In this document: positions 1-64,000 of the stretch, one piece after another | Position numbering within the stretch: position 1 is the stretch's first letter | How the letters are laid out: each line of letters begins with the position of its first letter | Source of the DNA: Bryoerythrophyllum caledonicum | Lineage: Eukaryota > Streptophyta > Bryopsida > Pottiales > Pottiaceae | DNA length: 64,000 nucleotides | Assembly (NCBI GenBank): GCA_963971425.1 | Contig: OZ020524.1 | Coordinates: forward strand, 21,753,022-21,817,021 | Direction: 5' to 3' | Position numbers and translations under genes: made by a program | The notes under the pieces: model-generated | The model's database searches: none | Told to the model about the DNA's origin: nothing | The model's input: the letters and a program-made list of their open reading frames with translations, nothing else

Positions 1-291
1 TAACGTTTTAGTTTTTAGATACTTGATATGTTTTAGATTGATGTATATTTATGGTCAATATGAAGGTCTACACCACATATTGTTGTGGAAAATCAAAAGT
101 ATAAAAAGTTAAAATCTCTAAGTTTTATGTGGTAAGACGTTTTTGTTTTTGGTACCTTGCCCGTTATATCTTTGGCAATATGTGAAAATCTTTGACTTGA
201 GTTGAAGCGTTATTTTCCACTAAAGACAAGGATTTTTTTTTTAATTTGGAAGGAAATAATTTTCTACACTCTTATGTTTGCTCCAAAACTA
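1..291. other. AT-rich non-coding stretch
   Basis: No open frame or recognisable repeat that I can support. It is AT-rich and leads into the hAT-related repeat starting near 292. It may be the continuation of an element cut by the window edge. Confidence 0.5.
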
Positions 292-494
292 ATAGAGAGC
301 TAATAAAGGTGTTCCTTATTAGAGAGCATGCTGTCAAAGTACAAGAGTTGTACTTTCCATTTTGCCTTCCTCCCTAGAACTAGGGAGAGACATAATCTGC
401 ATGTTATTTTAAGTGCATTAGGATCTTGTCGGAACCAAAAATAAATCACCCCATATTTAATTGTGCACCCGCCTCATGGAGATGAGGAGTGCCT
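292..494 (+). repeat. hAT-family upstream repeat, copy I
   Basis: About 200 bases that match 4139-4330, the region just upstream of the hAT transposase, in the same order: 'agctaa.aaaggtgtt', an 'agagcatgc.gtcaaag' block, 'cttgtcggaaccaaaaata', and a 'catggaga.gaggagtgcct' block at the end. In both copies a GC-rich tract with GACGTC palindromes follows directly. I read it as the 5' part of a second, partial or non-autonomous member of the same family. What follows (a short basic frame at 766-957) is not the transposase. Confidence 0.75.
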
Positions 495-572
495 CGGCCA
501 AGCAAGAGTGGCCTCAAACGCCTCCTTGGAAAGTTTTGTGGGGACGAACCCCCCCCCCCAATTTACAAGAAG

Positions 573-622
573 ACGTCCCCGCCCTGCCCTGGTGGGGCGG
601 AGACGTCTCCGCCCCCACCGGA
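573..622. repeat. GACGTC palindromes, copy I
   Basis: Two GACGTC sites, one within the palindrome GGAGACGTCTCC, in a C-rich tract. It is the short counterpart of the dense array at 4370-4700 upstream of the hAT transposase and of the sites at 8805-8860 downstream of it. Confidence 0.7.
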
Positions 623-765
623 TTACTATTTTAATGGAGGGGGACCTCATTTGTCCCCACCTCGCATACTCCTATCCACCATCTCTTCATTGAGCTGGAT
701 GTGGGCGTTGTGCGAGGTCTCATTCATCCATCTACGCCAGAATTTTGCATTCACACGTGCACACC

Positions 766-957
766 ATGTCTTCATCCGGACAATTGGCCAAGGAGGAGCG
801 TGACAAGACCCGTGCAAGAGCGGGGAACGCCCATCGGAAGCGGTTGCACGTTCTTCGAAATCCCGAGAAGTTGGCTTTTCGAGGTTGGGAGGACGTAGTG
901 GAGCCATGGAGTTTTGATGATTGCGCGAATTACATCGAGTGGTGCCACATCGACTAG
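766..957 (+). CDS. Small basic hypothetical protein, 63 aa
   Basis: A short frame starting at an ATG. The product is rich in Arg/Lys in its first half (KEERDKTRARAGNAHRKR) and ends in an acidic, aromatic half (WEDVVEPWSFDDCANYIEW). I do not recognise it. It lies after the hAT-type upstream repeat, where the transposase would be in the related element at 4.1-8.9 kb, so it could be a captured exon, a relic of another gene, or chance. Composition is protein-like rather than low-complexity, but no splice or promoter evidence supports it. Confidence 0.3.
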   Translation: MSSSGQLAKEERDKTRARAGNAHRKRLHVLRNPEKLAFRGWEDVVEPWSFDDCANYIEWCHID

Positions 958-966
958 AGGCTTATA

Positions 967-1509
967 CATTCTACTAGAGGCTTATACTACCCGTTATGGA
1001 TGGGGACTTGCATAGCTCCCATGCTATCCACTACTTGGTTTATTTTTTTGCTTTCATGGTATGTGGTACATTCCTAATCTTTTGTGGGGCAATTGTGTTT
1101 AAATTATATATTTAGAGAACTTGCACATTACATTCTACTAGAGGCTTATACTACCCGTTATGGATGGGGACTTGCATAGCTCCCATGCTATCCACTACTT
1201 GGTTTATTTTTTTGCTTTCATGGTATGTGGTACATTCCTAATCTTTTGTGGGGCAATTGTGTTTAAATTATATATTTAGAGAACTTGCACATTACATTCT
1301 ACTAGAGGCTTATACTACTCGTTATGGATGGGGACTTGCATAGCTCCCATGCTATCCACTACTTGATTTATTTTTTTGCTTTCATGGTATGTGGTACATT
1401 CCTAATCTTTGGTGGGGCAATTGTGTTTAAATTATTTATTTAGAGAACTTGCACATTACATTCTACTAGAGGCTTATACTACCCGTTATGGATGGAGACT
1501 TGCATAGCT
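967..1509. repeat. 164-bp tandem repeat, about 3.3 units
   Basis: The block starting 'cattctactagaggcttata' recurs at 967, 1131, 1295 and 1459, giving a 164-bp period with few differences between units. The fourth unit is cut at 1509 by the LTR-type insertion. The matching remainder ('catgctatccactacttgg') resumes at 4110-4142, so unit and insertion together date the insertion after the repeat expansion. Confidence 0.92.
1505..1509. repeat. Target-site duplication TAGCT (left)
   Basis: Partner is 4110-4114. The two copies directly abut the TG and CA ends of the insertion at 1510-4109. Confidence 0.8.
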
Positions 1510-4109
1510 TGTGAGCCCCAAAACCGGCTCACGATGTCATTTGGGCATTAAGATTAACTAGTTAACATTAGGAAGTGGTAGTTAGGGTGAGAAGGTTAGA
1601 CTAAACCACCTATTGTGGTTAAAAGGCTCGAAAAGGCCTTTTACTTGCCATTTCCTAATTTAGAAGAGGTCATCATCTCCAATTGGAGATCTAATTTTGT
1701 TAAAAACCTAAAAATTAAAAGAAAAAAAAAACTTAGAAGACGAAAAGAATTCTTGCAAAAAGGGAGACACCTTAAACCACATGTGTTTTTAACACAATGG
1801 GATGAAGCCTTGGAAAAAACACACTAAAAAACCAAAGAGGTAAGTAAACAAATAAGTAATTAAATAAACAAAAAAAAAATAAACAAAACTCGGAGTGCAA
1901 CCATGATGTGGCCACTCTTGTAGTTAATCTTTTAAAAACCATGCACGAAGTAGTGGCACATGGCCTTGGAAGAAATTAGAAAAGTTAGATGGTGACGAGG
2001 GGAGAAATTAGCACCAATTATTGGCGATCATGGGCTGCCCTTAGTGGCATGCCCGAAGTTACCTTTAAAAAAAAAATTATTTTTGTTTTCTTCCTTCCCC
2101 CTCGCCAGCTCGGGGGAATTTTGGGTTTTTCCATGGAATATTCCCTGGAATCTGCTGAAGAAACGCTGGACTTCCAGCGTGAGTTGCGTGCGCGGCTGCC
2201 GTTGGAGCTGGAGGGCGTTGGGTTGACTGCGGACAGGGAGTTTTTTTCACTCTCTCGTTTTTTGTATGTGGAGTTTTTAGGGTTGTGGGGCTCGGGTGGC
2301 GGAGGGAGAATGGCGGAAGAGCCGCAGCGTAGATTTGACGAAGAACAGCGAAGGGGAAGAACCCCGCGAAGCGAAGGAGCGAGGTGTGATTGAGGCGGTC
2401 GGCGCCCTGGAGAGATGTGTGTAGACCTAGGGTCGAGAGTGGTGGGTGATTGAGTTCGGCGAGCGAGAGAGGAAGAACGAAAGGTAGAGCACGTGTCTGT
2501 AGGCACGCGCGGTGTGAAGAGGCGGCCAGGAGCGGAGCGCGAGATTGTGTGTTCGTAGGTCCTTCCTTTTCTCGTGCGATTTTGACTGCAACAGGGAGGA
2601 GATCTGTGGCTGCGGAGGCTACGCAAGGCAGTGCGCCGAGTTGTCTTCTTCGAGTGCAGCTTGGATCGAGTGCGGAAGGCGATGGTGACGGTGAGGGTGG
2701 AGAGAGTCACTGGAGCATCGGCGGAAGACGTGAGAAGGAGCGGGGTCTGAGTGAGAATCCGTGGCCGAGCGGCGGTGAGAGCACGTGTCTGTGGCGCGCG
2801 CGGTGCCTGGGAGAGATCGCTGTTGCGGTGGACGAGCGAGCACGAGATTGTTCGAGCGGCGGTCGGAAATTCGGCGATTGCGGAGGTAGCAACGTGGTCG
2901 CGCCGACGAGTGTGGTGCCGAGAGTGACGACGGAAGCACAGCAGAGGTTGCTAAGCGAGACAAGCCGAAGCTCGAGCGCAGTTGAGCGAGCGAGGGTGCC
3001 GGAGCGAGAACGAAGAAAGCAAGACCACGGCGAATCCCTGACCATTCACCAGGGAGCTCCTTCTGTTTTTTTTCTTCCTTCCTCCTTGATGTTTCTTCGT
3101 GAACCCATGCTAGTGATGTAAGCCACGAGCTGTCGAATGTAGTTCCGTGATGTTTCGAGGTTGTTTAAACCCTTGCGGAAGCGCTGCCCGATTTTTGGCA
3201 AAATTAGGTTATAGTTAGAAGAAGGTGCCACCTGAATTCAGTGGAACTAGGAGCCCTGTAAGTATGCTCAATGTGTTGGACATGTGCGAATGGAGAACGC
3301 CACAATTGGTTAAAGGAACGAAGCTGCTTCCCTCGTTAAAATTCGAATTTGCATGAGCCGCCGCTGGCCGTCTGAATGCCGTGGGTAGTTGGGTCCTAAA
3401 CTGAATTTTTATTAGTCCATCATCAAAAGCACAGAAAATCAGTAAGGATAAGCTTTTAGAATGTCCAAATCGGAGTTAAACTCAAGAAGTTAGGATTAAG
3501 TGAAGTTTTGGAAAGGAATTGGGGCTGTCTACTGCTTGGCTGCCTAAGGGGGGTCGTGTGTGGTCCTGACTTGGTTTCCAGGGGTTCAGTCAAGTTGGTA
3601 ACGGGCTGCAGGTCATTTAGAAAAAAAAAATCAGAAATTGGAGCCTCAAATCAAATTATATGGGCTGTTGAAGTTGGACCATTAGGTAGGGCAGAATTCA
3701 GGCGAATTAGCCAAGACTAATCAAAGACTAAAAATTTAAAATAAAAATAAAAATAAAAATAAATAAATAAATGATAATTTAAAATAATAATAATTAATAT
3801 TAAAAACAATTAAAAAAATTATATATTAGGAAATTTAAAAGAATCCAAAGTAAAAGAAAAGAAAACAAGGAGAAAGAATCAAAATCTATATATATATAAA
3901 GAAAAGAAAAGGGAGAATGCAACAAGAGCGGTCGAAGTAAAGAGAAAACAGTCCTAAAAGTAACCACAATTAAAAGCCAAGTGCCTAAAGAACCTTGTAA
4001 TGCTTGTAAGTGCATGTTTTGAGTATTGATTATGCAAGGGCTGAATCCCTGAAGTAGCATCTTGTGTTCAAGATAAGCTTCCCACTAAGGGGGGTTTAAT
4101 TGCCTCACA
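1510..4109. mobile_element. Solo-LTR-like insertion, 2.6 kb, with TSD
   Basis: It begins TGTGAGCCCC and ends TGCCTCACA, so it has TG...CA ends and a short terminal inverted repeat (TGTGAG/CTCACA). It is flanked by the 5-bp duplication TAGCT (1505-1509 and 4110-4114) and splits a unit of the 164-bp tandem repeat, so both edges are set independently. Inside, 2300-3060 is GC- and GCGAG-rich and the rest is AT-rich. No gag or pol domain is visible: the Arg-rich frames at 2018-2710 (minus) and 2450-3121 (plus) overlap and look like composition effects. A solo LTR of a large retrotransposon fits best. The same 3' tail ('cttgtgttcaagataagctt') recurs at the end of the window. Confidence 0.8.
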
Positions 4110-4142
4110 TAGCTCCCATGCTATCCACTACTTGGTTTATTA
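4110..4142. repeat. Remainder of the interrupted 164-bp repeat unit
   Basis: 'agctcccatgctatccacta' and the following 'cttggtttatt' continue the repeat unit broken at 1509. The hAT upstream repeat copy II starts right after it. Confidence 0.85.
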
Positions 4143-4330
4143 GGGAGCTAACAAAGGTGTTCATTATTGGAGAGCATGCGGTCAAAGGACAAAAGTAGTA
4201 CTTTCCCGAAAGCCTTCCTTCGTAGACATAACCTGCGTCTAATTTTAAGTGCGTCGCAATCTTGTCGGAACCAAAAATAAGGTACCCTATATTAAAACCT
4301 CCACCCTCCTCATGGAGAGGAGGAGTGCCT
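4139..4330 (+). repeat. hAT-family upstream repeat, copy II
   Basis: Counterpart of 292-494. It contains the shared 'cttgtcggaaccaaaaata' block and the 'gaggaggagtgcct' end, followed by the GACGTC array. Confidence 0.75.
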
Positions 4331-4369
4331 AAGCACCCAAAATGCCCCAAAGGCCTCCTTCTCCTGGGT

Positions 4370-4700
4370 TGGGGAGACGTCCCAGCCCCTGCCTAAGTAA
4401 GGCCGGAGACGTCTCCGCCCTGCCCTGGTGGGGCGGAGACGTCCCCGCCCTTACCCGGGCAGGGGCGGAGACGTCCCCGCCCTTATCCGGGCAGGGGCGG
4501 AGACGTCCCAGCCCTTACTCGGGCAGGGGCAGAGACGTCCCCGCCCTTACCGTGCAGGGGCGGGGACATCCCCTTAATCGGGCAGGGGCGGAGACGTCCC
4601 CGCCTTTATCCGACAGGGGCGGAGACGTCCCCGCCCTTACCCGGCAGGGGCGGGGACGTCTCCCCACAACAGGGCAGGGCGGAGACGTCCCCGCCCTTGG
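4370..4700. repeat. Dense GACGTC palindrome array upstream of hAT transposase
   Basis: About ten GACGTC (or one-base variant) sites spaced roughly 30 bases apart, most in the context GGAGACGTCCCCGCCC, and one in the full palindrome GGAGACGTCTCC. The spacers are C/G-rich and similar to each other, so it is also a degenerate ~31-bp tandem repeat. It sits between the element edge and the TATA-like box, where transposase subterminal binding sites or a CpG-rich promoter would be expected. The same word occurs 3' of the gene. Confidence 0.85.
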
Positions 4701-4730
4701 CACTTCAGGTCCTACCCGTTCTTGGCTCGT

Positions 4731-4740
4731 GTATAAAAGG
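4731..4740 (+). promoter_or_regulatory. TATA-like box of hAT transposase
   Basis: 'gtataaaagg' about 265 bases upstream of the first ATG (4996) and just downstream of the GACGTC array. It is a good TATA-box match in a plausible position, but no transcript start can be shown. Confidence 0.5.
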
Positions 4741-4995
4741 TTCGGGGAGGGCCGATTGTCCTCACGCTTGTCACCTTGGCCTCTATCCCTTGGACCTCAA
4801 TTCAGTTTGAGCTCCTTGCGAGTCTACTTGGGTGGCAGGCGGCACTGGTGTGCGGCTGAGGTGATGTAAAAATTGGTTCAAGCATTGCACCAACGCTATC
4901 AGACCTCACATTTTCACCTGATTCTATACTATAACTAGCTCCGGATTTTGGCTTAGACGGGACTTGCACATTATTTGGCATAAGCCGTGAATGCA

Positions 4996-7900
4996 ATGGG
5001 AAGTCAAAGGAAGCAAACAAAAGAATGGGAACCTTGGTACAATTTTGGTGACAACGGGGGCAAAGTGAGTTGTGTTTTCTGTAACTGCACTTTTAGCTAC
5101 AAACGTGAGCGTGCGTTCGCTCACTTTGGATACGGCGCCAAGTCAGAGAGGTCGATTTGTCGTAGCCTACCTCCCTATGTGCGAAGTCGATTTGCCAATT
5201 GTGGAAACATTGTTCCGCAACGAATGACGGGCGGGGACATTTATGGCGGAGATTCAGGCCCGAGTGGTCCATCGAGGGCACCAACTATTGACACTTCAAG
5301 CCAATCCGACGCTCAAAATAATGTGGCGGGTGGGGTAACAAGTGGGCCTCAGGAAGGAGTGCCTAATCTCTCTGAAGGAAACGACCGCGAACATGTGTCG
5401 GGTGGTCTTACCGCCTCGAATTCCACTAGATCTGGGCAACTACATCAACAACGGATGCTTGATGCTTTTAACATTGCAAAGAGGAAGGAACTTGATGAGA
5501 AGTGGGCGACTTTTTTCTATCAAGCGAATGTGCCTTTTAATGTGGCGCGAAATCAAGCGTTCATCGATGTAGTGAGGGCGACATCTGTGGCAAAGTTTGA
5601 GTACACTCCTCCTACATATCACCAGTTGAAGACTAGATTGATTGAACCTAAGAGGTTGCACATTGAGAAAGAGATTGAAGCCAAAGTTGGTTTTGCAATC
5701 AAGAATTATGGGGTGTCGATATGCACGGATGGTAGGAATGATGTCCATCGGAGGCCCCTCATGAATTTAATGATGTCGTGCCCCACTGGTGACGTATTCT
5801 TGGGGAGCATAGACACCAGTGGTGAGAAGAAGTCCATGCGGTACATAGCGGACCAAGTGAAAGTTTACATTGAGAAGGTGGGTTCCAAGAATGTGACACA
5901 GATTTGTACAGACAATGCTCCCAACATGCTTGGAGCGATGGATGATATTATTCTCACATACCCGCACATTCACAAGCAGGGGTGCATGGCACATGCATTG
6001 GATCTCATGTTGGAAGATTGGGCGAAGGTCCAAGAATTTAAAGATTTAATAGAGAGGGCAAAGAAATTGTGCAAATATATTAGAAACCACCATTCGACAA
6101 TGGGAACACTTCGTGAGTTGAGTCCAAACCTGCATATTGTAGTGCCCACTGAAACCCGCTTTGCTTGTAATTTCCTTATGTTGAATCGATTGGTGAGACT
6201 CAAAGGAGTGTTGGAGCAGTTGAAAGACCACCCCCGTGTTGTAAACTACTTTGCAACCCTACAGAACAAACAAAATGGAGAGCAAGCAGCAACCGCACCG
6301 CGTAATGTGGTGCAAACCATCGAAGATGTGGCCTTTTGGCAACGATGTCAGAATTACGTGCACATGACTGGGGATGTTTTGAAGGCATTGCGTGTGTTTG
6401 ATGGCCGCGAACCAGCCATGGGTCGTGCGTGGCTCGTGATGCATAATTTGCGAGAACACGTGTACTCTTTGAGAGAGTCACCCTTTACTCTACTAGCTGA
6501 CATAGCATCCACTCTTGAGCAATCTTTTGATGCCCGGTGGCAAATGGTTTTTACCGATGTTCACTACGCCGCGGCTCTTTTGAATCCGTACCTCAAGGAT
6601 AATGTGGCGCTTAGGGCTGACCGAATCGCACAAAGAGCATTGAATCCGGTTGTTTGCAAAATGATGGAGGTATTGGAAGTCTCATATGAGGACGTCCAAT
6701 ATGAGTTAACACAGTACGAGGAGGGCACATGACCATATGGCCCTACCGAAGCATCTGACATCCGCCAAACAAAGCTTCAACTCCACCAATGGTGGGCCAG
6801 GATCGCAGACAAGGCATTGTCTAAAATAGTTGTTCGTATTCTAGCCCTTACGTGTTCAGCTAGCTCTTGCGAACGAAACTGGAGTATGTACTCGTTTGTC
6901 CACAACAAGAGCCGAAATCGATTAGCGGCAGAAAAGGCTGCGTCATTGGTGTATATTTATACCAATAGCTGATGCCTTCAACAAAGACCGGGGGTCGATC
7001 CTGTTCGATGGTACGATGCGAATATTCACTCGGAGGATTCCGACCCAGATGCCCTAGGGCCGGTCCCGGTGGGTGAACCTAATCGTGAATTTGATGTGTT
7101 GATAGCCGAGGAAGAGGAGGAGCACAATATGGCAACTCCCCGCACTCCGCTGGAGTACCGTGGACACCCTAATCTTTGGGCGGAAGGCGCCGATCATCTT
7201 GAGGAAACGAGAAACTATCACGGAGATGATGACGATGTGGAAGAAGAATTGGCTCAAGGTCGTTGGGGACCTTGGAATCAAAGTCCTTGTCGCAGTCCTT
7301 CGCCTCATTTTCATCAAAATGAGGGCATTCATGAAGTGCAACCTTTGTCTACTTCCTTAGAGAGCGACATCCCAAATGTGACTAACCTTGAAGAGCCTGA
7401 AACGGGGGGGGCAATGTCGGGAATGTTCGCTACGAGGACAATTCCCCATCAGACTATGGTGGTGGAAATGGAGATGGCGACAACAACGGAGCGGGAGAGA
7501 ACGCAGTAAATACTGCGACTTGAAACAACCAAGCATCGGTTGAAAACCAGTATGGCCAGGAGAGCCCTATTGGAATGGGTGCATCATTTCATAGCACTGG
7601 AGTTGTTCAAGGAGACTCTAACGCAAATGTTATAAACACAACAATTGTAGGGACGACTCGAAGAAATGAAAGGGTTGTTAATCAACGAAAGCGTTTTGAC
7701 CCGGAATATGTAGACCCCGATGATGCTTTTGCATTCACAAAGGACCTTGAGCCACAACCATCTCCGGTTGTGGTGTTGCCTACGGTTATCAATGACCAGA
7801 ATGTACCAACGCCGCCTTCCCGGAATTCCTCATCTCCTAGAATGGCGAATGCCATGTATGGACCTTTTTAACAAAGTGTAGGCGTTGAGGGGATGGGTCT

Positions 7901-8564
7901 AAACACTTCCGCTACTACTACCACAAATGGCAGACCCCCTTTGGCCGCTACAAGGACGCCTCTTCATCCAATGGGTCAATATATACAACCGAGTGCAAGG
8001 ACTAATGCTCGTGGAGGGTCTAGAGGCCGTGGAGCGGCTAGAGGCCGTGGAGCGGCTAGAGGCCGTGGAGCGGCTAGAGGCCGTGAAGGAAGAAACAACG
8101 GCGAAGCATCCCCCTTAAGGCACCGTAGACGTCCCCTCCTTGGAATAAGGGCACGAGATCCGAACGTGGTTGTACAACCGTTTTTGGACACGTATGTTCC
8201 AGGACGCTCTTCAACAACTCCGGCGTTTGTTGTTCCGAATCGAGAAATTCGTCCTACCAGCGGCCCAACCATAAATTCCGACGGCGATGATCCTCACGCA
8301 CATCGTCAAAAGAGATTCAGACGCTCGCGTTGCGATGGTGAAACAGTCGTCGAGCTTCGCAATGACAACTCTGAAATAGAGGGCTTTTGGACTACGGATA
8401 ATAGCAATGGAGAATTCTCAGATGAGAGCGGTGAAGGAGCTGATGATGACAACCGTCCAGATTGCGATGAGGCACCAGATGATGATGATATCATCCTTCG
8501 AGATGCGGTTATGGGTGGCCCGTCCACCGATGGAGTGCGCAGATCGGGCCGTTTGAATAATTAA
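4996..8564 (+). pseudogene. hAT transposase with long acidic/RG-rich tail, broken
   Basis: The intact stretch 4996-6732 has an N-terminal BED-like zinc finger (C-V-F-C near residue 25 with a later His), then a DUF659-like catalytic region (SICTDGRNDVHRRPLMN, QICTDNAPNM, HKQGCMAHALDLMLEDW). A TGA at 6730-6732 cuts off the hAT dimerisation domain, which continues in the same frame (6733-6969; CSASSCERNWS, HNKSRNRL). A second TGA at 6970-6972 precedes an acidic tail in the same frame. A frame change follows at the G-run near 7401-7410, and two more stops occur (TGA near 7521, TAA at 7869-7871) before the end at 8564. The tail (~530 codons after the dimerisation domain) holds an RG-rich repeat and acidic runs and is unusual for hAT. 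Reading past the stops gives one coherent protein, so I call a recently decayed gene. The GTG at 4987 is not the start; ATG 4996 is. Confidence 0.88.
8018..8092 (+). repeat. 18-bp in-frame repeat coding RGAARG
   Basis: Four near-identical copies of an 18-base unit (ctagaggccgtggagcgg) code a Gly/Arg/Ala repeat inside the hAT tail. RG-rich repeats often bind RNA or DNA, but here that is only inference. Confidence 0.85.
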
Positions 8565-8783
8565 AGGACAAGAAAAGTAACTACATATATGTATGCGAAA
8601 TCAAGAGAGCTGTGATAATTCATAGAAGAAGCTAGGAAAGAAAAAGGTTTCTTAGATAACTACAAGATATTACTTGGTTTGGAAGTATGAGATTAGGGAA
8701 TTGTTGTTTTATCGTATAACTTTTTAATGTAATAAACAGATTTTGCTTCCAGACATTAAGGCCTATCCGCTCAATGATGTAGG

Positions 8784-8862
8784 GGCGTGGACGCCTACAT
8801 GAGGGGCGTAGACGTCCCCGCCCCTCATTGTGACGTCCCCGCCCCTCATGGAGACGTCCCCG
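8784..8862. repeat. GACGTC palindromes downstream of hAT gene
   Basis: Three GACGTC sites plus a one-base variant in the same C-rich context (GACGTCCCCGCCC) as the upstream array at 4370-4700. The word therefore flanks the transposase on both sides. Confidence 0.8.
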
Positions 8863-8934
8863 CCCTAGTGCCACGGTGGCGTGACACGTCCGTATGTGAC
8901 GTGGCGATCACAGTAAAAATTTCTTACTTGCAAA

Positions 8935-9033
8935 AAATTATTGTGCGCACTTCGGGCAATCCGTCCAAACCATCCGTCCGTGCCGTCCGGACCGCCCGTC
9001 CGGTTGTCTCGTCCGATCACCTCAACCCGTCCG
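8935..9033. repeat. CGTCCG-rich edge of element H (3' side)
   Basis: Many CCGTCCG / CGTCCGG words in about 90 bases directly after the last codons of the minus-strand ParB-like gene. The complementary words (CGGACGG, CGGACAG) cluster at 35.11-35.31 kb beyond the other end of that gene, so I take both as subterminal repeats of one element. Confidence 0.6.
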
Positions 9034-9749
9034 TTATGACAACCCTGCTTCCAAGTCATCGTCCGCAGCAGACTTGCCTTTAGCCTTCCTCATCTTAGCA
9101 CGCCGCTCCTTAGCCTTCTTGTTGGCTTGCAGACGTTTTGAATTTGGGCTCATTGGCTTTGCGCGCTTCTTCTTCTCCTTCGCTGTCTCAGCCTTCTCCG
9201 GCACGTCCTCCTTAACGTCATTCAGAGGCTCATGCCCCTCCTTCATGAATAGCTCCTCCTCATGGTAGTAGTTCTTGTGACACTCAACATACCAAAAGCA
9301 AACCTTCCGATGATCCAACGGAAACAACGACAACTGATACGGAGAGTACATGCAAGAGCTGGACGACGTTGAGTACGCCGTGTGCATCCATAGTGGAAGA
9401 GAAGAAAAAGCACCTTTCTCAAGGAGTTCATGCTTGATATATCGGTAGGCAAACCAAGTTGCGATATCTCCGCAATCCTTGACGTCCTCCTATTTTGAGA
9501 GTCCAGTGAATGGGGATTCTGCAAGAAAGAGGCGGTTGAATGCATGGTCCGACAAGCGGAGCTTCTACATTGCCAAGTACTCCATCAAAGTAAGTGGTTG
9601 CTCTCTCGGTTGGGGGTTCATCTCCAGGTTGCCCAAAAGATCTTCCATCTTTGGCCCAAGATCCTCCTGGAGCTGTGATAGATGAACAGGTATGCGTGAA
9701 GAATTCATGACAGTTGCATAATTCAAATCAACATCGGTAATGATACGTA
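9034..9749 (-). pseudogene. Element H gene, last exon, 3' part
   Basis: Reading on the minus strand, the frame enters from 13654 across the inserted element (TSD ACGTA) and continues without shift as ...RIITDVDLNYATVMNSS to the end at 9034. Two in-frame TAG stops interrupt it (at 9565-9567, and about 80 bases further on, near 9488). The C-terminus is Lys/Arg-rich with a long basic, coiled-coil-like stretch (KRLQANKKAKERRAKMRKAK), typical of nuclear proteins. I do not recognise a domain here. Removing the insertion restores an open junction reading ...ARAVFYAWVRIITDV..., which is strong evidence that the two parts were one exon. Confidence 0.75.
9745..9749. repeat. Target-site duplication ACGTA (left)
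   Basis: Directly precedes the TG end of the element at 9750. The partner is 13649-13653. The duplicated bases fall inside a coding exon of element H and collapse to one in-frame copy. Confidence 0.9.
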
Positions 9750-10273
9750 TGTGGGATTCCGTTCCCACATGGTGCCGGAAGTTAACCTTAAGTTCCGGCC
9801 AAAACACAAAAACTTAATAATTAATTATGATAGATTGTGCCAGGATACAACCAATAGTCTTCAGGTAGGAATAAAGTTGGATCAACCTGACTACCAACCC
9901 TAATTAAGACTAAAGATGTTAAAAGCGGAACCGAAGCAGTTATCGGAATTCCGGGGCAGTCAGTTATCCGGAACCGTCAGCCGAAACCATCGCCATCAAC
10001 GGTCATCATGACTCCGTACTAACGGCCGGACGACTTAAGGATGGGGTTCGGGTGGAAAACTCTTTCTTCTCCATTTCTTCTTCGCGTGCAGGGTTTCACA
10101 TTAAGGCTTTCTTCTCTCTCTCTCTCTTTCTCGCTCACGGTTTTCTAACCTCTGGCCCTTAGGGTTTGAAGCTTAGACGGTTAGAACAGACGTGTGTCCG
10201 TTAGGGAGTGCTTTTGTGAGGACGGTGCGTGCAGGGACAACCTCGAGAGATTGTGAGGGGATAGGCAGGTTTC

Positions 10274-12338
10274 ATGAAGTCTGTGCCGATGGCGAAGAAG
10301 AAGAGGACGGATAGAGATGGGCGCGGCCGAAGAGACGAAGAGTCGGCAATTGCACTGCCGCCTTTAACCCGTGTCCTTCCGGAGATACCAAAAGACCCAG
10401 ACAAAGTCAGCATGCTGAAGACCACTCTGAAGTACATGGGTTGTGACGGGTTGCTTGAGGTTCCGTGGGACATCCGGGAAGAGGTCTACGTCCGGGAACT
10501 TGTCGGAGCGCCAGACGAGAAGTACAAGGGGTTGATGAGAGCCCATCCGGAGGTCTGGGGAGTTCCGGAGTGGTCTCAAGCTTACGACTTCCGAGCCGGC
10601 CGTACCAAGGTGGTGGAACGGAGGGACGAGTTCCTGGCAGTGGAATTCGGAGGACCAACAGACCCGAAAGATAGCTACAACCTCCAAGACCTTCGGCACC
10701 TGGATGCCCAACTTGTGCTAGGGTTTTAAAACCCTATCTTCCATCCGGAAAAGCCGAAGCAGGTGGTGGCGAAGTGGGCCTGCACTTTCCTCGGAGCACT
10801 CCGGGGGAAGATCGTCGTCGACTGGGGAACGTTGATGACCGACCTGATCAACCGGCTCGTGGCCAATCTTCAGAAGGTGAAGAAATCAGCAACACCTCTG
10901 GCCTCGTATGTGGTGCACCTTTATGCTCACCACCATCAGGTGACCCAGACGGAAATCCGGTAGTACGATGAAGTCCTTAACTTCCAGAAGTATGGAGGGG
11001 ATGAGTCGGAAGAAGAGGAGTCCGGAGGGAAGGAGACGGTGCCGGAAGCAGCAACCACGGGCACTCCGGAGGGCCGGAAGGCTCCCAAGAGACCTCGGGG
11101 GAAGGAGCCCGAAGCTGAGAGTCCGGAAATACGCAGCTCCTCTGCATCATCCAGAGAAGACGAGTCCGGACCGTCGGAGGGGACCAGCCGGAAGAGGAGA
11201 AAGGTCGACAAGAGCGATTCCAAGGGTCAACTCAAACTGATGGATGAGCTCACTTGGAATATTGGCTGGAGAGTTGGGCTCCTTAAGGAGACCAACTACA
11301 TCATCACCACCAACGTGGAGCAAATGTTCCAAAGTTTGGACATCGACCGGCCGGAGGACGCCATCACCATGGTGGAGGAGCTCCGGAACCGGGAGATGGA
11401 TGCAAAGGCGCTGCATACCCAACTCTCTACTATGTACAAGGCCAGTACAGAAATGGAGAAGAAGATGAAGCATTACCTGTCGCCGAGGCAGCCCTGGCGG
11501 TGATGGCCCGGAAGGAAGCCGAGGCGAAGGCCTTGCTTCCGCAGCGGCCCTAACGGAGGTCCGGGCGGCCTTGCAACTTCCGGTCGACGTGGTCAACCGG
11601 AGCCGGCTCTTCACCGAACTGGTGGAGAAGAAGGAAAAGGTCACCAGGGCCAACATCATTCGGTTTCTCCTAGACCAAGCGGAGAAGATGGGCCGGACCT
11701 GGGACCAGATCAAGATGTTGGTTGACAACGTCACCGTGGAGCCTCCGGAAGACCCAGCAGCACCTGGACCGGACAGCACCACGACACCAGTACGGACCAC
11801 AGCCTCTCCGGGACCTCCGGCCAACTCCACTCCAGCTCCGGGCACGTCAGCAAATCCGGAGTCGCTGGACACTCCGTCACCCCAGACGCCAGCGGAGGGC
11901 ATCGTACTTCTCAACCCAAGTACGAGTGAGATCCTGAAGACCCTGCCGGATCTCCTGTCGCCACCCAACATGCGTTTGCCAGATCCTCCGACAGAAGGCG
12001 ACATCGCTGTCCTACCAAGGTCCGTCTCACGGAGGTTGGCGTCCGGATCGAGGAGTCCTTCCGAAAGCTACAGAGACTTGGTCCAAGAGACCAAGTCAGC
12101 TTCCGCAACGGAAATACCAGCACCACTGGTTCCGGAAGGATCACCGGAACAACCCCCTCCACCGCCGGACGTCAGTACTCTGGTGGTGGCTGCTCCTCCA
12201 ACAGCAGGACCATCGATCCGGAAGACCGACCTTTCACCTGCAACGTCGAAGAAGGCGAAGGGCAAGTCGCGCGTTCCGGTGGAGATTTCCCCCTCCCGCC
12301 GGAGTGGGAGAAATCGGGGTCCCGGTGCTCCCACTTAG
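10274..12338 (+). pseudogene. Gag-like protein of copy 1, broken
   Basis: The start is ATG 10274 (MKSVPMAKKKRTDRDGRGRR), conserved in copy 2. The N-terminal half has a conserved module (VPEWSQAYDFRAGRTKVVER ... WACTFLGALRGKIVVDWG ... SYVVHLYAHHHQ), which resembles the 'putative plant transposon protein' gag-like domain. A coiled-coil-like segment (~11250-11500) and a Pro/Ser-rich C-terminus with a basic end follow. Two in-frame stops occur (TAA 10727-10729 and TAG 10961-10963), both absent from copy 2. A frame change lies between 11500 and 11571. It would act in particle assembly if gag-like; there is no protease, RT or integrase, so the element would depend on an autonomous partner. Confidence 0.75.
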
Positions 12339-13558
12339 GGTTAGTTAGGTTGTATGTTTCTTTTTCCCTTTTTCTCAGAGTTAGAGTCCGGATGAGCAGC
12401 GACTAACGATGGGGCCCCAAGTGCACCCGGCTGCTGCCGGAATCAATAGCCAGTTTTGAAGTTAGAGTAGGAATTTCGGAGGCCGGAACTGTTCCGAGAT
12501 TTTAGGATCTGAGATCCGATCTAGGACTTTTCCGGATTTCTCGGATCTTTTAGATAAGATCTAGCGGATTTTCCGTAGGCATAGGTAGAAGGAAATCTGA
12601 ATTTAGAGAATTTAGAGAGTACTTAGTAGTGAGGTTTTGGGAAAAACCTTTATCTTGTTCTTCTCACTCGGAAATATACGTTATCATTTGCACTAGATTT
12701 GCTACCTTGTGTTATTGTGTGGCGTATGGAACCTGTGAGTGACGGATCCATTCTTGAAGGTAGGGTTGTGTGAGTAATTTTTCCGGAATAGGGTAAGTCC
12801 ATTGTTTTGCCGGAGGGGGAAGCTATCAAGGTCGATATCAAGAGATCGCCTGGGAGAGCTGGAGAGAACTATTGCAGAGGTGTTCCTGGTAGTCTCTAGG
12901 GTCCGGAAGTAGCCAGGAGGGGAGGAGATGAACTGCAGAGGTGTTCCTGGTAATCTCTAGTTCATGGAAGTAACCGTGCTAAACTGGATTCCGGTCACGG
13001 CCAGAGTTCTTCCCTAAGAAAGGAAAAAGCCTGATATCCATATCTAGACGGAATAACCATAGTGAATAGTGAGTCTCTGCACCGGAAAATTGCAACCATG
13101 CCCGCCGGAATGTTGTTGTAGTCCGGATTAGTCTCTGTGTGACCGCATCCGGAAGGCCTTCCGTATGTCGTGAGAGTAGTTGTCCGGCAGCAACAATCAA
13201 ATTAAGAGTTAGCAGAGTAGGGAGAGTGGTGTTTGGTCACTATAAGATCCAGACAGTGGGTGCCTAGCCACTTAAAGTCACCAGGCAGTGGGAAACCCAG
13301 CCACTTACACAAAACAGGGTCAGTGGACTCCGGCCACTCGTTTAAAAACTCCAGGAGACTTTCTGAAGAGGAACAGAGATAAATCAAACTACCCTCTAGA
13401 CTTTCGGAGATTACTTGCCGGAAATCACTGTACATAATTTGGAATCCGGAAGGATCCGGATCTACCCTACGTAAGTAATGACTGTAGCTAACTCATAAAC
13501 GGATTGCTGGGATATAGTTTAGTAATCCGGAATATTGGAGAAAGAACATTAGGTCTCT
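12339..13558 (+). other. 3' non-coding region of copy 1
   Basis: About 1.2 kb without open frames, rich in TCCGGA/CCGGAA. It is conserved as sequence in copy 2 (about 48860-50040, minus strand). It contains duplicated 'gaggtgttcctggta.tctctag' segments (near 12876 and 12936) and the run of short hairpins at 13225-13338. Confidence 0.7.
13225..13338. repeat. Run of AGTGG/CCACT hairpins in the 3' region
   Basis: Four consecutive short stem-loops: 13225-13241 (AGTG...CACT), 13255-13272, 13287-13305 and 13322-13338 (each AGTGG...CCACT with 7-9 base loops). Copy 2 keeps at least two as perfect pairs at 49.06-49.17 kb, while loops and spacers differ. A conserved RNA structure in the element transcript (dimerisation, packaging or export) is a reasonable inference. 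Confidence 0.6.
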
Positions 13559-13648
13559 GTGGGAACGAAACCGGAGCGGTTACTCTGGAAAGCATCTAGT
13601 GACGATTGGGTGCATTCCAGAGGGATACTGTCTCTACAAACCGCAACA

Positions 13649-13653
13649 ACGTA
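13649..13653. repeat. Target-site duplication ACGTA (right)
   Basis: Partner of 9745-9749. It directly follows the CA end of the inserted element. Confidence 0.9.
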
Positions 13654-13876
13654 CCCAGGCATAAAAGACCGCTCGTGCCAGGAACTTCTTTAGATCCACT
13701 TCAGAGCATGGATACTTAGGAAAATGATTATGTTTCCGTCAAAAGTCCGACTTGTTCCACATCCTCAGCCACATGACCTTGTATTTGGCGGGAACAACTG
13801 TCGTGGCGACAAGCAGAAGCTTCTCAAGGCCCATCTCTACTCGGTCCAAGTTATGCCTGTCATAGTTCTTTCGAAC
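13654..13876 (-). pseudogene. Element H gene, last exon, 5' part
   Basis: The acceptor is 'cggaacag' with the exon starting at 13876 (VRKNYDRHNLDRVEMGLEKL). An in-frame TGA at 13739-13741 (WNKSDF then stop) is followed in the same frame by RKHNHFPKYPCSEVDLKKFL, which runs into the target-site duplication and on into 9749-9034. The domain is unrecognised. Confidence 0.7.
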
Positions 13877-13986
13877 CTGTTCCGTGACACAGAAGGACAC
13901 AAAAATAATTATACATTGTGCTCGAACATGTCTCGACACAAATGGAAAAGAAAAAATATTTCAAAGTCATATCCAGTTGAGTTAGT

Positions 13987-14500
13987 AGGGTGAAAGTCCA
14001 CTAAGGAGGTATATTTATAGTGACACAAATGGTTTTGCAAAGAGTCAGGAACCTTCTTTTGCTGCATAGTGCAATGTGGGATTGATCTTGGAATTCTATT
14101 GATGGAATGTGATAATTTCCTTGATTTAAAGTCTAGGAACCTCAAAAATGTTGAGTTCTGACTTACGGTTTGGCCAATATAGGTATATCTTTCATCAATA
14201 TATACCTGTCACAAGTATATGACATTTGCCAAATATACTTATTTTGAGAGTTCTAGGAAGTCAAATACTTCAAAAGTTTTGGGACACATTCACGCCATAA
14301 TGTGTTCATATATTATAATTGAAAATTCTAGATCGAAAACTTATTTTTACTTTTATTGCTAAAAAACGAGATATTTCTTCAAGGCTCCTAAAAGAGGACT
14401 CAATGTTGATTTTTTCTTTGATTTCATATCCAATCAGATACATCAGATATATTTGCCCAAAAGTAAGTAATCCTAGCTGACTTCTACCCAGTATTACGTC
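13987..14500. repeat. Duplicated intron segment, copy 1
   Basis: Starts 'ggtgaaagtccactaagg' and matches 15169-15770 nearly base for base, ending in the shared 'gcccaaaagt.agtaa.cctagctgac'. Copy 2 has about 110 extra bases near its end. Both belong to the intron between exons c and d of the element H gene. They flank the foldback cluster at 14565-15040. Confidence 0.85.
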
Positions 14501-14564
14501 CTCACTAGTAGCTATAACTCGCAAACAGACTACAAAATTAAGAAAATCTCTTGATACTATGGTG

Positions 14565-15040
14565 GTACTCGGTGTCGCCTGGGTACCCTCTCGGAATCGG
14601 GGGAGGACCACCCAGCCGAGTCCCCTCCCAGTTCCGAGAGGGTACCCGGCGTTGCCCGGATACCATCGGGAGTACCTTCTCGTAATGAGAGGGTATGCTG
14701 GATGATACCTGGGCGACGCCGGGTACCCTCTCGAAATGGGAGGGTACTCGGCCCCGTTGACTTCCTTTGATTCCGAGAGGGTACCCGGTGTCGCACGGGT
14801 ACCTTCGAGAGTACCCTCTTATAACGAGAGGGTACTCCCGCTGGTACCCGTGCGACACCGGGTACCCTCTCAGAACCAAGCGGGGTCAACCCGGACGAGT
14901 CCCCCTCCAACTCCGGGAGAGAACCCGGCGTCACCTGGGTACCCCCTAGCATACCCTCGCGTAATGAGTCGGTATGCTGAGTGGTACCCAGGCGACGCCG
15001 GGTATCCTCCCGGAATAGGAGTGGAGGTTGACCTGGTTTA
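14565..15040. repeat. Foldback cluster built on GAGAGGGTACCC
   Basis: Alternating GTACCCTCTCG and CGAGAGGGTAC words with GGTACC centres, arranged as several nested inverted repeats (for example 14580-14592 against 14636-14646, and 14789-14808 against 14850-14873). The tract is GC-rich in an AT-rich surrounding and sits between two direct copies of an intron segment. The same dyad occurs twice just downstream of the MULE at 37-41 kb (40974-40998, 41122-41147), so it may be a relic of that family. No reliable coding. Confidence 0.75.
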
Positions 15041-15168
15041 GACCCCTAATTTCACTTCACACCCTATGAAGCCTAATAGCAGGATTAGCAGCCTAATAGT
15101 ATGCTATAGGTCCTAGTCATTTGCAAATAATTTTCCTTCTTATAAACTAGCTTCACGAAATATAACTA

Positions 15169-15770
15169 GGTGAAAGTCCACTAAGGTGGTATATTTATAG
15201 TGTCACAAATGGTTTTGGAAAGAGTCACGAACCTTCTTTTGCTCCATAGTGCAAATGTGGAATCGATCTTGGAATTCTATTGATGGAATGTGATAATTGC
15301 CTTGATTTAAAGTCTAGGAAACTCAAAAATGTTGAGTTTCAACCTAAGGCTTGGCCAATATAGGTATATCTTTCATCAGTATATACCTGTCACAAATATA
15401 TGACATTTGCCAAATATACTTATTTTGAGAGTTCTAGGAAGTCAAATACTTCAAAAGTTTTGGGACACATTCATGCCATAATGTGTTCATATATTATATT
15501 TGAAAATTTTAAAACGAAAACTTATTTTCACTTTTATCGCTAAAAAACGAGATATTTCTTCAAGGCTCCTAAAATAGGACTCAATGTTGATTTTTTCTTT
15601 GATTTCTTATCCAATCAGATACATCATGCATAGATCCATCCTGAAACATAATTTTTTCTTAAGAAAAACCTTTTTTTCCCATTAAATTGGGCAAAATTAA
15701 GTTTTTTTGGCCAAAAAATATACTTCCGGGTATATTTTTTTTGCCCAAAAGTGAGTAACCCTAGCTGACT
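15169..15770. repeat. Duplicated intron segment, copy 2
   Basis: Direct repeat of 13987-14500 with an extra ~110 bases (about 15627-15740, T-rich). It leads into the splice donor of exon c (minus strand, donor at 15818). Confidence 0.85.
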
Positions 15771-15818
15771 TCTACCCAACTCCCAAAGAGGATGATTAAT
15801 TGTTGTTTGGGTAGTTAC

Positions 15819-16073
15819 CTCGTCAAAGAAGCTTTCACCGTTAGCTGGGTTTGCCACTCCAGCCAGCTTGCCAAATCTCTTTGTTAACTTATCACGCTTT
15901 AGACGGATCTGGCCTTTCATATACTCTTGCATACCTCGTCCAGTTTGTTCGTCCTCTCGAGTCTCTGCCAGATACGCTAGTCGCTCTTTCACTACGGTTT
16001 CGTGCAACTCGTCCTGCCAGACCTCGCTAATCAAGTATGAGCTCCCAATGAAAATTTGCTTGATGCTGTATTT
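15819..16073 (-). pseudogene. Element H gene, exon c
   Basis: Minus strand: VKYSIKQIFIGSS...SEVWQDELHETVVKERL, then a charged helical stretch, ending FFDE with a canonical donor (gtaactac) at 15818. The acceptor side coincides with the end of element A: the word AGTCCAGAAATAGTT overlaps the start of coding, so the exact exon edge is uncertain. The reading frame is open throughout. No domain recognised. Confidence 0.6.
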
Positions 16074-16077
16074 AACT

Positions 16078-16105
16078 ATTTCTGGACTTTGCAAAGTCCA
16101 GAAAT
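16078..16105. repeat. 28-bp perfect palindrome at the left end of element A
   Basis: atttctggactttg followed directly by its own reverse complement. It contains the terminal word (AACTATTTCTGGACT) plus an inverted second copy of AGTCCAGAAAT. At the right end the second AGTCCAG copy is spaced instead (33729-33737). A likely transposase recognition region or head-to-head terminal duplication. Confidence 0.85.
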
Positions 16106-16189
16106 AAGGAAGAAGGATTTTAGTCTCGTAAAATAGTCGCACCAAAGAATATGAAAGGGATACCCAGTTAATTTATTTTATTCATTCAG

Positions 16190-16442
16190 CCGGATATCTC
16201 CGGATGGTTTCAGTGATACATGACTAATCGAATATAGTGATAAAACAAGCGTGAAATTTCGTTCGTCGTGATCGACAAAATGATAACAACTTTCAAGCTA
16301 ACACATTTATAAAACAACCATGTAATATGGTGTACTGTACATTTCTGTGGTAATATCGTGTAGAAGATGAGTACAGTGCATTTCAGAGCTTGAAGCATTG
16401 ACATGCAAGGAATGCCGTTCAGACATCCGGAGATATCTGGTC
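16190..16442. repeat. Two variant CCGGAGATCTCCGG sites near left end
   Basis: 16190-16203 (CCGGATATCTCCGG) and 16429-16442 (CCGGAGATATCTGG), one or two bases off the element A palindrome. They mark the left side of element A; variants of the same kind mark the right side. Confidence 0.75.
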
Positions 16443-16626
16443 GAAAGCAAAGTACTAAAAATATAATTGCTCGGCTGTTCAAAAACGACAATGCTACTCT
16501 GGAATGAAGTCTCTTTACAAAAGCGTTTGATACAAGACCAAATGTAGGAAAAAGCAGTGACTGGTCTGAGCAAAATTCGTGGATCTAACAACAAATTCTA
16601 TCCTCGCACAACCTCTCTGAAGAGCT

Positions 16627-17064
16627 CTAAAGATCCTTCCAGTGAGCCGGTGCGTACATGTCCGAATCGACATCAGACCCTGTGTCACACCCAATTTGAA
16701 ATGGGCTGCAGCCGCCATCCGAAGAAGATTCCTCCTCGTCTTCATACCAGGGGTCGTCCTCCACCTCTTCTTCAACCGAAGCAGCTCTATCAAGGGTCTC
16801 TTCCACATCGGAGTCGATCTGCTTCTCGTCCTCCGCATCACAGTCGATGCCGTAGTCCTCCTCTTGAACAAACTTGCTCTCAGGGTCATCCTCCAATTCG
16901 TCTAGAACACGCCGATCGGAACAGATCGCCCTTCTGTACTCGACTTGTAAGAAAAGCAGTCTTCCCTTCTCCGAACCCTGAGCCTCGCTCACCATCCTTC
17001 GTGAAACTCTCCTATCTACCGAATCAGAGACATCCCTCTCCCTCTTTCTACTTCCGAAAGCCAT
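16627..17064 (-). CDS. Small acidic hypothetical protein, 145 aa
   Basis: The first ATG on the minus strand is 17064 (MAFGSRKRERDVSDSVDRR). The N-terminus is basic and could be a nuclear signal. The rest is strongly acidic (EEVEDDPWYEDEEESSSDGG). I do not recognise the family. The charge split resembles histone-chaperone-like or activator-like tails, but that is only composition. It sits at the left edge of element A, downstream of and in the same direction as the DUF7869 gene. The opposite strand also has an open frame of poorer composition. Confidence 0.4.
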   Translation of the reverse strand: MAFGSRKRERDVSDSVDRRVSRRMVSEAQGSEKGRLLFLQVEYRRAICSDRRVLDELEDDPESKFVQEEDYGIDCDAEDEKQIDSDVEETLDRAASVEEEVEDDPWYEDEEESSSDGGCSPFQIGCDTGSDVDSDMYAPAHWKDL

Positions 17065-17532
17065 CTCCTCTCTCTCCACTGTGGCTATGGCCTAACAAGA
17101 CTTATGGTTGAAAGACAAAACATATGGATTACTGCAGCCCTGAACCCTCTCTTATACAATCCTCCCCACCAACCCACTAACTACACTTCTCGAGCGTAGG
17201 TACATTGATTTAAGTCGCCATAACACCGAGACTGATGGACTTAATGGCAGATGCCAAATTCATGAACGAACAACATGGTAGGCCACGCGTGAAACGTCCT
17301 GTGATAATGAGATGTGAGAAGTACAATCTCCGCCGCCAACCATCAGCATCACTTCAATCAAATGAAAGAACTCGGATGACTGATATTAACTGTGTAATTG
17401 ACCGCCCACTTTCATATTAGCAGTGGCATGTCATAAATCAAAGAAGGAACCAGCCAGGAGAATGCCAAAAAGGTCTCTGTCATTTTGAAACAAGTTCCAT
17501 TGATAGAGAAATTGCAGTATCGTAGTCACAGA

Positions 17533-17938
17533 AGATCTCCGGATATGATTCAATAATATTCAGAGCACCTAGGGAAGCTCAAAATTGGGAAATGTGGACC
17601 CCATTGATAAGAATGGTAGATGTGAATCTCGTATCCGGAGATCTCCGGCTAGATCTCACCCACTTGAACAAGGCAATACATGAACATTCGTCCGACCACG
17701 AAATTTGTCTTCCATACCCGGAGATCTCCGGTAAGCGTCCTATGAGATATGCGGGTCTGAAAATATTCCGGTGGAATAGACCAGTCAATAATAATTGTGT
17801 CACTACTCAATGTATCCTAATAACAGTGAATGGAAGAGCGCAAATCCGGTTCTCTTCACGAAAAGTGGCGAGAGCTGATTGGAGGGATGTCGAACTCTGG
17901 ACCAGAAAATAATAGTCTTCACAGCCGGAGATCTCCGG
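17533..17938. repeat. Cluster of CCGGAGATCTCCGG palindromes
   Basis: Perfect copies at 17635-17648, 17718-17731 and 17925-17938, plus a half site at 17533-17542. They lie in the ~100-500 bases beyond the 3' end of the DUF7869 gene. Flanking bases differ between sites, so only the 14-mer is conserved. Confidence 0.95.
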
Positions 17939-18030
17939 TGCTCCTCCGTGAGGTCGTAGAGACTCGACGAGATTTTTCAGAAACAGAATTTCACAGAACA
18001 GAATTCTAGGTATTGGGACTGATCACCGGA

Positions 18031-21000
18031 TCAAGGGTCAGCGGCATTCGCTTTCTCTAAGTTCACAAGCGCTGCTTCCTTCATTTTACGTGGAATGGAT
18101 CTCGTGAGTTGGTTAACTTTGCTAGACCAAGTCGCAAACAAAACAGAACTCACATGACACCATACAGGCTTCTCTTGGTCCGAAACCCAAGTGGCTTCCC
18201 AACAGTCCTGGTACTTCCGCTTCAGATTCTTCTGCTTGTTATCAGGCTCCCAATACTTAACGAGGAATTTTCCGTGGTTGACATTACCCTCATCCCTAAC
18301 AACGTCCGAAACTGCTCTACCCTGCCAGACAGGATAGATGTCTGGATCACTAGGTCTAACTAAAATCCAGGACCCGAGACGAATATCACGCCAAGGATTA
18401 AATGTGGACTTTGGGGCTTCATTGGCGGGTCCACAATAAGGCTCGAGAACCTCATCTTCGGGGGTGACATCCAATGGTTGTGGAAGCGATCCTAGCAGAT
18501 TTTCACCTCCCTCATGAGGGCCTCTCCAATCATGGGCTGGCCAGAATCCCTCTTCGAGCTCGGAGGGCGTCTGTGGAAGTGGCTTGTCAAGCTCGTCGAT
18601 GACGTCCCTCCAGTACTGCAGGTATGGGCGGATGGAGTCTGCGTAACCTACGCACTTTGACATTCCAGACGCCCAGTAGTCCACGTACTTTCGAAGCCCC
18701 GTCTTAATGAAGTTTTTGTTCTCCGTCGCTTTTCTGGCCTTGTCTCTGGCAACATCTTGGTTTCCGACCGGGTTCTGCTCCTCATTACCCCATATGGGCT
18801 TGAAAGGGACGGGCTTCGGAGAGCCTGTTGGAAGCATGGGACGTCCGCTGTCATCTACCTTCCAGAGTTTTATCGGCTCTCTGTTCATCGGCAACCACTC
18901 TGCGTCAACGGCAGACTTCTTGAACTTCATGACCGGAACACTATCATTGTCAACGTAGAACTTGAAAAGATGCATATCACTAAGTCCCACCAGACGTGCC
19001 GCCCCACTGCATAAAAAGCCATCGACGTAAGATTTAAAGTCGGCCACCTCTTGGATAACTTCCGGCATGAAGGCTAGTTTCTGTGACTTCATGAATGCCT
19101 TCATCAAATCCGCTAGAATATATGTACTGCTTTTCTTCAGTTCTTTCGATAGATGACTAAAGTAAGCATCAATATCTTCATGCGTATGTCCGACAACCAA
19201 GAAGCCAACCTGTATCTCCTTGAAAACACCTCGAGCAGTTAGCAGTGATAAGAATGCCATCAAGTACTGGTTCTTGTTGTCCTTTGCTGAGTTGTCGAGC
19301 TGTAGAAACAATTTCGGTGGCAACGGTTTCGGTCCCTTAAAAGCACTGGGCTCCACGGGCTCTAAAGCGTCGACACACCTGCTCTTTTCCCTCATGAGCG
19401 CCGTGAACATCGAGTTTGGAGGAGGGTGCTCGAAGAGCGCGCGTGTCTCATGTAATGGTGCTCCCTCAAGCCGCCTAAAAAGTTTTGCTAGAGAGGATAT
19501 GGTGGCGTTCGAATCTCCCGGCCATAAAGCAGGAGCATAGTGAGCATACGCTCCGTCGACATGACCGTGAGCCACCATTCCGGTGACATTCATGGGAAGC
19601 TGTCCGAGACCAGATGTCGCCTTAGTAGTCCTCCACATGCGTGGAAGGGCCGTCTTCGCAGTGTCCATCTTGTCGTGAATGACACAGAGAAAGGTCAGCG
19701 GCTTCGCCTTCGACTCCTCCCTCCATGTCGCGTAAAGCTTCCGGCATGATTGTTGGTGATTCAAATGAGCTTGCCTGTTGCTATAGAAGAGCTCGTATGC
19801 GGGCGTACCCTTAGGAGTTGTCAGTAAGAACTGATTGAACTCATCGCAAGTACTGCATTTTGCGAAGGTGCTTCCAGACGGCTTAATAGCAACATTCCCA
19901 AAGAATTCCTTCCTTACCCTACTAACTGTGGACTGACTTACTGGAGGGAGACCGTAGGAGTCGTTTGTCTGCAAAATGAAAAATTAACCTAGTGAGAGGA
20001 AAAATTTAGAAGTACAATCCAACAGACGGTGCGAAGTACAGAGTTAATCAATTGAAGGTCAATGCAGAACAACGATGACCCAGCCGGAGATCTCCGGTTA
20101 AGATACTTGGACATCGGTCGACGGAGCAAGGAGAGTACAAATCCATTGCAATATGCGGGGACTGATAACGTACATCATTGACGCTGGCTCGAATTTGCTT
20201 CCAGTTGTTTCCCGCAGGAAGATACTTGAGAGTGTCAATCCGACCATTCCCGACACTCCGCATTTGGTGAGGCATTTGATCCGCGTTGTCATTAATAATC
20301 GACGTCATTGAGCCCATCGCCTGTATAATGGCAAGCCGTGGGCGCTTGATGCCCTTGTTACCGTGAGTTGCATTAATGATTCCTCTACTGAAATGTGCGA
20401 TGTACGTGTGAAACGTGGACTTCCGAATTCCATGGATCGTGTACCATGCAACGGAGCAAACCTCCGATTCCAAGAGCGTGACGTACTTTCTCTTCCGGTC
20501 CCCATCAATGGAGTGGAACTGCCCACCTACCGAGATTGCATACTCCTTTCTATCTTCAAAGGATTTGTCATAGAATTTCTGTCTAACAGAAAGAGTCTGG
20601 GATTGTTGAAAATACTGGCAGCATCGTTTGGGATAGCACCTTTCCGAGCTGACTTTGCGAATTTCGTCGTCGGTAGTCCTCTTGGTGTATAAGGATTCCT
20701 TCTTGTTAAGGTCTTGCTGTCGGGAAATGAAGCGGTAAGGCTCCTTCGCACGACCCCCCAAATGAGCGCCAGAATCTGGTTGTAAGGGCAGGGATGCGAA
20801 ATGATCAATTGTGCATTTCAATGAACGACCGGAAGGAAAACAACATTCAAGAATGGGCCACGACTCATGACTCATAATTCTCTCCGTGTCTCCCACAAAA
20901 ACATCAAGGACAGTTACACCAATATTATCTTCTCCCAAACATCCACTTCGGAAATGGTCTGCTGGGAAAGCGGCCATGATTCTCCCAGAGCAGAGCACCA

Positions 21001-21502
21001 ACCCATCTCCGTCCAACCGCTGCACTTCAAGTCCAACCCATCGCTCTCGTGGTACGAATGGGGACTCGTCGGACCGGAGATCTCCGGTTGGAATCATGAC
21101 ATCCGCCCTTCTCCATAAAACGGTCCGCCGGAGTGTGTGAATAAGTGAATCGTATCCGCGTTGCAAGGGAATGAGTGGTAATTCTTCCGCCGCGGGGCAT
21201 ATGGCCGTTGGTCTAAGTAATACGAACTCACTAGATCCGACTGGTATGTCAATTCCAAGCCATTGACCAATGGGGTGAACCTCAACAATGGACGCTTCTC
21301 CAATTTCGCTTGAACCTGGCCTCATAAGGTTCACGGACATTCCTGACCACAGGACCTCCGATCTTCCTGTAGACTCCTGGGATGGATCATCTTCTTCCGT
21401 GAAATTCACATGTCCAGAATCGGAGCACTGAGCTGCGACCATGGCAAGGTCTTCCGAGTCACTCTCCCACCAATCTGAGTCAGACATAGTCCCGTGCTGC
21501 AT
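18031..21502 (-). CDS. DUF7869-type putative transposase, 2 exons, about 1088 aa
   Basis: Exon 1 is 21502-20174 and exon 2 is 19968-18031. The intron (19969-20173) has a gtacgt donor and a ttttgcag acceptor, and the join keeps phase (...RASVND then TNDSYGL...). The N-terminus is acidic (SDSDWWESDSED). A Cys-rich helical domain follows (CYPKRCCQYF; VCSVAWYTIHGI; HGNKGIKRPRL), then a catalytic-looking core: FLCVIHDKMDTAKTALP, LFLQLDNSAKDNKNQYL, and GFLVVGHTHEDIDAYFS. These acidic residues and the GHTHEDID motif are the signature I associate with DUF7869 proteins, thought to be RNase-H-like. The C-terminus (~130 aa) resembles a chromo/BAH-like fold (WILVRPSDPDIYPVWQG). The gene is intact, unlike most here. 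ATG 21487 is an alternative start. Frames further upstream run through three palindromes and are unlikely to be coding. Transposase activity is inferred. Confidence 0.75.
20084..20097. repeat. CCGGAGATCTCCGG palindrome inside DUF7869 intron
   Basis: A perfect copy inside the single intron of the DUF7869 gene, in line with the preference of these sites for introns and gene ends. Confidence 0.95.
21074..21087. repeat. CCGGAGATCTCCGG palindrome inside DUF7869 exon 1
   Basis: A perfect copy that falls in coding sequence (IPTGDLRSD). Only this one and the degenerate 31112 site lie in frames I accept. Confidence 0.95.
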
Positions 21503-21600
21503 CGGTGGAATCTCGGTTGGTGGCTGATGTCCTGAATGAGAAATTGTGTGTATGTAGAGTCGATTTGGATGACCAACCTCAATATCCTCGTCAGGAATAG

Positions 21601-21810
21601 CCGGAGATCTCCGGCAGAGTGGATAATGATCGACAACGACGACTTCTTGTTTGATTTTGAGAGAGAACGAAACAGAAGTAGCCGGAGATCTCCGGAAATC
21701 CTGCTTTCGATGATTCTGACAGCCACTGGAATCAAGGGGTGAATCCGTGGTTACCGGGCGAGATTGGCAGAATCTAGAATAGCACGGCATGAACAGCCGG
21801 AGATCTCCGG
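21601..21810. repeat. Three CCGGAGATCTCCGG palindromes upstream of DUF7869 gene
   Basis: Perfect copies at 21601-21614, 21682-21695 and 21797-21810, spaced about 80-115 bases apart, just upstream of the start codon: a promoter-proximal cluster. Confidence 0.95.
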
Positions 21811-22860
21811 TTCAGTTTTTTGGCCTTGATCGAATCAACAGCCGTACGGAATATTCGCGGGTATGGCGGTGTGATACAGTTGCATAACCCGGTTAACAGT
21901 TCGGATTCACACGCCAAGAAATTACGTCATCTATATACTCGAGTCGAATATATTTACTGCTTCAGGGCTATGATTGTATCTTCGGAGACGAATTAGTTTA
22001 AAATCTCTACTCGAGAGCTCCCGATCGACTCAGAGGACAGAATGCAACACAAACATCACCAATCCTCACAGACAGACAGCGAATACGGAATTATACGAGG
22101 GAACATACTTAACATTCCTGGAATAATGTCGATTCGTTTCCCTACAGTTATCTAGCACGATGTCGCGCAAGCGAACACTGTCACTGACTCGCTCAGCTCC
22201 CATAGTATCTCAAACATCCTGAGCAAAAAAGGAGGAGAGCTGAGTTAAAGGATACTCTTATCCACCTTTCCATCACCTCGTGGAGGGAAAATTCAGGCGC
22301 TCAAATTTCAAACGAATCTTGGGCATGCATGCTCCTTCAAACTAACTGCTGTACACCATCATGATTGTGCGCATTCTTCGACGTGCCCACGACCAAGGCC
22401 ACATTCCACTCATGATAATGAAAGGCTCGTACTCATGGGATGACCGTATTGTAAGGATACCATCTAGTTCCTAGAGTGCTGCAAATTTGAAAACGGATGA
22501 TGAAGTATGCCCCATGATGTATCTTTGAATATACTAGGGCCGTATCACGTCTTAGACTAAATCACAGTAAAATGTAATCGTACAGGACTTCTCGTACTCA
22601 CCTTTGTTAAGTAAATTATACCCTACCCAAGGAAAGGAGACGGCCCTCAGCTGCCTACTAGTATTGTTCATCAGGCAATACAAGACTCAAGTAGAACATC
22701 GGCGTTCGTTACCAATTAGAATAATCTCCAATATTGCCTAGTTCGACAGAAGTTATATGGATGCTTGAGAAGAAACGTGCACAAATAACTGAGCAGATGC
22801 TTTTAGAAGTACAGCAACCCGGTCCTATGAATTCGGGTACAGCTTCCGTGTTCAGGCTGG
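21811..22860. other. Non-coding middle of element A, left part
   Basis: No gene seen and no copies of the palindrome. It probably holds the far promoter of the DUF7869 gene, which reads leftward. Confidence 0.5.
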
Positions 22861-22870
22861 ATTGTGCATC

Positions 22871-22990
22871 AGGGTTTTAGGGTTTAGGGTTTAGGGTTTA
22901 GGGTTTAGGGTTCATGGTTTTCACGGTGTAGGGTTTAGAGTTCACAGTTTCTAGTTCACGGTTTCAGGGTTTAGGGTTAAGGATTCAGGG
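22871..22990. repeat. Interstitial plant-type telomere repeat
   Basis: Several perfect TTTAGGG units in a row (22874-22912), then decayed 'gggtttagggttcacggtt' variants to about 22990. A shorter run lies at 26139-26155, upstream of the ParB-like gene. Confidence 0.9.
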
Positions 22991-25330
22991 TTCACGGTTC
23001 ACCGTGGAAGGGTCTGAGTTCATGAAGGTTGAGGGCTTATATCACCTATAAATGTATAAATTAAAAATATTTTATAACTATGAACTATAACCTTAAGTTT
23101 ATCCATAACCATAACTTTTTAAAAAAACCTGGATACTATAGAGTGTAAGGAAATTTAGCGAGAATTGAACAATAACTATTTAATTTGATACATTATAATT
23201 TAGTTAGAGAGAGAATAAAGAAGAGAAGGAGGGTAATGGATTTAATTTTAGAGTAGAGTAGCTGTTGGCGCTTGCTTTGCAATGCATTAGCCCAACCATT
23301 TTTATGTATTTATAATATTAAAAAGTATTAAAAAGTAAAAGGTGGAATGGTTCACTATATTGTTGACACCGCGGTTGATTGTAGCGTTTTTGTAGTTCAT
23401 TGCATGGTTGACTACGTGATAGTTCACTCCGTGGTTTACTGCGCAAATTATGATTTTAGTAGTATGACTAGGAGTTGGCTCTTGGTTTGCAACACATTAA
23501 ATCAACCATTTTCATGTAGTTTTTATATCACAAAGTATTTAAGAAAAAAGGTAACAACAATCTACATAAAATATGAATATATCTTTGAAACCTATGCATT
23601 AATTTGAATAATGTAATAGAATGGGATAGAAAAAAAAATACTATTACAATAGTTCAATATTATTAACTATGGATGGAGATTGAGATAAAATAGGGAGAGT
23701 AAAACTAAAATAAATAAATAAACAAGTATGAGGGAGAGTTAGGGAGGGAGGGAGAGACTTGAGGGATTTATTTTTAGAGTAGTTTATATTTTTAGAATAT
23801 GTAATAAGGGGAATCTAAAAAGAAAATCAAATGTAAAAAAGAGATGGGGAGGGAGAGTAAGGGCAAGGAAGAGTAAAATAGGGAGAGTAAGGGATTCTTT
23901 TAGAGTAGTAAGTTAATTATAGAATGTGTAAGTATTGAAATCACGAGGAGTCTAAAAAATATTAGAATCAAGATTAAAAAAGAGATGGAGATGGAGAAGG
24001 AGGGGAGAGTAAAACAAAAATAAGAAAAACAAGTGAGGGAAAAAATAGGATAGTTAAAAAATACTATTACAATAGTTCAATATTATTAACTAAGGATGGA
24101 GATTGAGAAGGAAGGGAGAGTAAAACTAAAATGAATAAATAAACATGTAGGAGGGAGAGTAAGGGAGGGAGAGTAAGAGAGAGAGAGACTTGAGGGATTT
24201 ACTTTTAGAGTGGTTTATATTTTTAGAATATGTAATAAGAGGAATCTAAAAAAAAAAAAATGTAAAAAAGAGATGGAGAGGGAGAGTAAGGGATAGGGAG
24301 AGTAAGGGAGGGAGAGTAAGGGATAGGGAAAGTAAGGGATACTAGGGAGAGTAGGCGAGGAAGAGTGCGGGATTGTTTTAAAGAGTAGTTCATTATTTTT
24401 AGAATGTGAATTTATTGAATTAAGGAGAAATCCAAAAATTTTAAAATTCAAAAGTAAAATAGAGCTGGAGATGGAGAAGGAGGGAAGAGTAAAACTAAAA
24501 TAAGTAAAAAACAAGTAGGAGGGAGAGTAAAGAAGGGACATAAAGGAGAGTAAGAGAGAGAGAGACTTGAGGGATTTATTTTTAGAGTAGTGTATATTTT
24601 TAGAATATGTAATAAGGGGAATCTAAAAAGAAAATCAAATGTAAAAAAGAGATGGGGAGGGAGAGTAAGGGCGAGGAAGAGTAAAATAGGGAGAGTAAGG
24701 GATTCTTTTAGAGTAGTAAGTTAATTATAGAATGTGTAAGTATTGAAATCACGAGGAGTCTAAAAAATATTAGAATCAAGATTAAAAAAGAGATGGAGAT
24801 GGAGAAGGAGGGGAGAGTAAAACAAAAATAAGAAAAACAAGTGAGGGAAAAAATAGGATAGTTAAAAAATACTATTACAATAGTTCAATATTATTAACTA
24901 AGGATGGAGATTGAGAAGGAGGGGAGAGTAAAACTAAAATAAATAAATAAATAAACATGTAGGAGGGAGAGTAAGGGAGGGAGAGTAAGGGAGAGAGAGA
25001 CTTGAGGGATTTACTTTTAGAGTGGTTTATATTTTTAGAATATGTAATAAGGAGAATCTAAAAATAAAATCAAATGTAAAAAAGAGATGGGGAGGGAGAG
25101 TAAGAGAGAGGAAGAGTAAGAGGGGGAGAGTAAGGGATTTTTTTAGAGTAGTAAGTTAATTTAAGAATGTGTAATTATTGAAATCACGGGGAGTCTAAAA
25201 AATATTAGAATCAAGATTAAAAAAGAGATGGAGATGGAAAAGGAGGGGAGAGTAGAACAAAAATAAGAAAAACAAGTGAGGGAAAGAAGGGAGGGAGAGT
25301 AACGGAAAGGGAGATTCAGCTTTTCCACTA
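22991..25330. repeat. AT-rich tandem repeats of about 370-440 bases
   Basis: The block 'actattacaatagttcaata' recurs near 23640, 24063 and 24871, and 'gagacttgagggattta' near 23757, 24189, 24563 and 24999. The units are purine-rich (gggagagtaaggg) and AT-rich in alternation. The ~400-bp period and lack of coding suggest a satellite-like internal expansion in element A, about four units from 23.63 to 25.3 kb. The stretch 22991-23630 is AT-rich with no gene. Confidence 0.85.
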
Positions 25331-26372
25331 ATGTCGTTTAAAATTCAAGTATAATTATTACTCTAATACCCGGTGAACCCGAGTATCTATTATAGTCATA
25401 TCTAATACCCATGAAACCGGGTATCAATACGTCTTCTCACGCATGCTCACGACATTGACAATGTCATGATTGTGAAATGGACACGTTGTACATGTACGTC
25501 ATTTCAGCTGATTTTTAATTTCACCCATTGTCATCATGAGCCGTCACACCCTTGAGCCGTCCAGCTTGTCCTCTTTGGATTTTGGGAACTCCAAGAATGA
25601 ACCATTTCTTGATTTTTTTGGCTTTTGTCTTCGTAATGTCGAAGGTAGTGAGCGGAAGTGGCGGGAGGGGTTTTCTTTCTTGGTTTGCGGAGTCGGCGTC
25701 GACGCATTAGGTTAGTTTTGTATGCGCTGTGAGAGGCCGTTGGTGTGCGAGGTGAGTGTTGATTTATGTGAGGGACATTGAGCGTGCCGTGGAGAGGTTG
25801 TTAACTGGATATGGAATGAAGGTCAGAGAGTAGGATTGAAAGAGAGCGAATGCGTTAGGAAGAAATTTGAAGAGCGCCTAGGTTCAGTAGCCAAGAGTGA
25901 ACGACGTTGCGGTTGAGGGTGGCGTCAACACGAACGACCACGACGTACGGGTGCGCCGATTCGGCAAGTGAAGAGGTATGTAAAGTCTCAAAAATGGCTT
26001 TCAGTGAAATTTCACTTGAATTTGCACAGGACTTCATAGAATCGTCACTGGAGCAGGTGTAGGGTTCGGTAAGCTTCATTAGGGTTCGAGAGAGTCGAAT
26101 AGTACTGATGTTGATAATCGTTCGAGCGAAATAGAAGGGTTTAGGGTTTAGGGTTCTAGTTTTCTGTGCATTCAGTTTCGAAGGGCCGGAATTGAGCAAT
26201 TTATGCAGTGTTGAAATTTGTTCCACCGAATTCCTGTATGTCAGAACTGGACCATACATTCTAGGGCATTTGAGAGATTGTATAGTTTGTCGTTCTGAGT
26301 TGTTGAATGCTTATGTACTGCAGAGTTGTGTATACGCTTTAATCCAGAGCAGTTACTGAAGGAGATTGCGAA
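25331..26372 (+). other. Leader/promoter region of ParB-like gene in element A
   Basis: GC-richer than the preceding repeats from about 25580 onward, with a short telomere-like run at 26139. It precedes the first ATG (26373). The equivalent stretch of element B (57343-58006) is also a GC-richer island in AT-rich DNA. No protein gene supported. Confidence 0.5.
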
Positions 26373-29300
26373 ATGGCGACTACAGTAGGGACGTGGAATG
26401 AGAGTGCGTGGGATGGAAACCGGTAAGTATACACAATTGAACTGTTTATGCTCAGTCCGGGCGACCAGGTGGGGTTCCTTTTTTTGAGTGAGTTCCGAAT
26501 TAGTTCTATTATTTCGGAGTGGACGAACACTTGAATGATTTTGAAAAACCTCAAGAAATGCGTACTAGACTTCCGATGTCTGTTTGGCTATAGTCGATTG
26601 GTTTTTTGTTGTCCCGTGAACATATTTGTATATCTATTCATGAATATGCGAATGATTTTGGAATTCCATGAATGTTTGAATGTGTTGTTCCTCACTGAGT
26701 CTGCCGAGTCTGGTTCGATTCAATGTATATAGTTTAATCCATGTAGAGTCGTCAAATTTGGCGTTCCATCGAAACATTAGCGGATTCTTCTTCTAGTGTG
26801 TAAGGTCGAGTTATAACAGAATTGTGTGAGCTCATTTGATACATATATTTATGTTCTCAATTATGTAACTTGGTATTTAAGTATGTCAAACTTCAAGAGT
26901 TATACGTCAAACCTCTCTGTAAATGAATGTAAATATTCGAGTCCTGATATGATCCGATTAGTGCTTCGAAGTGCCGTACGTGCTTCTGCTTGAGATCTCC
27001 GGTTGAAAATACGGAGTTCCAGTAATCAGCCGGAGATCTCCGGATGATGTAGCAATCAGATGAATATGTGAACCCTATACAGGAGTTAGTTATTCTCGAA
27101 AGTAGCCGGAGATCTCCGGACGTATCGAAACAGTGGAAATTCGCGTTGAGGGGTCATTAACCGGAGATCTCCGATTCAGGTCAGACATAGACCCGTCAGA
27201 GCAGCCAGGATTCGTTCCTTGTCGGATGCACTCGACTTCCCCAAATCAGCCGGAGATCTCCGGGTACTGTCCCCTGCTGGCACTGTGATACAAATTTGGA
27301 AGCACGATTCATGGTTTCAATATCTAGGAACTTGTCAGGTGATTTTGTTTTGGATTCTTGTTATTGACCAGACAATTGCATCGATTCTAAACTGCTTGCT
27401 TGTTCTTTCAAAATCATCTTGCAGGGATTCGTGGACAACCACACTTCCGACTGAATGTCGACCCGGTAAACTTGGGGCATTTGTAGAGTATTGGCTCCCT
27501 GAGTTTGTCTACAGAGGGATACACAATGTCGGCTACGTATACAATTGCCGAAAGAGCATAACCCAGTGGGGCATCAAGCTCATTAAAACCCATGACGGTG
27601 CCTGGGAATTCGTCCCTCAGCTTCGGATTGGCAAACGGGGTCACCCCGACATTGGTCTCCAGGTTCTCGAGTTGCAGGGTCTTGATGATGAGGTCAGTCT
27701 CGTCATCGTCCAGGAGAACGTGGACTCCTCCACCGAGCCACATATATACGGCTTGATCCTAGAATCATCTAAGATTTCGGATGAGATGGTGGAGACCTGC
27801 TAGAGTGAGAACTTTTTATTTGCCCCTCCAACGGGTGATACGTGGTATCCGGAGTACGTGAATGAGCAGTGGAAGTGGATGGCTGAAGCACAAGAGAAGT
27901 CCCGAATGCCCGTTCCAGACGCAACTCCCAATCTGTCTCTGACACCAGCATCGACCTTGGCAAGAAAACGCAAGACCACCTTGAAGACTTCGACCCCAGG
28001 ATCTTCATCGCGGGCGGAGAAGGGAAAGAAAGCGAAGGCCGATGAGCCAGGCCTCGCGATCGAAAGGTGCCTGAACTTCACACAGGCTGACCTCACAAAA
28101 ATGAAGCGGACTGAAGTGGAAGCAATTGGCAAGGTACTCGACGACGCGTTCAAAAACGTTTACATACACAATAATAAGCCTTTGACAGTAGAAGACCCTG
28201 ACACGAAGAAGGATGTCGTGAAGCTCGTTCATTTCGATAAGCTGCACCGGGCCCCCCCTGGAGGATTAGTATACAGAGGCATCCAGAAAGAACGGCTTGA
28301 AGGAATTATCAACGCAGTTCGCGCGTCTTCGAAGGCCACGGCACCTGAGATTCACATTCGAGTCCTGCCACTGAAGAAGAAACCTGAAGGAAGTAAGGTA
28401 GAGTTTTTCGCGACCAAGCCGACGAAGGAGGACTGCCTGAGGGACTCAACACACTTTTACATTATCGGAGGTCAGCATACTGTGGCGGCGCACAAGGTTC
28501 TGTCACACGAATTGCCAGCAACGTGGACGCTTGAAGAGATCTCCCACTTCTCTATCATCCCGGTTTGGACAAAACTGGACCCCAAAGACATGACCCTGCT
28601 ACAGCTCTTGCGCGCTCTTAACCAAGATCTGACGGGTTTGCGGAAGGAGCAGAGTTTCACTGAGCAGCTGCAGACGTGCAGAGTGAAGTGGTTTGAGTTC
28701 GGTAAACCAGCCCCCCAACTGTATGGTCGTCCTCAATCTGACGCATTCTCGGTAAATATACATTCTCAACCTGAAAATATTTTTTATTCCGTGGCTGTGC
28801 TCTATCCTCACAGCAACCAAACCAATCATCCGGAGATCTCCGGCTGCTTACACCCTGTAACTGTATTCATTGCAGACGTTCCAACGGCAAGTAGTGCCAA
28901 CGATTTTTACACACCTCGGTAAAACAGACCCCAAAGACGCGAAGGTCCCACTTCTATTCGAGATGGATGATGCGGTGGTCCAGAAGTGGATCCGAATCGA
29001 CAGGCTGTTCGTCGCTGGAGACTTACCAGACTCCAACGGGAAGACGGGGGACCCAGCTAAGCTGAAGCGGAAACCTCTGGTGCAGAACGACTTCAAGCCT
29101 CTTTACAAAATGCGCGCTGAAGACCTAGACTACCTCGCGGATTTAGTGCTCGAGAAGAAGGTCTGTGTGAAGTCCTCCAAAGCGGCAAACCAAGGTACTA
29201 TGAAAGGGCAGGCGGAGACTCTCGAAAACGCGGCGAACAGAGAGAAGAGAGTCCGTGCAATGAAGAATGAACTGATGCTTAAATACAAGTCGCACCCCCT

Positions 29301-31428
29301 TCCCTCGAAGTCTGCTGACTTCGTCCCATACACAAAGGAGCAGTGGGACGCATTTGCCGAAGAGAGGAATATTGGAAGGGTCCAGCTCGAGTCCTGGGTC
29401 GACGCCGCTAATCACTCTGCCAAGGGTAAAGCTTGGCTTGAGGGTCGACTGAAGGCGATAAACAAGGATACCGACCCCACTCCAGACTTCCTCGTGTCCA
29501 TTTGGAGTCAACACATCATTGAAGATGCTGCCGAGGCCACACCCACGAATGATACGTCCCTGTTTGACTCCAAATACACCTGCAGGGTTATGCCTGACAG
29601 AGGGGGCGAGATCGCCGAAGTACTTATCATGCCGGACATTCAGCAGTGGCGTAACGTCACTCACCCTCACTTTTACTTCTTTTTCCTCTATCGCGTGAAA
29701 GACGACATATGCCGTGTACAGGTCCTGGATGCGTTGGACTTCAGAACCATTTTCGACCATCTGGAAGTGGACACGAAGGACGGGCGGACGAGGGTCAGAT
29801 CACCGTCGGTTCTTATCACTGACGTCGCAGGATTCGTTGAATTAAAGAGGTACATCAGTCTTCGGCAGAGAGAGTCCAGAGGCAAGGTAAAATTGTGGGC
29901 AACGCATGTCGTCTACTACTTCCCCCACCCTGGTGATGGATTTCCGGTTCCAGTAATTGGGGTCGAGGAGACAGTATACTGCGTATTCCTGTATGAATAC
30001 GATTCAAGCGAGACGCCTGCTCAGTCATTCAAGAGGCTCTTCAAAGGCCACCCCGAAAGAATGCCGGCCTTCTTTTCAGCCGCTCAACATAAAGAAACCA
30101 TCCACCGCTGGAAGCAAACCGGTGTCCCACAGCTGAGGATCTCGGTCCTGGATTCGCTGTTCACGGGATACATCAGAGAGGGTATGGTGGTCGTCAATGT
30201 TCATGGAGGACCACATATTACATACCTCGGCTTGGTAAGCAAGACATCCTTCCCAAGCAATCCAATGTCTAAGATTTCCGGTCCGCATACAGTTATATGA
30301 ATTCGATATCGCCGTCCTAATTTTTTTTTGGTTTGCAGACTCACGACGCGCGGGTCCTCGAGATTGTGAACAGCGAAGATGCCAAAGTAAATGCCGAATC
30401 CTGCGCAGAACAAATATTCAAATTCCACTTGAATATCTTAGCTGACGTTACCGACGCCGATCCTGAGGAGTTACTGGAGACTGACATCACTGGATCGACC
30501 CAAGGCGCTGGTGTTCAAACACGGGCTATGTCGAGGATGAATTACACCGGCGAGGTATAACGCCTACGAATACTACCCGACCCGGAGATCTCCGGATGTT
30601 TATTCCATTCGGATGCCCTCCATTCTTTTGGACTCGTCTTTATCATTGCTATGTTTATTTTTAGTTCCCCCGGTAGACTCGGACAACTTTGAACCGGAGA
30701 TCTCCGGGTGTATGATACCGTTTTATTTCGTATTGCGTCTTAATGTATTCCACACTGACTTTGTCAATGTGACGCAGACGACTGATGCCACGATGCTTGA
30801 TGTTGATGTGCGGGATGAACCAAGTTCATCAGCGGTTCCCAATTTTAGACTGGATTCCTTGGCTACAGCCGCTCGGATCATCGGTGTAGGCACCCCAATC
30901 GACCCATTGCAGGTAAACGTTGATGAACCACATCCTGCTGTCAGGCGTGCCTCGCCTAGTTCAACAAGCGACTCTACTCTGGACGGTAGACGGCGTCCCT
31001 CTCAAATGGAAACCAGTTCGCATTCCGATAGGCAACGTTCTCCTCCACCAGATCTGGACGATGACACGGCAATGTCCGATCGCCTGGAGTTCGACCACAC
31101 CCACAGAGCACCCGGAGATCTCCCGCTGGACAACCCTTCCACGACGCGTCCTGAAGTGGAGGTTGTGTCCAAGACTGCCGAGGACCTGACTTTGCGTGAC
31201 ACTGATCACACGATGGATGAGGCATCGGCGCAACAAACATTGCGTGAATTACAGGTTATGAGCCCTCCGCGCAGCCCTCCACGGAGCCACGGGCAGCTGG
31301 CTCAGAAAGAGAAGAAGAAGGCAATCGCGAAGAATCCTGTGCCGAAAGTTCCTCCTCCTCCGCCTACAGTTCGGACAAGGGCCCAGAAAGATAAGGTGAA
31401 CAGTTACTTGTCCATCAAACCTTCTTGA
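26373..31428 (+). CDS. ParB-like domain protein of element A, 5 exons
   Basis: Exons 26373-26422, 27425-28751, 28876-30234, 30339-30554 and 30778-31428 join in coherent phase to 1201 codons, with one in-frame TAG at 27801-27803 (after SDEMVETC; the frame continues as SENFLFAPPTGDTWYPEYVN). N-terminal module (~1-145) is shared with element B. Next is a basic linker, then a ParB/sulfiredoxin-like region: YRGIQKERLEGIINAV, IHIRVLP, and HFYIIGGQHTVAAHKVL, which matches the GG-H-R/T-AA loop that binds nucleotide in ParB proteins. A ~450-aa region of unknown fold follows (exon 3), a short exon also present in B (THDARVLEIVNSED), and a Pro/Ser/Asp-rich tail. In bacteria ParB domains are CTP-dependent DNA clamps or nucleases; here the role is unknown, and DNA binding is inference. 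The TAG looks like a point mutation, since both sides are well conserved in composition. Confidence 0.7.
26991..27263. repeat. Palindrome cluster in intron 1 of the ParB-like gene
   Basis: Perfect CCGGAGATCTCCGG at 27030-27043, 27106-27119 and 27250-27263, a one-base variant at 27161-27174 and a half site at 26991-27002. Intron 1 (26423-27424) of the matching gene in element B carries a comparable cluster of a different palindrome (58408-58709). Confidence 0.95.
28831..28844. repeat. CCGGAGATCTCCGG in intron 2 of the ParB-like gene
   Basis: A perfect copy within the 124-base intron 28752-28875. Confidence 0.95.
30582..30707. repeat. Two CCGGAGATCTCCGG palindromes in intron 4
   Basis: Perfect copies at 30582-30595 and 30694-30707 within intron 30555-30777. 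The element B counterpart position (between its third exon and its acidic exon) has a GGTAGGATCCTACG site at 60391-60410. A degenerate site (31112-31125) lies in the coding part of exon 5. Confidence 0.95.
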
Positions 31429-31772
31429 TTGTTCTCAAGACAGTGCACTCTCTGCAGACGGTGTTCTTACCACTACATTACTGGTATTCGGGTGTCGGCT
31501 GGATCAACACAGTCGAAGGATGTCGGTGGCAGAAGCCTCGCACAGACTGCTGAAGCGGCTGGTGTAGCTCAGACTTCTAGGGATACTACACCTACTGTCC
31601 CAGGTGCCTAATATGGACATTCATACTTACGTGCCATCATCTATATAGTGCTCATTCTTTCATCCAGCATTTCTGGGTTCTGAGTGCGGAACACTTTTAT
31701 ATGTATCTTTGCAATTTCTCTAAGCTGTACAAGTTCCTCATCTCAGCCGACGTACTCGTATTTTGGGTTCAG

Positions 31773-32446
31773 GTCTGAAGAAGTTTACGACGATCGTCCG
31801 AGAGCCTCCAATCGAGGATCAGGTAACACAACAACGGGTTTATCATGTCGTGTTTGACTTAAATGGAGTTCTTGTGCACAGGGGGGAATTTAAACAGGGA
31901 CAACCGAGAGACATCAAAGTAAGGCCGGGTTCCACTGAAATCCTGAACTTCGTGGGAGAGAAGGCTACTGTCTCATTCTGGAGCAGTGTACTGGAAAAGA
32001 ATATTGTGGATATCATCAAGGAGTTGCGCAAGAAAGGTGCTACCATTCCGGAAGGCGCCAGAATCCTGACACAGGCCGATTGCACAAAAACATCATATAT
32101 GCTTCCATCTCAGCCAAAGAAGCCAATTTTCCTAAAGGACCTGACAGTTTATAATAGCAAAGCGTCGCCCACATCTCCTAAGGATGTCTTGCTTGTGGAC
32201 GATACCCCACTAAAGAACATCCTTAACGATCCCTTCAGCGCAGTTCATCCGCCATCATGGACTGGGAATACGGGTGAAGCCTGGTTGACCACCATGTTTC
32301 TCCCATGGCTCTCCCGACTACTAGCGTCAAATGAGGATGTTCCCGACTTTGTTAGACGGAATCAATTGAAGTTTGCCAGTGATCCAGTAGACAAAAATTC
32401 CACTCAGGCTCGCTCCGTGGTGATGGGCATAATTTCGACGCCTTAG
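31773..32446 (+). CDS. FCP1-like HAD module (HAD1) of element A
   Basis: The exon starts after a 'gggttcag' acceptor. It codes a haloacid-dehalogenase/FCP1-type domain: VYHVVFDLNGVLVH (motif I), ATVSFWSSVLEKN (motif II region), KPIFLKDL, and DVLLVDDTPLKNILNDPFSAVH (motif III/IV). Motif I in active FCP1/SCP phosphatases is DxDxT; here it is D-L-N-G-V, so the nucleophile Asp is kept but the second Asp is Asn. A possible upstream exon 31513-31603 fits in phase (G|GT), and a donor at 31396 would link it to the ParB-like gene, so HAD1 may be the C-terminal part of one long protein; this is not proven. Element B carries a homologous module at 61.6-62.3 kb with the same D-L-N-G. Confidence 0.7.
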
Positions 32447-32693
32447 AACAATGAAATATACTGGATAGTATTAACTCTATGCTTTGTAAATGTTTCGTCA
32501 TGAATGTCTGTCGGATTTTGACCTTTCAATTTTGAAGACAAATGTTCTTGTCAGAAACGTTATTTGTTGAGGTCCTTCATTTTATTTGTTATTGTTGGTG
32601 TCTCGCCCCCAAACTTCACCCTTAATATCTATGAACTCTATTGAGTATTCTCCTGACCATTTCCACTGCAGAACGTTGGTCTGGGAGGGGCAC

Positions 32694-32707
32694 CCGGAGA
32701 TCTCCGG
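32694..32707. repeat. CCGGAGATCTCCGG between HAD1 and HAD2
   Basis: A perfect copy. In element B a GTAGGATCCTG-type site lies in the same place (62461-62475). Confidence 0.95.
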
Positions 32708-32798
32708 TCCAGGATGTGACATCAGTTCCTCCTACCATATTTTCTCGTCTTTTCAATGTTCAATTTCTAATTCTATGGTCGTGCCATCTATTTCGCAG

Positions 32799-33251
32799 GT
32801 CATAATCATATCTCTCCATGGTCCTCTCTGCTCGGACGAGGTCCTTGACTCGGCCAAGTCCCGATCCGCGCAGCTGCCTTCCTTTGATGACACCGCAGAT
32901 GTTATTCCAATACTACTGCGGTATTTCAATGTCGGGATCTGGTCTCCTATGCGTCCAGAGAGGCTCATGGAGGCGGCCCAAGTGTTATTGCCCCTAGACA
33001 TCTTATCAGATATTCCTTTTTGCTATGCCAGCAAGCAGACTCGAAGGCCCAGCTATGTTAGGTTTCTCCACATCTTTAAGAAGGCCTCATTTAATCCTAG
33101 AACAAGGCATTATTTGTGGCCTAAATCTCTTGTTGTTGCAGATCTAGATCCATTCAAGAATCCTAGAAAGGCTATAGTTCATTATCTAACATATGGGAGA
33201 CACCATACAGGACGGGTAGAGGGCATCTGTAAAGCACTAAAATTAGAATAG
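32799..33251 (+). CDS. Second HAD-like module (HAD2) of element A
   Basis: The exon opens after the acceptor 'tttcgcag' and reads VIIISLHGPLCSDEV, then FNVGIWSPMRPERLMEAA (motif II-like), and SLVVADLDPFKNPRKAIV (motif III/IV-like). Motif I has Ser where the catalytic Asp should be (I-S-L-H-G), so a phosphatase-dead, perhaps binding-only domain is likely. It is homologous to 62601-63239 in element B (FQVGIWLSMVQARLRKVL; KVLMVDDQQMRHVFN). The 5' exons are unknown. It may be spliced to HAD1 or be its own gene. Confidence 0.6.
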   Translation, partial: VIIISLHGPLCSDEVLDSAKSRSAQLPSFDDTADVIPILLRYFNVGIWSPMRPERLMEAAQVLLPLDILSDIPFCYASKQTRRPSYVRFLHIFKKASFNPRTRHYLWPKSLVVADLDPFKNPRKAIVHYLTYGRHHTGRVEGICKALKLE

Positions 33252-33367
33252 TTGATTCGATTCTCCGTAGATTACACGCGCCTCTTATCAACGGCTACCC
33301 TTCATATTTTGTATGACACTTTCTTATAATGAAACAGTTTAGTACTGGACTCTTACTCTGATTTCAT

Positions 33368-33553
33368 CCGGAGATATCCGGTTGCATGTTCTATCAATTG
33401 CGAGTAATTTCTGTCCGCATCTCTGTCCCATTTTTTCCTACCACATGTTTCCCAACCACACATTTGTGATGTACAGCATGTCCATTAATTTCTGTCTTCA
33501 GGACTCGGTTCTTCTTCTGGTTTCCACTTTGATTTTCACCCGGAGATATCCGG
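33368..33553. repeat. Two CCGGAGATATCCGG variants after HAD2
   Basis: 33368-33381 and 33540-33553, both with the same one-base change from AGATCT to AGATAT at the centre. A half site (ATCTCCGG) follows near 33704. End-proximal sites on both sides of element A carry the T variant (GATATC), while internal ones carry AGATCT. Confidence 0.85.
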
Positions 33554-33748
33554 CTGCATGTTCCGGACTGACGTATTGTCTAAATTCAAATTTGGTCGCT
33601 CTAGCCATTTCTTCCTTCATAAGTGTCATTGGTGATGCATTTAATGTTTGAAAAGTACTCGAAACTCCTCGGCTTTTACGCTTCACTCTCATTTATGAGG
33701 CACATCTCCGGATCTTTCTTTTAGTCCTTAGTCCAGAATTCACCTCAT

Positions 33749-33763
33749 AGTCCAGAAATAGTT
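33749..33763. repeat. Right terminal inverted repeat of element A
   Basis: AGTCCAGAAATAGTT, the exact reverse complement of 16074-16088. The neighbouring sequence outside it reads as element H intron, close to the donor of exon b. Confidence 0.65.
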
Positions 33764-33807
33764 GAATTGGGCATCTTGATCTAAGAATGTAAGGAGCGAG
33801 GATTACC

Positions 33808-34018
33808 TGGAATAGCACTTTCACCATCTGAGAAGCAGGAATCGGGTACCACGTAGTACTTGGCTTCTTCACACACATTTCATAGCGATGGGGCGGAATC
33901 AAGTCCTTGTAGTACTCTAGTGGTCATGTGCCGTATAAATGCACCCGGTCAAGTTGGTGCATGACATTTGTAACGACATGGTTTGTCTCGTTAGTCCTAA
34001 AAAAACAGCGGTCCTCAG
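33808..34018 (-). pseudogene. Element H gene, exon b
   Basis: The acceptor is 'gattttgcag', and the donor gtaatcc lies at 33807. It codes AEDRCFFRTNETNHVVTNVM, then an in-frame TGA near 33930, then EYYKDLIPPHRYEMCVKKPS. The exon lies 45 bases from the right end of element A, which occupies the following intron. The join to exon a is off phase by one as I read it, so either the edge is slightly different or a small indel has occurred. Confidence 0.6.
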
Positions 34019-34069
34019 CTGCAAAATCAGATAAGCTTGGAAACCCTACAACTTTAGAAATACACTTAC

Positions 34070-35079
34070 TTATTAACGACGTGCATTGCGGATAGTATTC
34101 GTGGATACCCATTCGGTGTAATGTCAAGTATAATGCAGAACGGCCTCCCGTTCTTCTTGACAAATTTTGTGTCACCAGCTTTCTTTGTGTCAATGTACTC
34201 TTTCCACGCCTCGTACCGGTGGTTGCCATCGTAGATGTACAACATCCTCCCACTTAGATGCTTTAGGTCTTCGTCGTCAGCCAACTCGGATTCGAATTCT
34301 TCGTTCATGGTTTTCCAGTCTGAGGACCAGGAATTTGAAATCGCATCATCAACAGGCTGCTCAATTCCCTCCTTGCTAGTCACCGCAAGGTAGAAGGAGG
34401 TGTCACCATCTCGATAACCATGAGCAAACCCCGCCATCATCTTCTGCTTCTTGATTTTGTGCACTTTTTGAAGCTCCTGCATTGGTATCATGTGGCATAA
34501 AGGAATTCGAATATGTGAGAATTTATCCATTGGGAGACGCCGCATAAGGTTGATCGCCGCAAATGCATCAAGGTGACACACGATGCCAATTCGCTCCGTC
34601 ACTTCCTCGATGGAGGCATCCGGATCCTGGCCGAGGTCATTGTCAAGGTCTAGCGTAGCCTCCTTCTTCTCCCTCTTCTTGCTCTTCCGTTTGCCCTTCC
34701 TCCTCGACCCTCTCTCAGCATCGTTGTCCTTGCATGAGTCGGATAAGCCCAACTCGACAAGGGCCCCGCCGGCAGCGGATGCATCGCTCTCTGCCTCCAC
34801 TTCACTCCTTGCTTTCTCTTCGCTCTCCGCCTCCTCTTCTATTCTATCGATATCGTCATCTTTGTCGCTCTCTTCTACGTCGAATTTATCTAAATCATCA
34901 CCCCCCTTGCCGGACTCCTCCTCTTCTTCGCCCCCACTTTCGGTCACCGTGTTTAAAACATCTTCCTCCAATTTGTTAACGCCTCCAGGTCCCGCCTCGT
35001 CTCCTTTGCCCTTGTCTCGGACTTCTTCATCGTCGAGCAAGGGCATCGCCAAACCCTCGACCTCCACACCGACTTCCAA
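34070..35079 (-). pseudogene. Element H gene, exon a: acidic N-terminus plus ParB-like domain
   Basis: Minus strand, open for 336 codons, ending at a canonical donor (gtaagtg at 34069). The first ~150 residues are acidic (SGGEEEEESGKGGDDLDKFD) and end in a Lys/Arg cluster (RRKGKRKSKKREKK, a likely nuclear signal). Next comes a ParB-like segment: FSHIRIPLCHMIPM and GRMLYIYDGNHRYEAWKEYI, where DGNHR-YEA matches the core nucleotide-binding loop of ParB/sulfiredoxin folds. The family differs from the ParB-like protein of element A. This exon itself is intact, but later exons hold at least four stops and one insertion, so the gene is dead. Without the later exons the ParB assignment rests on this motif alone. 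Confidence 0.65.
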
Positions 35080-35107
35080 GGTTGTCTACATAGACGGATA
35101 GGGGCCT

Positions 35108-35310
35108 AAAGATAGCCGACGGACGGACAGTCGGACAGGACGGACAGCACCATTACCGGACAGATGCCTAGAATATTCCAAAGAGTATGCCCAAATATAT
35201 AGGAATATTACCGAGTATACCCTAATATACCTGAATATTCTAGAATATTTTCTGCTGGACAGACGGCAGCCTCTATCGGACAGACAGCAGGACGGCCGGA
35301 CAACGGAACA
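35108..35310. repeat. CGGACGG/CGGACAG-rich edge of element H (5' side)
   Basis: Repeated gacggacag, cggacagac and similar words, complementary to the CGTCCG words at 8935-9033. AT-rich 'gaatattcta' blocks are mixed in. Upstream of this, 35316-35441 on the minus strand could be an extra 5' exon (MLTSKLKESQIDEDEAPGN), at low confidence. Confidence 0.6.
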
Positions 35311-35441
35311 ACCCTGCCGACTTCACGCGCGTCCTCTCCACCGACATGCACCTTGTCGCGGCCTTTAGCCGTTCGCGATACCGGATTGCCAGGAGCTTCG
35401 TCTTCATCTATCTGCGATTCCTTCAATTTTGATGTTAGCAA

Positions 35442-37178
35442 CTTCTCGCACCCTCTTCACGAGAATTCTCCAAAACACCTCACAACACACAGACATTCAG
35501 TTCACTCCAAACCCTAAGCATTCCGTTTCTCTTAATCTTGTCTACAATTACCTGCAAAGAACGCTCTGGAGCCCCCTCTAACACAGAATTTCTCGGCATC
35601 GCTCTGCACTAGAACGCTTAAACTTGCAAAGCAACACTATCGACTAGAATACCTAACTCCAATGTTGCACAAATGAAAGAAGATAAACAGTAGAGGTTGC
35701 TCTACTTATAACTTGGGTCGGGGTGAGCCGTCAACCTTCGCCTTTACCCAACCCGTCCAATTTAAGAACTCATTATGACCACTATCCTTCCATCAACAAC
35801 CCAATAACTATGGTCAAAACCATCTCATCCACAAGCATCATTTCTTATGGCCTTGACGTACCATAGGAGAGCCGTCAGCATCGGCCGCCACTCAAGCCAT
35901 CATTATCAAGTACACATATAACTCATCATTTCGACTTCGCTCCCAAGTAAAGAAGTCGACTTACCTTACCACTTCAACATCATTTTCGGCCACTATCCAA
36001 CTTGTCCTTAATCATACTTTACCACCTTTCTCACCTTACCATCATTTCTCTCATTATCAATCGCATCGACGTTGTATTCCATTATACATCATAATTTTGT
36101 CCAACTTATGCCGTCAAAGTCTAGTCCCCTCTCCCAATCAATAGGACTCTTTGCAATTCATCCAAGTCACCCTCTATCATGCTTTGTCTCATAAGAAAGC
36201 TTTCAATCATAAAATTCTACCACGAGGTCAACATTGAATAGCACCATTATCTATCACTCTTTTTTCAAAAAACAACGTCTAGCAAAGAACTCATGGGACT
36301 CATATGACCCTCCCAGGAGATACGTTTTCAATCACCCCCCCTGCTACAAGACAAGCGTGTACCTACGTTTTTGAAACACACACATCTTCCATCAAAACTT
36401 GGACCTCCTGCTCCTTGTCAGCTGTTGCTTTCCCTCTCCGCCTCGACGTTGTCACTACGTCCAGCTTCGCAAACTCCGGACCTAATGTTCTAGCTGTACC
36501 CTCTATGCCCGCGTACCTCCGCATTTGCGACTCCTGTAATGCCTTCAGTTGTTTCAAGGTAGAGAATTGGGCCGCCCGTTTGTTTCTCTTTGGCATGTGA
36601 TCTAAGTGGGCTTTCCTACTCAACTCGTTCCTAGCATCAACTTAATAATGTAGACTTCCAAACTCTTGGCTTGCAATTTTCTGCCTTTCTACTCGCTTCG
36701 TGTGGACATATTGTGCGCCCAATAAAACCTGTCCGCTTTTAAAAGCACAACGCTCTATACATTGGGATCGTCATATTTACGTCAAGACGGCGGCGTCCAA
36801 TATAAGTACTCTATTCTGTGGTGATGTTTAAATTATCTGACACTTCTCAACAACTTTCACCCACCACTTTTAATAAACAATCCAAATCGTGCACTATTTA
36901 GGCTATGCTTTGTTGCTATACTCTATATACATATCACGCCATCTGCTAATTCCAAAACTTTACTCCCAGTTCTATAAAATTAATCGCCTTTGCTCCTAGC
37001 TCCTCGAGTATCTTTAGAAGCCACGTACAATAATGGACTTCCTCGCAACTTTATTTCAAACTCCTGCTAATCTTTCATGCATGCACCGTCCTCCCTACTC
37101 ATTTCCTCTTGAATTTAGCTTGATAGGCCTGTGCTCCAACTTTTGGTGAGCGCTCGCATTCACTACAGCAGGATTAAT
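35442..37178. other. AT-rich intergenic region
   Basis: Mostly AT-rich without repeats that I recognise. One minus-strand frame (36363-36623) codes a short basic helical peptide (MPKRNKRAAQFSTLKQLKAL) followed by a possible donor (gtaggt), so it may be a stray exon. Confidence 0.4.
36363..36623 (-). CDS. Possible orphan exon, Lys/Arg-rich helical peptide
   Basis: 86 codons from ATG 36623 with protein-like, helix-forming composition (QLKALQESQMRRYAGIEGTA; RRRGKATADKEQEVQVLMED) and a plausible donor close to its end. The plus-strand frame over the same bases is poorer. Family unknown. Confidence 0.3.
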   Translation of the reverse strand: MSRKAHLDHMPKRNKRAAQFSTLKQLKALQESQMRRYAGIEGTARTLGPEFAKLDVVTTSRRRGKATADKEQEVQVLMEDVCVSKT

Positions 37179-40100
37179 ATGACCCACACTCACTTGCGTC
37201 CATCACAGTCGCCATCTTTTGCAATGGCATCCTCTTCCGATGCACCAACCCCTGCCTTTGTTTTTCTTCGGGCTAGTGATAGTGGCGTACCGTTCAATAT
37301 TCGTATAGATAACGGTGGGCTCGCTTCCGTGACTCTATTCATGTTAAGTTTGAGATTTGCACTTCTGGAGGACGGTATCTACGTCAAAGAAGAGGTTTAT
37401 GACAACGTAACTTTGGAGCTTGTTCATACTATAGCTATGCAGTCTGTTGTGGTCGAGGGGTCGCCAAAATTGTGGAAGCTCAGACCAGGACACTATAGAG
37501 TCTACGGTCTTGAGCATTTTAAGGTTCCTACTAATTCCTACGTTCCTACGCTCCTACGCGTCCCAGGTCATCGTCGTCTAGTATGCACACCCCGCTTCCA
37601 CCTAGACTTTAGAGTAAGAGTTAAGATTGAATCTAGGACGGAGAGCGTAATTTTATTGTCATCGGATGACAAGTCCCCTTCTCCGAGGAATTGTCCGATC
37701 ATGACAAATATCCCTGTGTCATGCCCTCCCTAAAATACCACTCATGTGTCGTACGATCCTTTGTCTAACACCCCCTCATCTTATGCCCCAGTATCTTGTA
37801 CGCCGATGTCCTGTCCTCCTAAGTGTACCACGGACTCGACTGTTATGAGTGTTATTTCTTGCCTGAGAGAGTTGCAAACCCGACCAGGTTGTAAGAGTCC
37901 CTTGAAACAATTAGACTATAACACGATCCGCCGTGAGCAAGTTCCATACCTTCCTCACGAATTCAATGGCGATGTTATTTTTGAATTACCCCCTGCAGGC
38001 ATTTCATCAGCGTCTACTCAGGCAAAGAACATGCATGGCATGGACAAAAGTTACGACGGGCACGTTTGGACGAAGACTATCACCACAAATATCACCAACG
38101 ACGATGGCCTCAACTTCAGGACTTCCAAGTGCGTTGGACATCTTCGTTGCAGTAACGAGGATTGCGAATACCTCCGCCGAAACCACTGGACAGCGCCATT
38201 TAATGAAACGGAGTTCGAAGGCATTACGCAACATCCTTTTGCTTCGGGTCAGGTACCACGTTTGGGCTCAACACTCGTTTGTAAAATTTGCCACAAGCCC
38301 CCTTCGTGTCTTGCGCCGTGTCCTGCTACTATTTACTACGTGTCGAGTAAGCACAATATCACCCGTGCATGTATTCACCTCGGGACACACAACCATCCGG
38401 TTAAAACTGGAGATTATCAAGAGGTTAAGGAGCGCATCAATTCATTAATTGGTGAGCAGATACAAAGAACTCCTCTTGCCACCAAAAGTTCCATTGTTTT
38501 GGAAGCAAGCAAAGATCTTATGGGGGAATTTTTATTGCGAGAAGGGGACGACCCTGAGCGAATCCTAAGTTTTGAAGAATTAGTTTCGATGCTTGATAAG
38601 TGCAAGGATAAAGGATCACCTAGCATCCGAAATAAGGTGGTCTCCTTTTGATATTTGAAGTGGTACGGCATATTAGACAACATTACCAGACTTAGGGGAG
38701 TTAATAGTTGGGCCTTTGTTCAGAAAAATATGTTCCCTGGTCAAGGTGAAGAATTTGAGAAGGTATTCATCTTCAAAATGTCTGAAGTAGGACCTAGTTC
38801 GGGTGTTGATTTAGTGAAATGTATGCAGCCAGGTGGTGATCTGGAGAATTTGTGGTTAATGTTTGATCATGTTAAACACGTGAGACAGTGGACCACCATG
38901 GCGTGTCACGTGTATGATGCTACCTACTATCGGGTTATGAGCATTGCCTGTTGCGACATGGACTTAAAAGATGCCGAAGCTCAAATGATATTCTGGAAGA
39001 ACCTTAATGCTATAATGTCTCGACATGGTTTAGCTTCACCTCAATTCAAAGGTTTCATGGCCGATAGTGCTCACGCTAAGTGGAATGCCGTACGGGTTTT
39101 GTATGGTAGCGGACATAAGGATGAACCAATGATAGACAAGGAGCAAACCTGCCTATTTCATTGGGCCCAATCGATGGTCAACCATAGTGACAAATACATT
39201 ATTCAAGGACCATTACGTGATCAACACAACGCACTATGTCACCAGTATAGGATGGCCTGCACAATGGACGAGGCTGAAAAGTTATATCAAAATATTCGAG
39301 CATGGTGGGCATCCTCTGGAGTTGTTTCCGAGTCCGGATTCCAACATCTTGACCTTTGAATAGCTTTTAGGCACTTTCATTACCGGCAGTGGAGTGGATT
39401 CATGATGCAGGTATTGCTCTCTAACTTCTTCCATCTAAATCGTTTTACTCAGAGACATCGTACTAATTTTTCCTACTCTATTGCAGAGTATGTCGGAGGA
39501 TGAGCTCGTTGAGATGCCCTCTTGCAATCTTGCTGAATCCATTCACAACAAGTGGAAGCAAGCCTCGGGGAATAATAGCGGAGATTTGTACGTCGCGACA
39601 GTGGATGACTACGAGTGGCTCACTATTACCAATTTCTGAAGGGTGACGCTGGCGGGACGGGTCCAATTAAAAAAGAATTGAAACTCCGAGCGGCTAAACG
39701 TAGAGCTAGGAAGACAGGTGATCCACGCGTTTTTGGTGATCCCATGATGATGATGATGCCAGGGGCGGATGAATTTTGCACGCGTGATTCGTATATGCAA
39801 GGTGCGGAGGTGTTCGGTACACACAAGCGCAAGGCCAACTTACCTCTCGGCGCCGATGAAGAATCACATCGTCCGGACAGAGTAAATTTTTCTCATCCAC
39901 GCTACTCTTCTAGGCGGCTTGGTTCTTCTTCAAATCCTCTGCCAGTTATTGATGAAGATGATGACGTTCCAAATATTGAGATCCCACCTGCACAACCGGC
40001 GCCCCCAATTTCACGTGCATCTTTGGGATGTAAGGCTAGTATTCGTCCTGTGACTAGTGTACATGAAACTTTTGCCATCCCAACTGAGTGGCATATTGCT

Positions 40101-40936
40101 CAATTGCCTGCCAACTCGACTAAGAAGTGTTGGGCTAACCACACCAAAACTAGAAGATGCAAGGAGAAGATTGTAGGAGGAAGAAAGGCTACTGCCGCGC
40201 CCAGTTACAATGGTTCTTATGAATGCAGACAAAAGATATCTAACGACCCAATCGATTTTTACTTCTGCAATGACGACATCGACCGGTGCGTGAAAGGTTT
40301 AAGACGTCTATGGGTTCATCGGTACTCAACGGAGCTAGGCATGCCTCCAATCCCGGATGTTTGGCCGGTTATGGCGGGCACTCATCTCACTCGGGACGAG
40401 ATTGAAGATTTGCAACTTGCTGGATTTCAACTTCTACAGAAGCAACAAATTTCTCTGAGGCGCCTTTTTACAACCGCTAGACCACCATTAGACCTTGCCT
40501 CTGTTCCCGTGCCCCGATATCCTGATAAGTACCCAGCAAAGAGGAACGGGAAGCTTCCGAAGTGCTCTTTTGCAAAGCCCAATACAAATCAAAGACAATC
40601 AATGGAATCTGCCGCGTCTATCACAGCCTGTATCCGTTCTATCCGTATGGATTTGGGTGCATTATCTCCCTCGACTCCGGTGTTCCCTCTGATGAGAGGA
40701 CATACACAATCACTGTGAGCTCCTTTCCTTACTGTACGTGTGAATCCTTCGTGAAGACCATGCGGGAATTCCGTGGACATAACCTCTTCTCGTATTGTAA
40801 GCACATCTACTTCATCTTCTTGAGAATTTGTAAATTTCAATCCGATATTCACAGATTCATCCATGTGCCGTCCTTCAGCTTCAACGAGGTGAAATTAGTT
40901 CTTGAAAGTGGCGTACTGGCACACCCTGGAACTTAA
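37179..40936 (+). pseudogene. Mutator-like (MULE) transposase, broken copy
   Basis: It reads as one protein across several breaks. An unrecognised N-terminal ~180 aa comes first (FVFLRASDSGVPFNIRIDNG). In-frame TAA at 37731-37733 follows. Then a WRKY/GCM1-type zinc region (CVGHLRCSNEDCEYL ... LVCKICHKPP ... HLGTHNHPV), and in-frame TGA at 38649-38651. The MULE catalytic core is next (CHVYDATYYRVMSIACCDMD; FKGFMADSAHAKWNAV; CLFHWAQSM), then TGA at 39357-39359. A 76-base intron (39411-39486) precedes an exon with MPSCNLAESIHNKWKQASGN. A frameshift near 39606 and another near 40600 follow. The SWIM zinc finger closes the protein (SSFPYCTCESF ... YCKHIYF). Conserved first and second catalytic Asp are visible. 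Terminal inverted repeats were not found. Confidence 0.85.
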
Positions 40937-40973
40937 TGCAGTGTCAATTCCTAAATCTTAATGTTGTTTGCGT

Positions 40974-41147
40974 CCCCTCTCGTTTCCGGAGAGGGTACTC
41001 TACCATGTTCACTATCCATTATTTGTGTACGTACTATTTGTTGTCCCTTGCAAATTATTTTCAGTAATGTACTCTCCTTTTCGAAGATGTAGCTCATAGA
41101 GTACTTACTATATTTTGACACGTACCCTCTCGTTTCCAAGAGGGTAC
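40974..41147. repeat. Two GTACCCTCTCG...CGAGAGGGTAC-type dyads downstream of MULE
   Basis: 40974-40998 (ccctctcgtttccggagaggg and flanks) and 41122-41147 (gtaccctctcgtttcc then aagagggtac). They share the word of the foldback cluster at 14565-15040, linking that cluster to this MULE family. Confidence 0.8.
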
Positions 41148-41404
41148 TCCACTCTATAGTCCTCAATGTCCATTAATATTTTTAGACATTTATCCTATCG
41201 GAAACAAGATGATATTTGACCCTATTTTTCCTAGATCGTCACCAGTCCAGGGCCACTATTGCTATTGATTTTAGTATATGTTTCTATTTCTATCATCAAG
41301 TATGAACTCCTTTTCTCAAGTTTTGATTACTATACTTCAATTTTTGGCCTCTTAATTAAGTATGGTATTCACATTGTAATTATACTTTAATTGACTCTTT
41401 TTCA

Positions 41405-41760
41405 CGCAAGGCTCCAACTCCAAATTGTACTGTACTTCTGATCTCTCTTTATTGTCGAAAGTGCAATTCCCTTTCAAAGGCGTCCCCTTCGTTGCGCCTC
41501 CAAAATCTTTATCTTCCCTATTAATTTCATTTAGCAATTCTTCTAGCATTTCTAATGGTATGTAGACATCTTCAAAAGACACAGAAGAAGAAGAACGCCG
41601 GACTCCAAAGGAGCCGGCGTGAATAAAGTGTCCGTTCGTTCCACCACTAAGACCATGCCCACCAGGCAGGGAATTAGTAACATGGAACTACTTCCCTCTT
41701 TCGAGGGTAGACTCAAAAGACACAATCTCATCTTCACTAGTGTTTGTCATCTCTTGAGTG
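41405..41760 (-). pseudogene. Unrecognised coding relic
   Basis: A minus-strand reading with one stop (after TLERGK) holds plausible protein sequence: VSFEDVYIPLEMLEELLNEI, REDKDFGGATKGTPLKG. No family recognised; the style is reminiscent of a retrotransposon polyprotein linker, but I cannot assign it. The rest of 41.15-42.14 kb is AT-rich with no gene. Confidence 0.3.
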
Positions 41761-42368
41761 GCAATAGTCAATGGCCTTGCAATATCTTTAAAGAAAATCT
41801 TTTTAGAAAAGATAAGCAAACTTTACGGGTAATTTGGGCTAAAGTACTTATCACGTAAATCTTAAAGAAAAAACATTAATGGCATTTGGGAGGATGTAAT
41901 AGGAACTTGAGCAATCCCTGGATAAATTGATCCACGGGTTTAGGTCACGAAAATTTCTTATTTAAGTAATAATTCAAAAATTTGCTACAATAAAAAGAAT
42001 ATGCTCTGAATATTCGAATATTCAAATATTTTCTGCTCTCCGAGGGAAATTTTTCTACTCTCTACTCTTCGCTCTCCGCTCACCGCTCACATACAAGATG
42101 CGCCCCTTCACACATCTCTCGATATCATCATTACTGTCGTAGTACGTGTTGGCAACTATTCACATCTTAACACAAAGATACCCTTAAGGTAATCGTTCCC
42201 ACAGAGAATCACCGAGAACTACAACGACTAACAACTCATCTATATGTACACCATGTTAACTATATCACAGTAATTACATCAAAGGAAAGAAAGGAAAAGG
42301 GTTAGATTACACCGCCTGAGCGTTTATCTACAGCCACCATCGCGCTCTCCGTACGAGGGCTTCCCCCG

Positions 42369-42461
42369 GGTAGGGACCTACCTCGTCGGAAGGTAGGGAC
42401 CTTCGGGTAAGGACCTACCTCGTCGGAAGGTAGGGACCTTCGGGTAAGGACCTACCTCGAC
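42369..42461. repeat. 37-bp tandem repeat with AGGGACCTACC/GGTAGGGACC dyads
   Basis: Two and a half copies of a unit containing ggacctacctcg and cggaaggtagggacc, which are inverted to each other. It sits in the 3' non-coding part of gag copy 3. Confidence 0.85.
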
Positions 42462-43492
42462 TTAGTCCCGGTTAAGGAAGGGGGGGGGTTATCTTTACAG
42501 CTATACACACTATAGACATCCGGGGTACACGAGTACCCGAATACAGATTATATCACCACGGATGGTAGTCCGTGGACTCGTAGAGATTTTAGTGGTTGAC
42601 ACAAGTAACAGCTACTCTACCTCCCATTCTCTCCTTCTAACTCTACTCACTCACTTGGATGGTTATGGTGTCGCTAAGATCTTCCCGAAGGGATGTTAGA
42701 CCCGGGTTTTCGAGGCTGCGAGCGGCGTAACGTAAGTGAGCAAGGGGCCTACCCGCTCACTATCCGTCCTCCTCTCAGTCTCCCTCCACTTCAGCTGCAG
42801 TCGGAGGTAGGATATATCAGGGGATTGGTACAAGCCTTCACAAGTGACACCAATCGGTACGCCGGAAGGTCACTCAAGACTCGTTAGGATCCTTTTCACA
42901 TCCGTCACTCCCCCCTCGTCCTCCTCTAGACACGTACAATCTCACATGTTATTCCCATCCACCCCTACTAATCTACTTGATGGAACAATGAAACAACTGT
43001 ACGTTTAGAGTTAGAGTCACGCCCCTACTAGCTATCTTCTCACCTCACCTGTTATTCCCATCCACCGCGACTAATCTACTTGATGGAACAAGGAAACGAT
43101 GATTAGACAGTTAGCATAGACTTGAGGACTGGACTACTTGAAATGGCACTCACAATCATGTATGCAATCCGAGCTCTCCAACCATCAAAGGTCTTCTCAG
43201 AGCATAGGTTTAGAATTAAACTGAAAGCAAATACACACATCCAGCAGTGAAGAGAGAGGCCACGGGACTCCTCTCTTATACCGCAAAGGACTCACACAAG
43301 AGTCCAAACCCAACGATACCTTCTAACGGTGACATTAACTACTCTTGGCGGCGGTGGCTGCCACTCCACACGACGTGCACCGTCAGAGGTCACTTATTAC
43401 ACAAAACCCAAGGCAAAACCAAGTCAAATCCCAAAGTCAACGCGGGGCCTAGTCCGCAAATAAACAGTGACCTATCAACTAAGATTCTGACC

Positions 43493-44456
43493 CTACTTCC
43501 GGGCCAACTCCTCAAGTCTTCTCTTCTCTTCCCTCCTCTTCCGCTTCTTCAAACTCTTGCTGGGAGTCGGGTCCGCCGCAGCCTTCGCGAGTGTCACAAG
43601 TGGTGATAACAGATCCGCAGATGAAGAAGGTGCCGATCCGGCCATGGATGACCGAGGTAAGGCCTCCATCGAAGTCACGGAGGCATCCGGACCACCCGGA
43701 GTGAGTAGCACGGAAGTTGTGCTTCGGTGGGGCTCGGTTCGGGGCGGAAGGGTCGGTGTGAGACTCGGAGTCCCAGTGAAGTCCTCCGGCCGTACAAGAA
43801 GGTGCAAGTAGGACGAACTCTCACTCGTGGTCTTTCCAAACGGAGACATACCCTGCAAAAGAGTAACAGTCCGTGTTGCGCGAACGGGGTCACCAAAGGA
43901 AAACTGTCGGAGGAGAGTCGCACGCGGAGGCTCCATTGGAGCACCCTAGCTATCCTTCCTTCCACTTTGTACCTGCGTGGTGAGATCTAAAGGAGAAGGA
44001 CAAACGGTAACGCCCACAGGGGGAAGTCGAGAAGGAAGGACAGGACTATCGAGGTCAATCACTCCCTTGCCCGGCGGAAGTCCTTGGTCACCCTTCTCCG
44101 AATCCGCATCCGAACCCGAGTCACAAATCCTCCACAAACTTGGGTAGGATATGGGTGAGGTTGCTTACCAACAACCTCATGTTGGCATATGCCTCCTCGA
44201 TCTTCACGGTTTGCTCCATCATGAAAGCGATCACCTTCTTGCTGGAAATGTGGCCATCCCTCTCCAACCTCGCGTCAAACATCTTCGCCTTCATCACTGC
44301 CTCCGCCGGGACGTGTAAGGCCTCCTCCACTTGTTGCAACGCCGCGGTCGAGGCATTGGCTTGGAGGAGAGCCTCCTTGCAACTCCGTTCTGCCTCCAAC
44401 GCCCGACTCTTCTTCTTGGTCACCTCTAAGGTGAGTCGGTTCACCTTCAGTTCCAT
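43493..44456 (-). pseudogene. Gag-like fragment of copy 3, coiled-coil and C-terminal part
   Basis: From 44456 downward: a coiled-coil segment (KVNRLTLEVTKKKSRALEAE) and KVIAFMMEQTVKIEEAYANM, which matches NIIRFLLDQAEKMGRTWDQI of copy 1 and LLVDN/LLVSN after it. A frame change near 44125-44137 and a stop near 43945 separate it from the Ser/Pro-rich end with a Lys/Arg-rich finish (SLKKRKRREEKRRLEELARK). Same domain order as copy 1. Confidence 0.6.
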
Positions 44457-44479
44457 AAGGCGGTGTCGTGAAGGTAGTT

Positions 44480-46075
44480 AGTTGATGTTGTAAAAAGATA
44501 GAAAAGAGGGGAAAGTGAATGGTTAGGACCGAAGGTGAAGACATGACTAGCAGATTCATCCCCAATTACGCAGTCATACTTCACCAAACAGCATCTTTAT
44601 CTTATCTTTACTGCATTTTTGTCACTAACTCAGGACTTAGGAGCGTCCACCATCTGGTTTTCCTGCTGATTCCAGCAGTCCCCTAACCACACGTGCGCCA
44701 GCCGCTCTGACAAGCCAAGGAATCGAACCCGGACCGGCAGGGTGCAATGAAATGCTCAGCCAGCCGAACTGAGCCGCGGTCGATGACAGTACGTGGATTC
44801 TAATGGTATTTAAGCCATTTTCTAATGCTTCTAAGATCAATAAACCTAAACAGAGTGTTATGGTAGTTTAGTTTGTAGTAAAAGTAAGAAATGCTAGTGT
44901 TTAGAGTCAAGTTAGAGGGAAGAAAATAGGGGCAGCTACTTGTTGACATTGTAGATAAGAGATAAGAGGGAATCTAGGCTTATGTGGGAAGATATGGGCA
45001 AGAATTGGAGGTAAATTGACTTAGGTGACCAAACTTTGGTCAAAGAAGGAGGCTTGAAGGCGTGGGCTGATGTTAATTCTTGACTTTCTTGCACTTCTCC
45101 CCCGCTCAAGCTCTTCTCCCCAAGACTACAAATAGCCTCAGGTTTCTGCTTGTTTCATCGCGATTTTTTAGAATTTGATTGTCAATTTTTAGAGTGTTGT
45201 TTCTCTTGTTGTTAGCTTTCCAGTGATGTATCACACGCTCCAATCGGAGTTGTAGTGAAGCCGTGGTGCGGATTTGAATAAAGAGGGGTTTAGAAATTGA
45301 GGCAGTAATGTAAAAATACTTTGAAGGAGTGGTGTTCCGCGATCATTGTGAGTTTGATAGTGAGATTTTGAGGATAGTATTACAATTGTCTTAGGAAGCT
45401 TGTGTTAAAATCTTAGATCCATTAGGACTATAATCTAAAGGTAATGAGGTAAATTGTAACCGGGGTTTTGAGAGGGATTCAAGGGTAGAACTTGGTATAA
45501 GGAAACTACGCTTTGGGAGATTATTGATAGAGTCTTTAGGATTGATTTTTTGTGAAAGTGTTCTTTGTTATATGAGTGACTTATGTACAAATTTTGAGAT
45601 ATTTGTCTGTAATAGAATAGGAGTGATGAAGAGTTGAAGTAGGGGGGGTCCTGATATTAGAGGCAGAGGAGTTTGAGGCCATGGATCTTGTTGAAAATTG
45701 ATCCAGTAATAGTGAAAATTGGTACATAGCTTTTTAACAAGATTATAAAGGTTGTGTCAAAATCCTAGAGTAATTGGATTTGTAGATAGAAAGTTATGTG
45801 AAAATTAGTGGTGGGATTTTTAGGGGCAGCGTTTGAAGATGGGAACTCCTAGATTAAGAATGTTATGGAGATAGACTAGAAGCAAAAGAAAGACATAGTA
45901 GCCATTTTTTATATTTGTTGAAGCCATACATACAAGATAAGTCTTGCACTTAACTACCTAAATGCAAAAAAGACCTTGTGTTTCCTAAAGCAAAGTTTCT
46001 CAACACGACAGCGTCTTGTGCTGTTGACGCTCTTCGTTAACCTCATGACTACCTCCTTCATGATAAGAGCTCAAT
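44480..46075. other. AT-rich insert within gag copy 3
   Basis: It replaces the middle of the gag frame relative to copies 1 and 2. Only the SINE-like unit (44640-44790) is recognisable; the rest has no gene. Confidence 0.5.
44640..44790 (-). mobile_element. tRNA-derived SINE-like unit
   Basis: On the minus strand there is a B-box match (GGTTCGATTCC within CCGGGTTCGATTCCTTGG) preceded, at typical distance, by an A-box-like GGCTCAGTTCGGCTGGCTGAGC. The arms do not fold into a good full cloverleaf, so a pseudo-tRNA head of a SINE is more likely than a tRNA gene. The downstream tail (to about 44640 and beyond) is not tRNA-like. Confidence 0.6.
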
Positions 46076-46547
46076 TCACCATTCGCTCTCCCAAATATGC
46101 ACCATACAAGGTGTTAGCCATAGTGATCGTGACTCGGGTGGGCTTCTCCGAGTGAAAGATGGGTACGAGGACCGCGAACACCCTCTTCGCCCGAGGATCT
46201 TAGCAATCTTGGAATGCATAGCCATTCTTGGCATCCTTGGTACCAAAGAGTCCCTTCGCATATTCCTCTTTCTTCAAACTCGTGAAACCCGCCCCCTGTC
46301 GCGGGAAATCGTACACCTCCTGCCATCTTCCCATGGTCCAACAATTCGGGCAAGCTTGGGTGCTACTCCCCTCTGGCTCGGGTAGCAGGTCTTGTCGTAG
46401 CTCCTGTACCGTGGAGTCCACATAAAAACTCCAGCAGAAGTCGAGGAGTGAGAGATAACCCATCCGAAGAAGGTCTTCCTTCAATTTGGTGAGTTCAAGT
46501 GCATCCCTCGAGATGGTGGGGGAGACATCCTTCGTTGTGGAGGTCAT
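46076..46547 (-). pseudogene. Gag-like fragment of copy 3, N-terminal part
   Basis: Minus strand from 46547: TKLKEDLLRMGYLSLLDF, MGRWQEVYDFPRQGAGFTSL, then a stop at 46200-46202, then in frame VFAVLVPIFHSEKPTRV. Aligns by motif with LKTTLKYMG, VPEWSQAYDFRAGRTKV and NPIFHPEKPKQVVAKW of copy 1. Strongly diverged, so it represents another subfamily. Confidence 0.6.
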
Positions 46548-46599
46548 GGTGATTATAGCTCTTGCTTACCTCTCAGGAAACTTCCTGCTCTAGTCCTCA

Positions 46600-47800
46600 T
46601 CTCTCCCCGGGGCTGGTCCTGACGTCCCTCGCCCCTTGCTGATCACCGTGATCCTCTCTTGGTCTCCTCGGTCTTCGTGCTCATGGTCCTTCAGCGAGCT
46701 CGGATCTGCTCCTTCTGTGACCTCGGACCTACACCTTCTGTGAGCTCGGACCTACACCTCGTGTGAGCTCAGACCTTCACCTCATGTCTTGCTGGTCCTC
46801 GTGATGTTGGTCTTCGTGCTCGTCCTGCTGGTCACCGTGCTCTTCCTGCAGGTCACCGTGATCTTGGTCTGCGTGTTCTTCGTCTTCGTGCTCGTCCTGC
46901 TGGTCACCGTGATCCTGGTGCTGGTCTTGGTCTTTTCATGTTGATGGACTTCCAGTGAGCTCGGACCTATACCTCGTGTGAGTTCGGACCTACACCTCGT
47001 GATGTTGGTCTCCGTGCTCGTCCTGCTGGTCACCGTGCTCCTCCTGTAGGTCACCGTGCTCTTCGTCTTCGTGCTCGTCCCGCTGGTCACCGTGCTCTTT
47101 GCCTTCGGGCTCGTCCTCTGGTCACCGTGCTCCTAGTGCTGGTCTTGGTATCTTCGTGCTGATGAACCTCCAATGAGCTCGGACCTGCACTTCCAACGAG
47201 CTCGGACTTGCACTTCCAACGAGCTCGGACCTACACCTCCAACGAGCTCGGACCTGCACCTCCAGCGAGCTCTTCGCCTTCGTGCTCGTCCTATTGGTCA
47301 GCGTGCTCTTCGCCTTTGTGATGTCCCTGCTGGTCACCTTGATGTTGGTCCCCGTGTTGTTGGTCTTCGTGCTCTTCGTCTTCGTGCTCGTCCCGCTGGT
47401 CACCGTGCTCTTCGCTTTCGTGCTCGTCCTCTGGTCACCGTGCTCCTGGTGCTCGTCTTGGTCTCTTCGTGCTGATGGACCTCCAGTGAGCTCGGACCTA
47501 CACCTCGTGTGGGCTCGGACCTACACCTCGTCTCTTGCTGGTCATCGTGATGTTGGTCTCCGTGCTCGTCCTGCAGGTCATCGTGCTCTTCGCCTTCGTA
47601 TTGTCCCTGCTGGTCACCTTGGTGTTGGTCCCCGTGCTGTTGGTCTTCGTGTTCTTCGCCTTCCTGCTCGTCCTCTGGTCAGCGTGCTCTTGGCCTTCGT
47701 GCTGTCCCTGCTGGTCACCGCGGTCTTCGTCTTCGCCGTGCTCTCGGACCTCCAGCTTGCTTGCTCGGACTTGGTGCTCGAATACTCGGACCTACCCGAG
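46600..47800. repeat. Degenerate GC-rich minisatellite
   Basis: Repeated 'ctggtcaccgtgctcttcg', 'cttcgtgctcgtcc' and 'gagctcggacctacacctc' blocks in mixed order. Both strands show long open frames here, but they are repetitive translations with no domain, so I do not call a gene. Confidence 0.85.
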
Positions 47801-47844
47801 GTTCAGGCTTTATACGTGGCTCGGAGCTTCTTAGCCGTTGCTTC

Positions 47845-47978
47845 CTTGCCGGTGCCGGTTGACCTTCCTTGTCGGTGCCGGTGGACCTTCATTGTCGGTG
47901 CCGGTGGACCTTCCTTGTCGGTGCCGGTTGACCTTCCTTGTCGATGCCGGTTGACCTTCCTTGTCGGTGCCGGTGGAG
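47845..47978. repeat. 23-bp tandem minisatellite
   Basis: About six units of ttgtcggtgccggtggacc plus ttcc, with one- or two-base differences. Because 23 is not a multiple of three, successive units use different frames, which argues against coding selection. Confidence 0.9.
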
Positions 47979-48224
47979 CTTCCTTGGGGTAAGGCCCCTC
48001 CGCGCTCTCGATCCACCCGTTTGACAAGGGTGTTAGGATCCGGTGTTAAACCACCACTTATCCCTTTTAGCACCTCCCAAGGGTCCTATTCCTTTCCTAT
48101 CCTAATTCTTCCTAAGAGCCATTACTAGGTGTCTACTTTCCTCTAAACCTAATAAGGTGGGACTGTGATACACTTCCTAGATAACTAATTACAAAAAAAT
48201 TGAAATTTGGGGTATGACAATTAC

Positions 48225-48761
48225 AAAAGAAGAACTGCATCTTCTCAATCCGGTTCTTATTGTAATTATCCATCGTACCTGTGTAAGTTGGTGCCGCAGT
48301 ACTTTTACCATCCTTGACAATCCGTGCCACACACTTCTTCTTTGTGATGGCCTGCTGAGCGAAACACGCTTTTGCAGATGTCTTTGGAAGGTGAGCAATA
48401 TGCCATGCAATCTCATCACAGTTAGTTTCCTGGACAACCTTAACGTGTTCTACCCTTGCAGCTGGTGCAAGAGTTTTAGAGGAAGGGAGAACAACCTTTG
48501 GTGCCGCTGGAGCTTCCTCTAAAACATCCTCGTCGGAAGTGAGGTCGTGGATAGTGCGCGAAAATGGTCGTTTCTGAAACCAAGGATGGGAGATGCTAAT
48601 CTTATCCCGCTTGTGTGAGTCAAACTCAGATCCCGAAGGAAGATCTGCCTTAGGCTTCAATGACATAAAAACCTCTATCCCCTCTAAATAAAGATCGCGA
48701 GTGCAGATCTTATTACCTCCAGGCATTTTTGCGAGGGCCTCATGTAGAACCTTGGAGATAC
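48225..48761 (-). pseudogene. MULE fragment, second copy
   Basis: Minus strand: KMPGGNKICTRDLYLEGIEV, then EIAWHIAHLPKTSAKACFAQ, ending KMQFFFCN. It matches MPGADEFCTRDSYMQGAEVF, EWHIAQLPANSTKKCWANH and IDFYFCN of the 37-41 kb MULE. It is cut sharply at 48761 by the gag element copy 2 and ends at 48225 in unrelated DNA. The residue identity is moderate, so it is an older or different subfamily. Confidence 0.8.
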
Positions 48762-51700
48762 TGTTGCAGTTCATAGAGACAGTATTCCTCTAAAATGCAT
48801 CCAATTGTCACTAAATGCTTCCAAAGTAACCGCTCCGATTTCGTTCCCACAGAGACCTAGTGTTCTCTTCCAAATACTCCCAATTACTAATCTATCACAA
48901 CAATCGTTCAAAGGTTAGTTATACTTTTTACTTATGTACTAGGGATCCGGATCCTTCCGCAGTCCGGATTTTGTACAACGGCTTCCGAAAATAGTTTCCG
49001 GAAGTCCGGAGGGTAGTTTTGATTTGTCTCTGTTCCTCCTGAGAGAGTCCCCTGGAGTTTTTAAACGAGTGGCCAAAGTCCACTGATTATGTTTTGTGTA
49101 AGTGGCTGGATTTCCCATTGCCTTGTGACTTTAAGTGGCTAGACACCCACTGCCCGAAACTTATAGTGAACGAACACCACTCTCCCTACTCTACTAATCG
49201 GTAATTGGATTGCTGCTACTAGACTTAAGCTCTCACGACATCCGGATGGCCCTCCGAACGCGGTCAAACAGAGTCAAGTCCGGACTACAACGACATTCCG
49301 GTAAGTACAATTATAATTCTCCAGAGCGATTGTCACTATGCACTAGGGGTATTCTGTCTAGACCTGCACATCAGGCTTTTCCCCATCTTGAGGGAGAACT
49401 CCGGCCTTGACCGGAATCTAGGTTAACACGGATACTTCCGTTTTCTAGAGATTACCAAGACCACCTCTGTAGTTCATCTCTTCTCTTTCTGGCTACTTCC
49501 GGACCCTGGGGTCTACCAGACACACCTCTGCAACAGCCCTCCATCTCTCCCAGGCGATCTCTCGACACGAATCCTGACCTGTTTTTCCTCTAGCGCATAA
49601 GGTTACCAATCCACTTTTGGAAGAATCCTGACACAATCACACCTACAAGAATGGATCTGTTTCACACAACGTCTACACTCCACACCAAGGTAACAAAGAA
49701 GCAAATCTGGCAAGAAGGTTTGAAGTGTATTCACAGTGAGAAGAACAAGATAAAAGGTTTATCCCCAAAACCTCACTACCAAGTACTAACTAAGTCCCTT
49801 CTAAACTTCGCCTTCCTCCCAGCTACATCTACTGAAAATCTGTTAGATCTTATCTATACAATCCGAGAAATCCGGAAAGTCCCAGATCAGATCTCAGATC
49901 CTATAATCCCGGAGCAGTTTCCGGCTCCGAAATTCCTATTCTAACTACAAAAATGGCAGTCGACTCCGTCAGCAGCCGGGTGCACTTGGAGCCCCATCGT
50001 TAATCGCTCATGATCCGGAATCTAAACCCGAAAATGCTACACCTAAATTAACCTAAGTCAGAGCACTTGGTCCCCAGTTTCTTCCACTCTTGCGAGAGGG
50101 GGAGATCTCCACTGGAGCCCGCTCCTTGCCCTTTGCCTTCTTCGTTGTTGTCGGCAAAATGTTAGTCTTCCGAGTCGACGGTCCGGTCGCTGGAGTTCTG
50201 GAAGACGGAGGTGGAGGTGGATGTTCCGGTGATCCTTCCGGAACTAGAGGCTTTGGTTGTTCCGGCTCCGAAGCTGACCTGTCTCCTGGACCAAGTCCCT
50301 GTAACTACCGGAGGGACTCCTTGGCCCGGGCGCAAATCTCCGGGATACGGACTTTGGTGGTGCCAGGGAGTTGTCTTCTACCGGAGGATCTGGCAGGCGC
50401 ATGTTTGAGGGCGACAGCAAATCCGGCAGCTTCTTCAGTATCTCACCCGTACGAGGGTTGGGAGATATGATACTCTCTGCTGGTGTTCGTGGTGACGGGG
50501 TGTCGAGGAACTTCGGATTTGCTGAGGTACCCGGAGCTGGAGTTGACTTGGGCTGTGGTGGTTCCGGAGGGGCCGTGGTCCGTTCCAGGGTCGTAACGTC
50601 TTCCGATACTAGTGCTGTTGGGTCTTCCGGAACCACCAGGGTGATGTTGTCGACCAGGAGCCGCATCTGCTTCCAGGTGTGGCCCATCTTCTCCGCTTGA
50701 TCCAAGAGAAACCGGATGATGTTGGCCCTAGTCACCTTCTTCTCCTTCTCCACCAGTTCGGTGAAGAGTTGGCTCCGGTTGACCACGCCTACCGGAAACT
50801 CCAAGGCCTTCCGGACCTCCGTCAGGGCAACCGCGGATGCATTGGCCTTTGCTTCTTCTCCGGAGGATGTCGAGGAGCTGCGGATGTCCGGACTCTCCGG
50901 CACTGGCTCCTTCCCTCAAGGCCTCCTCTGAGTCCTCCGGTCGCCTTCCGGAGTATCTGCGGTTGTTGCTTCCGACATGGGCTCCACTACCCCTCCGGAT
51001 TCCTCCTCCGACTCTTCACCTCCGTATTTCTGGAGGCTGAGGACTTTGTTGTACTTCCTCTGCTCCGTCTGGGTGAGCTGTTGATGGTGGCAGTAGAGGT
51101 TTACGATGTAGGAAGCTATGCGGGTCGCCAATCTCTTTACCTTCTGGAGGTTGGCCACTAGTCAATTGATCATCTCACTCATGAGCGTCCCCCAGCCTAC
51201 GACGATCTTCCTCCGGAGTGCTCCGAGGAAGGTGCAGGCCCACTTCGCCACTACTCGCCTCAGCTTTTCCGGATGAAAAATAGGGTTTAGAAACCCTAGT
51301 ACCAGCTGGGCATCTTGGTGCCGTAAGTCATGCATGTTGTAGCCTTCCTTCGGATCGGCTTATCCCTCGAATTCCTTTGCCAGGAACTCGTCCCACCGCT
51401 CCACCACCTTGGTGCGGCCGGCTCGGAAGTCGTACGCCTGTGACCATTCCGGAACTCCCCAGAGTTCCGGGTGGGCCTTCATCAATCCTTTGTACTTCTC
51501 GTCCGGGGAGCCTATCAGCTCCCGGACGTATACCTCCTTCCGGATGCCCCATGCAACTTCGAGCAAGCCGGTCCATGGTCTTCAAGCTCTCCTTCAGCAG
51601 TTTATACTCTTCCGGGTCTATAGGGATCTCCGGAAGAACCCGTGCCAAGGGTAGAAGTGCCGCAGTCGGCTCTTCGTCCCTCCGTCCACGACCATCTCTA

Positions 51701-52260
51701 TCAGTTTGCTTCTTCTTGGCCATTGGGACCGTCTTCATCGAGTGTACCTAATACCTCACTTTCCCTCGATGTTGTCCCTGCACGCACCGACCTCACAAAA
51801 ATCCTCCCTAACGGACACACGTCCGTTCTAACCATCTAACTACAAACCCTAACGGCCAGCGGTTAGGAAGACGCAAGAGTGAGAGAGAGAGAGAGAGAAA
51901 GAGTGTGTAGGAGCGGAACCTCAACACGCAAAGAAGAAATGAAAAGAAAGAGTTTCTCCTCGCACCACAACCTTTTGTAGTCTAGCCGTTAGTACGACTC
52001 ATGATGACAGCTGATGGTGACAACTCCGGATGACAGTTCCGGATGACAGACTGTCCCAAAATTCCGTTAACTACTCCGGCTCTGCGTTTTGCAGCTTTAG
52101 GCTCATTTAGGGTTTGCAGCCGGGTCCATCCGTCTTTATTCTTACAACCTGACTATAGGTTTTATTCTAGCACAAACTGTCGTAACTACTTAACTAATTT
52201 TTTTGTTTTTGCCGGATTTTTAGGTTAACTTCCGGCACCATGTGGGAACGGAGTTCCACA
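48762..52260 (-). mobile_element. Gag-bearing element, copy 2
   Basis: Minus-strand counterpart of 9750-13648. The 5' end (52260) starts TGTGGAACTCCGTTCCCACA then TGGTGCCGGAAGTTAACC; the 3' end (48762) is TGTCTCTATGAACTGCAACA. Flanks are acgcc and gatac on the plus strand, so no target duplication is visible and the flanks may have been rearranged. It lacks about 400 bases of the gag middle that copy 1 has, and it is intact at the two positions where copy 1 has stops. TCCGGA is as frequent as in copy 1. Confidence 0.85.
50050..51738 (-). pseudogene. Gag-like protein of copy 2, broken
   Basis: Start 51738 (MKTVPMAKKKQTDRDGRGRR). Frame change near 51565, then EVYVRELIGSPDEKYKGLMK and VPEWSQAYDFRAGRTKVVER, stop near 51360, LVLGFLNPIFHPEK (copy 1 has a stop here), SYIVNLYCHHQQ, then QKYGGEESEEESGG. 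After a deletion of the coiled-coil region it continues as VTRANIIRFLLDQAEKMGHT. Same family and start as copy 1. Confidence 0.7.
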
Positions 52261-52650
52261 ACGCCTGAAGATCCTCCCGCTTACACTCTAGGTTTTTGGA
52301 CAAGCTCTCACTATAACCCTGCTGAAAAAAAGGGTTAGATCATGGTTTCAATTTGATAAAGTGGTACTAACTCTTTGTTCAAAATAGAGCGGGAACTCTA
52401 TCAAGAACAGTTCCATCTTTGTGGAATTGTAATCACAATCATTTCTTAGGAGCTGGAGAAATGTACTAGTGTCTCTTCCGATCTAATGATTTCAAAGTAG
52501 GAAAACGACAATATCGGAGATAATAGGGAATATTAATAAAACTGTCCTTGAAATATGGGAACGTCGAATGATCATGACAATCAGAAGGTACTTCAGAAGT
52601 TCCGACGTTTTTAAATTTTTATTCCTTACAAATCAAAAACTATTCAGAGC
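52261..52650. other. AT-rich flank
   Basis: No gene or repeat recognised. In particular I do not find the missing half of the MULE fragment that ends at 48761. Confidence 0.4.
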
Positions 52651-52654
52651 GTAC

Positions 52655-53335
52655 GGTTCAGGGTTCAGGGTTTAGGGTTTAATTTTAACCTTTAATGTTT
52701 CACGTCTTAGGGTTCTGGAATTCAGGGTTCAAGGTTCAAGGTATAGTCTTTATGTTTCAGATTGTAAAATATTGGAATTTAGGGTTCAGCGTTCACGGTT
52801 TAGTCTATATGTTTTAGGGTTTTGAGGTTTAGGGTTCAAGGTTTAGGGTGTAGGTTCAGAGTTTAGGATATAGGATTTAGGGTTTAATCTTTATGTTTTA
52901 GGGTTTTGGGATTTAGAGTTCAAGGTTTAGGGTGTAGGGTTCAGGATTTAGAATGTAGGGTGCAGGATATAGGGTATAGGATTTAGGGGTTATGATGTAG
53001 GATTTAGGGTTTAGATTTAGGTTTAGGGTTTAGGATGTAGGACGCAAGGTTTAGGGTTCAGGATTCAAGGCTTATTTTTATGGGTTTAGAGTTTAGGATT
53101 TTGGAATTCAGGGTTTAGTCTTTATGTTTTAAGGTTTTGCAATTTAGGATTCAAGGTTTAGGATGTAGGGTTCACGGTTTAGGATGTTGGGTGAAGGGTC
53201 TAGGGTATAGGATTTAGAGGTTAGGATGTAGGATTTAGGATTTAGGTTTAGGGTTTAGGATGTAGGACGCAAGGTTTAGGGTTTAGGTTTCAAGGCTTAG
53301 TTTTTATGGTTTAGGGGTTTTCGGATTCAATATTC
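52655..53335. repeat. Degenerate telomere-like repeat tract
   Basis: Hundreds of bases of decayed 'ggtttagggttcagg', 'tttatgttttagggtttt' and similar words derived from TTTAGGG, with a superimposed ~130-200 base higher-order pattern ('tttaggatgtaggacgcaag' occurs at about 53029 and 53256). Confidence 0.85.
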
Positions 53336-53994
53336 AGGATAATATTTGGTAATGCCTCTGTATGAATGATTTTCTGAGGTTGTTAAACATTTTTTTTTAC
53401 TTGTCTCCAAATTCCCACTATACGCAGTACAAATTTGTAGGGTAATATTAAAAATTGTCCGACTTGTTTAAGTATGTCCTTTGCTTGTATAAAGAACTTC
53501 ATTTGCTTGTGGAAGAACTTCCTAGACCTAAACCTAAACTCTTTACTGAATATTATCCTATACCATCAACTTGTTTAAGTACTTCCTTTGCTTTAGCTAA
53601 AAAACACCTTTCTTTTGTCTAAATAATGCCAAATTTGCTTGTATTAGAACTTTTTTTCCCTCTTAAAATAGTCCCTTTGCTTGGATAAACAATGATTACG
53701 TAAGGATATTAAACAATTGTTTGGATTTGTCTCAAATAAGAACCCCTAAAAGCCCAAAGCATTTTAGAGGAATCTCTACTCCATTGATTATAAATTTTGA
53801 CCGTACGGATGGAATGGTAATTGCAATCAAAGTGAATTTTTTTGTACCCTACAGTACATTTGGACGTTTAGGGGTTTGTAGAGTGAATTTTTACCACTCC
53901 AATAAAACATCCAAGTATACCCACACCTCATAGATTTGTTATCGGGATGATCATACGCGTAGTTTTAAGTAATTGAAGCTTAATTGTGTAGTTA

Positions 53995-54900
53995 AAGCTA
54001 TCTTCTCGCTTAGTTCTTAAGGTTATCTATCTATATTTTAGGAAAATAGGGCAATTAGCATCACTCTTAAAGGATCCACCCACAAAGTATAACTCCAAAG
54101 GATCTCTCGTGCCTTAAGAAGGAACATTAGTCCTTTTAAGATTGTGCTTGTGCCACTAATTCCTAAACATATGCCACATTGGGCTAATGGAAGATTCCAT
54201 TAAATCTCATTGCATTGGTTCCTTAATTAAGTCCTTTAATACTTCAAAGTCTTACCTCATGCAATTCGATCCACTTCTCACGTCCGTCCACTTTATCCAC
54301 GTGATCACGTACTTAATACAAGGGTTAGTCTCAAAAAATCACACATACAAGTTAACTTAAGTCTTAAGGAGTTCGCCTCTTAAGTCCTCACTTAAGTTCA
54401 CTCATCCATGTTTAACTCTTTAAGACAAACAATATTCTACACTTACACTTATCCCCCATAAGCTGTAACACTTAGTCTTTAAGATATATGACTGTTACTT
54501 AAGTCTTCACTCATGGTTGACTCCATATTCTTAAGGACACAACTTCTGGTTTTAAGGTTCTTAAGCACTTTACACTCTTACTTAGGATTGATCCTTTAAG
54601 AACCCGACTTAAGACTACCAAAATAGGGAGTGCATCTTACTTAATGCAACTGGTGTCCCATGTTCTCACCCATACACACCCTTAAATCCAAGTGCTTAAA
54701 CTTAAGGGTCTCCTGGTACTTAAGGTCTTAATCTTCATAAACTTATGTTATCCAATCTTGGATTTAAGATTTTAAGTTTCTATGCTCTTGCTTAAGTCTT
54801 CCTTAAGGATTTGTACCTTACTTACAATTTTATGATAGATTCTTTAAATACTCACAAATTAGCCTACCTTAAAGAATCCCTTCTATTAAGGCTAGACTTA
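53995..54900. repeat. CTTAAG-rich palindromic tract
   Basis: CTTAAG and one-base variants (ACTTAAGT, CCTTAAGG) occur every few dozen bases over ~900 bases, far more often than in neighbouring AT-rich DNA. There is no tandem period. It looks like another dispersed palindromic word, here without an accompanying gene. Confidence 0.7.
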
Positions 54901-56123
54901 ATGCTAATTACATGTATGCATATGACACTCTTTGCCATGCATCAAGGTATGCCACTCTTGATGATTATTGCATAAATTGCATTAATATGAATAAGAACTC
55001 TACTCTTATTCTTAAGATTCTCAACTTATGCTCACTCGCACTTGAGATTCTATTAAGTACTTATGCACTACACTCTTTATGCATTAAGTCACTTAATTTT
55101 GTATTAACTCAATTAAACCCCACACTTATGATTAATACTCCAACACACACAAGGTCACACACACAACCTTAATAGTTAGGGTATTTCCCCAACTTATTCC
55201 ATGAAGAATAAATATATAATGCATTCATGCATAGGAATTTTATCCACAATTAATACCTAATGCATGCACTTGCATTTACAAAACACAATGTCAAATTTAG
55301 TCAATGAAGATCACATATTATTGCAATTATACATATGACTCAAGTCACACACAAGACTTTACATATGCAAATTCAATAATAATTATATATATATAATTAA
55401 ATACTCTTACAACATTAAGAGCCATCAACTAGCATTTTCACCTAAAGCTAGGGCTCACTACAATCTTCCTCCAAGGAATTGCTATGGTAATGGCAAAGAA
55501 TGCTAGAAATTCAAGCTAGTCATTCTACTCTACATCCAAGAGGTACACCTCTTGGCAAGAGGTTTTCCCTAGCATTAACCATTAAGATTAATTCCACTAA
55601 ATCCTCACATCTATTCATATCTATTCATGAAAAGGTACACCCTATCCAAAGGGTGCGAGTTCAACCCTTTTTCCATTATTTCTTAATTTTTGGATATGGA
55701 TAGGTATTTTTTAATTAATTAACTACTTAGTGTAAACTTAATCATTAATTATTTGATTCTTCATATATCTACAACCCTTTTTACACTTCATTTTTGGAGG
55801 AAAGCTATTTTTGTCATTTTGGCTCTACAAGGTTAAACATTTTTCTTTGTTCCAAACCGGTTTAACGTCTCAAAAATTCCTTTGCATGTAGTTAAAAATT
55901 GGTGGGACTTGTCTTTAAATAATTCTATGCTTCTATAGAGAAGCCTTTCAACTTGTTTTCAATTCCTCTTGCTTACATCAAAAATTGGTTTCCTTTTATT
56001 CAAACCCCAAACCTTAAATCCTAAACCAAAACCCCTACATTAAAAACATATATAGAATAGACCAATAATTTTAATTTTGACCGGGAATTGAAAATGGCAA
56101 AACTCTTGAGGTTGGCAAATGCA

Positions 56124-56500
56124 AATCTTGCGCTAATTCCTGTATTTGTCATTTAGATTTTTGATTCTTGAAATTTTTAACATACTAGATATTGTGAAAA
56201 GATTTTTTTCCTTTATTGTATTATTGAAAGTTAATCCAAATCAAATACTAGCACCAATTTCACCAAAGTATTACAAACTAATATTATGATTAAGTCAGCG
56301 CTAGTACACTTTGTGACCTAGAATTTGACAGAATCATAATATTAGTTCGTAATACTTTGGTGAAATTGGTACTAGTATTTGACTTGGATTAACTTGCAAT
56401 AATACAATAAAGGAAAAAAAAACTTTTCACAATATCTAGTATGTTAAAAATTTCAAGAATTGGAAATCTTAATGACAAATAGAGGAATTAGTGCAAGATT
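56124..56500. mobile_element. Foldback MITE with ~170-bp inverted arms
   Basis: The left arm 56124-56292 and the right arm 56331-56500 are inverted copies with few mismatches (for example aatcttgcgctaattcctgt against its complement aatcttgcactaattcctct), separated by ~38 bases. AT-rich, non-coding. Target duplications were not resolved by eye. Confidence 0.85.
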
Positions 56501-58006
56501 CTAGTATACTATGTGACAATATCCATAGATTTAAGCCGTAGTCCTGCCAAATTTCTACAAATTTCTATACCCTAGGATTCCTAATTACGTTGGAAAGTTT
56601 TGGTAGACATATGGAGTATCATCCATGATAGTACATCCATTGTGTTTAAGCTAAGATGTTGAAATAGACAATTCTAACTAGTTTTAGATAGTAATGTTGT
56701 ACTTTGGCATTAATGTATACATCATAAACGGAACAAAATTTCCAAGAAGTTGAAATATTATTATTACACCAATATTTGCATCACTATACAGTATTATATT
56801 TGAGTAAGTAAAGTACTAATGTCTTTGTATAGGATAATGTAGATAAAGCTTGAAAAAAAATTACAAATTGATAAAATACATAATTCCAAGACATTATTTT
56901 ACATATTCAATGGCATTGAAATGCTTTTAACACATTGGTTAATATCTAATTATGTTCTTCTTCATTTTCAATTGTTATTTTCCAATTCTACTCATTGATA
57001 GTATATCATAGTATATTTTAAAGTGTATAACTTGTATTCCTTATAAATAGAAACATCCATGGTGAAAACATATGAGAAAATCTAAAACATATTACTAGAC
57101 GACCATGCGTTGTGTCGACGGTAATCAAAATGAAAATTTTCTAAACTATCCTAAGCATGTAAAAATACAAAAATACCTTGTCCCATTTTGAACTTGCTAC
57201 ATATGCATGTGTAGTGATAAAATCACTTTGTAGCCTTCTTCTTATTTCTACCGTTATGTGTTGCGTACTTCAAATTTTTTGAATGTGTGGCTCAATTCTT
57301 TGTATCAAACCCTCTAATTTAATTCTGTACTTGATTAGACGTTTAGAGTACATTAAACAGTGATGATGACAGTGACCATGATGAGGAGTTGCTTGAAGGC
57401 AACTCAGCCGTCATCAACGAGGGCTGATTTGACGAATCATAATTTTCCCTCCTTCGTTTCTCTCTCCTCTGTTGTCCTCCCTCTCTTTTCCCCTCCACCA
57501 CGCTTTCTTGCGGTTCTTGACTTCTAGTTTGTTTGACTGCGTGTGCGTTAGAGCGCTTGACAGTGTTTTCCTGTCCTTGCTGACTGTGCATACTGTGTGA
57601 GTGTGTGTGAGTGAGCGTGACTGTGAGAGAGAGCAAGTGTGAGTGACTGTTGTTGTGTGAGTACGAGTGACTGTGAGTGAGCGTGCTGTGTGCGTGTAAG
57701 TTTGGTGAGTGTTGCAATTTCCAAGAGGTGCGGCTCGCGGCCGCGTCGTTACGGAGGAGTGCGATGCCCTAAGATCAAAGTTTGCATCATTCCGGAAGAG
57801 TGTGGCATTCTAAAACAAGAATCGTGTTGAGGTACTTATATTATTTTTACAAATTGAGGAAATCTGTAGTTGACAATGCTGTAGCTTCTTCTTTTTCTTT
57901 AGTTGTCAGAGTTTTCTAGATCAACAGGTGACCTGTTGTTTGATACTATCTTTTTATACTAGCAGCGTTGCCTTCGTGTTGAATGCAGTGCTTCAAGGTC
58001 AGGAGA

Positions 58007-59516
58007 ATGTCAGGCCCATCTCGCGAACCAAACGATTGGCGTAACTCGTAAGTATCCAGGGTTTTAATGATATTGTGTTATACCTTTTCATGCTTAGATT
58101 AATCAAATCTAAAGTAGCTTAAGAATAAAGGTTTTGGGTTTAGGGTTTACATGTCTAAGTTGACACGTTGACAGGGTTCAAATGATGTTGTTCAAGATTA
58201 TAGTGTTTGTAGTATGACTTCCAAATCATGGTTCAAGATTACTGGGTTTGTAGTATGACTTCCAAATCCTGGTTTAAGATTACAGGGTTTGTAGTATGAC
58301 TTCCAAATCCTGGTTCAAAACATGTAAATTTGTGTATATCAGTTTTATAACAAACAGTAAACATCAAGTTATACTCAAACTTCATATAAATGCATACCAA
58401 ATGTGGAGGGGACCGTAGGATCCCACTACCCTCAAGAGATGGTATTTTTCTACCATCCCCCTAAGGATAGTAGGACCCTACGATCTTCTACAAGATGGTA
58501 GAATCCTACCATCTCCAACGAGATGGTATGATCCTCTATCCCCTTAGGGATGGTAGGATCCTACGATCACCCCACGAGATAGTATGGTCCAACAATACAC
58601 AGGGAGATGGTATGATCTTTAAATCCCCTTGGAGATGCTAGGATCCTACGATCGTCCATAAGGTGGTATGATCTTACCTTCTCTTTAGAGATGGTAGGAT
58701 CCTACCATCCCCTTGTGAATTGCCAGATTACCATCAACAGCTCAGTACATATATGATATCTAATTCTGGAATTTGTATGGACAGAGAAAACATCATCGCT
58801 CTAGAGAACGTAAATCCCAACTGGTGTCCTAGAAACCTGATTGATTGTGTCTCCGTCAGGCTCAAGCATGTCGGCTGTGAGTTTGTAACTTAGTGACTAA
58901 TCGCAAAGTTACCGCATTCTTTTTGGCGGACAAGGTCGTCAAATGGGGTCTACATTGGACACTGAACAAGAAGAAGGAAGTACTCATTGCGCCAGTGATT
59001 TCCATAACCGATCCAGAGAAGCCAGTAGCCGATACATTTCAACTTTCAATTAATAACCTGGAGGTCTTAGAATTGGAGCACCTAGGGAGAAACATTATCC
59101 TCCTTATTGTTTTTGAGTTTGTGGTGAGTTCTGGTTGTTTGAGAGTGTATGGCTTAGTCGTTGACAAGGTTGGTGTGGTCCCCAAACTTAACGACTCTGT
59201 GAAGGATTACGGATTCACGGTTTTGTCTCATAATCTCAACTGTAAGCGGATTATTGAGGGCTGGAAGGAGCTACAGGCCAATCGCAATAGCTACAACAAG
59301 GACTTGGAGAAAGCAACTCCTCCTACACCGCCGAAGAAGAAGAAGCGGGCTATAGTTCGTAGTGCGGAGGAGCCTCCCAGTAAGAAGTCTCACAGGAAGA
59401 AGTCGGATTCAAAGGGCGATCATACGATCTCTAGAGCATCTCTCTTTGCTTCTTTGGAGTCTCTTCTCACACCTTCTTTGGATCCTCATATGCATTCATC
59501 TTGTCTTCTCATCTAA
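58007..59516 (+). pseudogene. N-terminal module gene of element B, frameshifted
   Basis: Exon 1 (58007-58047, MSGPSREPNDWRNS) ends in phase 2 at a gtaagt donor, exactly like exon 1 of element A (MATTVGTWNESAWDGNR, also phase 2). Exon 2 starts at 58785 after 'tatggacag' (ENIIALENVNPNW ... LKHVGCEFV), shifts frame near 58885, and continues as NRKVTAFF, VKWGLHWTLNKKKEVLIAPV and VLELEHLGRNIILLIVFEFV, which align with QWGIKLIKTHDGAWEFVPQL and VLELQGLDDEVSLVIVQENV of A. It then runs into a Lys-rich segment (PPTPPKKKKRAIVRS). The GTG at 58893 is not a real start. Confidence 0.7.
58408..58709. repeat. GGTAGGATCCTACC-type palindrome cluster in intron 1 of element B
   Basis: About ten sites in 300 bases. 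The best is the perfect 20-mer GATGGTAGGATCCTACCATC at 58690-58709. Others are near variants (GATGGTAGGATCCTACGATC about 58546, GATGCTAGGATCCTACGATC about 58626, GATGGTAGAATCCTACCATC about 58494). The position matches the palindrome cluster in intron 1 of element A. Confidence 0.95.
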
Positions 59517-59538
59517 CGTCACATTTTCTTCCTTACAG

Positions 59539-59898
59539 ACAAAAGGCGCACAAGTGGTTGAAGTCTTCTATTCCAAGGACTGTGCGATTAAAGCGCTGGA
59601 GACAGCGAACAAGATCTTGGAGACTTCTGAGGCACTGGCAATAACGATACCTTCCATGGCGGCGCTGACTATGAGCGAAAAGAGGAGGAAGAAGAAGGCA
59701 AAGGGCAAGAAGAAAGCATCGGTGTCTTCCAGCAGCGACACTCCCAGCGAGTCGGAAGAGGAAGAGGAAGAGGTTGAGAAGGACGATGAGCAACCTTTAT
59801 TAGACTATAGGCGCACAAGCACGGCCCAGAGGCAATTACAAATGCCAGCTGATCAGATTCCCATGACCCCTCCCGGCCCATCACAGAACCCTATATGA
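59539..59898 (+). pseudogene. Element B third exon (THDA-like), Ser/Glu/Lys-rich
   Basis: Starts after the acceptor 'ccttacag': TKGAQVVEVFYSKDCAIKAL, the counterpart of THDARVLEIVNSEDAKVNAE of element A (exon 4, also phase 0). It continues with a basic block (EKRRKKKAKGKKKASVSS) and an acidic run (SESEEEEEEVEKDDEQ). In A the ParB exons lie between the N-terminal module and this exon; in B they are absent, with only a short intron-like gap. Confidence 0.65.
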
Positions 59899-60179
59899 TG
59901 CACATGTTAACTCCAAACTCTATCGCCGGACATGTTATTGTTTAGACGATTGGACATAACTATAACAATGTTAAGTGAATGCTAACTCCAAACCGTATCA
60001 CGGAACACACTATTCTTCAGACGACTGTACATAACTATAACAATGTTAAGTGATCGGTGATGTACTACGATTTATTTCTTAAACGGATATTTTGAATTTT
60101 CATTTTCAAATCAAATCCCCTACAAGAAACTGAGGCAATACATGATGGACGCGTGCATACAACCACTTCAGAGAGAATG

Positions 60180-60410
60180 GTATGATCTATGATGCTCTTC
60201 CAATAGGTTTTGCAAGTCACCATATATATATGAGTGTATCCATTTGTCCGTGATTCAGTCCTTGCTTGTCGTTGAGTGAGTACTATAGGATTGTAATATC
60301 CTACTACCCCTGCTTATCTTTCATTGGAAGAAATTCTTCTAAATAAGTCGGCCGTTGGTATTTACTATTTATGTGTGTCATTTTCAAGGAGATGGTAGGA
60401 TCCTACGGTC
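60180..60410. repeat. Element B palindromes before the acidic exon
   Basis: GATGGTAGGATCCTACGGTC at 60391-60410 and a weaker GGTATGATCTATG near 60179-60191. Same relative place as the 30582 and 30694 sites of element A. Confidence 0.85.
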
Positions 60411-60529
60411 CATCCCTTCTACCTATATCCCCTGTCCATACATCTTTGTCATTGGTTGTCCGTGTGTACTTGACAACTAGAACAAGGAGTTCACTGACCT
60501 TGTTTTATGGGCGTAGCTTCTCAAAATAG

Positions 60530-61192
60530 ATGATTACAGTGACGAGCCCTCTACTTCGGCTGCGGCGGAGCATGTGAATTACAAGCACGTTTTAACAACG
60601 TATGTTATCGATCATGTTAATCAAGGTACCGATTATGATGAAGAAGATGAAACCATCCAGGCTATAGTTGACAATCTTCTCGATGAGTGCGGAGTGGATT
60701 TGACTTCTCGTGGAGGTGAGGTTGAGGAGATGAGTTCTTTGGAGGTTGATGCTAGGAGGATAGAAATCGAGGAGGAGATTGAGTTACAAATGGATGAAGA
60801 TTTAGTTAACTTAGCTAGCTATGTTCCTCCTACGCCGATGGAGGTGGAACCATCACCTCAGCCTTCCTATAGCAAAGCCTTCAAGGTGTTTACTACGGAC
60901 CCTGAAGAAGAATTGGCAGCAGATATACTAGCTAGTTTACAATCCATGGATAGGACTGTTTCACCTGCACCAAATGATGCGACAGTCGCCATGAAGCTTA
61001 TTGTTGGCATATTTCAGGAGGCCGCTTAGGGATTGAAGTCCTTTAGCCCTCCGAGGAAGGTTACCAATTCTCCTGTGCCGGACAACTACCTTGACGGCCC
61101 CCTAAATTTCAACGATCATAATCAGCTATCAAGCTTTAGGATCATCCCGAGACCTGTTGTTAGTCTATTACATGATACTTAGAGGGATGATC
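60530..61192 (+). pseudogene. Acidic exon of element B
   Basis: DDYSDEPSTSAAAEHVNYKH parallels VRDEPSSSAVPNF in exon 5 of element A. It continues as an acidic, low-complexity region (VNQGTDYDEEDETIQAIVDN; ARRIEIEEEIELQMDEDLVN). An in-frame TAG at 61027-61029 is followed by more protein-like sequence (GLKSFSPPRKVTNSPVPDNY), so it looks like a nonsense mutation. No known domain. Confidence 0.5.
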
Positions 61193-61328
61193 CATCTGCA
61201 ACAACCTCCGGTTACGAATCCAGTGGGAAAAGTATGTTCTACCACTTTGTTGTTCTGCGTGTATTTTATATTCCGTATGTTCATACTAATATCCTCACGG
61301 GATATTAGGCTCAGCCATCCTCAAGAAT

Positions 61329-61347
61329 ATAGTAGGATCCTACGGTC
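61329..61347. repeat. GTAGGATCCTACGG site in element B
   Basis: Between the acidic exon and HAD1. One arm is shortened relative to the perfect 20-mer at 58690. Confidence 0.85.
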
Positions 61348-61591
61348 CGCAAGCATGCTCTTTAGCAAATAGCTTAGAGGTCCTGCATTCTTCACTAACG
61401 ATTTTATACATATTGGCTGGGGATATGATCGGGTCTGCTGATGGTGGTGAAAAGGTTCCCTCATCCACACCGCATGAAGTCCCTCCTCCCTCTAAAGAAG
61501 GTAGTCTTTTGTAACATTATACTTCCACCACTACTTTGCATGTTTTCTTACAATGTATTGTTGACTCCTACTTGCAACATTGATTTACTGC

Positions 61592-62289
61592 AGTAATACT
61601 CGGTGTACTCGCGAAAAGAGGAGCACCAAGATCAGCAAAGGTAAGGGAACCTCGGTACACTGTTGTCTTGGACTTGAATGGATTTTTGGTTCACAGATCC
61701 TTTGATAAGGTGCGCAAAACTGTCGCTAGACCCGACTGTGCAAACTTTTTGAAGGTGTTGATAAATAAGGCTATTGTTGTGATATGGAGCTGCGCCATGA
61801 AGAAAAACGTTGATATCATGTTACGGTTTGCTTTTGAAAGTTCTTCTATACAGAAAAAGGACTTCAAGTTGGTAGTTATGTCCCAATCTAAAATTACAAA
61901 GTCTAGTTTTCCGAGAGAAGGGAGACAAAGTTGAGAAAGAATACATGTTGAAGGACCTCAAAAAAGTCAAAAATACTCTTGACCACATGGACCTTAGTCT
62001 TACATTGCTCATTGACGACAATCCGGAGAAGAACCTCCTCAATGATGAGTTCAGTGCGATTCATCCTAAAATATGGACAAGTGACATGAAGGACACGTTC
62101 CTCATGACCACCATGCTTCCATGGTTGGAGGATATGTTTCACTCAAATCTACCTGTGGCGGAATTTTTTTGTACCCATCCCCTTGCCAGATGCCAGGGCT
62201 CTGGTGAATTTAGATCAACATTATTGGCTCAAAGTATCGTACCTGGGTGTTCTCAAAATTGGAATTTGAACCGCGGCGCATATGTCTAA
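61592..62289 (+). pseudogene. FCP1-like HAD module (HAD1) of element B, frameshifted
   Basis: The exon opens at about 61592 (after tttactgcag) with VREP conserved (KVREPRYTVVLDLNGFLVH against TTIVREPP...VVFDLNGVLVH in A). Motif II region: AIVVIWSCAMKKNVDIML. A frameshift near 61905 precedes LTLLIDDNPEKNLLNDEFSA, the counterpart of VLLVDDTPLKNILNDPFSAV. As in A, motif I is D-L-N-G with Asn in place of the second Asp. Confidence 0.7.
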
Positions 62290-62458
62290 CTACTCACTGT
62301 CATTAGTGATGTGTATATTTTGTATCTTTTGGTTCAGTATAAACTTGTAGGTGGTACCTCTATTATATAAACTACTCTTTGATGGAGTAGCCATCGTCTT
62401 ACTTTGTAATTACTTGATTTCATTATCCCGCTTGAATTGTCACTCTCAATTATCCTTA

Positions 62459-62478
62459 GGATAGTAGGATCCTGTGAT
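62459..62478. repeat. GTAGGATCCTGTGATC site between HAD1 and HAD2 of element B
   Basis: Same place as the 32694 palindrome of element A. One arm has decayed. Confidence 0.8.
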
Positions 62479-62600
62479 CCACACGGTCGCACTAGCTGAG
62501 GATACTATGTGCTTTTTGTAGTAGGGATGGCAGGGTGTAGGGATGTCCTATGATCCATTGGTGTTGTTTATAACTTCTGTCGTTTTCTATGATCACAGCA

Positions 62601-63239
62601 GGCCTGCAACAACTCACCGAAAGTTATCGTATTTCTCTGAATGGAGTGCTTTGTTTTGAGCAATACGATAATTGCACGGTCCCAGGACGCTTCAATCGAA
62701 ACAAGATTATAGTTTGGTCTGGTCTGGTAGAGTTCTTCACAATACTTTTGAAGTCCTTCCAAGTTGGTATATGGTTGTCCATGGTCCAAGCACGCCTAAG
62801 AAAGGTCCTTAAAGTCATCCTCCCTGAGGACATTAGGTCGAGACTTCTTTTTGTTTACGGACGAAGCAAGTGTTCAGGGTCACAATTGTATCCTTTGTGC
62901 GACCAGGTTCTTGCAAGATTCTCAACGGATCGGAAGATGGAGCAATTCTGCCTTCCTAAGAAAGTATTGATGGTTGATGACCAGCAAATGCGGCATGTCT
63001 TCAATGGAGACTTTGCTTGTTACTTTCCACAGTCATGGCATGGTGAAATGACGTTACCCAACGCATCAAATGTTATACTCAACCTTGTAACAACATTGCT
63101 TCCGTTCATCCTTCCACTGTGCTCCTACGCCTCAGTAAAAGATTACATGCGTGGGCACCACATGGATGGAAAGTACAAACGTAGACTGCTAGAACAATGG
63201 CACAAGGACCGAGTATTACGAGGTCATACTTACGAGTAA
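62601..63239 (+). CDS. Second HAD-like module (HAD2) of element B
   Basis: Open after the acceptor 'atgatcacag'. Motif I: YRISLNGVLCF, again Ser in place of the catalytic Asp. Motif II region: FQVGIWLSMVQARLRKVLKV. Motif III/IV: KVLMVDDQQMRHVFNGDFAC. The C-terminus is basic (HHMDGKYKRRLLEQWHKDRV). It is longer and more complete than the version in A. An inactive phosphatase fold used for binding is likely. No frame breaks, unlike HAD1 of B. Confidence 0.6.
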   Translation, partial: GLQQLTESYRISLNGVLCFEQYDNCTVPGRFNRNKIIVWSGLVEFFTILLKSFQVGIWLSMVQARLRKVLKVILPEDIRSRLLFVYGRSKCSGSQLYPLCDQVLARFSTDRKMEQFCLPKKVLMVDDQQMRHVFNGDFACYFPQSWHGEMTLPNASNVILNLVTTLLPFILPLCSYASVKDYMRGHHMDGKYKRRLLEQWHKDRVLRGHTYE

Positions 63240-63570
63240 TCTCTACATTGAGTTCTCCAGCCGTTGGTTGTCATTCAGTTTATTCTATGAATAAAATAGT
63301 TACTTGTTATTAATTCCATTCTTAATGCCTATTTGGATGCTTATTTTGTTTCTTCTGCACTACATTCATTGCCCCTACATGTGTCTGCAAACAGTAGGCT
63401 CCCACTATGTAAGCAATGTATCTTGGATTGCCAGATCCAACTTCGTCATTTGATGCCTTTCTATACTTCATCCCTACAAGAAAGTTACAGTTGTCCCTAT
63501 TCTGTAAGGCTCACTCCCAAATTAATAGAAGATTCCCAGATTCCTAGTCACAATACCTTGTGTCAATCTT

Positions 63571-63592
63571 GTCCCGGTAGGATCTTATGGTC
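63571..63592. repeat. Degenerate GGTAGGATCTTATGG site after HAD2 of element B
   Basis: cggtaggatcttatggtc, a decayed member of the element B palindrome family in the position corresponding to 33368/33540 in element A. Confidence 0.65.
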
Positions 63593-63799
63593 TTGCTTCG
63601 AACATCAATACTTGATCCAAAGTCCAGATTTTGTCCTAGAGTCCAGATGTACTTAAATGTGGCATTAAAGGTGTCTGTCTGCTGTCAGCTACTGTGGGAG
63701 TCGTATCTTCGTCAAAATTTGGTCTTGAATGGCCTCATCAAGTTAACAAGGACGTGTTGAACCCTTTTAAGCCAAAAAACATTGAAAACGAAGCCATAA

Positions 63800-64000
63800 G
63801 GCAAAAGTTATGTATGTTCAAAGTCTAGGCATGAGGTAAGGCAGAATTCATTCCTAAAAACACTTGTGTTAACCAAACTCCACTTAACTACATCATAAAC
63901 CACTATACCCTAGCATGTGGTGTGCATGAATGGTCTTGATTGTTGGTTGTACAAGGAGCTGAATCACTGAAGTAGGGTCTTGTGTTCAAGATAAGCTTCC
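63800..64000 (+). repeat. Partial LTR-like sequence related to 1510-4109
   Basis: Shares 'ggcagaattca' (63834) and then 'gctgaatc.ctgaagtag' and 'tcttgtgttcaagataagct' with the 3' part of the insertion at 1510-4109 (3688-4083). The window ends before its CA terminus. Same orientation. Confidence 0.6.

Follow-up and report, generated by a model that had tools for sequence, protein, structure and literature searches.

Private palindromic words in the non-coding DNA of two families of giant moss DUF7869 transposons, and their possible reading by an element-encoded protein

The window, a 64-kb stretch (64,000 nucleotides) of the genome of the moss Bryoerythrophyllum caledonicum, contains a DNA transposon, element A, and a truncated element, B (Table 1). 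Element A is a single transposon of 17,712 bp with inverted termini (ATGC...GCAT) and a 4-bp target duplication. Two copies at other loci (c1 and c2) align to it over positions 16063 to 33774/33775 and have such termini and 4-bp duplications of their own (CCTA/CCTA for c1, TTGT/TTGT for c2). A pattern covering the left terminal region had 248/251 matches genome-wide (by strand), compared with 0 in the control. The DUF7869 transposase is encoded at the left of element A; the N-module/ParB-like, acidic, HAD1 and HAD2 parts are at the right. A sequence-only reading of this DNA had listed A words in the right half; that half and the transposase half (16-22 kb) form one 17.7-kb element.

The transposase matched PF25273 (DUF7869) at 154.1 bits (cut-off 26; E 4e-45; 117 relatives), and gave a sub-threshold Pfam match to DDE_Tnp_ISL3. 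Proteins of Physcomitrium, Ceratodon and Riccia (mosses and liverworts) include DUF7869 transposases of the same family. At the right, the N-module and the ParB-like part are joined in one protein (P0001). The gene in A contains one in-frame stop (27801-27803), absent from the three other A copies that span it. The GGQH motif of the ParB-like part sits in a conserved block. No ParB profile was found among the Pfam matches of 57 relatives (best of any Pfam family, PDZ_3, E 0.014) or in NCBIfam (2 relatives), and no solved structure in the PDB matched this part; the label ParB holds at the motif level only. A NIF domain was detected in HAD1 of A and in both pieces of HAD1 of B. HAD2 had no Pfam match and was assigned solely through its similarity to HAD1. 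FCP/SCP (NIF) phosphatases have the catalytic motif DxDxT/V, which neither HAD1 nor HAD2 has in A or B; the corresponding motifs are degraded (DLNG in HAD1 of both, SLHG and SLNG in HAD2 of A and B, respectively). A Pfam DNA-binding domain was found in none of the right-half proteins.

The copy of element B in the window is truncated and consists of the right half. Its left limit (57343) was taken from the sequence-only reading, and no left terminus was found in the window. At its right end are two copies of TCTGGACT 19 bp apart, as at the right end of A. Six B-type loci fetched from elsewhere in the genome have the layout of A, as far as their sequence was fetched, and the N-module gene is present in A and in all six. 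The transposases of A and B are 54 and 56% identical in the two near-full-length alignments, compared with 23-35% for the right-half accessory proteins.

Table 1. Features of elements A and B (window coordinates)
Feature	Position	Strand	Basis or remark
Left target-site duplication CTTG, A	16059..16062	n/a	matches 4 bp at 33775-33778
Element A	16063..33774	n/a	alignment of copies c1 and c2 elsewhere in genome; inverted termini
Left terminal region, A: ATGC..., TCTGGACTTTGCAAAGTCCAGA	16063..16108	+	terminal motif comparison
A word, subterminal variant CCGGATATCTCCGG	16190..16203	n/a	mirror of 33368/33540
A word, two mismatches	16427..16440	n/a	word search
Small acidic open frame, A	16630..17091	-	related left end (L044): 81% identity over 153 aa
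A words 17529 (two mismatches), 17635, 17718, 17925	17529..17938	n/a	downstream of transposase gene
Transposase exon 2, A	18034..19968	-	DUF7869 (PF25273), E 4e-45
Presumed transposase intron, A (donor approximate)	19969..20176	-	contains A word 20084
Transposase exon 1, A (start approximate)	20177..21500	-	homology to N-terminal part of Physcomitrium/Ceratodon DUF7869 proteins
A words 21601, 21682, 21797	21601..21810	n/a	5' end of transposase gene
N-module + ParB-like + acidic gene, A	26373..31428	+	5 exons, 3603 nt
Intron 1 of N-module gene, A	26423..27424	+	gene model; five A words
Intron 2 of N-module gene, A	28752..28875	+	gene model; A word 28830
Intron 4 of N-module gene, A	30555..30777	+	gene model; A words 30582, 30694
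A word, one mismatch, within acidic coding exon	31112..31125	n/a	word search
HAD1, A	31724..32446	+	NIF/FCP1-like, PF03031 E 4e-13; DLNG in place of DxD
A word between HAD1 and HAD2	32694..32707	n/a	word search
HAD2, A (start approximate)	32801..33251	+	SLHG; nucleophile Asp lost
A words 33368, 33540, subterminal variant	33368..33553	n/a	word search
Right terminal region, A: two TCTGGACT spaced 19 bp, ...GCAT	33728..33774	-	terminal motif comparison
Right target-site duplication CTTG, A	33775..33778	n/a	sequence
Element B, truncated right half of B-type element	57343..63650	+	fuller B-type elements elsewhere; right-end motif
Intron 1 of B gene	58048..58784	+	gene model
B words, 28-bp tandem array in intron 1	58408..58713	n/a	TRF counts 8.9 units from 58466; visual count about 11
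B words 60289 (score 13.7) and 60391, ahead of acidic exon	60289..60410	n/a	weight matrix
B word between acidic exon and HAD1	61328..61347	n/a	weight matrix score 23.8
HAD1, B, frame-broken, DLNG	61584..62289	+	NIF domain in both pieces
B word between HAD1 and HAD2	62460..62479	n/a	weight matrix score 22.0
HAD2, B, SLNG	62574..63239	+	similarity to HAD1
Weak B word after HAD2	63573..63592	n/a	weight matrix score 9.8

We found that a palindromic word is repeated along element A. The A word is a 20-bp dyad, YANCCGGAGATCTCCGGNTR. With up to two mismatches allowed, it matched at 23 places in the window, all between 16190 and 33553, where 0.14 were expected by chance; with up to three, there were 28 matches, five of them outside element A. 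All 23 sites scored at least 14.9, and the next best place in the 64 kb scored 6.6. The coordinates previously given for A words were correct, with 33368 and 33540 being a one-mismatch form, CCGGAGATATCCGG, that has a mirrored copy near the left end (16190). Nearly half of the words (11/23) fall in the transposase half. Only 2/23 are in coding DNA, which makes up 48% of the element (P 8e-5); word 21074, inside transposase exon 1, lies in a poorly conserved linker. The central 5 kb has no words, and elsewhere they run through introns, among them a dispersed cluster in intron 1 of the N-module gene (26989, 27030, 27106, 27161 and 27250). The flanks of the sites are unrelated to each other, and the word itself is nearly invariant. 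Genome-wide, the exact 14-mer occurred 2718 times, compared with 3 for the reversed control, and 4/4 of the genomic clusters fetched were A elements.

Element B has a different word, approximately GATcGTAGGATCCTACgATC and likewise a 20-bp dyad. Allowing up to three mismatches, we found six matches in the window against 0.01 expected, and all six fall between 58466 and 60410. With a weight matrix derived from them, 16 places in B scored at least 8, as did one outside it (7007); shuffled B sequences had a mean of 0.35 such places, and the top score among 200 shuffles was 18.0. Of the sites proposed earlier, 62459 (62460 here) scored well and 63571 (63573 here) was weak, and the site at 61328 had been overlooked. 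Genome-wide there were 177 B words, with 0 in the control. B-type elements elsewhere have 26-38 sites each and no A word inside them; the sole A word seen in the six fetched regions falls outside the B element. Coding-block sites in four B elements numbered 0/26, 2/38, 2/37 and 0/33 (P 1e-5 to 6e-9), and the 2 + 2 sites within protein-matching blocks sit where the block crosses a presumed intron.

Each of the two families thus has its own word in non-coding DNA, absent from the fetched elements of the other family, as had been proposed. Describing the words as unrelated is statistically fair, since their half-sites agree at 4/9 positions and chance gives such agreement in 22% of cases. The proposal that words occupy the same gene positions held in part: most non-coding segments have words, and conservation beyond being non-coding is weak. 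The chance of both elements hitting the four named segments was P 0.36 when every site was counted, and 0.05 or 0.02 when each cluster was treated as a single site. Both intron 1 clusters are present; that of B is a tandem array, whereas A lacks tandem repetition.

We found that the A words are under selective constraint. In five pairs of diverged A copies, words differed by 2.8-5.2% and flanks by 11.5-16.2% (p 1e-6 to 4e-10). In the B copies compared (six pairs of four copies), constraint was not established: two pairs gave p 0.02 and 0.04, two were not significant, and two were reversed and not significant. The B comparisons and the tandem array fit a neutral origin, with word and flanks multiplying together as mini-satellites or by gene conversion. 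However, A sites have unrelated flanks, the divergence of the words between A copies is 3-4 times lower than that of the flanks, and words avoid coding DNA. Neutral spread is disfavoured for the A words, and we judge it very unlikely as the explanation of the words overall. Even less probable is that the words act as RNA hairpins in introns and UTRs. Each of the two words can form a stem capped by a GAUC loop (-6.3 and -10.4 kcal/mol), but substitutions break pairs without compensation (B, 37 broken, 8 G-U and 2 compensated; A, 5 broken, 2 G-U and 0 compensated), a pattern indicating function as DNA, and some sites lie near element ends that are probably untranscribed.

Our preferred reading, to which we give about even odds (roughly 0.5), is that A and B represent two sister families of giant DNA transposons of moss, about 17-20 kb long, and that the private dyads repeated across the non-coding DNA of each family are bound by a dimeric protein that the element itself encodes, most likely in an independently arisen, VANC-like system of anti-silencing or activation. 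The reader would come from among the fast-evolving products of the right half, with the N-module protein as the first candidate: its gene is present in A and the six B regions, and in most B copies, as in the right half of A, the largest word cluster lies in the first intron of this gene. By coating its own element, the reader could prevent silencing or switch the element on, as VANC does for VANDAL; with word and reader changing together, each family would serve only itself. Consistent with the earlier idea of a fast-evolving factor, A and B have diverged less in their termini and transposase than in their words and accessory proteins; selection on the words is established for A. ParB and HAD proteins had been proposed as readers; no profile confirms ParB, and the HAD proteins, whose catalytic motifs are degraded, have no support in this role. 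A more specific version, which we consider somewhat less likely than not, is that VANC-like, sequence-specific anti-silencing (self-activation) arose independently in moss DUF7869 giant transposons, with a new DNA-binding family (N-module/GGQH domain) as reader and pseudo-phosphatase HADs helping, and then diversified into families that each have a private 20-bp dyad.

The words might also be sites for the transposase or an accessory protein that are required for transposition (end assembly), as with CACTA TnpA or hAT repeats. Word sites adjoin both element ends, as expected of transposase sites, and this counts against our preferred reading; the subterminal forms are mirror-symmetric, and the transposase is the only protein with an informative, closely similar family. 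However, 18/23 A words are at distances of 1.4-6.8 kb from whichever end is closer, nine of these 18 in introns. The words also differ although A and B share TCTGGACT and similar transposases. In addition, four distant DUF7869 elements from the same genome (single frames of 1066-1087 aa; 9.2 kb of each read) had neither A or B words nor a match to the accessory proteins, and 3/4 had no repeated palindrome of at least 12. We regard this alternative as unlikely. Auto-regulation seems similarly improbable; here an activator or repressor encoded by the element would act through 5' introns to tune the element's own genes and would leave silencing unaffected. The two divergent genes do have dense clusters in their 5' portions (21601-21810 and 26989-27263), as in B elements, but a promoter switch has no need for the words that are also found in late introns and downstream of genes.

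CACTA (En/Spm) elements have subterminal TnpA sites clustered at their ends, and hAT elements carry repeats. Like CACTA, A and B are large plant elements with many copies of a short word and a (putative) accessory DNA-binding protein, but their words extend along introns except in the central 5 kb. Bacterial ParB loads at palindromic parS sites. A ParB-like protein could similarly load at the palindromes and tether copies together or at a nuclear site; the GGQH motif and the palindromic, dispersed sites would suit this. However, these are plant nuclear transposons, ParB profile and structure matches are lacking, and parS-like logic has no need for many sites per element in so many non-coding segments, making partition a very remote prospect.

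To our knowledge, VANC of Arabidopsis is the one well-studied plant example of a transposon escaping silencing without host harm. The VANDAL transposase is Mutator-like (VANA), whereas that of A and B is DUF7869 and their ends are inverted termini with 4-bp target duplications. The earlier comparison with VANDAL was apt in several details. VANDAL elements (PMC5735166, PMC10398659) share with A and B a multi-gene DNA transposon, a short family-specific motif in introns and other non-coding parts, related families with different motifs, and a transposase more conserved than the accessory protein (for VANDALs, much more conserved than VANC). According to PMC5735166, VANC targets have evolved through tandem repetition, in introns as well as other non-coding sequence; intron 1 of B likewise has a tandem array. 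The motif of VANC21, a 9-mer, occurs in arrays of uniform orientation, whereas the A and B words are 20-bp palindromes. The VANC domains are DUF1985/DUF287, which gave no match in the A and B accessory proteins, and anti-silencing here is putative. VANC removes methylation from its own family in trans. The CpG ratio was 0.89-0.91 in A, 0.75-0.94 in most of its surroundings, 0.64 in B and 0.39 at 52.3-57.3 kb. A is not CpG-depleted, but neither are most of its surroundings, while B and the 52.3-57.3 kb stretch are depleted; CpG content thus gives no clear indication of protection from methylation by the words.

If the preferred reading is right, a bryophyte would provide a second case, independent of VANC and built on another transposase and another protein, and this would show that private words with private readers are a general solution. 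It would also offer a clean code to crack, since there are two sets of proteins homologous to each other, a 20-bp dyad for each set, and plentiful natural copies. At their length the words are rare by chance in a genome of 437 Mb (3 and 0 in the controls), which should make tests of binding and rescue unambiguous. A tentative third word (approximately CATCRANGGATCCNTYGATG) in a B-related family would be a further step of the same series if the independent VANC-like reading is true. In one distant DUF7869 element (L040), a different palindrome of 24 bp recurs within a duplicated stretch, in two perfect and two imperfect copies; recurrent palindromes are therefore not unique to the A/B clade.

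We found that element A is a single 17.7-kb DNA transposon. Two of the four clusters of its word fetched from elsewhere in the genome, c1 and c2, align along all of A and end at identical bases, 16063 and 33774/33775. The ends read ATGC...GCAT, and 4-bp target-site duplications flank the window copy (CTTG), c1 (CCTA) and c2 (TTGT). These common ends, termini and duplications identify A as one element. The other two clusters are less complete in alignment. c3 has the left end and is truncated or interrupted, because the match ceases at approximately window position 26888 although DNA past that point was fetched; in c4, the final 75 bases of the right end were left unaligned by BLAST. The N-terminal part of the A transposase is homologous to proteins of Physcomitrium and Ceratodon, and the best matches among named transposase relatives are from these mosses and the liverwort Riccia, as fits a bryophyte host, probably a moss. 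In the right half, a five-exon gene is followed by two genes, HAD1 and HAD2. The five-exon gene splices cleanly to 3603 nt with one in-frame stop, which is absent from all three other copies that cover that place. In the relative P0001, the N-module and the ParB-like part form one protein.

A and the related element B each carry a palindromic word of their own. Allowing up to 2 mismatches, we found 23 A words in the window (0.14 expected), always within 16190-33553. Since 20 aligned sites had random flanks except for a conserved A two bases upstream (19/20) and a T downstream (14/20), we extended the word on either side to YANCCGGAGATCTCCGGNTR. All 23 sites score at least 14.9; the next-best place in the window scores 6.6. 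For the B word, a search allowing up to 3 mismatches gave 6 matches (0.01 expected). When these six were turned into a weight matrix, 16 places inside B and one outside (at 7007) scored at least 8; shuffled versions of B averaged 0.35. B places below 18.0, the maximum over 200 shuffles, are individually uncertain. Every other 14-base palindrome of the window is found there no more than twice.

Both words are 20-bp dyads centred on GATC. Their half-sites match at only 4 of 9 positions (P 0.22), and a common framework for the two words was dropped on that account. The sequence-only reading, that A and B have different words sharing a GATC centre, thus stands. The B half-site is GAT-C/N-GTA-G/A-GA (191 sites, six regions). 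For both words, a bipartite half-site that leaves one base free seemed to fit the window sites; it was dropped because position 4 is mostly C in the wider B set (237/382 half-sites).

We counted exact words throughout the assembly (437 Mb, 894 contigs). The A word occurs 2718 times (3 for the control) and the B word 177 times (0 for the control). At about 15-16 words per full copy, the A count suggests an estimated 170-180 copies. Among the matches listed, the loci that we fetched (four of four A clusters, and six of six B regions, b1-b6, retrieved by exact B words) were all elements. All six B regions contain A-like elements with B sites, 27-39 per fetched region by weight matrix or 26-38 by consensus. 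The sole exact A word in them (b1, position 814) lies outside the B element, beside an A fragment. These observations agree with the proposal that each family has its own word.

B in the window consists of a right half only, truncated and lacking the ParB-like part; no left end was found for it. The B-type layout elsewhere has the transposase and a partner on one side and the N-module/ParB-like, acidic, HAD1 and HAD2 parts on the other, except that the acidic part was undetected in b3 and the fetched piece of b4 stops before HAD2. The transposase is better conserved between A and B than the divergent accessory genes. Identity in the transposase exon is 54% and 56% in two near-full alignments (b4, b6) and 41-64% in other blocks of at least 90 aa. 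It is 35-50% for the partner, 30-35% for HAD1 and HAD2, and 23-32% for the right gene; lower identities at the b3 edge come from a neighbouring element. The families also have a terminal motif in common. At the right end, A and the window's B alike have two TCTGGACT 19 bp apart, and fuller B copies retain one exact TCTGGACT there. The left terminal pattern matches 248 times forward and 251 times reverse in the genome (control 0); with symmetric forms scored on both strands, this means at least 251 places.

The words lie in non-coding DNA. Only 2 of the 23 A sites are in coding sequence (P 8e-5, with gene ends partly approximate). Sites inside protein-matching blocks number 0/26 in b1, 2/38 in b2, 2/37 in b5 and 0/33 in b6 (P 1e-5 to 6e-9). 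The in-block sites of b2 and b5 fall where the block crosses the place of A intron 2, and the corresponding sites in b1 and b6 are in the gap between blocks. The b5 figure holds for blocks as aligned and becomes 0/37 if the gap is set at the presumed intron 2. The central 5 kb of A (21.8-27.0 kb) has no words, and no B element carries more than three in that region. An RNA hairpin reading of the words was rejected, and Rfam gave no match at gathering scores. CpG depletion, as a mark of methylation escape, was uninformative here.

A finer claim had been that the words of A and B occupy the same gene positions. Four right-half segments do have words in both: intron 1, the intron preceding the acidic exon, the HAD1-HAD2 interval and the stretch that follows HAD2. 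However, the chance of four common segments given their lengths is P 0.36 when every site is counted and 0.05 or 0.02 when clusters are counted once, and b2, read against protein blocks, has words in every right-half segment, including two that are empty in A (intron 3 and acidic-to-HAD1). The placement rule is therefore "non-coding", and positional conservation beyond it is weak.

We found that the A word is under selection. Copies were compared pairwise (the window copy, c1, c2 and c4, with partial c3 excluded) at the union of sites of both copies, favouring neither. In five pairs, words diverged by 3.4, 5.2, 2.8, 4.0 and 4.9%, and flanks by 11.9, 16.2, 11.5, 16.0 and 15.8%, respectively (p 1e-6 to 4e-10). 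The remaining pair, the window copy and c1, is too close to differ significantly (1.9 vs 2.2%). When sites were defined in the window copy only, the difference was bigger, with words at 2.1 and 3.2% and flanks at 12.8 and 18.1%, partly through ascertainment. Six B pairs (from b1, b2, b5 and b6) gave word/flank divergences of 5.4/7.4 (p 0.16), 5.6/4.1 (p 0.17), 7.2/6.3 (p 0.53), 5.5/8.1 (p 0.02), 3.9/6.1 (p 0.04) and 5.5/7.5% (p 0.08). Pairs have copies in common and are not independent. Because the B result is weak, with two reversed pairs that both involve b1, selection is shown for A only.

We infer that the words would be sites of a dimeric, element-encoded DNA-binding protein (a reader). 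The sequence-only reading had named ParB and HAD proteins for this system, and the ParB identity found no support. None of 57 relatives matches a ParB profile (best Pfam family of any sort, E 0.014), two relatives searched against NCBIfam match none there either, and no solved structure matched. Active enzymes have a DxDx motif. HAD1 of A is NIF/FCP1-like with DLNG at that place, and HAD2 has SLHG/SLNG at the corresponding motif; both look like pseudo-phosphatases.

The closest known system in logic is VANC of the VANDAL transposons, a resemblance already proposed. According to two papers, the VANC motif has 9 bases, lies chiefly in non-coding DNA including introns and spreads by tandem repeats; targets are family-specific, and the VANDAL transposase is much more conserved than VANC (PMC5735166, PMC10398659). 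However, the present element is not a VANDAL, having a different transposase and different accessory proteins, so an anti-silencing role is a reading by analogy. If a reader exists, we give that role about even odds.

We also looked at other DUF7869 elements (3611 first-look candidates in the genome, of which 150 were scored). Neither the A nor the B word is present in four distant ones (25-28% identity, 9.2 kb of each), and three of the four lack a repeated palindrome of at least 12 bases. In the remaining one, L040, a 24-base palindrome occurs in two perfect and two imperfect copies, and the stretch that contains them is itself duplicated. L040 contradicts the statement that distant elements lack a recurrent palindrome, which held under a criterion of three exact copies. 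Thus, as far as sampled, it is the A and B words that are restricted to the TCTGGACT-ended clade, and not palindromic repeats as such.

DUF7869 relatives (24-25%) encoded by two Bacteroidetes MAG contigs (L001, L002) are probably eukaryotic contamination; no repeated 10- or 12-base palindrome was found in L001. IMG/VR had no transposase relatives. Single occurrences of the A word in two of its contigs, and of the B core in five, were read as chance. The open-licence papers searched made no mention of DUF7869 or the protein string HTHEDID, and among the matches listed no paper described such an element.

Variants of the words occur within the TCTGGACT-ended clade. Locus L044 (E) has decayed A words, and in b3 the first position of the B word is T or G. 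The transposase of L045 (F) is 72% identical to that of B and 49% to that of A over 145-147 aa. Within 840 bp, F carries GGATCC four times, against 0.08 expected, with half-sites near CATCRANGGA. As one 1.4-kb piece, F is only a lead to a tentative third word.

Features of the window, and of one distant locus, by position
Feature	Position	Strand	Remark
Tandem array, ~32 bp, different palindrome GCGGAGACGTCtCCGC	4368-4731 (with 571-619)		just upstream of the DUF659 frame
DUF659 (hAT-like) frame	4987-6732
Related ~4-kb stretches, inverted	9750-13590 and 48819-52260		71-86% complementary, with a spacing of 35-42 kb; may represent one element in two copies, or the arms of a bigger element
Gene seemingly split by A	33779-35085 and 15624-16058	-	frames only, which may run on either side; sub-threshold DUF1015 match; weak profile similarity to ParB-like part
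Inverted termini of A	16062-16091 and 33746-33775
Transposase, presumed two exons	left half of A	-	DUF7869 match
Small acidic frame	left half of A	-	81% identical in related left end (E, L044)
Word-free centre of A	21811-26985		between divergent genes; internal repeats differ among copies
Interstitial TTTAGGG-like (telomere-type) tracts	52778-53316 and 22871-22992
Long frame broken by in-frame stops	37119-39356	+	no Pfam match
Next frame	39609-40715		resembles 48136-48789 (-), 37% over 171 aa
Compact inverted repeat, MITE-like	56124-56500		90-94% complementary; close to B, on its left
GT...ACTAAT...AG in B gene, 32 nt	58877-58908		removal restores frame; tiny intron or insertion
Palindrome GAGGGGTCGAGGCCTCGACCCCTC	L040:6924-8260		upstream of transposase frame in distant DUF7869 element
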